Positions 1 to 32,006 of a stretch of 32,006 bases of DNA are shown piece after piece (the first letter of the stretch is position 1; every line of letters begins with the position of its first letter). A program made the position numbers and the translations under genes. Under the pieces are notes generated by a model. The model was not told the DNA's origin, made no database searches, and saw only the letters and a list, made by a program, of their open reading frames with translations. The stretch is from Novosphingobium sp. (GTDB lineage: Bacteria; Pseudomonadota; Alphaproteobacteria; Sphingomonadales; Sphingomonadaceae), in the NCBI GenBank assembly GCA_020446505.1, contig JAGREN010000079.1, positions 18,325-50,330 of the forward strand, written 5' to 3'.

Positions 1-812
1 TCGTCGAAGAAGAACACCAGCTTCGGCTTGTCGGGATCGCCCGTTTCGGGAAGCGTCTCGAACAGTTCGGCCAGCAGCCACAGCAGGAACGTCGCATAGA
101 GCTTGGGGCTTTGCATCAGCTTGTCGGCGGCAAGAATGTTGATGTAGCCGCGGCCCTTGTCGTCGCACTTGATGAAATCGTCGATTTCCAGCGCCGGTTC
201 GCCGAAGAACCGGGCCGCGCCCTGGGTGTCGAGCGATAGGACCTGCCGCTGGATCGTGCCGACCGACTGCTTCGACACGTTCCCGTATTTGGCGGTCAAC
301 TCGGCCGCGTTCTCGGCGACATGCGCCAGCATGGCCTGCAAGTCGGCAAGGTCGAGCAGGAGCAGGTTCTGTTCGTCGGCATAGCGGAACACAATGTTCA
401 GCACGCCTTCCTGCGTGTCGTTGAGGTCCATCAGCCGCGATAGCAGCAGCGGCCCCATCTCGGAGATCGTAGTGCGGATCGGATGGCCCTGCTCGCCGTA
501 GAGATCCCAGAACACCGCCGGATTATCGCTGTAGCCATAGTCGGTGAGGCCAATTTCCTTGGCCCGCGCTTCCAACTTGTCGGCGTTCTTGAAATCCGCG
601 CTGCCAGCCATCGAGATGCCCGACAGGTCGCCCTTCACGTCGGCAAGGAATACCGGCACGCCATTGGCGGAGAACTGTTCGGCAACGGTCTGAAGCGTCA
701 CGGTCTTGCCGGTGCCGGTCGCGCCAGCGATCAGGCCGTGGCGGTTGGCGCGGTCAAGCCGCAGCACCTGCCGCTCGCCGTTAAGTCCCAGCCCGAGATA
801 GATTTCCGACAT
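1..812 (-). CDS. HerA-like helicase/ATPase, DUF853 family (partial, N-terminal part)
   Basis: The frame opens at an ATG at 812-810 (MSEIYLGLG) and runs without a stop through the left edge, so only about 270 N-terminal residues are visible. A Walker A P-loop GATGTGKT lies at residues 30-37. It is followed by the segment [13 protein letters not shown] typical of the DUF853 (YjgR-like) branch of HerA/FtsK-type ATPases, and a Walker-B-like VFFFDE run sits close to the window edge. These proteins are predicted hexameric NTPases with DNA-translocase relatives; the physiological role is poorly defined. It is transcribed divergently from the pabBC gene with about 130 bases between the starts. A long antisense frame across its start belongs to no gene. 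Confidence 0.88.
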
Positions 813-943
813 GCAAAAGACTCCAGCTTGTCCGTACCGGAAACGTGATACGGGCCTCGCCCTGCCAAGGCGAGAGGCAATTTTTGCAAGCCGGCGCGCA
901 GGCGGCTAGGAGGCACGTTCCGCTCCACAGACCAAGAATTGCG

Positions 944-2791
944 ATGCCCGAACCGTTCATCCTGCTTGACGATGCGCGCGATCCCGATGGCGACAGGGGC
1001 GCGGCCGATGCGCGGCTCTACCGCGATCCGGTGGAACGCGTCGTCGCTCGCAGGCCGGACGAGGTCGAACCGGCGCTGGAACGCCTGAGCGCCTTGTCGC
1101 AACAAGGGCTGCATCTTGCCGGATACCTTGCCTACGAGGCTGGCCTGTGCCTTGAGCCGCGCCTTGCCGGTCTGGCTGCGACCCGCACCGGAGCCGACGG
1201 TCCGCTGGTCTGGTTTGGCGCATTCGCGGGATATGAGACCATCGCTCCAGCCGATATTCCAGCATGGCTGGAAACGAATGCCGGGGCGTCGCAGGGATCC
1301 ATCGGTCCGCTGGACCCGCAGGTTTCGCCCGGCGGGTACGAGGCGGCCTTCGCCACCATCCAGGAAGCGATCCATGCTGGCGACATCTATCAGGCGAACC
1401 TGACCTTGCCGCTGGCCGGTTCCTGGCATGGAGATGCGCTTGCGCTCTATGCCGCGATCCGGCCGGCCGCAAAGGCGGGCTATGGCGGCGTGATCCATGA
1501 CGGCACGCACTGGCTTTTGAGTTTCTCGCCCGAACTGTTTTTCGCGATCCGTTCGGGCCGGGCCATGGTCAAGCCGATGAAAGGCACGCGGCCGCGCGGC
1601 AGGAACAGGCAGGAGGATGAACTGCTGCGCGCCGATCTCGCCACATCGGAAAAGGACCGCGCCGAGAACCTGATGATCGTCGACCTGATGCGCAACGACC
1701 TGTCGCGCGTCGCCGTGCCGGGCAGCGTGCGGGTGGAAAAGCCGTTCGCGGTCGAGAGCTACCCGACCGTCCACCAGATGGTGACAACGGTCCTTGCCGA
1801 CCTGCCGCCGCAGACTGGCGCGATAGACATGCTGCGCGCACTGTTTCCCTGCGGCTCGATCACCGGCGCGCCCAAGATCCGGGCGATGGAACTGATCGCC
1901 GAGGTCGAACCGTCGCCGCGCGGCCCCTACTGCGGCGCCATCGGGCGCATCGATCCGGCGGGCCCGGACGGCGAGGCTGGCGATGCCGCCTTCAACGTGG
2001 CGATCCGCACGCTGCGCCTCTCTCCCGACCGCAACGGCGGCCCGGCAGGAGGCGGTACGGCAGTGCTCGGGGTCGGTTCGGCAGTGGTCGCGGATTCGGA
2101 ATCGATGCCCGAATGGCGGGAATGTCTGGTCAAGGGCGCATTCCTGCGGCAATCGGGCCATGACATGACCGCAAGCCGCTTTGATCTCATTGAAACGATG
2201 GCCTTCACGCCCGAAACCGGCGTGGCGCTGCTTGAACTGCATCTTGAACGGATGAAGGCGAGCGCGGCGGAACTGGGCTTCGAGTTCGACCGCCATGCGG
2301 TGCGCAATGCCATTCAGGCCCTGTGCTTCGACGCTGAAAAGTCGGCCAGGCTTAGACTGATGGTAGCGCGCAGCGGGGCCTATACGCTCGAACTGGCCGA
2401 AATGCCGAAAGCCGAGGAAGAGCCGGTGCTCTGCGCGGCCATGCGCCTGCCGGTCGATGCCGGGGACTGGCGGCTGCGCCACAAGACCAGCGATCGCTGG
2501 TTCTACGAAGCCGGGCTCGAGGCCGCGCGTGAGGCGGGCGCTTCTGAGGCTCTGTTCGTGCGCGAGGACGGCTTGGTCACCGAAGGCTGCTACAACTCCC
2601 TGTTCGTGGAGCGCGACGGCATACTGCTGACACCGCCAGCCACACTTGGCCTGCTGCCCGGCGTGCTGCGCCGTTCCCTCATCGAGGAAGGGCGCGCTCG
2701 CGAAGCCGAACTGACGCTGAACGACCTTGCCGACGGCTTTCTCCTCGGCAATGCGCTACGCGGATTGAGGAAGGCGAAGCTACTGACATGA
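944..2791 (+). CDS. pabB: Fused aminodeoxychorismate synthase component I / 4-amino-4-deoxychorismate lyase
   Basis: This 615-residue protein joins two steps of p-aminobenzoate (folate) synthesis. Residues about 1-405 are a chorismate-binding PabB domain, with GDIYQANLT (146-154), the PabB-type lysine K213 in MKGTRPRG, SEKDRAENLM (235-244) and CGSITGAPK (303-311). Residues about 410-615 are a PabC-type class IV PLP lyase, with HLERM (433-437), the likely PLP lysine K514 in RHKTSDRW, and TEGCYNSLF (546-554). The ATG at 944 is preferred over the longer frame from 845 because PabB homology begins there and the extra 33 residues are low-complexity. The gene ends in an ATGA overlap with the next gene. 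The glutaminase subunit PabA is not in the window. Confidence 0.93.
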   Translation: MPEPFILLDDARDPDGDRGAADARLYRDPVERVVARRPDEVEPALERLSALSQQGLHLAGYLAYEAGLCLEPRLAGLAATRTGADGPLVWFGAFAGYETIAPADIPAWLETNAGASQGSIGPLDPQVSPGGYEAAFATIQEAIHAGDIYQANLTLPLAGSWHGDALALYAAIRPAAKAGYGGVIHDGTHWLLSFSPELFFAIRSGRAMVKPMKGTRPRGRNRQEDELLRADLATSEKDRAENLMIVDLMRNDLSRVAVPGSVRVEKPFAVESYPTVHQMVTTVLADLPPQTGAIDMLRALFPCGSITGAPKIRAMELIAEVEPSPRGPYCGAIGRIDPAGPDGEAGDAAFNVAIRTLRLSPDRNGGPAGGGTAVLGVGSAVVADSESMPEWRECLVKGAFLRQSGHDMTASRFDLIETMAFTPETGVALLELHLERMKASAAELGFEFDRHAVRNAIQALCFDAEKSARLRLMVARSGAYTLELAEMPKAEEEPVLCAAMRLPVDAGDWRLRHKTSDRWFYEAGLEAAREAGASEALFVREDGLVTEGCYNSLFVERDGILLTPPATLGLLPGVLRRSLIEEGRAREAELTLNDLADGFLLGNALRGLRKAKLLT

Positions 2792-3957
2792 GCCACACGT
2801 CCATTGCGCTGTCGCGCATCGCTCCGTCCCAGACCGTCGCCATGACCGACCGCGCCATCGAACTGCGCGAGCAGGGCCGAGACATCATCTCGCTTTCGGT
2901 GGGCGAGCCGGACTTCGCTACGCCGCCGCACGTCATCGAGGCAGCGAAGCGCGCTCTCGATGCAGGCGACACCAAGTACACCGCCGTCGGCGGCACGGCT
3001 GCGATGAAGCGCGCTGCCGCGCTGCACTTTTCCCGCGACCTTGGGATCGAGACCAGTCCCGAACGGATCGTGGTGAGCGCAGGCGGCAAACAGGCGATCT
3101 TCCATGCGATCCTCGCGACGGTGAGCGAAGGCGAGGAGGTAATCGTGCCAGCGCCGTGGTGGGTGAGCTACCCAGAAATCGTGCGCTTCGCTGGCGGCAC
3201 CGTGGTCCCGCTGATTACCCACGCGAAGGACAATTTCCGTTTCACGCCCGGCGATCTCGAAGCCCTGATCGGTCCGCGCACGCAATGGCTGCTGCTCAAC
3301 AGCCCAGGCAATCCGACCGGCGCCGTCTATCCAGCCGAGATGCTGGCGGGGATCGGGGAGGTTCTGCGCCGCAATCCGCGCATCATGGTGATGAGCGACG
3401 ACATCTATGCGCCGCTCTCCTACACCGGGCAGCCGCACGCCACGCTCTCGGTGGTCTGTCCCGACCTTGCGGACCGAATCCTGACCGTCTCAGGCGCGTC
3501 CAAGAGCCATGCCATGACCGGTTTCCGCATCGGCGTCTCGACCGGGCCCGAATGGCTCATCAAGGCGATGACCAAGCTGCAATCCCACTCTTCGGGCAAC
3601 CCGGCCTCGATCAGCCAGGCCGCCGCCGTAGCTGCCTTCGAAGGGCCACAGGAGTTCCTGTCCGGCTGGCGCGATAGTTTTCGCGCACGCCGTGACCTGA
3701 CCGTGGCAGGTATCAACGCTATTCCCGGCCTGTCGACACCCGTTCCCGATGGTGCATTCTATTGCATGGTCGATGCGGCTCCCCTGATGGACCGCTTCGG
3801 CGACGATTCCGCGCTTGCCATGCACCTGCTCGAACATGGCGTCGCCCTCGTACCCGCCAGTGCATTTGGCGGGCGCGACGGTTTCCGCATCAGCTTTGCC
3901 ACGGGCGAGGACACCCTGCGCGAGGCTCTCGCACGCATTGCCGCCGCGGTTTCGTGA
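2788..3957 (+). CDS. Class I PLP-dependent aminotransferase (aspartate-aminotransferase type)
   Basis: This is a 389-residue fold-type I aminotransferase of normal family length. Visible signatures are SLSVGEPDFATP (36-47), the asparagine motif NSPGNPTGA (171-179), SDDIYAPL (203-210), the PLP-binding lysine K239 in SGASKSHAMTGFRIG, and a substrate-carboxylate arginine in FRIS near the C terminus. The AspC/AatA I-beta-type pattern suggests transfer between aspartate or an aromatic amino acid and 2-oxoglutarate; the exact substrate cannot be read from sequence. It starts inside the stop of pabBC (ATGA) and its stop overlaps the GTG of the pseudouridine synthase gene (GTGA), so the three genes are probably translationally coupled. 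Confidence 0.9.
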   Translation: MSHTSIALSRIAPSQTVAMTDRAIELREQGRDIISLSVGEPDFATPPHVIEAAKRALDAGDTKYTAVGGTAAMKRAAALHFSRDLGIETSPERIVVSAGGKQAIFHAILATVSEGEEVIVPAPWWVSYPEIVRFAGGTVVPLITHAKDNFRFTPGDLEALIGPRTQWLLLNSPGNPTGAVYPAEMLAGIGEVLRRNPRIMVMSDDIYAPLSYTGQPHATLSVVCPDLADRILTVSGASKSHAMTGFRIGVSTGPEWLIKAMTKLQSHSSGNPASISQAAAVAAFEGPQEFLSGWRDSFRARRDLTVAGINAIPGLSTPVPDGAFYCMVDAAPLMDRFGDDSALAMHLLEHGVALVPASAFGGRDGFRISFATGEDTLREALARIAAAVS

Positions 3958-4610
3958 GCGCCATCGACATCCTGTTCGAGGACGGCGAGGCGCTGGTGAT
4001 CGACAAGCCCGCGGGCCTGCCGCTCGATCCGCCGCGCAAGGGCGGGCCGAGCCTACAGGACGAACTGCCCTTCCTGCGCCTCGGCTTTGCGCGCGAGCCT
4101 CAGCCGGTCCACAGGCTCGATCAGGACACTTCCGGCTGCCTGCTGCTGGCGCGCAATCCCAAAGCGCTGAAACGATTCGGTCAGGCTTTCGAGGAGCGCC
4201 TCGTTACCAAGCGCTACCTTGGCGTGGTCGCGGGCCAGATCGCGCAAAACGAAGGCACGATCAACCTCGCGCTCTCGAAGGTCAGCACCGCGAAGGACGG
4301 CTGGCGAATGATCCCGGCAAAACAGGGCAAGCCTGCCGTCACCCACTGGCGCAAGCTGGCCGAGCGGGACGGGCTGACGCTGGTCGAGTTTCGCCCTGAA
4401 ACCGGGCGCACGCACCAGATCCGGGTCCATGCCGCGTCGGGCCTTGGCGCGCCCTTGCTCGGCGATCCGGTCTATGGCGACGGCAAGGGAGCGGCGCGGA
4501 CCATGCTTCACGCAGCAGGGCTGACCGTGCCGCGCGAAGGCAAGCCTGACATTGCCGCCGCCAGCCCACTCCCAGCAGATTTCGCGGCACTCGGTTTCAG
4601 CGATGGCTGA
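3954..4610 (+). CDS. RluA-family RNA pseudouridine synthase
   Basis: This 218-residue protein carries the RluA catalytic motif HRLDQDTSG with the catalytic aspartate D56. ALVIDKPAGLPL lies ahead of it, and GRTHQIRVH follows in the C-terminal half. It is expected to convert uridine to pseudouridine in rRNA or tRNA; the target site is unknown. There is no S4 domain, and the protein is short for the family. The start chosen is the GTG at 3954, which overlaps the upstream TGA by the usual 4-base arrangement. The longer frame starting at 3762 would add 64 residues that merely read through the aminotransferase gene in another frame. The gene end overlaps arfB by 8 bases. Confidence 0.9.
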   Translation: MSAIDILFEDGEALVIDKPAGLPLDPPRKGGPSLQDELPFLRLGFAREPQPVHRLDQDTSGCLLLARNPKALKRFGQAFEERLVTKRYLGVVAGQIAQNEGTINLALSKVSTAKDGWRMIPAKQGKPAVTHWRKLAERDGLTLVEFRPETGRTHQIRVHAASGLGAPLLGDPVYGDGKGAARTMLHAAGLTVPREGKPDIAAASPLPADFAALGFSDG

Positions 4611-5010
4611 CCTTGTCGAGCGCGCTCTGGGCCTTTTCACCGAGAGCTTTATCGCTGCTTCGGGTCCGGGCGGGCAAAACGTCAACAAGGTGGCGACGGC
4701 CGTCCAGCTTCGCCTCAATGTCTACGCGCTGCGCCTGCCTCCCGACGTGTTCCGGCGGCTGAAGGACCTGGCAGGCAGCAAGATGACCGCCAGCGGCGAG
4801 ATCATCATTTCGGCGCGGCGTCACCGCACGCAGGAAATGAACCGTGCCGATGCGCGTGAACGGCTCTCCGAGCTGCTTGAAAAGGCGCTGGTCGAGCCGG
4901 AGCAGCGCAAGAAGAGCCGTCTAAACCGCGTCGGCAAGACGCAGCGGCTGAAGACCAAAAAGGCGCGCGGAACGGTAAAGGCCAATCGCGGCAAGGTGCG
5001 GCTAGACTAG
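4603..5010 (+). CDS. arfB: Alternative ribosome-rescue peptidyl-tRNA hydrolase ArfB (YaeJ-type)
   Basis: This 135-residue protein has a release-factor-type GGQ motif within GPGGQNVNK (residues 21-29) and a long basic C-terminal tail rich in lysine and arginine (about 105-135). That is the layout of ArfB, which hydrolyses peptidyl-tRNA on stalled ribosomes and inserts its tail into the empty mRNA channel. It lacks the codon-recognition domain of RF1/RF2, as expected. The ATG at 4603 is chosen because family homology starts at MADLVERAL. It overlaps the preceding gene by 8 bases. Its stop TAG shares the palindrome CTAG (5007-5010) with the stop of the convergent SDR gene. Confidence 0.92.
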   Translation: MADLVERALGLFTESFIAASGPGGQNVNKVATAVQLRLNVYALRLPPDVFRRLKDLAGSKMTASGEIIISARRHRTQEMNRADARERLSELLEKALVEPEQRKKSRLNRVGKTQRLKTKKARGTVKANRGKVRLD

Positions 5011-5897
5011 ACTTCCTGCTTGCCGAGGCCGATGCCGCCGTGTTCGCGGATGGCCGGGCCAAAACGTTCTGCCAGTCCTTCGATGGTCCAGCCGCCTTCC
5101 TGCTTCATGCGAGCAACCGGGCGAGGCAAGTCGAAGAAGGATACTTCCTCTCCGCGCGCTCCCATGATGTAGCCCGAAATGTCGGCGGCATCGTCGGAGA
5201 CCAGCCACGCAGCCAGCGGCGCGATCTTGTCCGCGCCCATGCTGGCGGCGACCTGTGCGACATAAGCGTCGTCGGATCCGTTGGCGCGCATCGCTCCTTC
5301 GACCAGCCGGGTCATTGCCGTTGGCGCAATGCAGTTCGCCCGCACCTTCGAGCGCGCCATGTCGAGCGCGATTGACTGCATCAGGCCGATGACGCCGTGC
5401 TTGGCCGCCGAGTAGTTCGACTGGGCAGGATTGCCGATGATTGCCGATGGCGAGGTAAACAGCACGAAGCTGCCGCTCTCCTGCTCGCGAAAGTACGGCG
5501 TTGCCGCCTTGCACATGTTGAACGAGCCATTGAGGTGGACGTCGATCATCTCGTCCCACTGCGCCCTGCTCATCTTGTGCCACCAGCCGTCACGCAGATA
5601 GCCGCCGGCATTGATGACGCCGTCGATCCGCCCGAACTGGTCGAGCGCCTGTTCGATCATGGCATTGGCCTGGCTCGCTTCGGCCACGCTGCCGAAATTG
5701 GCGACGGCCTTGCCGCCAGCCGCAACGATTTCATCCGCCGTGGCCTGCGCAGGCGCGGCATCCTCGCCGCTGCCGTCGGCAGCAACTCCGGGATCGGCAA
5801 CAACAACGCTTGCACCCTTTGCCGCGCAATAGATCGCCGTCTCGCGGCCGATACCGCGCCCGCCGCCGGTTACGACGATAACCTTACTGTCCAGCAT
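5007..5897 (-). CDS. SDR-family NAD(P)-dependent oxidoreductase (MFE-2-like)
   Basis: This 296-residue short-chain dehydrogenase has the cofactor motif TGGGRGIGR (10-18), VINAGG (94-99), the catalytic serine near S149 and the YxxxK pair Y162/K166 in NYSAAKHG. The acidic residue D35 after the second strand (VVVADPG) and the insert DGSGEDAAPA resemble the dehydrogenase of multifunctional beta-oxidation enzymes (hydroxyacyl-CoA dehydrogenase of MFE-2 type). The substrate is therefore tentatively a 3-hydroxyacyl-CoA. The ATG at 5897 is taken because the Rossmann strand starts directly after it; a longer frame to 6029 only reads through the lipoprotein gene. It overlaps the upstream lipoprotein gene by 14 bases. 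Confidence 0.88.
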   Translation of the reverse strand: MLDSKVIVVTGGGRGIGRETAIYCAAKGASVVVADPGVAADGSGEDAAPAQATADEIVAAGGKAVANFGSVAEASQANAMIEQALDQFGRIDGVINAGGYLRDGWWHKMSRAQWDEMIDVHLNGSFNMCKAATPYFREQESGSFVLFTSPSAIIGNPAQSNYSAAKHGVIGLMQSIALDMARSKVRANCIAPTAMTRLVEGAMRANGSDDAYVAQVAASMGADKIAPLAAWLVSDDAADISGYIMGARGEEVSFFDLPRPVARMKQEGGWTIEGLAERFGPAIREHGGIGLGKQEV

Positions 5898-6126
5898 TCC
5901 CCTGCGCTCCCGCTGCAATTTCGTTCTGCGAGGGAGCACTATCGGCAGCGGGCACGTCGCGCAAATCTTCAGGCGATAGGCGGCGCTGTTCCAGCATTTC
6001 CGCCGCGTCGTCGAGCGCGCGTGCTTCACCCATGGTCACGGCGCCCGGACCGGGATCGTTCTGCCCCTGCCCGCAGGCGGCCAGCAGCCCGAGACAGGAA
6101 ACCGCCAGAAGACGGGTAGCGATCAT
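5884..6126 (-). CDS. Small predicted lipoprotein
   Basis: This 80-residue protein opens with MIATRLLAVSCLGLLAACG, a signal peptide ending in a lipobox (LAAC, lipidated cysteine at residue 18). The mature part is short, acidic and rich in Ala, Gly and Gln, with no recognised domain. It is embedded between the DUF4112 gene (ATGA overlap at 6123-6126) and the SDR gene (14-base overlap), which supports it as a real, co-translated gene. The function is unknown, and I cannot tell from sequence whether it stays in the inner membrane or moves to the outer membrane. Confidence 0.75.
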   Translation of the reverse strand: MIATRLLAVSCLGLLAACGQGQNDPGPGAVTMGEARALDDAAEMLEQRRLSPEDLRDVPAADSAPSQNEIAAGAQGNAGQ

Positions 6127-6539
6127 CCCTCGATGATCCCGGTATGGGGATGATGCTTGTCGAGGTGCTTGCGGATGATCCGCAGGTTACGCGTGTTGGA
6201 CTGGAACAGGAAGTCGAACAGGTCACCCGCGACAGGGACCGCGCCCACGAGCGTATCGAAACCGATATTGCCTGCCATGCGCACAAGGTGCCATTTCGAC
6301 ATGCCGAGATTGCGCGCTTCCCACACGCAGTAAAGCCCCATAACCGCAGCGATGATGTCACCGGCGACCGGCACGAGACCGATAATCGAATCGAGCCCGA
6401 CCGGCATCTTCGTGCCCGGAACGTGGAAAGACCGCTCAAGCAGCTTTTCCATCATCTCGATCCGTTTCCGGACCGACGCGGGATCGGAACCCAGCGGAAA
6501 TTCAGGGCGCATCGGTATGGCACGGGCTTGATCGGGCAT
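6123..6539 (-). CDS. DUF4112 membrane protein
   Basis: This 138-residue protein contains two copies of a hydrophobic segment built around VPVAGD (in LDSIIGLVPVAGDIIA and FDTLVGAVPVAGDLFD), the hallmark of DUF4112. The basic motif NTRNLRIIRKHLDKHH follows near the C terminus. The function of the family is unknown. The ATG at 6539 is preceded by an AGAGGA ribosome-binding site seven bases away, which decides it over the much longer upstream frame that shadows the solute-binding-protein gene. It is the first gene of a likely DUF4112-lipoprotein-SDR operon. Confidence 0.85.
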   Translation of the reverse strand: MPDQARAIPMRPEFPLGSDPASVRKRIEMMEKLLERSFHVPGTKMPVGLDSIIGLVPVAGDIIAAVMGLYCVWEARNLGMSKWHLVRMAGNIGFDTLVGAVPVAGDLFDFLFQSNTRNLRIIRKHLDKHHPHTGIIEG

Positions 6540-6586
6540 TACAATGTCCTCTCTACGGGTGACGCCCGATTTGATTGGGCGCGTAT

Positions 6587-8095
6587 TTATTTGGGGCGCA
6601 TGGCCATCGGCATCAAGGGGTGCCAGCCCCATGCATTGGCGGCGAACCCGGTAGCGTCTCCCCGCACCAGCGACCAGCGGATCGGCGAGCCGAAGGGTAT
6701 GAAAATGTTCGCTTCGGTCAGCACGTCCCGTGCCTTGCGGATCAGTTCGGCCCGCGCGGCAGGATCGCTCGCTTTTAGGGCGGCGGCAAGAGCGCCGTCT
6801 GCTTCGGGCGAGCAGGCGTTCTTGCTCATCGTGCAGTTGAAGCGGTTGTAGTACCAGACGGGCCTTGGATATCGTGCCACGACATCGAGCAAGCGCAGAT
6901 CGCCGGTCTCGTCCTTCTTGGCGCGGCTGAGTTCGACACCGATCGAAGCGAAATCCTGCTTCAACCGGGTGAACAGCAGGTCCGAACCCGGCCCGGCCGG
7001 TAGCCATACGCTAAGAGCCGGAGCGCCATCGCCACCGTTCCGGCCCTGCCGCCATGTCGCTACGCGCGCTTTGGCATTGGCCCGGCGTTGTGCGAGCGAA
7101 AGTCCGGCCCAGCGGGCCTGGCCTTGCGAACCGGCCGCATCCGGTCCGCCCTGGGCATCTGCAGGCAAGGACGCGGCGATGTCGGCTCTCGCCGTCCACC
7201 CGGCCACGCCGAAAGGTGCAATAAGGGCATCGCGATCGATGGCCAGCGCCAGCGCCTCACGATTGGTCTCATCCGAAAGGAAGCCGCGACTGGACATGAC
7301 CTGCAGCCCGAAAAGTCCTTCGACCGGATCGAGTTGAATCGTGCCGCGAAGAATTCCTACCGACGAGGTATAGGGGAACGTCGAAATGCGACCGCCCAGC
7401 ACCAGGTCCGCCTCGCCTTCGTTGAAGCGGTCGACTGCTTCCTTGCCTCCGGCCGCCGAGAGGGAAACGGCTCTTGCGCGATCGTCCCAGTGCGAAATGT
7501 CCGGTAGTCCGAGTTCGACGGGCGGAATCGGGGTGAGCATGGCCACCTCTCCCTCGCGTTCGAGCCGCATCGGGCCGCCGCCAGACCCTCCGTGCGTCAG
7601 TCCCATTTCCGGCTGCGCCAGAAGCTGGAGCAGATAGGGGGCAGGATGCGAGAGCCGGATTTCCACCACCCGGCCCGCCATCTCGCGCACTTCGTCGACG
7701 CTGGCGAGATCGAGGCCAAGCGGCGTGCCGCGCAAGGCCTCGATGGCGGAACGCAACGAGCGGGCCGCAACTTTCGCATTCAGTTCGCTGCCATCGCGCC
7801 AGGTTCCGTCACGCAAGCGGAAGATGTAGCTCTGGCCATCGTCGGTAACGATCCAGCGGTCAGCGAGCGCCGGCACGATGCGACCCTGCTCATCGAAAGC
7901 CACAAGACCCTCGACTGTCGCCGCGCGCACCAGTTGACCGGCAGCAGAAAGGCGCACGCCGGATTCAAAAGGATCATCCGGCTCGCCTATGACGACGACC
8001 TTGACCTGCGAATCGCCGGACGAGCCGCAGGCATTGACAAGGAACGCCGCAATTGCGGCGACCGCAAACCGCCAGAACTGTTTCCGCAGCACCAT
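6587..8095 (-). CDS. ABC-transporter solute-binding lipoprotein, family 5 (peptide/nickel type)
   Basis: This 502-residue protein has a signal peptide ending in a lipobox (FLVNACGSS; lipidated Cys near residue 23). A SBP_bac_5-like body follows, with LVRAATVEGLVAFDEQGRIVPALADRW near the N terminus, the typical FRLRDGTWRDGSEL segment, and REALALAIDRDALI in the middle. Such proteins bind peptides, nickel-chelates or similar solutes in the periplasm and deliver them to an ABC permease. No permease or ATPase gene lies next to it, so its partner and ligand are unknown. It stands 47 bases upstream of DUF4112 on the same strand and could share a transcript with it. Confidence 0.87.
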   Translation of the reverse strand: MVLRKQFWRFAVAAIAAFLVNACGSSGDSQVKVVVIGEPDDPFESGVRLSAAGQLVRAATVEGLVAFDEQGRIVPALADRWIVTDDGQSYIFRLRDGTWRDGSELNAKVAARSLRSAIEALRGTPLGLDLASVDEVREMAGRVVEIRLSHPAPYLLQLLAQPEMGLTHGGSGGGPMRLEREGEVAMLTPIPPVELGLPDISHWDDRARAVSLSAAGGKEAVDRFNEGEADLVLGGRISTFPYTSSVGILRGTIQLDPVEGLFGLQVMSSRGFLSDETNREALALAIDRDALIAPFGVAGWTARADIAASLPADAQGGPDAAGSQGQARWAGLSLAQRRANAKARVATWRQGRNGGDGAPALSVWLPAGPGSDLLFTRLKQDFASIGVELSRAKKDETGDLRLLDVVARYPRPVWYYNRFNCTMSKNACSPEADGALAAALKASDPAARAELIRKARDVLTEANIFIPFGSPIRWSLVRGDATGFAANAWGWHPLMPMAMRPK

Positions 8096-8165
8096 GAGCG
8101 ATGCCTAGACGATTCTGCGACTTTCTGGAAAGTGCGAATGGGCGACCGGGAAACCGTAGCCGCGT

Positions 8166-8531
8166 TCAGATCTTGCGCAGGGCGCCGCCTGAACCCTTCG
8201 GAAGGCCAAGCATGCGATGCTTGCGCGTATAGTCTTCGTGATGTGCGTTGGTGGCAACCGGCGCACGAGCCACGATCGGATCGATTTCTTCAACGAAAGC
8301 AATGCCAAACCGGTCATCCTGGACCCAGGCAACGGTACCTTCCACCCAGCCGATATTGCGGATGTTGACCTTGACCACATTGCCGCGCGAAACCCTGACG
8401 CGCCCTTCGCCCATCATGCCGCCTGCCGAAAGATTGCGAACCTTGATCCGGTGGTCGCCGTCCTCGCCATCAACGCACACGTCTGCCATTAGGAACAGGC
8501 TGTCGCGGTTGAGATGCCGATGTTCGTCCAT
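8166..8531 (-). CDS. PilZ-domain protein (possible cyclic-di-GMP receptor)
   Basis: This is a 121-residue single-domain protein. The RxxxR motif is present as R5-HLN-R9. The second PilZ signature appears as NLSAGGM (a D/N-x-S-x-x-G variant), and RFGIAFVE closes the barrel. These are the residues PilZ domains use to bind cyclic-di-GMP. The C-terminal 30 residues are basic and probably unstructured. There are no neighbouring cyclase, phosphodiesterase or pilus genes, so its output is unknown. It is flanked by about 70 bases to the solute-binding gene and about 140 bases to dksA, so it is probably monocistronic. Confidence 0.83.
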   Translation of the reverse strand: MDEHRHLNRDSLFLMADVCVDGEDGDHRIKVRNLSAGGMMGEGRVRVSRGNVVKVNIRNIGWVEGTVAWVQDDRFGIAFVEEIDPIVARAPVATNAHHEDYTRKHRMLGLPKGSGGALRKI

Positions 8532-8669
8532 ACCAGTCTGGCCGATCCGTTGCGTGCGAGTTCAATAAATGGCGGGATCGGGACACGAAGCACCGTTCTC
8601 CGCATCGCGCACACCTAAACCATTCTGGTAAACAAAATCCCAATGCCGCGCGTTAATGCGGCTCAGGGA

Positions 8670-9128
8670 TCAATCGTCGCGCGAAACCTTTTCGCGGCGT
8701 TCATGCGCCGCTTGCGCTTCCACTGTCATGGTCGCAATCGGACGGGCAACGAGGCGGCCCAGCCCGATCGGCTCGCCAGTAACCTCGCAGTAGCCGTATT
8801 CCCCTTCGTCGATCCGGCGCAGGGCGGAATCGATCTTGGCGATCAGCTTGCGCTGGCGATCGCGCGTGCGCAGCTCGATACCCCAGTCCGTCTCGCTTGA
8901 GGCCCGGTCGTTAAGGTCGGGTTCGCGGATCGGACCGTCCTGCAACTGCTGCAGGGTACCGGCGGATGCGTCGAGGATCAGCCGTTTCCAGCCGTTCAGA
9001 AGCTTGCGGAAATAATCCCGCTGCGCTTCGTTCATGTAGTCCTCGTCCTCGGACGGGACGTAACTTCCGCCGATTTCTCGTCGCGCCTTTACCAGTACGT
9101 CGATTTCGTCAGCCAGCGCCGTTGCCAT
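8670..9128 (-). CDS. dksA: RNA polymerase-binding transcription factor DksA (one-cysteine form)
   Basis: This 152-residue DksA/TraR-family protein acts in the RNA polymerase secondary channel with ppGpp. The coiled-coil tip keeps D71-L-N-D74-R-A76, the same residues and numbers as in the E. coli protein. The zinc-finger region reads YGYCEVTGEPIG: of the four E. coli zinc cysteines (114, 117, 135, 138), only C114 remains, and the others are T, T and A. Low-cysteine DksA proteins are common in Alphaproteobacteria. The C terminus AHERREKVSRDD is typical. The gene stands alone with its own 5' region (see the candidate promoter at 9213-9241). Confidence 0.92.
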   Translation of the reverse strand: MATALADEIDVLVKARREIGGSYVPSEDEDYMNEAQRDYFRKLLNGWKRLILDASAGTLQQLQDGPIREPDLNDRASSETDWGIELRTRDRQRKLIAKIDSALRRIDEGEYGYCEVTGEPIGLGRLVARPIATMTVEAQAAHERREKVSRDD

Positions 9129-9212
9129 TCAGAAACTCCGATCAACAGTCCCAGCGTCGCTTTCCCTACTGCTTCGGGCATTCCCGATAACCCACGAGCC
9201 GTGTTGCCGCGC

Positions 9213-9241
9213 CTATAGTTGTGTGCCTGTGCCCGCACAAG
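9213..9241 (-). promoter_or_regulatory. Candidate sigma-70-type promoter of dksA
   Basis: Read on the minus strand, a CTTGTG -35 element (9236-9241) and a CTATAG -10 element (9213-9218) are separated by exactly 17 bases and lie about 85 bases upstream of the dksA ATG. The matches to consensus are moderate, so this is a candidate only. Confidence 0.35.
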
Positions 9242-9322
9242 CGCCGATAGGTGTTTGACACAGAAAAAGATCGAGCCGGACCGATCGCAAATCGCTCGCC
9301 GAGCGAAAAAGCGGAATCGGCG

Positions 9323-9337
9323 TTAACCATTTGTTGA
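9323..9337 (+). promoter_or_regulatory. CtrA-box-like site upstream of the Sel1-repeat gene
   Basis: The sequence TTAA-N7-TTGA (TTAACCATTTGTTGA) matches the alphaproteobacterial CtrA consensus TTAA-N7-TTAA in seven of eight fixed positions and contains the exact half-site TTAACCAT. It lies 68 bases before the Sel1-repeat ATG at 9405 and about 195 bases before dksA on the other strand. A DivK-type regulator, which acts in the CtrA pathway in Caulobacter, is encoded in the same window. Binding is inferred from the motif only. Confidence 0.5.
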
Positions 9338-9404
9338 CCATGACAAGCCAGCTTGCACCTCAAGGACGGGCAACAGGGGTTCTGTCCGACAGGGGGTTAT
9401 TGAG

Positions 9405-9746
9405 ATGATTGAGAATGGTTGGGCCGGGAAAATTTCGGCAAAGAATCTGAATTCCGCAGAACTCGATGAAGCGGGAATGTTCCTCGCAAGCTGCCTTGCT
9501 TCGGCGGCCGATGGCAATCAGGACGCCTACTATGAACTGGGCGTCGCTTTTTCGACTGGCAGCCACGGAACCTCGTGCGATCTGATCGAGGCGCACAAGT
9601 GGTTCAACCTCGCCGCCGTCGGTGGCCATGAGGAAGCGCAATTCTGCCGCGCCGAGATTTCCGATGAAATGACCGCCCGCGAAATCGCCGAGGCCCAGCG
9701 CCGCGCGCGCCAGTGGCTTTCCGAGACTGTCCGCAAGGCGGCCTGA
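9405..9746 (+). CDS. Sel1-repeat protein
   Basis: This 113-residue protein has one to two Sel1-like (TPR-type) helical repeats: AYYELGVAFSTG at about 40-51, then the diagnostic IEAHKWFNLAAVGGHEEAQ at about 60-78. The helical tail AEAQRRARQWL is also typical of the family. There is no signal peptide. Sel1 repeats mediate protein-protein contacts; the partner is unknown. The ATG at 9405 is preceded by an AGGGGG ribosome-binding site. It is monocistronic, convergent with the DUF482 gene, and sits behind a CtrA-box-like element. Confidence 0.82.
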   Translation: MIENGWAGKISAKNLNSAELDEAGMFLASCLASAADGNQDAYYELGVAFSTGSHGTSCDLIEAHKWFNLAAVGGHEEAQFCRAEISDEMTAREIAEAQRRARQWLSETVRKAA

Positions 9747-9753
9747 CGACTCG

Positions 9754-10893
9754 CTAGTCGCCCTTGCGAAAGGGCGTGCGTTCGCCAAGCCAGAACTGAT
9801 CCTGCGCAACGCCCTTGCGTTCGCGCTCCAGGAAATCGGCAATTGCTTCGCGAAAGCCCTGATGGGCGATAAAATGGGCGGAAGTCGTGCGCACCGGTTC
9901 ATAGCCGCGCGCCAGCTTGTGACCGCCCTGGGCTCCTGCCTCGACTCGGTCGAGACCCAGCGCGATGGCAAGGTCTATCGCCTGATAGTAACACAGCTCG
10001 AAATGCAGGAACGGCTTGTCGATCAGAGCGCCCCAGTACCGCCCGAACAGGCTATGCGCGCCGATGAAGTTCAGCGCCCCCGCGACGGCTTCCCCCTCCT
10101 GGAATGCCATGACGAGCGCGATCCGGTCTGCCATCCGCTCGCTCAACAAGGCAAAGGCATTGCGCGTCAGATAGGGCGTGCCCCATTTGCGCATCCCGGT
10201 GTCCTGATAGAACTGCCAGAACGCGTCCCAGTGCTCCGGCCTGATCTCGTCTCCGGTCAGGACGCGGATATCCAGCCCCTCCTGCGCACGAGCGCGCTCC
10301 TTGCGGATGTCCTTTCGCTTTCGCGATGACAGGGCGGCGAGAAAATCATCGAACGTCTCGTAACCGCGCCGCTCCCAGTGAAACTGGATGTCATGGCGGA
10401 TCAGCCAGCCGGCCCGCTCGAAAATGTCGATCTGCCCGTCTTCGATGAAGGTCGCGTGAGCTGAAGACAGCTCGTTCCCGCGGCAGACCTCCTCCACGCC
10501 CTTGAGCAGTGGCACGGCAAGACCCGGATTGCGCGTGAGCACGCGCGGCCCGGTTGCAGGCGTGAACGGCGCGGCAATCTGGATCTTGGGATAGTAATTG
10601 CCGCCAGCGCGATGAAATGCGTCCGCCCAGCTATGATCGAAAACGTATTCGCCCTGGCTGTGGTTCTTCAGATAGGCAGGCAATGCGCCCGCCAGCGAAC
10701 CATCGGCTGCCTCGGCGATGATGGGCAAAGGCCGCCAGCCGCTTCTGCCGCCGACGCTGCCGGAATCTTCCAGCGCGGACAGAAACGCATGGGAGACGAA
10801 AGGGTTGGCTCCGTCGGTCAGCGCATCCCATTCGTCAGCCGGAAACGAGGCGACAGAGTCCGCCGTGCGGATCGTGAACTCGGCATCGCTCAT
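9754..10893 (-). CDS. DUF482 / GNAT-fold family protein (FemAB-like)
   Basis: This 379-residue protein matches the DUF482 pattern. It has an N-terminal PFVSHAFLSALEDSGSVG segment, the stretch AYLKNHSQGEYVFDHSWADAFHRAGG, a central RKRKDIRKERARA basic stretch, and a C-terminal FLHFELCYYQAIDLAI and VEAGAQGGHKLARGY. The family is related to GNAT/FemAB acyl- or aminoacyl-transferases, and the substrate is not established. It is the last gene of a five-gene operon and starts by ATGA overlap with the phosphodiesterase gene. Confidence 0.85.
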   Translation of the reverse strand: MSDAEFTIRTADSVASFPADEWDALTDGANPFVSHAFLSALEDSGSVGGRSGWRPLPIIAEAADGSLAGALPAYLKNHSQGEYVFDHSWADAFHRAGGNYYPKIQIAAPFTPATGPRVLTRNPGLAVPLLKGVEEVCRGNELSSAHATFIEDGQIDIFERAGWLIRHDIQFHWERRGYETFDDFLAALSSRKRKDIRKERARAQEGLDIRVLTGDEIRPEHWDAFWQFYQDTGMRKWGTPYLTRNAFALLSERMADRIALVMAFQEGEAVAGALNFIGAHSLFGRYWGALIDKPFLHFELCYYQAIDLAIALGLDRVEAGAQGGHKLARGYEPVRTTSAHFIAHQGFREAIADFLERERKGVAQDQFWLGERTPFRKGD

Positions 10894-11672
10894 AACAGGC
10901 CCTCGATCCCTGCGCCTTCGGCAACCGGGGCGTCGGCATTTAGTCGGGCGCGCTCGAGCAGTTCGGGGGAACGCACGGTCCAGGTTGCGACAGGCAGTCC
11001 TCTTGCGCGCTGACTCGCGGCAAAGCGGCTCGGCAGGTCGCGAATGTCATAGGCGAGGAAATCGGGCCGCGCGTGCCACAGCGATGCGTGGCGGCGCAGA
11101 TTGCCGCTGAAGCCCTTTGTCCCTTCCTCGGTGACGACCAGTCCGCGCACGGTCGCCGGCGAATGTCGTGCGAACCAGTGCGAAACGCGTGGGTCGAAGC
11201 TCATGACGGCGTGCAGCCCGTGATAGGATTCAAGGCAATCGCGAACGAGCTTGCAGGTCCAATCAACGTCATAGCCACGCTTCGACTTTATCTCGATCAT
11301 CAGCGGCACCTTGCCAGCCACGAACGACAAGAGATCAGGTAACGTGGCCGGGCTTTCGTCGGTGCCGGGGTAGCGCATCGCTCGCAACTCACTGGCTGTG
11401 AACGCTTCCGTTTCGCCAACTACGCCAAGCAGCCGCTTCGTGTCCCAGTCGTGAAACACCATAGGCCAGTCATCGGCGCTGCGCTGGATGTCGCATTCGA
11501 TGCCGAAGCCGCGCTCGATCGCCCCGCGCGCTGCCGCCAGCGAATTTTCCGGCTCCCTGTCGTCATGCAAACCGCGATGGGCAAAGGTCCATTGCCCGAT
11601 CCAGTCGGCCTTGCCTGCCCTTGGCGCGGGGGACAGCCAGCTATCAATCAGGGCGAACGGCAACAATCGCAT
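10890..11672 (-). CDS. Glycerophosphodiester phosphodiesterase family protein
   Basis: This 260-residue TIM-barrel enzyme has the GDPD signature: AHRG with H32 and R33, E42-N43 in PENS, metal ligands E59 and D61 in IECDIQ, and H74 in VFHDWDT. It is expected to hydrolyse glycerophosphodiesters to glycerol 3-phosphate and an alcohol. There is no signal peptide, so it is likely cytoplasmic and could recycle phospholipid head groups. The internal ATG at 11672 (MRLLPFALID) is preferred over the frame opening at 11714, because the first 14 residues would be arginine/serine-rich read-through of ridA. It still overlaps the ridA end by 29 bases. Confidence 0.88.
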   Translation of the reverse strand: MRLLPFALIDSWLSPAPRAGKADWIGQWTFAHRGLHDDREPENSLAAARGAIERGFGIECDIQRSADDWPMVFHDWDTKRLLGVVGETEAFTASELRAMRYPGTDESPATLPDLLSFVAGKVPLMIEIKSKRGYDVDWTCKLVRDCLESYHGLHAVMSFDPRVSHWFARHSPATVRGLVVTEEGTKGFSGNLRRHASLWHARPDFLAYDIRDLPSRFAASQRARGLPVATWTVRSPELLERARLNADAPVAEGAGIEGLL

Positions 11673-12114
11673 CGATTTCGACTGCCGCGCCGAGCGGCAG
11701 GACCGGCACGCCAACGGCGCTCCTCGCGTGACGCCCTGCCTCGCCGAACAGGTCGCCCATCAGTTCGGATGCGCCATTGGCGACCTTGGGCTGATCGGTG
11801 AACTGCGCCGTCGAATTGACGAAGGCGCCGAGCTTGACGATCCGCTCGACCCGCGAGAGCGAGCCCAGGGCCGCCTTGAGTTGTGCCAGAAGCATCAGGC
11901 CGCATGCCTGTGCGGCCTCGGTTCCAGCTTCGAGCGAGACGTCCTCACCCAGCCGCCCGGTCACCAGCGCGCCGTTGACGAAGGGAAGCTGCCCCGAAAC
12001 ATGCGCCAGCCCTCCGGCAATCACCACCGGAACATAGGCAGCGACCGGCGCAGCCGCCTCTGGCAATTTCAGCCCCATATCCGACAGTTTCGCGTCGATT
12101 TCGGCATCGGTCAT
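11644..12114 (-). CDS. RidA-family (YjgF/YER057c/UK114) protein
   Basis: This 156-residue protein is of the YjgF/RidA superfamily. HVSGQLPFVNG, a central helix QACGLMLLAQLKAALGSL, and RSAVGVPVLPLGAAVEIDAIVA (containing the conserved RSAVGV and E-x-D/E-x-x-A features) all match. RidA proteins deaminate reactive enamine/imine intermediates from PLP enzymes; this longer, COG0251-type member may have another role. The ATG at 12114 fits family length, whereas the frame continuing to 12429 is an antisense shadow of the HAD gene. It lies ten bases downstream of the HAD gene. Confidence 0.87.
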   Translation of the reverse strand: MTDAEIDAKLSDMGLKLPEAAAPVAAYVPVVIAGGLAHVSGQLPFVNGALVTGRLGEDVSLEAGTEAAQACGLMLLAQLKAALGSLSRVERIVKLGAFVNSTAQFTDQPKVANGASELMGDLFGEAGRHARSAVGVPVLPLGAAVEIDAIVAVRPD

Positions 12115-12124
12115 TGGTTGGTCC

Positions 12125-12757
12125 TCAAGCGTCGTTATCGCCGTGAAGCCGCTCGAGCAGCCACGGCAGGGCGTGTTCCCAGGTATCGATCCGGGCATGA
12201 GCATGACCTGCCTCGTGTGCGCAGGCGATATGCGGCGCAATCCTCGGCTCGCCGCAAAGGTGCAGCCGGTCGACATGCGGCGCAATCTCCGCGACCGAGC
12301 CATGATGCTGGGCAAGGTCGTCGATGAATACGGCGCGGCTGGGCGCATATTCGTCAAGGATCGCCTGCAGCGCCGGTCCCTTCGGCCCCTGGTTGGTAAA
12401 GACGCGCAGGTTGATGCCGTGATCGGCAAGCTGGCGTGTGCGATTTTCCGCCCGGTGGTCCTGAAGATTGGTCAGGACGACTACATCGGCGTTCTCGGCC
12501 AGCTTCGCGATACCGGCCACCGACCCTTCGATAGGGTACTGGCGGTGCATCTCGCTGTCGAAAAATCCGTTGAGCAGCGGCCAGACTTCTTCCGGTTCGA
12601 CCTTCACGCCGCTGTCCCTGCGGGTCATGGCCTTGTGAAACTCGTTGCCGGCGAGGCTGAAGTCGATGCCGTGCTCCTCGCCCAGCCAGTCGCTGAACGG
12701 ACCGATCATGTGCAACAGCACCTCGTCGCAATCGGATATGACGAGCGGGCGTTTCAT
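12125..12757 (-). CDS. HAD-superfamily hydrolase
   Basis: This 210-residue haloacid-dehalogenase-like protein has motif I as SDCDEVL (nucleophile D9, acid D11), motif II as VVLTNLQ, and the metal-binding acidic motif as VFIDDLAQHH. A helical cap of about 70 residues sits between motifs I and II. It is probably a small-molecule phosphatase; the substrate is unknown. It overlaps the DUF3572 stop by an ATGA and is followed by ridA, so it belongs to the five-gene minus-strand operon. Confidence 0.85.
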   Translation of the reverse strand: MKRPLVISDCDEVLLHMIGPFSDWLGEEHGIDFSLAGNEFHKAMTRRDSGVKVEPEEVWPLLNGFFDSEMHRQYPIEGSVAGIAKLAENADVVVLTNLQDHRAENRTRQLADHGINLRVFTNQGPKGPALQAILDEYAPSRAVFIDDLAQHHGSVAEIAPHVDRLHLCGEPRIAPHIACAHEAGHAHARIDTWEHALPWLLERLHGDNDA

Positions 12758-13029
12758 CTATTCAGCCTTTCTTTCACAGCGGCGAGCTCTTGCGGTTCGA
12801 TCCCGAGCGCGTCGGCGGCGGCGATCAGATCGGGCTCATGCGCGCAGAGGAACTCCACTACCGCACCAAGCACGGCCGCATCGCCAAGTCCGCACCGCAA
12901 GCCGTCAGGCGTCATGCCTGTAAGCGCCAGCAGCCTTTCCGCCCGGTCCGGCTCGCCGAGTATCCAGCCGAGCGCGGCCAGCGCAAGGGCTTGCGGATCG
13001 CTGGCCGGGGATGGCGCTTGCCTGAGAAT
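12754..13029 (-). CDS. DUF3572 family protein (start uncertain, possible ATT start)
   Basis: The visible domain (from DPQALALAALGWILGEPDRA on) matches the small DUF3572 family of unknown function, including LLALTGMTPDGLR and a helical C terminus. No ATG exists in frame ahead of the domain. The only non-ATG alternatives upstream are TTG codons at 13134 and 13125, which would overlap the divergent divK gene. A strong AAAGGAAGG ribosome-binding site ends six bases before an ATT codon at 13029 and directly abuts a CTG at 13035. I therefore place the start at 13029, giving about 91 residues. It opens the DUF3572-HAD-ridA-GDPD-DUF482 operon. Confidence 0.7.
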   Translation of the reverse strand: MLRQAPSPASDPQALALAALGWILGEPDRAERLLALTGMTPDGLRCGLGDAAVLGAVVEFLCAHEPDLIAAADALGIEPQELAAVKERLNR

Positions 13030-13093
13030 TGTCAGCCTTCCTTTCAGCGCATAGAGCGGTGGATACGAGCCTAGATGGTGTGCGGGACGGCGA

Positions 13094-13456
13094 ATGGCAA
13101 AGCGAATTCTGGTTGTCGAGGACAACGATCTCAACCGGAAGCTGTTTTGCGACGTCCTGAAGAGTCAGGGCTTCGCCGTCGAGCCTGTTGCGGACGGCAA
13201 TGAAGTTATCGAAACCGCGCTGCGTTTCGTGCCGAACCTCATCATCATGGACATCCAGCTACCGACGATTTCCGGTCTCGAACTGATTGAAACGGCGAAA
13301 GCCGACAAGGTGTTGCGCTCCATCCCGATCCTCGCGGTGACGGCCTATGCCGGCAAGGGAGACGAGGAACGCATCCGCGATGCCGGTGCCGACGGCTACC
13401 TTTCCAAGCCGGTATCGATAGGCCCGTTCATGTCGGCAGTGCGCGAGCTGCTGTGA
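13094..13456 (+). CDS. divK: DivK-type single-domain response regulator
   Basis: This 120-residue stand-alone receiver domain has acidic pocket residues E9-D10, the phosphoacceptor D53 in IIMDIQLP (the same number as in Caulobacter DivK), T83 in AVTAYA and K105 in LSKPV. NDLNRKLF after the acidic pair is characteristic of DivK. In Caulobacter, DivK controls the DivJ/PleC-DivL-CckA branch that feeds CtrA and thus polarity and division. There is no output domain. It is divergent from DUF3572 with a very short shared upstream region, and it is followed 67 bases later by acp-spt. Confidence 0.88.
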   Translation: MAKRILVVEDNDLNRKLFCDVLKSQGFAVEPVADGNEVIETALRFVPNLIIMDIQLPTISGLELIETAKADKVLRSIPILAVTAYAGKGDEERIRDAGADGYLSKPVSIGPFMSAVRELL

Positions 13457-13523
13457 TGCCGGCCTTGACAACCATCCGCTCGCGCCTCTTTTGCGCCGCA
13501 TTGCATTTCTAGGAACTCGCGCC

Positions 13524-13763
13524 ATGGACCGCACAGAAGTCGACACCACTATCCGCACCTTGCTCGAACCCTTCAACAAGAAGGGCGTGGCAATCAGCGA
13601 CGGCACGAGTTTCACCGACGATCTCGAGTTCGACAGCCTCACCGTGATGGACTTCGTCGCAGCTATCGAGGACGAATTCGACATCATCATCTCGATGAAC
13701 CAGCAAGCCGAGATCGAGAACTACGGGCAGCTCGTCGACGCGGTGGTGAAGCTGCGCGGATGA
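13524..13763 (+). CDS. Acyl carrier protein dedicated to serine palmitoyltransferase
   Basis: This 79-residue acidic carrier protein carries the phosphopantetheine-attachment serine S38 in EFDSLTVMDF. It is not the housekeeping AcpP: the sequence around helix II differs and it lies directly upstream of spt with an ATGA overlap (13760-13763). In sphingolipid-making bacteria, spt is often paired with its own ACP, which delivers the acyl chain to the synthase. That partnership is inferred here from the coupling. The ATG at 13524 is preferred over a frame from 13491, which would add 11 unrelated residues. Confidence 0.88.
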   Translation: MDRTEVDTTIRTLLEPFNKKGVAISDGTSFTDDLEFDSLTVMDFVAAIEDEFDIIISMNQQAEIENYGQLVDAVVKLRG

Positions 13764-14959
13764 CCGACCTGTTTTCCAAGTTCGATGACATCATCGAGAT
13801 GCGCCGCGCGCTGCTGGCGACCGGCGTCGAGGATCCGTTCAACCTTGTGATGGAGCGGGTTCTTTCCCCTACCGTCGCCGTTTGCAACGGGCGGGAGACG
13901 ATCCTGCTCGGCACCTACAATTACATGGGCATGACCTTCGATCCCGACGTGATCGATGCAGGCAAGGAAGCGCTCGACCTGTTCGGTTCGGGTACCACCG
14001 GCAGCCGCGTGCTCAATGGCACTTACATCGGCCACCGCGAGGTCGAGGACGCGCTCAAGGAATTCTACGCCATGGAACATGCCATGGTGTTCTCGACCGG
14101 CTATCAGGCGAACCTTGGCATCATCAGCACGATTGCCGGCAAGGGCGACTACATCGTCCTCGACATCGACAGCCACGCCTCGATCTGGGACGGCTGCAAG
14201 ATGGGCGATGCCGAAGTCGTGCCCTTCCGCCACAACGACATGGAGGCAATGGAGAAGCGCCTGAAGCGCATCCCCGAAGGCGCCGGCAAGCTTGTGATCC
14301 TCGAAGGCGTCTATTCGATGCTGGGCGACATCGCCCCGCTGAAGGAAATGATCGGCATCGCCAAGGCGCACGGCGCCATGGTGCTGGTCGACGAAGCGCA
14401 TTCGATGGGATTCATCGGCCCGAACGGTCGCGGGGTCGCCGAGGACCAGGGCGTGCTCGATCAGGTCGATTTCGTGATCGGCACTTTTTCCAAGAGTGTC
14501 GGCACCGTTGGCGGCTTCTGCGTTTCGAACCATCCCAAGTTCGAGGTCATGCGGCTGGTCTGTCGCCCCTACGTCTTCACCGCCAGCCTGCCGCCAAGCG
14601 TCGTGGCGACTGCGGCTACCTCGATCCGCAAGCTGATGCATGCCGGGAACAAGCGCGCGCACCTGTGGGAAAACTCGCGCACCCTTCACGCCGGGGTAAA
14701 GGCTCTGGGTTTCACACTCGGCACCGATGAACCGCAAAGCGCGATCATTTCGGTCATCATGCCCGATCTGGAACGCGGCGCGGCGATGTGGGAAGCCTTG
14801 CTGCACGAAGGGCTTTACGTGAACCTTGCGCGCCCGCCGGCAACGCCTGCCAACATGACCTTGCTGCGCTGCTCGCTGTGTGCGGAGCATACCGAAGAGC
14901 AGGTCGAACGGATCATCGGTATGTTCGAACGCGCCGGTAAGGCCGCGGGGATCATCTAG
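13760..14959 (+). CDS. spt: Serine palmitoyltransferase
   Basis: This 399-residue alpha-oxoamine synthase condenses L-serine with a palmitoyl thioester to 3-ketodihydrosphingosine, the first step of sphingolipid synthesis. Catalytic residues are H139 (DSHAS), D211 and H214 (DEAHSMG) and the PLP lysine K245 (GTFSKSVG). Each sits exactly 20 positions before the H159, D231, H234 and K265 described for the soluble Sphingomonas paucimobilis enzyme, so the fold is fully conserved with a shorter N terminus. No transmembrane segment is present. It is coupled to acp. The stop shares CTAG (14956-14959) with the convergent gene. Confidence 0.95.
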   Translation: MTDLFSKFDDIIEMRRALLATGVEDPFNLVMERVLSPTVAVCNGRETILLGTYNYMGMTFDPDVIDAGKEALDLFGSGTTGSRVLNGTYIGHREVEDALKEFYAMEHAMVFSTGYQANLGIISTIAGKGDYIVLDIDSHASIWDGCKMGDAEVVPFRHNDMEAMEKRLKRIPEGAGKLVILEGVYSMLGDIAPLKEMIGIAKAHGAMVLVDEAHSMGFIGPNGRGVAEDQGVLDQVDFVIGTFSKSVGTVGGFCVSNHPKFEVMRLVCRPYVFTASLPPSVVATAATSIRKLMHAGNKRAHLWENSRTLHAGVKALGFTLGTDEPQSAIISVIMPDLERGAAMWEALLHEGLYVNLARPPATPANMTLLRCSLCAEHTEEQVERIIGMFERAGKAAGII

Positions 14960-15591
14960 GCGGGCATTTCGGTCGCCGAGGCGCACTTCTCGTTGGTCTT
15001 GTCGCCCTCTCCGCCGAGCAGGGTGACTGCTGCGAAACCGCCGATCACGAGGGCGATGAACAGCACCGTCACCTTGCCGAGGTGCTTGTCGATCACCGCC
15101 TTGATCGGCGCGCCGAACAGGCGGAACAGCACGCCTACGATCATGAAGCTGATCGAGCGCGATACCACGCTACCCAGCAGGAAGGTGCCGAGCGGCATCG
15201 CCATGAACCCGGCGGTGATGGTCAGCAATTTGAACGGTATCGGCGTGGCGCCCTTGGCGACGAACAACCAGAATCCGTATTCGCGCAGGTAACACACGGC
15301 TGCCGGGAAGCTTTCCGCCAGCCCCAGCGCCTTGAGCAGAGCGGTGCCGAATGCCTCGTAGGCGAAATGGCCGATCGCATAGCCGAGCAGTCCGCCAACG
15401 ACCGATGCCAAAGTGGCGATAATCGCAAAGCGCACCGCTTTCTTCGGCTCGGCAAGGCACATGAGCCCCAGCAAGGGATGCGGCGGAACGGGAAAGAAGC
15501 TCGCTTCCATGAAACAGAACGCGGCGAGCCACCATTGCGCGTGCGGGTGAGCCGCCTTTTCCATGGTCCAGTCATAGAGGCGGCGAAGCAT
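14956..15591 (-). CDS. YqaA/DedA-like (SNARE-associated, VTT domain) inner-membrane protein
   Basis: This 211-residue polytopic membrane protein has about four to five hydrophobic segments. It shows the family traits FFPVPPHPLLGLMCL near the N terminus, a glycine-rich helix GGLLGYAIGHFAYEAFG, and KGATPIPFKLLTITAGF in the centre. VTT/DedA-like proteins are implicated in lipid flipping or membrane homeostasis. The ATG at 15591 is chosen because homology begins there; the upstream 30 residues are cysteine- and proline-rich. It is convergent with spt, and co-function in membrane-lipid biology is only a positional suggestion. Confidence 0.83.
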   Translation of the reverse strand: MLRRLYDWTMEKAAHPHAQWWLAAFCFMEASFFPVPPHPLLGLMCLAEPKKAVRFAIIATLASVVGGLLGYAIGHFAYEAFGTALLKALGLAESFPAAVCYLREYGFWLFVAKGATPIPFKLLTITAGFMAMPLGTFLLGSVVSRSISFMIVGVLFRLFGAPIKAVIDKHLGKVTVLFIALVIGGFAAVTLLGGEGDKTNEKCASATEMPA

Positions 15592-15691
15592 AAAGCGGTT
15601 CTCTCTGCGCAGGTCGGGCGCTCTTAGGGGGACTACGGCATGTCGACAAGGCTGTTGGGCAGGCTGCCCACAAGGCCGCAAAGCGACAATT

Positions 15692-15706
15692 TAACCTATA
15701 TGGTTA
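15692..15706. promoter_or_regulatory. Palindromic operator-like site TAACC-TATAT-GGTTA
   Basis: A perfect 5-base inverted repeat with a 5-base centre lies in the 230-base region between the divergent YqaA-like gene and the GTA cluster. It ends seven bases before a perfect TTGACA box. Each arm also resembles a CtrA half-site (TTAACC on plus, ATAACCAT on minus). This placement suits an activator or repressor of the GTA promoter. Confidence 0.4.
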
Positions 15707-15713
15707 TTCATGA

Positions 15714-15742
15714 TTGACATCGTCACGCTCTTTAGGTACATA
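15714..15742 (+). promoter_or_regulatory. Candidate promoter of the GTA relic cluster
   Basis: A perfect -35 box TTGACA (15714-15719) is followed after 17 bases by a weak -10 candidate TACATA (15737-15742). The first GTA gene starts about 80 bases downstream at 15822. The weak -10 makes dependence on an activator plausible. Confidence 0.4.
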
Positions 15743-15821
15743 ACAGGAACATCGCGATATACCGATTCGCAGCGGACCGGCCCTCGCTTCCCGATTTCCC
15801 GAAATACGGACCTGGTAATTC

Positions 15822-16304
15822 ATGGCGGACACCGAAACGTCCGGCCAGCGCACCTCCTGCGCAGGCCGGAACCGCTTTTCCGAGTGGAGCATGCTGTTCC
15901 TCTCGGAGCTGGCGGCGAGCTCGAACGTGCGCGCAGCCGCTCGCAAGGCAGGTATCCACCCCGCGACGGCCTACGACGCCCGACGCGCCAACCCCGAGTT
16001 CAACCGGCAATGGCAGGCCGCCTTGTGCGAAGGCTACGACCATCTCGAAATGGAACTGCTTCACCGTCTGCGCACAGGTGAAGTAAAGCCCACGAAAGAG
16101 CAGAAGCGCGGCACTCGCCAGTTCGATAACGCCACCGCATTCCGCTTGCTCGCCGCGCATCGCGAAAGCGCGGCGCAGCATCGCGCCATTCTCGAAAACG
16201 AGGATGTCGACGCCATCCTCGCCTCGATCGACGCCAAGCTCGATGCAATGCGCGAACGGACGCAGCAAAACGCAAGTTCCGGGGACGCGGATGACCAAGA
16301 ATAG
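15822..16304 (+). CDS. GTA small-terminase-like DNA-binding protein (gp1 position)
   Basis: This 160-residue protein sits at the gp1 (small terminase) position of a GTA cluster. A helix-turn-helix-like segment (SNVRAAARKAGIHPATAYDARR, about 34-55) is of the kind small terminases use to bind DNA. The C-terminal half is helical and charged (ENEDVDAILASIDAKLDAMRER). It overlaps the large terminase by 14 bases. The frame is intact, but the particle genes it would serve are missing downstream. Assignment to gp1 rests on position and fold pattern, not on strong sequence identity. Confidence 0.7.
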   Translation: MADTETSGQRTSCAGRNRFSEWSMLFLSELAASSNVRAAARKAGIHPATAYDARRANPEFNRQWQAALCEGYDHLEMELLHRLRTGEVKPTKEQKRGTRQFDNATAFRLLAAHRESAAQHRAILENEDVDAILASIDAKLDAMRERTQQNASSGDADDQE

Positions 16305-17742
16305 GCGGCTGCGCTACCTGCTCTCGCTGGCACCCGCAGATCGTTTGCAGGCTCTGTCCAGCCTCAGCGACGCCGAGCGAGAGGAGCTGGCATGGCACTG
16401 GCGACTATGGGCAAGAAACGAACAGGTCGCTCCGCCGGGAGACTGGAGCACATGGCTGATCCTGGCGGGCCGCGGCTTCGGCAAGACTCGGGCCGGGTCC
16501 GAATGGGTTCGGGAAGTCGCGACATCCGACCCCACTGCGCGGATCGCACTGGTCGGGGCACCGCTGGGCGAAGCGCGGGCGGTGATGGTCGAAGGCGATA
16601 GCGGCATCCTTTCGGTCAGCCCGCCGCGTCGTCGTCCGAAATTCGAACCGTCGCTGCGACGCCTGACATGGCCCAACGGTGCTCAAGCGACTCTCTATTC
16701 CGCCGGGGAACCCGACAGCCTGCGAGGTCCGCAATCGAGCCATGCGTGGTGCGACGAGATCGCCAAGTGGGACAATGCAGGCGGGCGAGCACAATCCGCC
16801 TGGGACAATCTCGTTCTTGGTCTGCGGCTCGGCGATAGTCCGCGCCTGCTGGCCACGACAACGCCGCGCGCGGTTCCCTTGTTGCGCGCAATTCTGGCTT
16901 CGGACGGGCTGATTCTGACCAGGGGACGAAGTGAGGACAATGCCGACAACCTGCCGCCTCGTTTCCTGCGTGACGTGCGCCGCACCTATGGCCGGTCGGC
17001 TCTGGGCAGGCAGGAGCTAGACGGCGAACTGATCGAAGACATTGCAGGCGCGCTGTGGACCCGCAGCCTGCTCGAACGGTGCCGCGCCCTTGCGGCACCG
17101 CCAGAATTCACCCGAACCGTGATCGGCGTCGATCCGCCTGCTTCCGCCAGTGGCGACGCATGCGGGATCGTGGTGACGGCGCTCGGCCTCGACGGCGTCG
17201 CTCACGTTGTCGCCGATGCCTCGGTGCGCAAACCAAGCCCCGAACGCTGGGCCCGCGCAGTGGCCAGCGCAGCACAGGCATGGCAGGCCGACCGGATCGT
17301 CGCCGAAGCCAATCAGGGCGGCGCCATGGTCGAAAGCGTGCTGCGCGCCGCCGATCTCTCGCTGCCAGTCAAACTGGTCCACGCCAGCAAGGGCAAGGCA
17401 GCACGCGCCGAACCTGTTGCGGCGCTCTACGAGGCCGGAAGAGTGCGCCATGCAGGCGTGTTCCCCGAGCTCGAAGACGAGCTGTGCGGCCTCTTGGCTG
17501 GCGGCGAATACCAGGGGCCGGGCCGCTCGCCCGACCGCGCCGATGCCCTCGTCTGGGCCATGACCGAACTGATGCTGGGCCGCGCGGGCATACCCCGCGG
17601 CTGTTCACGATTGCCGCCCGTTTGCTCGGCTGGAAACCGGACGACTTCTGGACGGCCACGCCTGCCGAACTCGCCAATGCGCTCGCCCCGATCACCGGCG
17701 CACCCTCAGATCCGCTCGCCAGGGCCGATCTCGAAAAGATGA
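16291..17742 (+). CDS. GTA large terminase, C-terminus replaced by out-of-frame sequence
   Basis: This is a packaging ATPase/nuclease. Walker A AGRGFGKT lies at 59-66, Walker B AWCDE at 152-156 (D155/E156), and likely nuclease acids are D281 (GVDPP), E339 (VAEAN) and D416/D418 (SPDRAD). Family-like sequence continues to about residue 436 (LMLGRAGIPR, near 17598), close to the normal C terminus. The last 47 residues are then Pro/Ser/Arg-rich and correspond to the following chaperone fragment read in the wrong frame. All catalytic residues survive. The ATG at 16291 is preferred because the 29 extra residues from 16204 shadow the previous gene. It is a product of the deletion described in the findings. 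Confidence 0.85.
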   Translation: MTKNRRLRYLLSLAPADRLQALSSLSDAEREELAWHWRLWARNEQVAPPGDWSTWLILAGRGFGKTRAGSEWVREVATSDPTARIALVGAPLGEARAVMVEGDSGILSVSPPRRRPKFEPSLRRLTWPNGAQATLYSAGEPDSLRGPQSSHAWCDEIAKWDNAGGRAQSAWDNLVLGLRLGDSPRLLATTTPRAVPLLRAILASDGLILTRGRSEDNADNLPPRFLRDVRRTYGRSALGRQELDGELIEDIAGALWTRSLLERCRALAAPPEFTRTVIGVDPPASASGDACGIVVTALGLDGVAHVVADASVRKPSPERWARAVASAAQAWQADRIVAEANQGGAMVESVLRAADLSLPVKLVHASKGKAARAEPVAALYEAGRVRHAGVFPELEDELCGLLAGGEYQGPGRSPDRADALVWAMTELMLGRAGIPRGCSRLPPVCSAGNRTTSGRPRLPNSPMRSPRSPAHPQIRSPGPISKR

Positions 17743-17762
17743 TGGAACTCGACAATGGATGA
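17599..17762 (+). pseudogene. GTA tail-assembly chaperone (TIGR02216-type), C-terminal remnant
   Basis: In the frame ending with the TGA at 17760-17762, the translation reads RLFTIAARLLGWKPDDFW, then ATPAELANAL, and ends PLARADLEKMMELDNG. This is the pattern of the small GTA protein encoded just before the tape-measure gene (TIGR02216). Roughly 54 residues are present, and no normal start codon or ribosome-binding site precedes them. The frame continues upstream only into the terminase in a wrong phase. Its stop still overlaps the tape-measure ATG (17755) by eight bases, as in an intact cluster. The N-terminal edge is the deletion junction, accurate to about ten bases. Confidence 0.75.
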
Positions 17763-18320
17763 CGATCTCGAACCGCTGCTGGTCGAAGTGCGCGCCAGTA
17801 CCCAGGGCTTCGCGCAGGACATCGCCGGGTTGCGCACCACGCTCGATTCAACCCTGCTCGACGGCTTCGACCGCGCCGGCAGCGTGCTGGAGCGCGGGCT
17901 TGTCGGTGCGATCCGGCGCGGCAGTCTCGGCTTTGACGATCTCAAACGCATTGCGCTCAGCACGATGAGCGAGATTGCGGCGCAGGCGGCGCGCAACCTG
18001 TTCTCCAGCCTGCCTGGCGGCGGCATCGGCGGCTTGCTGAATCTTGGCGGACTGGTCGGATCGGTGCTTGGCCTGCCCGGCCGAGCGACTGGCGGACCGG
18101 TCTCTCCGGGCCGCGGCTATCTCGTCGGCGAACGCGGGCCGGAGCTTTTCGTCCCGACATCGTCAGGCCGCGTCGAGAATTTCGAGCGCGGTGCATCGCG
18201 CGATGTTCGCGTGTCGATCGGCATCACCGCACCGCGCGGTGCCAACGGGCCGGAATCGCTGCAACGTTTTCAAGCCGACAGGTCGCCAGCGCCGTGCGAC
18301 GCGCCCTGTCCCAATCCTGA
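17755..18320 (+). pseudogene. GTA tail tape-measure protein, frameshifted
   Basis: The frame from the ATG at 17755 encodes a small tape-measure-like protein. LGFDDLKRIALSTMSEIA and RATGGPVSPGRGYLVGERGPELFVP are characteristic of GTA gp11 in sphingomonads. After about residue 172 (LQRF), the frame loses family character and runs on to 18672. Shifting by one base at the T-run 18267-18270 restores SSRQVASAVRRALSQS and a TGA at 18318-18320, which is a typical family C terminus. One T has therefore probably been lost from a run of five. The rest (about 188 codons) is complete, and its start overlaps the chaperone remnant. Confidence 0.8.
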
Positions 18321-18340
18321 TACCTCGAAGGAGCACCACG

Positions 18341-18416
18341 ATGGCATTCTAGCTCGCCAGCAAGCGCGAGGGGCAGGCAAGCGACTGGATCCAGCGTTTC
18401 GATCCACGGTTCTGGA
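18341..18416 (+). pseudogene. GTA baseplate/DUF2460-position gene, N-terminal remnant with amber codon
   Basis: A good AAGGAG ribosome-binding site precedes the ATG at 18341. Codon 4 is TAG (18350-18352). Reading through it gives LASKREGQASDWIQRFDPRFWT, which I recognise as the N terminus of the sphingomonad GTA protein encoded after the tape measure. Homology stops at about 18416-18418, where sequence from inside the next gene begins. Codon 4 is probably an original TGG tryptophan. Only about 25 codons of the gene survive, so it is dead twice over. Confidence 0.72.
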
Positions 18417-18986
18417 CGCTTTGACGGAGCGCAGGTTCGCATCGGCATCGTCGACTGGGAAAGCGGCGAGACACTCACGCTCTACCATGGATCGATTGGG
18501 GCGGTCCTGGAACAGGACGGAACGTTCAGTGCCGAACTCGTTTCGCGAAAAGCGGAATTGCTCCGCGACCCGGTTCCTCGCACCAGCCCGACCTGCCGGG
18601 CGGAATTCTGCGCACCGGGATGCAACCTGCCCCCGCAGTATTTCACCTTCGAGGGCACCTTGGACCTTGTAGACGTCGAGACGAACAGCGTCGTCATTTC
18701 AACCAATGCCATTCTCGAGAATCTCGTCGGTGGCAGGCTGCGCTGGCTCGACGGTCCGCAGGCTGGTCTTGCCACGACTATCACCGGGATTCTGGAAGGC
18801 GCTTTGACGCTGGATTCGCCCGTAGATCCATCGGCGGGAACAGGAGCGAGCGTTATGGTGCGGGAAGGTTGCGATCATACCCTCACCACCTGTTCCGTGC
18901 GGTTCAACAACGCGATCAACTTTCGCGGCGAGCCGCACCTGCCGGGCAACGACCTGCTGACACGCTACCCCGTACCCGGCCAGTGA
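18417..18986 (+). pseudogene. GTA DUF2163 protein (gp13-type), N-terminally truncated
   Basis: The frame ending at the TGA 18984-18986 encodes about 189 residues without a start codon at its head. It shows RFDGAQVRIGIVDWESGE, LTLYHGSIGAV, the cysteine pair region CRAEFCAPGCNL, and the family C terminus NNAINFRGEPHLPGNDLLTRYP typical of DUF2163/TIGR02218. Complete family members are about 280-300 residues, so roughly 90-100 N-terminal residues are missing, fused to the remnant of the preceding gene. An internal TTG at 18558 could start a 142-residue piece, but without evidence of use. Its stop overlaps the GTG of the NlpC/P60 gene (GTGA). Confidence 0.8.
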
Positions 18987-19396
18987 GCGGCGCCGCGCTG
19001 GCCGGTGCGTGCGAAGCACTGGTGGGTTCGCCCTTTCGTCTTCACGGCCGCGATTCCGCGACTGGTCTGGACTGCATCGGCGTGCTTGCCCTGGCCTTGC
19101 AGGCCATAGGTCGGCAGGCAGATTTGCCCGATGACTACAGCGCAAGAACGCGCACCATACCCCGACTGAATGATATGGTCAGAAGGCTCGGCTTCACAGA
19201 TGCACAGGACCAGCCAATCGCCGGTGACGTGGTTCTCGTCCGGGTCGGTCCCCTGCAGCTCCATCTGGCCATTGCAACCGGCAATGACCGCTACGTCCAT
19301 GCTCATGCAGGACTCGGCCGGGTGGTAGTCAGCGCACTGCCAGACAATTGGTCGACAGTCGGTCACTGGCGTCTCGATACCGATTTCCAAGGATAA
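18983..19396 (+). CDS. GTA NlpC/P60-family cell-wall peptidase (gp14-type)
   Basis: This 137-residue cysteine peptidase matches the phage/GTA NlpC/P60 subgroup (TIGR02219). The catalytic Cys is C31 in TGLDCIGV. H94 lies in LQLHLAIATG, with VHAHAGLGRVV following (H106/H108). In GTAs this protein sits in the tail and cuts peptidoglycan during DNA delivery. The GTG at 18983 is chosen because it overlaps the DUF2163 stop by the 4-base GTGA arrangement; a longer frame to 18620 shadows DUF2163. The gene is fully open although its upstream partners are broken. There is no signal peptide, so it would act only as part of a particle or after lysis. Confidence 0.85.
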   Translation: MSGAALAGACEALVGSPFRLHGRDSATGLDCIGVLALALQAIGRQADLPDDYSARTRTIPRLNDMVRRLGFTDAQDQPIAGDVVLVRVGPLQLHLAIATGNDRYVHAHAGLGRVVVSALPDNWSTVGHWRLDTDFQG

Positions 19397-19402
19397 TCCG
19401 AC

Positions 19403-21583
19403 ATGGCTACATTGCTTTTCAGCGCCCTCGGCACGGCGGTCGGCGGCCCCTTGGGCGGCCTCGTCGGCGCTCTGGTCGGTCAGCAGGTCGACAACGCCAT
19501 CATAGGACAAGGCAAGGTCAGCGGCCCCCGGCTCAAGGAACTGGAGATTACCACCTCCAGCTACGGCTCGGCCATTGGACGGCATTTTGGCCGGATGCGC
19601 GTGCCCGGTCACATCATCTGGTCGACCGACCTTGTCGAATCGAGCGAGACGAGCGGCGGAAAGAACCAACCGGACGTCACCACCTACAGCTACTCGGTAT
19701 CGTTCGCTGTAGCACTTTCCAGCCGCCCCATCCTCTCGATCGGTCGGATCTGGGCAGACGGACGATTGCTGCGAGGCGAAGCCGGCGACCTGAAAGCCAA
19801 TGGCACGATGCGAATCCATACCGGCCATGACGATCAGGAAATCGACCCGATAATCGAGCAGATCGAAGGAGCCGATCTTTCCCCCGCGTTCCGCGGCCTT
19901 GCCTACGTCGTCTTCGAAGACCTCGACCTTTCGGAATTCTACAATCGCATTCCGGCACTCACCTTCGAAGTCATTGCAGATGAGACGTTCGGACTTTCGG
20001 AGATCGTCGAGGAGGTGGTCGACGATGCCGATGCGCAGGTGTCGCTGGACGGACTTTCCGGTTTCTCTTGCGAAGGGCCGCTGGGCGACGCGCTTCTCCA
20101 GATCGATCCGATATTCCCGATCGACGCCGATGCCAGCGGTTCGACCATGCTCTTTTCTCCCGAACGCATGCAGTCGGAGCCGATCAGTCTGCCAGAGCCG
20201 GCATTGTCGGTCGACGACGGAGATTTCGGTGGTGCTTCCGGCTACGCAAGACGGCGAAGCGCACCGCGCGAAAGGCCGCTCGAAATCCTGCGTTATTATG
20301 ACGTTGCACGCGACTACCAGCCTGGGTTGCAGCGCGCGTCAGGGCGGCCCGGACCGGGTCAGCCTCGCACGGTAGAGATAGCCGCATCGATGTCGGCCAC
20401 GACGGCATTTTCGCTGGCCGACAGGATGCGGCAAAAGGCGGACTGGTCCCGCGATCGTCTTTCCTGGCGCACCTGCGAGCTTGATCCAGCCGTAAAACCA
20501 GGTTCGCTGGTGTCGGTGCCAGCGTTCCCCGGCCGCTGGAGAGTTCTGGATTGGGAGCTGCGCGACAAGGGCATCGAATTATCACTTGTCCGCGTGGTGC
20601 CCGGCGGCACTGAAACGCCGCCACCGGCAGCCGTTGATCCGGGTCGCATTAACCCGCTGCCGGACGTGCCTGCTCCTCCAACGACACTCTCGGCGTTCGA
20701 GCTTCCGCCTGACGGGTCCGGAACTGCCAATACGGTTCGCATCTATGCAGCCGCTTCATCCAGCGGTTCGACCTGGTCCGGAGCTGCGCTCTACTCGGAC
20801 GACGGGAATGGTTCAGTCCAGTCCCTTGGCCCAAGCGGAAAAGCGCGCTGCGTTATCGGCACCGTATCGAATCCGCTCAACTCAGCCAGCCCGGTCCTCG
20901 TGGATCGGCAGAACAGTATTACGGTCGAACTGATTGCCGATGACATGACGCTGCTCAACGCCTCGGCGGCGCAATTGGCAGCTGGCGCAAACAAGGCGCT
21001 CGTGGGCGCGGAGATTGTTCAATTCGCCAGAGCAGATCCACTGGGCAATCGAATATGGCGTCTTTCCGGACTTCTGAGAGGACGAGGCGGAACGGAAACT
21101 GCCGTATTGGGCCATACGTCCGACGAGACCTTCGTCCTGATCGACCAGCGCACGAGATTGCTCGATGCCACGCGCATCGCTGCCGGTCCTGCATCGCTGA
21201 TACTGGCTGCCGGACTGGGTGATCCTGAGCCGGTGAGTTCCGCAATCGGCCTGCGCGGCATTTCGCTGCGGCCCCTATCTCCGGTCGGAGGCAAGATTGT
21301 CGCCTTGGCCGATGGTTCGCTCCAGCTTTGCTGGACCCGCCGCGCAAGGGGAGCCTGGCTTTGGCTCGATGGAGCGGAAACGCCGCTTGTCGAAGAGGCG
21401 GAAAGCTATCTCGTCACTTTTGGCGATCCCGCATCGCCTGTCGCGAATTGGACAGTATCCAGCCCCGAGCTTCTGATCGGAGCCGCAGAGGCCGCCGCCC
21501 TTCAATCTTCACTGCCGGCCGGTTCCTTCCACGTCCGACAAATCGGCAGTTTCGCCACCTCAGAAGCGTCGCTCCTGACCTGA
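19403..21583 (+). CDS. GTA/phage tail host-specificity (megatron-like) protein, gp15-type
   Basis: This 726-residue protein starts with a glycine-zipper-like segment GTAVGGPLGGLVGALVGQQ. It continues with the tail-tip pattern KELEITTSSYGSAIGRHFGRMRVPG, YSVSFAVALSSRP and IPALTFEVIADE, typical of GTA gp15 and related tail-tip proteins. The C-terminal half contains beta-rich segments (GRIWRLSGLLRGRGGTE, then FVLIDQRTRLL) seen in phage tail-tip proteins. It is expected at the distal tail for host contact and baseplate assembly. The frame is intact and follows the peptidase by six bases. It is shorter than the Rhodobacter gp15 I recall, and I do not see a separate TIM-barrel region. Confidence 0.82.
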   Translation: MATLLFSALGTAVGGPLGGLVGALVGQQVDNAIIGQGKVSGPRLKELEITTSSYGSAIGRHFGRMRVPGHIIWSTDLVESSETSGGKNQPDVTTYSYSVSFAVALSSRPILSIGRIWADGRLLRGEAGDLKANGTMRIHTGHDDQEIDPIIEQIEGADLSPAFRGLAYVVFEDLDLSEFYNRIPALTFEVIADETFGLSEIVEEVVDDADAQVSLDGLSGFSCEGPLGDALLQIDPIFPIDADASGSTMLFSPERMQSEPISLPEPALSVDDGDFGGASGYARRRSAPRERPLEILRYYDVARDYQPGLQRASGRPGPGQPRTVEIAASMSATTAFSLADRMRQKADWSRDRLSWRTCELDPAVKPGSLVSVPAFPGRWRVLDWELRDKGIELSLVRVVPGGTETPPPAAVDPGRINPLPDVPAPPTTLSAFELPPDGSGTANTVRIYAAASSSGSTWSGAALYSDDGNGSVQSLGPSGKARCVIGTVSNPLNSASPVLVDRQNSITVELIADDMTLLNASAAQLAAGANKALVGAEIVQFARADPLGNRIWRLSGLLRGRGGTETAVLGHTSDETFVLIDQRTRLLDATRIAAGPASLILAAGLGDPEPVSSAIGLRGISLRPLSPVGGKIVALADGSLQLCWTRRARGAWLWLDGAETPLVEEAESYLVTFGDPASPVANWTVSSPELLIGAAEAAALQSSLPAGSFHVRQIGSFATSEASLLT

Positions 21584-21611
21584 TCCAACGGCTTCGACAA
21601 GGAAACCTGAT

Positions 21612-22070
21612 ATGCCCGAACCATTCGCATTCGATAGCACGAGCCCTCGTTTCGAACTTCCCTTTCTGTTCGTCGGCCAGGCCCAGAAGGAGGCCTGGGT
21701 CAATGAAGCCCATGCCCGGATCGACGTTCTCCTCCACTGTTCCGTCGAGGGTGAACTGACCGAGCCACCGCTCACGCCGGCAGATGGCGAGTCATGGATC
21801 GTCGCAACCCCTGCGACAGGCCTTTGGGCGGGAAAGGACGGAATGATCGCCGCCAGGCAGGCAGACAACTGGCTGTTCGTCTCCCCCAGGGAAGGTATGC
21901 GGATCTTCGACAAATCAACGCGCCAGGAACGGCTTTTCACGTCCGCATGGCAAACGCCGAATGTACCGGTGGAACCAACCGGCGGATCGGTAGTTGATAG
22001 CGAAGCACGAGCCGTTCTCGCTGAACTGATCTCCGCGCTTCGAGTTTCCGGCGTATTTCCGGAGATTTAA
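21612..22070 (+). CDS. DUF2793 domain protein at the end of the GTA cluster
   Basis: This 152-residue protein matches DUF2793: PRFELPFLFVGQAQKEAWVNEA near the N terminus, then PADGESWIVATPATGLWAGKDGMIA, and LFVSPREGMRIFD. The family lies at the 3' end of many alphaproteobacterial GTA/prophage tail regions, where it may be a tail-fibre or adhesin component; its exact role is unknown. It begins 28 bases after the gp15-type gene and is open throughout. The C-terminal 30 residues (LAELISALRVSGVF) form a short helix common to phage fibre-associated proteins. Confidence 0.83.
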   Translation: MPEPFAFDSTSPRFELPFLFVGQAQKEAWVNEAHARIDVLLHCSVEGELTEPPLTPADGESWIVATPATGLWAGKDGMIAARQADNWLFVSPREGMRIFDKSTRQERLFTSAWQTPNVPVEPTGGSVVDSEARAVLAELISALRVSGVFPEI

Positions 22071-22258
22071 GGTCGGAAGGTCTGCGCAAATGGGGGTCGA
22101 TTTACAGTACGGCGAAAGTCCTCGCTAATTAGGGTACACCGTGCTGAAAAAGCGACATTCTTGCAACAGTGTGCGGCAAAGTGCGCTTGCACGAGACTGG
22201 CAGAGGCGATAGAGGAACAGAGCACTCGGTGGCTAAGTCTCTTTTTAGGGGAAATATA

Positions 22259-23089
22259 ATGCGAAAACTCGTCATAGGAATGGCCTTGGCTTCTTCAGCC
22301 TTTGCTACACCTGCGATGGCACGCGACGATGCGTGGTACGTTGAACTCGATTTCGGTGCGATGATCGTTGAGGATTCCGACTTCGATATCGGGGCGTTCG
22401 ACAATGCCGCCACTCTCGATTCCGAATATGGCGCTGATGGTGGCTTCATCGTCGGCTACGACTTCGGCGGCTTCCGTCTCGAAGCAGAAGCAAGCTATCG
22501 CACTGCCGACAACGACACTCTTACTACGCTCGGTGCAACGACGCTGCCGATCGCTGGTACGAGCAATCAGGTCGTCGGCACTTTCGGTGCAGTTGACGGC
22601 GATGCCAGCGCGCTTTCGTTCATGCTCAACGGCTTGCTCGATTTCGGCGACGATGACGGCCTTCAGGGCTTCATCGGCGGCGGCGCGGGGATTTCGCGCG
22701 TCAAGTACGATGTTGCGCTGGGCTCGGGAGTTCCGCAGTTCCTCGATTCGTCGGACAGCTCGTTTGCATGGCAGGTCGTTGCCGGTGTTCGCGCTCCGCT
22801 CACCGACAATATCGATGTCGGCATCAAGTATCGCTTCCACAACGTTCCCGACGTCAAGCTGATCGACGGCTTCGCTCGTGATGTCGATACCCGCTGGCGT
22901 TCGCACAGCGCGATGGGCACGCTGACCTACAACTTCGGCGCTCCGCCGCCGCCGCCGCCGCCTCCCCCGCCGCCGCCGCCGCCGCCTCCGCCGCAGACGA
23001 TGACCTGCCCGGATGGTACGGTTGTTGGTGTGAACGAGGCGTGCCCGATGCCGCCGCCGCCGCCGCCGCCGGCGCCAGAGCGCGGCTAA
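22259..23089 (+). CDS. Outer-membrane beta-barrel protein with polyproline tail
   Basis: This 276-residue protein has a signal peptide MRKLVIGMALASSAFATPAMA (cleavage after about residue 21). An eight-strand-type barrel follows, with YVELDFGAM, GFIVGYDFGGFRLEAEASY, LQGFIGGGAGI and NIDVGIKYRF. The C terminus is a 17-proline run after TLTYNFGA, the cysteine segment MTCPDGTVVGVNEACP, and a second proline run ending PAPERG. Relatives in sphingomonads commonly continue after such linkers into an OmpA peptidoglycan-binding domain; none is present here. An AGGGGA ribosome-binding site decides the ATG at 22259. A terminator follows 30 bases after the stop, so it is monocistronic. Confidence 0.87.
   Translation: MRKLVIGMALASSAFATPAMARDDAWYVELDFGAMIVEDSDFDIGAFDNAATLDSEYGADGGFIVGYDFGGFRLEAEASYRTADNDTLTTLGATTLPIAGTSNQVVGTFGAVDGDASALSFMLNGLLDFGDDDGLQGFIGGGAGISRVKYDVALGSGVPQFLDSSDSSFAWQVVAGVRAPLTDNIDVGIKYRFHNVPDVKLIDGFARDVDTRWRSHSAMGTLTYNFGAPPPPPPPPPPPPPPPPPQTMTCPDGTVVGVNEACPMPPPPPPPAPERG
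22940..23073 (+). repeat. CCG/CCT trinucleotide tracts encoding polyproline
   Basis: Two runs of CCG with occasional CCT/CCC (about 22943-22995 and 23050-23073) encode 17 and 8-10 prolines. Such tracts can change length by slippage in steps of one codon without breaking the frame. Confidence 0.85.
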
Positions 23090-23118
23090 TCACCGACAAT
23101 TGCTTCGGCAATTTGATG

Positions 23119-23148
23119 GGGCAGGAACGGAAACGTTCCTGCCCTTTT
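23119..23148 (+). terminator. Rho-independent terminator of the beta-barrel gene
   Basis: A perfect 11-base-pair stem (GGGCAGGAACG with CGTTCCTGCCC) closed by a GAAA tetraloop is followed directly by TTTT. It lies 30 bases after the stop of the outer-membrane protein gene. Confidence 0.9.
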
Positions 23149-23434
23149 CATTTGGGGAGAGTTGAAGGCTTCAAAGCGTAGAAGTCGGTGACCTTTGCAA
23201 GATCGAAACTGACAACTTGGCAAAGTGGCACACGGGAGCGATCCGGCATGCTCCGACGACGTGCCTAATCGAATATTGGCAAGCGAGACGCTACGCTAAC
23301 GCTAAGCCAGCAGCGCAGGAGCGACAGCTCGACTTGTCGCAACCACAAGTCACGCCGCACAAAGCCGACTGCCCTGATCTATGGCTTGTGACCGTACCTG
23401 TTCTTGGGCCAGATCCGGCCTCAAACAATCCAGG
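23149..23434. other. Non-coding stretch between the terminator and the convergent L,D-transpeptidase gene
   Basis: No convincing gene is seen in these 286 bases. A plus-strand frame from 23217 has no ribosome-binding site and no family features. The one visible structure is a 7-base-pair inverted repeat, GACTTGT and ACAAGTC with a 7-base loop (near 23331-23351), lying downstream of the transpeptidase gene without a T-tract. Confidence 0.6.
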
Positions 23435-24781
23435 TCAGCGTGCTGCGCTAGCCGCGGCGCCCAATGGCTTGAACCTGCCGCCGGCATCCCAGCCGTAGAC
23501 ATCATCAAGGAAAGCGATCTTTCCGTTGCTTTCCTGCGCGGTGAGGTAAGTGATGTAAACTGGAACACCGACTGGCAACGGCACGAATTGTTCAGCAGCG
23601 GCCGAAGGTGCAACTGGCTCTTTCTGGAGCAGCCATCGCCCAAAACGTCGCGCGTCTTCAAGTCTCACGCAACCGTTGCTCAGAGTGCGTTGCGACTTGT
23701 TGAAGAGAGCCTTCGACGGCGTGTCATGGAGGAATATCCCCTCGCCATTGGCAAAGGAGAATTTGAGTTTGCCCATGGAATTGTAGGCGCTTGGATTTTG
23801 CCGGACGCGAATGGTCTGTCGACCAGCAGCGACTGCGGCCCAGTCAATAGTATCGGGCGAGACTTCGGTCGCATTGCTCGTCCAGTCGGACATGACCTGA
23901 TAACCGCGTACCGTAAGATAGCTCTTGCCCTGCTTCATTACTGACGGTGCCGTCGTCTTCCGGACAAGGTGATCCGGCACGTTCCAGTAGGGATTGAACG
24001 TCGCATAGTAGATCACGCTCGAAATCATCGGCGTCGGCAGGTCGTCGGCCCCGACAATGACCTTCATGGAATCGACCGGTTGGTTGTTCTCATACATTGT
24101 CAGCGTCTGCGTCGCGATATTGACGAGAGCGAAGCGATCGGTCTTGGGCAGCGACCGCAAGCGGGAAAGGTTCTTGACTATGCGCGGATCGGGAATTGCC
24201 GTCGGATTGGAGGCGGCCTGCTGCCAGGCCGCATCACGCAACTGCGCGTACATGGGATTAACGGAAGAAACTTCGGCAAGATGCTGCACGAGCGACGGGG
24301 CGGCTGCGGCGGCTGTCAAGACGCTCTCTGCCGTCGCTGGCGGCGGAACAAGCGAGGGGTATCCGAAGATGACGTCGTTGGATGGCCGCTGTATGGCCTC
24401 GACATAGGTCACCCAGGCCGCCGACAAGATCTGTTCCGCTGCTGCGCGTTCTTGCTTGTCCTTCGAACTCGCCATCAGTCTGGCGCGCTCGACCTGATCG
24501 GCCAGTGACGGCCCCTGAGCCAGCCCGTCCAGCGGCGCACGGCGCAGCACTTTCGCAAGCTCTGTTACAGCTTCCCCGTTTCCAGCAAACCACTGCGGAC
24601 CGCCGAAGCGCTTGTAATAAGCCTGAACCGCCGGCCCTTGCGTGAAACCGGCCAGGTAAGTCTGAGCGATGTCGGGCTGTGCTTCGCTCTTCTTGCTGCC
24701 GGCCAAGGCAGGGATTGAGGCAGAAAGCAGCACTGCTGCAATCGTGAGCGAAGCGACCTTGGGCAACCGATTACAAGACAA
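23435..24781 (-). CDS. L,D-transpeptidase (YkuD domain, YcbB-like)
   Basis: This 448-residue secreted enzyme has a signal peptide (about residues 1-27, SIPALAGS at the cleavage region) and a helical N-terminal half. A C-terminal YkuD domain carries IFLHDTPSKALF and SNGCVRLED, with the catalytic cysteine C371 and the upstream histidine of the HxxxS-GC-R motif. It is expected to form 3-3 crosslinks in peptidoglycan or attach proteins to it. The layout resembles YcbB, without an obvious peptidoglycan-binding repeat. The start is a TTG at 24781 with GGAG nine bases upstream; no ATG fits. Three ATTAAC direct repeats lie just upstream. Confidence 0.9.
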   Translation of the reverse strand: MSCNRLPKVASLTIAAVLLSASIPALAGSKKSEAQPDIAQTYLAGFTQGPAVQAYYKRFGGPQWFAGNGEAVTELAKVLRRAPLDGLAQGPSLADQVERARLMASSKDKQERAAAEQILSAAWVTYVEAIQRPSNDVIFGYPSLVPPPATAESVLTAAAAAPSLVQHLAEVSSVNPMYAQLRDAAWQQAASNPTAIPDPRIVKNLSRLRSLPKTDRFALVNIATQTLTMYENNQPVDSMKVIVGADDLPTPMISSVIYYATFNPYWNVPDHLVRKTTAPSVMKQGKSYLTVRGYQVMSDWTSNATEVSPDTIDWAAVAAGRQTIRVRQNPSAYNSMGKLKFSFANGEGIFLHDTPSKALFNKSQRTLSNGCVRLEDARRFGRWLLQKEPVAPSAAAEQFVPLPVGVPVYITYLTAQESNGKIAFLDDVYGWDAGGRFKPLGAAASAAR

Positions 24782-24785
24782 TTTG

Positions 24786-24840
24786 ATTAACTCCGGCGGA
24801 TGACCCGCATTAACAATTCTGACCTGAGTACGCGATTAAC
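24786..24840 (-). repeat. Three direct ATTAAC/GTTAAT repeats in the transpeptidase 5' region
   Basis: Plus-strand copies of ATTAAC start at 24786, 24809 and 24835 (steps of 23 and 26 bases). On the coding (minus) strand they read GTTAAT. They cover the 60 bases directly upstream of the transpeptidase TTG start, the first copy overlapping the ribosome-binding region. They are possible regulator half-sites. Confidence 0.4.
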
Positions 24841-24946
24841 ACTTTACGCGATTTCGCAGGCTGCCGAAAACCCGAAAATCCCGATCTGCGAGAAAGCCGA
24901 AACGGTTCATCGCCCCTCCGACTCGGTTCACCGACCGCGCGAGGCT

Positions 24947-25645
24947 TCAGGCTGCATATCGTGTCCCGTCGATCAGGCCTGCCTGCTCGAAACCGGCCTT
25001 CCTGAGACGACAGCTATCGCATAATCCGCAAGCGATCCCGGACGGATCGGGATCATAGCAGGACCAGCTCATTTCCGTCGGAAGTTCCAGCCGCACCGCT
25101 TCACTGGCGATCTCGGATTTCGTGAGATGCTGCAACGGCGCGTGGATTTTGAAAGGTTGGCCTTCGGCACCGGACTTGGTCGCAAGCTCGGCGATTTTTT
25201 CGAAGCCAGCGATGAATTCCGGGCGGCAATCCGGATAACCCGAATAGTCGAGCGCGTTCACGCCGATAAATATGTCATGAGCGCCTATGGCTTCCGCCCA
25301 CGCCAGGGTCAGGGACAGAAACACCAGGTTCCGCGCTGGCACATAGGTCACCGGAATCTCGTCGCTCAGGCCGGATTTGGGAACCTCGATATCGTCGGTC
25401 AACGCTGACCCCCCGAACTGACGCAGGTCGAGCGGAAGAACGACGTGCCTTTCAGCACCGAGGAATTCTGCAATAACCTTGGCGCTCTCAATTTCGCGTC
25501 GGTGCCGCTGATTGTAATCAATCGTGAGGGCGTTGATGCAATAGCCCGCTTCTCGGGCGAGGCCAGCCACGACCATGGAATCGAGGCCGCCGGATAGCAG
25601 CACTACGGCATCGCGACCTTTACCGGACGAATTCGACTGAGGCAT
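24947..25645 (-). CDS. queC: 7-cyano-7-deazaguanine synthase QueC
   Basis: This 232-residue ATP-dependent enzyme converts 7-carboxy-7-deazaguanine to preQ0 in queuosine synthesis. The PP-loop SGGLDS is at 18-23. TIDYNQRH (about 42-49) follows, and the FIGVNALDYSGYPDCRPEF segment is diagnostic. The zinc-binding cysteine cluster SCYDPDPSGIACGLCDSC lies near residues 195-212. All signature residues are present and the length is normal. No other queuosine genes (queD, queE, queF) are in the window. It lies between the transpeptidase and a small secreted protein, all on the minus strand but with separating gaps. Confidence 0.95.
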   Translation of the reverse strand: MPQSNSSGKGRDAVVLLSGGLDSMVVAGLAREAGYCINALTIDYNQRHRREIESAKVIAEFLGAERHVVLPLDLRQFGGSALTDDIEVPKSGLSDEIPVTYVPARNLVFLSLTLAWAEAIGAHDIFIGVNALDYSGYPDCRPEFIAGFEKIAELATKSGAEGQPFKIHAPLQHLTKSEIASEAVRLELPTEMSWSCYDPDPSGIACGLCDSCRLRKAGFEQAGLIDGTRYAA

Positions 25646-25686
25646 CGCCGCGAACTAACCTGCGATTGGATGCGGCGCAAACGCCA

Positions 25687-26097
25687 TCAGCGGTTGCAAG
25701 AGCCTGACCAGCGAGCTTCGGCGGCAAATGCGAAGGGCAAGCCATTTTCTATCCCTTGGGAGTCGATCTGGACGAGCCGATTTGTCTCACGACGAATGTT
25801 TGTCCTGCCGTAACCGGCTCCCGGACAGGAATACTGTACCGTGACCTCGTTAGGAGTATCATCGACCACGACGCTCCTGCATTTGAGGCCGGAGTGCCGT
25901 AGCTGAATCAACTCATGCCCAGTCGAAAGGCAAATTTTCTGGTCGGGCGCCTGAACATTGCGAAGCGCAATTACCCACCCACCCCGTTCAAGCTGATCCA
26001 GCATCCCGAGCTGTGTCGATTGTGCATTCACCGCCACAGCGCCAGCGACAAAGCTGGCAAATGCAAGAATTGGCAAGAAAACTGCAAATTTACGCAT
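25687..26097 (-). CDS. Small secreted protein (DUF3617-like)
   Basis: This 136-residue protein has a clear signal peptide (hydrophobic stretch VFLPILAFASFVAGAVAV, cleavage after VNAQ). The mature part has four cysteines (KICLSTG, LKCRSVV, YSCPGAG, GSCNR) that could form two disulfides. The layout of ERGGWVIALRN followed by ICLSTGHELIQLRH resembles DUF3617 proteins of sphingomonads, whose function is unknown. The family assignment is from pattern memory and is moderate only. It lies 41 bases upstream of queC on the same strand, so it may share the transcript. Confidence 0.75.
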   Translation of the reverse strand: MRKFAVFLPILAFASFVAGAVAVNAQSTQLGMLDQLERGGWVIALRNVQAPDQKICLSTGHELIQLRHSGLKCRSVVVDDTPNEVTVQYSCPGAGYGRTNIRRETNRLVQIDSQGIENGLPFAFAAEARWSGSCNR

Positions 26098-26216
26098 CTG
26101 GTGAACGACCCCGCTCCGCCGTGAGCCGAACTGTCAGTCCAGTCGATGCACCGCGGCTAATCTCAAGCTGAGTTGAGCTTCTCATACAACTTAGCCAATC
26201 CCGCCTTAACGAGGGC

Positions 26217-27125
26217 TTACACGTCTATGTCGAGCACCTTGGAACAGAAGGCACACTCGACAGGAATGGTGCCAGACGGGTCGCGCATATCAGCAAGTTC
26301 CTCGGCAGGAAATTGCGTCAGCACCTTGCGATAATGAGCGACCGTGCATCGACAGCCGCGCGCAAGCTCCGCCTGAAGTTCGACTCGAACTTCCTGCTCG
26401 TCATGGAACAGTCGCCAAACAATCTGTTCGAGCGACAGGGACGGGTCCACCAGTTCATCGTATCGGATCGATCCAGCGAGTGTCGACACATGCTGCCACT
26501 CCGGATTGTCGTCGCGAACATGGAGCCGTTCGCGCCCTTCCTCGCCATCGGGGAAATGCTGGACCAGCAAACCGGAAGCGATTGTCCCCTCGCCTGAAAT
26601 TCGGGTGGCCACGCGAATGAGCGTGGGTATCTGCTCTGATCGCGCAAAATAGGCCTCGCAAGCCCGCGCGAGGGATTCACCTTCTAAAGGGACGATCCCC
26701 TGGTATCGTTCCCCACTCGTCGCGAGATCGAAAGTGATCGCCAGATAGCCGGTGCCGAACAGTGCATCGAGGCTTGGATTTGCGCCGATGCGACCCAGTT
26801 TTTCCGGATCGTGCCTGACGTAACCCCGCAATTCACCATTGCGATAGTCGCAGACCAGAAGGTCCACGACCGCTCCCTCGGCCTGGGCCTGAAGAGTTAG
26901 CTGGCTCGACGGGTCTTTCATCAGCGTTCCCATCAAGGCGGTCAGCACGAGAGCCTCGCTCAGCAAGAGCGTGATCGGAGCGGGATAATCGTGGGCAGAC
27001 AGCACCGTGTCGAGAACCGGGCCTAGCCTGACGGTCCTGCCACGCGCGTCGCGATGCGGGATCGAAAACGCAAGAACGCGGTCGAACCCGGTTTCGCCTT
27101 CCGGTATTGGCAGTCCAGCACTCAC
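26217..27125 (-). CDS. hslO: Redox-regulated chaperone Hsp33
   Basis: This Hsp33 protein of about 302 residues keeps the zinc redox switch as CxC-X30-CxxC (CRC at 258-260, CAFC at 291-294). The substrate-binding core shows [19 protein letters not shown] and a GYVRHDP motif. Oxidation releases zinc and activates the holdase. The GTG at 27125 is chosen because it overlaps the argF stop as GTGA, the spacing used throughout this operon, and family homology fits. An ATG at 27143 would add six residues. Co-transcription with argD-argF is likely; I see no metabolic link. Confidence 0.9.
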
Positions 27126-28048
27126 AGCAGACCGAACGTCCATAGCAGGATCGATTTCTGTGCGTGCAGCCGGTTCTCCGCTTCGTCGAAAACCGCAGAC
27201 TGAGCGCTCTCGAACACTTCCTCGGTAACTTCGTCGCCAATGTGGGCGGGAAGGCAATGCAGGAACATGGCATCGGGCTTCGCGTGAGCCATGAGGGCGC
27301 TATCGACCCGATAGGGCTCCATCGCCGCCAGCTTCTCGGATGCATGATCCTGCCCCATCGAGATCCAGGTGTCGGTAACCACCACATCGGCGCCGCGGAC
27401 AGCTTCGACTGCATCTCGGGTAAGCGTGACAGTCGCGCCCGCCGCGCGTGCTGCGCCGACGAATTCATCGTCCGGATCATAGCCCTGCGGCGTAGCGGCG
27501 CGGACGTTGAATTTCATCAGACCTGCAGCTTCCAGTATGGAGTTCAGCACATTGTTGCCGTCTCCTAGCCAGGCGACCTCGAGTCCGGGCAGAGCCTTGC
27601 CGTGCTCGACCACGGTCAGCAGGTCCGCTACGATCTGGCACGGGTGAGAGCGGTCGGTAAGGCCATTGATAACCGGCACCGAGGCATGGCGTGCCATCTC
27701 TTCTGCCTTCGCATGGTCGTCGGTACGCACCATGATGGCGTCGACCATCCGGCTCAGGACGCGAGCGGTATCGGCGATGGATTCGCCTCGTCCGAGTTGC
27801 GTGCTCGATGCCTCCATGATCAGCGAAGTGCCCCCAAGCTGACGCATCGCCATGTCGAAACTGACACGGGTACGGGTCGAGTTCTTCTCGAAAATCATCG
27901 CCAGCACGCGTCCGTCCAAGGGCCGGTCCGTGTCTGCCTTGCCTTTTGGCCAGTCCGTGCGAGCAGCCTTGCGATCGATGGCGTCGTTGATCATCGCCGC
28001 GATGGCGTCGCCTCCGGCATCGGCAAGATCGAGGAAATGCCGCGTCAT
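27122..28048 (-). CDS. argF: Ornithine carbamoyltransferase
   Basis: This 308-residue enzyme transfers the carbamoyl group from carbamoyl phosphate to ornithine, giving citrulline. The carbamoyl-phosphate motif STRTR is at 57-61, HPCQ follows in the central region, and HCLPAH lies near residue 270. [12 protein letters not shown] segment (D-x-x-x-SMG) marks ornithine rather than aspartate specificity. The length is normal. The start overlaps the argD stop as ATGA, so argD-argF are coupled, consistent with adjacent steps in arginine synthesis. Confidence 0.95.
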
Positions 28049-29238
28049 TGCGGCACCTCTGCCGGTTGATAGCTGGCCGCAGCGGCAGACAGCTTCTCCA
28101 TGAATTCGTCGATGTGGCTGTCATCGATGACAAGCGGGGGCACGATGCGCACAATGTTGTCACTGCCCGAAACGGTCAGCGCATGGTGCATTTCACGCAG
28201 ATGGGCCACGAACTCGCGAGGTTCGGTCCGCAGTTTGAGGCCGATCATCAGACCCATGCCGCGCACTTCCTCGAACAGGTCGGGATAGTTGCCGATGAAC
28301 TGTTCGAGCTTGCCGCGCAGCCGCTCGCCCTTGGCGCGTACACCTTCAAGGAAGCCGGGATCAGCCACGACATCGAGGACAGCTTCGGCTGCCGCCATGC
28401 CGAGCGGATTGCCGCCATAGGTCGATCCGTGTGTGCCCACGGTCATGCCGCGCGCGGCTCTTTCGGTGGCGAGGCAGGCCCCGATCGGGAAGCCACCGCC
28501 GAGTCCCTTCGCCGAAGCCAGGACATCGGGCTCCACGCCATAATGCTCATAGGCATAGAAAGTACCGACCCGGCCGACACCGCACTGAACTTCGTCCAGT
28601 GCGAGAATGAGGTCATGCTCGTCACACAGCGCCCGCAAACCTTCCATGAACTGCTGCGACGCCATGCGCACACCGCCCTCGCCCTGGATCGGCTCGACGA
28701 GGAAGCCCGCGGTTTGCGGGCCGACTGCCGCCCTGGCCTCTTCGAGATTGTCGAACTCGACATAGCGGAAGCCCGGCAACAGAGGGTGAAAACCCGAATG
28801 CAGCTTTTCCTGATTCGAGGCGCTGATCGTGCCCATGGTGCGTCCGTGGAACGCATTGCGGAACGTAATCAGTTCGAACCGGTCCGGGTTGCCGCCATGC
28901 TGATGATAAGCGCGCGCAGTCTTGATCGCGCACTCCACCGCTTCGGCACCTGAATTGGTGAAGAAGACCGTGTCGGCAAATGTCAGGTCCACGAGGCGCT
29001 GAGCCAGGTGCTCGCCCTGCGGGCTGCCATAGAGGTTGGAAACGTGCATCAGCGTCTGCGCCTGTCGCGCAATCGCACCGGTCAGGCCGGGATGGCTATG
29101 CCCCAGCGCGTTGACGGCAATACCTGCCGCAAAATCGAGATAGCGTTGTCCGTCTTCACCAATCAGATGGCAATGATCGCCGCGAACCGGCCTGACATCG
29201 CACCGGCCGTAAACGGGCATGAGCGGAGTGATTGACAT
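28045..29238 (-). CDS. argD: Acetylornithine aminotransferase
   Basis: This 397-residue class III PLP aminotransferase shows [15 protein letters not shown] (95-109), FRNAFHGRT (127-134), [10 protein letters not shown] (214-223) and the PLP lysine K244 in [10 protein letters not shown]. It converts N-acetylglutamate semialdehyde to N-acetylornithine and can also serve lysine synthesis. The ATG at 29238 is preferred over the frame to 29316, since [12 protein letters not shown] is the usual family N terminus. A 5' region of about 140 bases with a large inverted repeat separates it from the cold-shock gene. It is the first gene of argD-argF-hslO. Confidence 0.94.
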
Positions 29239-29279
29239 GCTTCTAGTCCTAAAATGAATTGCGTGACCGCAAAACGACA

Positions 29280-29317
29280 AATGGCGGCATCCAAGCCATT
29301 TGCCCGGTGCCGCCATT
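29280..29317 (-). terminator. Inverted repeat between the cold-shock gene and argD
   Basis: A perfect 10-base-pair repeat (AATGGCGGCA and TGCCGCCATT) encloses 18 bases. On the minus strand it is followed by a T-rich stretch (TGTCGTTTTG). It may end the cold-shock transcript, or act as a leader structure of argD, whose ATG lies 42 bases downstream. The tail is not a clean T-run, so termination is uncertain. Confidence 0.45.
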
Positions 29318-29357
29318 ATCGCGCGTTATGGAAATACGCGCTCCCGATCCCTGATCC

Positions 29358-29382
29358 GGAGCTACGTTGCGTAGGTAGCTCC
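29358..29382 (-). other. Hairpin abutting the cold-shock gene stop codon
   Basis: An 8-base-pair inverted repeat (GGAGCTAC and GTAGCTCC, 9-base loop) begins at the last base of the TAG stop. It has no T-tract and could stabilise the mRNA 3' end. Confidence 0.4.
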
Positions 29383-30110
29383 TATTGCGGAACGAGATTG
29401 ACGGCCGAATACTTGCCTCGTCGGTCGACTTCGATATCGAATTCGACGCGGTCGCCTTCGTTGAGGCTGGACAAGCCGGATCGCTCTACCGCACTGATAT
29501 GGACGAATGCATCCGGCTGGCCGTCATCACGCGTGATGAAGCCGAAACCCTTCATGGTGTTGAAGAACTTGACCGTGCCAGTGGCCTTCTCGCCAGTCAG
29601 CTGACGCTGCGGCGGTGCTTCACGCTTCTGGACAGGGATCACGTCGCCAACAACCTGCAGATCGCTGGCCGAGATCTTGCCGCCGCGATCGACGAGCTGG
29701 AATTCCAACTCCTGGCCTTCGGCGAGGCCATCGAGACCGGCGCGCTCCACTGCGCTGATGTGCACGAACACGTCCTCACCACCGTCCTCACGCTGGATGA
29801 AGCCGAAACCCTTGCCTGCGTTGAAGAACTTGACGACGCCCTTGCCCTGTCCGACGACCTGAGCAGGCATCCCGCCACCGCGAGCGCCGCCGCCGCCGAA
29901 GCCGCCACCGCCGCCGCGAGGGCCGCCACGATTGTCGCCGCCGCCAAAGCGATCGCCGCCGCCGAAGCGGTCACCACCGCCACCGCCGCCGAACCGGTCT
30001 TCGCCACCAACGTTGCCCTGCTGTCCGCCGAAGAACGGATCGAATTCGTCTTCACCGAACCGATCACGTTTGTCGCGTCCCCTACCGCGACGACCTCTGT
30101 CAAAACCCAT
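29382..30110 (-). CDS. Tandem cold-shock-domain protein with RG/G-rich N terminus
   Basis: This 242-residue protein has two cold-shock domains, at about 90-152 and 177-240. Each shows the RNA-binding motifs (KGFGFIQ plus VFVHIS, and KGFGFIT plus FVHIS). The first 80 residues are disordered, with basic RGRRGRGRDKRDRFG at the start and then four DRFGGG-type repeats and RGG-like elements. That layout suggests an RNA-binding protein with a flexible multivalent arm. The ATG at 30110 is used; a GTG at 30140 would add ten residues. Neither has a strong ribosome-binding site. No signal peptide. It is divergent from the gene at 30390. Confidence 0.9.
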   Translation of the reverse strand: MGFDRGRRGRGRDKRDRFGEDEFDPFFGGQQGNVGGEDRFGGGGGGDRFGGGDRFGGGDNRGGPRGGGGGFGGGGARGGGMPAQVVGQGKGVVKFFNAGKGFGFIQREDGGEDVFVHISAVERAGLDGLAEGQELEFQLVDRGGKISASDLQVVGDVIPVQKREAPPQRQLTGEKATGTVKFFNTMKGFGFITRDDGQPDAFVHISAVERSGLSSLNEGDRVEFDIEVDRRGKYSAVNLVPQ

Positions 30111-30389
30111 CTTTGAAAACAAACCTTCGCATCGCCCCACGAATGACCATCAGGCCGCGTGGACGAACCGCGCCTGATTACAGGGCCGACGCAATCCAAC
30201 GGTTCACGCACCCTGTCTTTCGCGCACTTACACGATTTTCCACAGGATTGCGAACACAATCGCGAGTCGCGATCTTTGCGCGGAATTCACGACAGATGTG
30301 CCCGCAGGCAATACCCTCATCCGAACTTGACGCACGGAGCCAATGGCGCGCATTGACGCATCTGCGCAACGCCCACGGAGACCTCGACA

Positions 30390-30827
30390 ATGTTCCGCAA
30401 AGTCACCGACACCTTCTACGCAAGCCCGCAGATCACGACCGAGGATATTGCCGAGGCGTCAGGGCTTGGCGTTCGGCTGGTCATCAACAACCGTCCGGAA
30501 GGCGAAAGCGACGATCAGACGCCCGGTGCGGTGATCGAGGAAGCAGCTCGTGCTGCCGGAATGGACTATCTTGCGATCCCGGTCACGCATGCCGGTTTCA
30601 GCGAGACCCAGGTGAGCGCGATGGCAAAGGCCCTGGCCAAGACGGATGCGCCGATCCTTGCCTATTGCCGGTCTGGCACCCGCTCGACGTTGCTGTGGTC
30701 GCTGGCAGAAGCAAGCCGCGGCAAGAACCCGCAAAAGCTGGCGGCGCAGGCGGCCAATGCGGGCTACGACGTCTCGCCGGTCAGGGCGATGATCGACATG
30801 CTGGCCGCTGTCGCTCCGGACACCTGA
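30390..30827 (+). CDS. TIGR01244-family (DUF442) phosphatase/sulfurtransferase-like protein
   Basis: This 145-residue protein shows VTDTFYASPQITTEDI at the N terminus, VRLVINNRPEGESDDQ, and the active-site-like loop AYCRSGTRSTLLW. Cys93 and Arg98 there are spaced CX4R, rather than the CX5R of classical tyrosine phosphatases. This matches TIGR01244, also found fused to metallo-beta-lactamase domains in Blh-type sulfide/persulfide enzymes. A role in phosphate or sulfur-transfer chemistry is possible but unproven. The gene is single, and its stop lies seven bases from the convergent P-II gene. Confidence 0.85.
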   Translation: MFRKVTDTFYASPQITTEDIAEASGLGVRLVINNRPEGESDDQTPGAVIEEAARAAGMDYLAIPVTHAGFSETQVSAMAKALAKTDAPILAYCRSGTRSTLLWSLAEASRGKNPQKLAAQAANAGYDVSPVRAMIDMLAAVAPDT

Positions 30828-30834
30828 TAGCCAG

Positions 30835-31173
30835 TCAGAGAGCCTGCTCTCCGGTTTCGGCTGTGCGGATTCGCAGCGCTGAAGCGAGATCGAAAACGAA
30901 GATCTTGCCATCGCCGATGGATTCTGTGCTGGCGGCCTGCTGGATCGTTTCCACGACTGTCGCGGCCATTTCGTCGCTTGTCGCGATCTCGATCTTGACC
31001 TTCGGCAGCATGTTGGTGGTGTATTCGGCGCCGCGATAGATTTCGGTCTGGCCCTTTTGCCGGCCGAAGCCCTTCACCTCTGAAACCGTCATCCCGGCGA
31101 CACCCGCGGCGCTGAGCGCCTCGCGAACGTGTTCGAGCCGGAACGGCTTTATGATCGAGATGATGTATTTCAT
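30835..31173 (-). CDS. glnB: Nitrogen regulatory protein P-II
   Basis: This 112-residue P-II protein has the T-loop GRQKGQTEIYRGAEY, including the uridylylation tyrosine Y51. The ATP-site segment is GDGKIFV (88-93), and the C terminus RIRTAETGEQAL is typical. It senses 2-oxoglutarate, ATP/ADP and glutamine, and controls glutamine synthetase and nitrogen transcription. Whether it is GlnB or GlnK cannot be settled here; there is no amtB next to it. The ATG at 31173 has a clear GGAGGAA ribosome-binding site. It lies about 80 bases downstream of a glnT-type gene, the reverse of the usual glnB-glnA order. Confidence 0.93.
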   Translation of the reverse strand: MKYIISIIKPFRLEHVREALSAAGVAGMTVSEVKGFGRQKGQTEIYRGAEYTTNMLPKVKIEIATSDEMAATVVETIQQAASTESIGDGKIFVFDLASALRIRTAETGEQAL

Positions 31174-31254
31174 GGCTTCCTCCCCGGCATTGCCTGCCAC
31201 GCCTGTTATCCTGCGCAGCGTCGTAGCAAATGGCGGGCAAGAAGAAAGCGACTC

Positions 31255-32006
31255 TTAGCAATCCATCGTATTGGCGCGCTCCCAGTCGGTCAGGTGCCGG
31301 GCATAGTCGTTCCATTCGCCATGTTTCAGTTTGAGGAACGCGGGCAGAACCCCTTCCATCGCCGACATCAGGGCGGGTGTCCGTTCCAGCGCGCGCAAGG
31401 CATCGAGCAGGTTCAGCGGCAGCTTCTTGGCATCCGGCACGGTGTGCCCGTGCGTGTACATGTTGATGTCGAGCTGCGGACCCGGATCGATGCTTTCGGC
31501 CATGCCGTTCAGCCCCGCGGTCAGCACGGCGGCAGGCAGCAGGTAGGGATTTGCCGAACCGTCTGCGAGGCGGAATTCGAAGCGATCGCCCTCCGGCACG
31601 CGGATCATGTGGGTGCGATTGTTGCCGGTCCAGGTCACCGAACTGGGCGACCAGGTCGCGCCAGACAGGGTCGCCGGAGCATTGATCCGCTTGTAGCTGT
31701 TGACGGTCGGGTTGGTGATGGCCGCGATGCCCTCGGCGCTGTCGATGAGGCCACCGATGAACGAGAGGCCGAGAGCAGACAGGCCCGAAGGCGAATCCGC
31801 ACCGACGAAAACGTTGTCTTGCCCCTTCCAGAGCGAAACATGCATATGGCAGCCGTTGCCCGTGAGGTGAGCGAACGGCTTGGGCATGAACGTCGCGCGC
31901 AGGCCATGCTTTTCCGCGATGGACTTTGCCATGAACTTGAAGAATGCGTGGCGATCGGCCGTGATCAAGGCATCGTCGTATTCCCAGTTCATCTCGAACT
32001 GGCCGT
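31255..32006 (-). CDS. glnT: Glutamine synthetase, GlnT-type (type III, TIGR03105), C-terminal part
   Basis: The frame enters from the right edge and ends at a TAG at 31255. About 250 C-terminal residues are visible. They include LTGNGCHMHVSLW, ITNPTVNSYKRIN and RTHMIRVPEGDRFEFRLADGSANPYL, the ammonia-, glutamate- and metal-site motifs of glutamine synthetases. The ending DWERANTMDC matches the GlnT family described from rhizobia rather than the main GlnA (GSI). No adenylylation-loop tyrosine pattern is seen. The product is glutamine or possibly a gamma-glutamyl compound. It is transcribed ahead of P-II, suggesting joint nitrogen control. Confidence 0.85.
   Translation of the reverse strand, partial: GQFEMNWEYDDALITADRHAFFKFMAKSIAEKHGLRATFMPKPFAHLTGNGCHMHVSLWKGQDNVFVGADSPSGLSALGLSFIGGLIDSAEGIAAITNPTVNSYKRINAPATLSGATWSPSSVTWTGNNRTHMIRVPEGDRFEFRLADGSANPYLLPAAVLTAGLNGMAESIDPGPQLDINMYTHGHTVPDAKKLPLNLLDALRALERTPALMSAMEGVLPAFLKLKHGEWNDYARHLTDWERANTMDC

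Follow-up and report, generated by a model that had tools for sequence, protein, structure and literature searches.

Gene transfer agents (GTAs) of Alphaproteobacteria are repeatedly pseudogenized and lost, as stated in the consulted part of PMC10883770, where pseudogenized clusters are partial, with genes lost, and are read as possible recent cheater lineages; a cluster is counted there as complete at 14 of 17 genes. Incomplete GTA clusters are abundant according to the consulted part of PMC9765227, which adds that in some of them genes may have been replaced and not lost, and assigns gafA to the DUF6456 proteins. No paper on incomplete gene transfer agent clusters in Novosphingobium was found by title and abstract. 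Here we describe such a cluster in a stretch of 32,006 nt (the window, C103:18325-50330) from a Novosphingobium draft genome (G000) of 3.18 Mb in 178 contigs, with 94.2% completeness.

Results

An RcGTA-like cluster with an altered gene order

Family profile matches and comparison with the locus of N. marinum, on which the gene assignments rest, placed an RcGTA-like cluster at 15822-22070 on the + strand of the window (Table 1). For its genes we use the names g1 to g15, following R. capsulatus usage. The order is g1, g2, g10.1, g11, a g12 remnant, a g13 fragment, g14, g15 and a DUF2793 protein. Six components thus stand in canonical RcGTA order (the GTA-type terminase, g10.1, the tape measure, g13 as a fragment, g14 and g15), and the portal, protease, major capsid and major tail genes are absent from the window. 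Intact Novosphingobium clusters, such as those of N. marinum DSM 29043 (L004) and HKST-UBA125 (L003), have the same gene order at both cluster ends; by comparison with them, the window has g3 to g10 and most of g12 deleted and a startless g13. Just upstream of the cluster, at 13491-14959, lie a carrier-protein-like ORF and a serine palmitoyltransferase-like ORF, both named by eye. Downstream, the window has an OTC gene, which is found downstream on the GTA contigs of G110, G111, G152, G190 and G026 too.

Table 1. Features of the GTA cluster in the window, with the evidence for each
Feature	Position	Strand	Evidence
g1, small terminase-like, open	15822..16304	+	phrog_4044 terminase small subunit, E 6e-11
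g2, large terminase; homology ends at 17598, then 47 codons out of frame	16291..17742	+	Terminase_6N, Terminase_6C; N. marinum alignment
Junction 1, probable deletion of portal to g10 and the g10.1 start	17583..17621	+	protein homology narrows it to 17598-17610
g10.1, tail assembly chaperone, first ~14 codons gone	17610..17762	+	Phage_TAC_6/TIGR02216
g11, tape measure; reference residues 1-176 in frame, last ~14 in another frame	17755..18311	+	
g12 remnant, 27 of 777 codons, codon 4 a stop	18341..18421	+	comparison with L003 and N. marinum
Junction 2, probable deletion of ~2.5 kb of g12 and g13	18417..18429	+	comparison with L003
g13 fragment, startless, first ~76-88 codons gone	18429..18986	+	TIGR02218, BR0599
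g14, NlpC/P60 peptidase, open	18983..19396	+	family profiles, N. marinum comparison
g15, megatron-like tail protein, 726 aa	19403..21583	+	normal length by genus relatives
DUF2793 protein, tail-fibre-like, open	21612..22070	+	family profile

The terminase is joined to the tail chaperone

The original prediction, made from the window's sequence, held that a deletion of several kilobases had removed the head module and left a terminase with a scrambled 47-residue tail. Residues 1-438 of the 442 of the N. marinum GTA terminase align at 16291-17598, so that the protein loses its last few residues only, a point absent from the original prediction, and its frame continues for 47 codons past the homology to a stop at 17740-17742. 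In a different frame, reference residues 15-63 of g10.1 align at 17610-17759; this fragment matches the profiles Phage_TAC_6 (E 1e-13) and TIGR02216 (E 1.6e-7; its 31.5 bits lie below the curated cut-off of 56.1). The tape measure has its ATG at 17755 and shares the last 8 bases of g10.1, stop included, the same overlap as in the N. marinum locus. The predicted end of the terminase near 17598, its scrambled tail, the TIGR02216-type fragment a few bases on in another frame and the correctly overlapping tape-measure start were therefore all recovered. The portal, protease, capsid, adaptor, major tail and further chaperone genes, likewise predicted to be missing, could not be found in the window: a tblastn search of the whole of it with g3, g4, g5, g6, g8, g9 and g10 of N. 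marinum returned chance matches only (best E 0.29).

The size of the loss was estimated from related loci. DNA homology to L003 ends at 17582 and restarts at 17622, points that lie ~5.7 kb apart in L003, and the gap between the two halves is 5,093-6,529 bp in 40 genus genomes, chosen by eye among the matches listed with both halves on one contig; the junction region as such was matched in at least 155 of the 195 genus genomes, the window's own included. The terminase search yielded 318 confirmed candidates, the best 80 of which were kept. Terminase and tape measure are both present on 64 of these best 80 loci, at a median distance of 5,438 bp as opposed to 157 bp in the window, a difference that argues against a chance origin of the junction. 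All seven intervening genes are kept by 62 of the 64, the exceptions being L034, which carries a deletion, and L068, in which g8 alone went undetected. The other 16 of the best 80 show no tape-measure match, and three of them (L023, L073 and L074) are deletions. A ~5.5 kb deletion joining g2 to g10.1 is thus the supported and best reading of junction 1. Microhomology of a few bases at either junction is possible, the ancestral sequence being too diverged to tell.

Head genes were sought elsewhere in the genome

Split gene sets occur in some phages and GTAs, and the head genes might accordingly lie elsewhere in the genome, with the terminase-chaperone junction as a working arrangement. The portal and the capsid were looked for in the whole genome, and protease, g6, g8, major tail and g10 within the window. 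Neither the TIGR01554 capsid profile (which matches in 5 of 14 control genomes) nor the L003 capsid found a match in the window's own genome, and nor did the L003 portal, which matched in 5/5 relatives in the same search. The L003 capsid matches 129/195 genus genomes, some of them with weaker phage-type matches only. G104 is among the latter: its g1, g2 and portal share a contig, g6 to g12 stand on a second one, and a gap separates the two. A capsid of GTA type did not turn up in G104, its only match being of phage type, at 43%; the contig gap probably explains this missing capsid.

One portal gene (PF04860, the sole one in the genome) does exist, on contig C100. We rejected it as a relocated GTA head, as its own Terminase_6 gene adjoins it and it gives no match to the GTA portal query. 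This separate phage-like unit (L001, G000:C100:35424-39068) holds the terminase, the portal and an ORF that resembles a DNA methyltransferase by eye. That the ~6% of the genome lacking from the draft conceals a head module is unlikely. Moreover, a junction like the window's was found in none of the relatives examined, let alone a conserved one with head genes encoded elsewhere, and g12 and g13 are broken too. A split by design is therefore largely refuted and extremely improbable; the deletion stands as the preferred reading, and the proposed search for a second head module revealed no GTA portal or capsid.

A DUF6456 gene, of the family of the GTA activator GafA, remains at G000:C134:6915-7295 (L118) in the genome of the broken particle genes and is the only one there. 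Its retention counts against a reading of the cluster as inactivated.

Further lesions in the cluster

Three lesions had not been mentioned in the original prediction. In a second deletion, of ~2.5 kb by L003 spacing, g12 is fused after ~27 codons to the interior of g13; the fourth codon of g12 is a stop; and g11 is out of frame over its C-terminal ~14 residues, a stretch that by itself gives E 0.13. From the sequence, the cluster is a multiply broken remnant, with two deletions, an early g12 stop and an out-of-frame g11 end. A third deletion, in g15, was considered for its 726 aa against the 1299 positions of the megatron model and rejected, as the protein aligns over nearly its whole length with those of G110, G152, G026, G078 and most other matches listed. 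In N. marinum, g12 (L004:17217-19550) is a 777-aa fusion of NCTSP_N, NCTSP TIM barrel and DUF2460; comparing this fusion with the ~726-aa g15 and the 1299-position model, we infer that a TIM-barrel part may have shifted between tail genes.

In a fragmented draft of 178 contigs, an assembler could have skipped the head genes and joined their flanks. The longest exact within-window repeats touching junctions 1 and 2 are 11 and 10 bases, respectively, which is short for a repeat-driven misjoin. Such an artefact would also have to account for two separate deletions and two small lesions in one cluster, and the L003 capsid and portal proteins are on no other contig of the genome. As other genomes, on long contigs, show similar deletions placed differently (see below), we consider a misassembly very unlikely and a genuine double deletion the better account.

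The lesions are probably recent

The whole cluster is present in the nearest relative, G110 (the source of L003), and the window groups with L003 on the terminase tree with support of 100/95, which places the loss on the window's own terminal branch. To compare constraint, unique amino-acid changes were counted at codons with an identical amino acid in all outgroups used. The surviving cluster genes have 33 such changes in the window and 35 in G110, and the control set of six genes has 17 and 14 (Fisher p 0.67); two of the six, LDtrans and SPT, add no codons because their outgroups were too few. No single gene reaches p 0.05, the lowest being g14 (1 vs 7, p 0.07), and the broken genes behave like the rest (g11, 1 vs 4; g13, 2 vs 2). 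Relaxed selection as proof of old decay was thus not found. Its absence from the surviving genes is what recent damage or a kept function would give and old decay would not, and suggests that the lesions, and with them the decay, are probably recent.

Kept function would mean that the surviving genes found another use after particle loss; g14, g15 and the DUF2793 protein, for instance, could act on the cell wall or as adhesins. Consistent with this, g1, most of g2, g14, g15 and the DUF2793 gene are open and show no acceleration. However, the broken g11 and g13 are likewise unaccelerated, which makes lasting selection on the pieces less likely and lets recent damage explain all of them, and a terminase without a portal has no evident use. 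We therefore regard another use as unlikely and favor recent damage.

Other Novosphingobium clusters are truncated at different points

Thirteen loci were inspected closely, among them L126 and L034 from one genome and L112 as an intact comparison. Seven other clusters with internal deletions emerged: L034/G081 (portal to tape measure, and g13 to g15), L074 (capsid to g15), L073 and L023 (both portal to DUF2793), L127/G121 (portal to g6), L129/G003 (portal to g14) and L125/G050 (terminase start to g9). Two further candidates, L138 (G107) and L139 (G184), were rejected as deletions, since they start or finish inside the cluster at contig ends; L067, which runs off the locus end, and L045, with scattered frame breaks that are maybe assembly errors, were left out of the set. 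Like the window, the seven have internal deletions with the outer cluster ends retained. Their end points differ in each, but the portal ends near residue 253 in both L034 and L127. In L127 (G121:C42, 3184-4185), the portal to about that residue and g6 form an in-frame fusion of 334 codons, with protease and capsid removed.

Truncated clusters account for seven rows of the terminase tree (the window's among them; G050 lacks the gene). These rows need 7 changes, at least five of which are forced by well-supported branches. Shuffled labels need a mean of 6.8 changes, with 500/500 shuffles as low; because random labels need about as many, the truncated rows are simply scattered rather than clustered. 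Most truncated loci were found via the terminase, so losses that remove this gene are under-counted.

Unlike the window, G050 retains an open tail module: L125 (G050:C2:46000-62000, ~2093-10347, minus strand) holds g1, a short terminase start, g9, g10, g10.1, g11-g15 and DUF2793 without internal stops. This tail-only cluster might make headless, tailocin-like tails.

Discussion

The window very probably holds a recently inactivated RcGTA-like cluster, one orthologous to those of close relatives that lack its inactivating lesions. A ~5.5 kb deletion on the terminal branch would have removed portal to g10 and the g10.1 start, a ~2.5 kb deletion would have joined the g12 start to the interior of g13, and g11 and g12 carry small lesions besides; the cost to producing cells, or plain drift, may have let these become fixed. 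Because portal, capsid, major tail, g12 and an entire g13 are missing, a working particle is not to be expected, and particle production has presumably stopped in this lineage. The cluster also falls short of the 14 of 17 genes by which functional GTAs are recognized.

GTA pseudogenization is already in print, and the window is a well-resolved further example. Compared with the pseudogenized clusters in the consulted part of PMC10883770, it resolves single lesions, and its remaining genes show no loosening of constraint so far. The warning in the consulted part of PMC9765227 that replacement genes occur in seemingly incomplete clusters may count against reading such a cluster as GTA loss. It is tempting to view the window as a GTA "cheater" lineage just after ceasing particle production, with head and baseplate genes deleted, the rest undrifted and a GafA-type regulator kept, in a genus where loss recurs with different deletions, as if repeatedly favored; we hold this view only tentatively and think it doubtful.

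Taken alone, the window offers nothing unusual for a degraded element: it is a clear and rather ordinary instance of GTA decay and contributes one more GTA loss, resolved and probably recent. The tail-only cluster of G050 is the better lead. Many relatives still carry the head genes of the virus-like DNA-transfer particle. Together with the seven other truncated clusters, the window recommends Novosphingobium as a genus in which to test whether lineages that no longer produce GTAs emerge and spread as cheaters.
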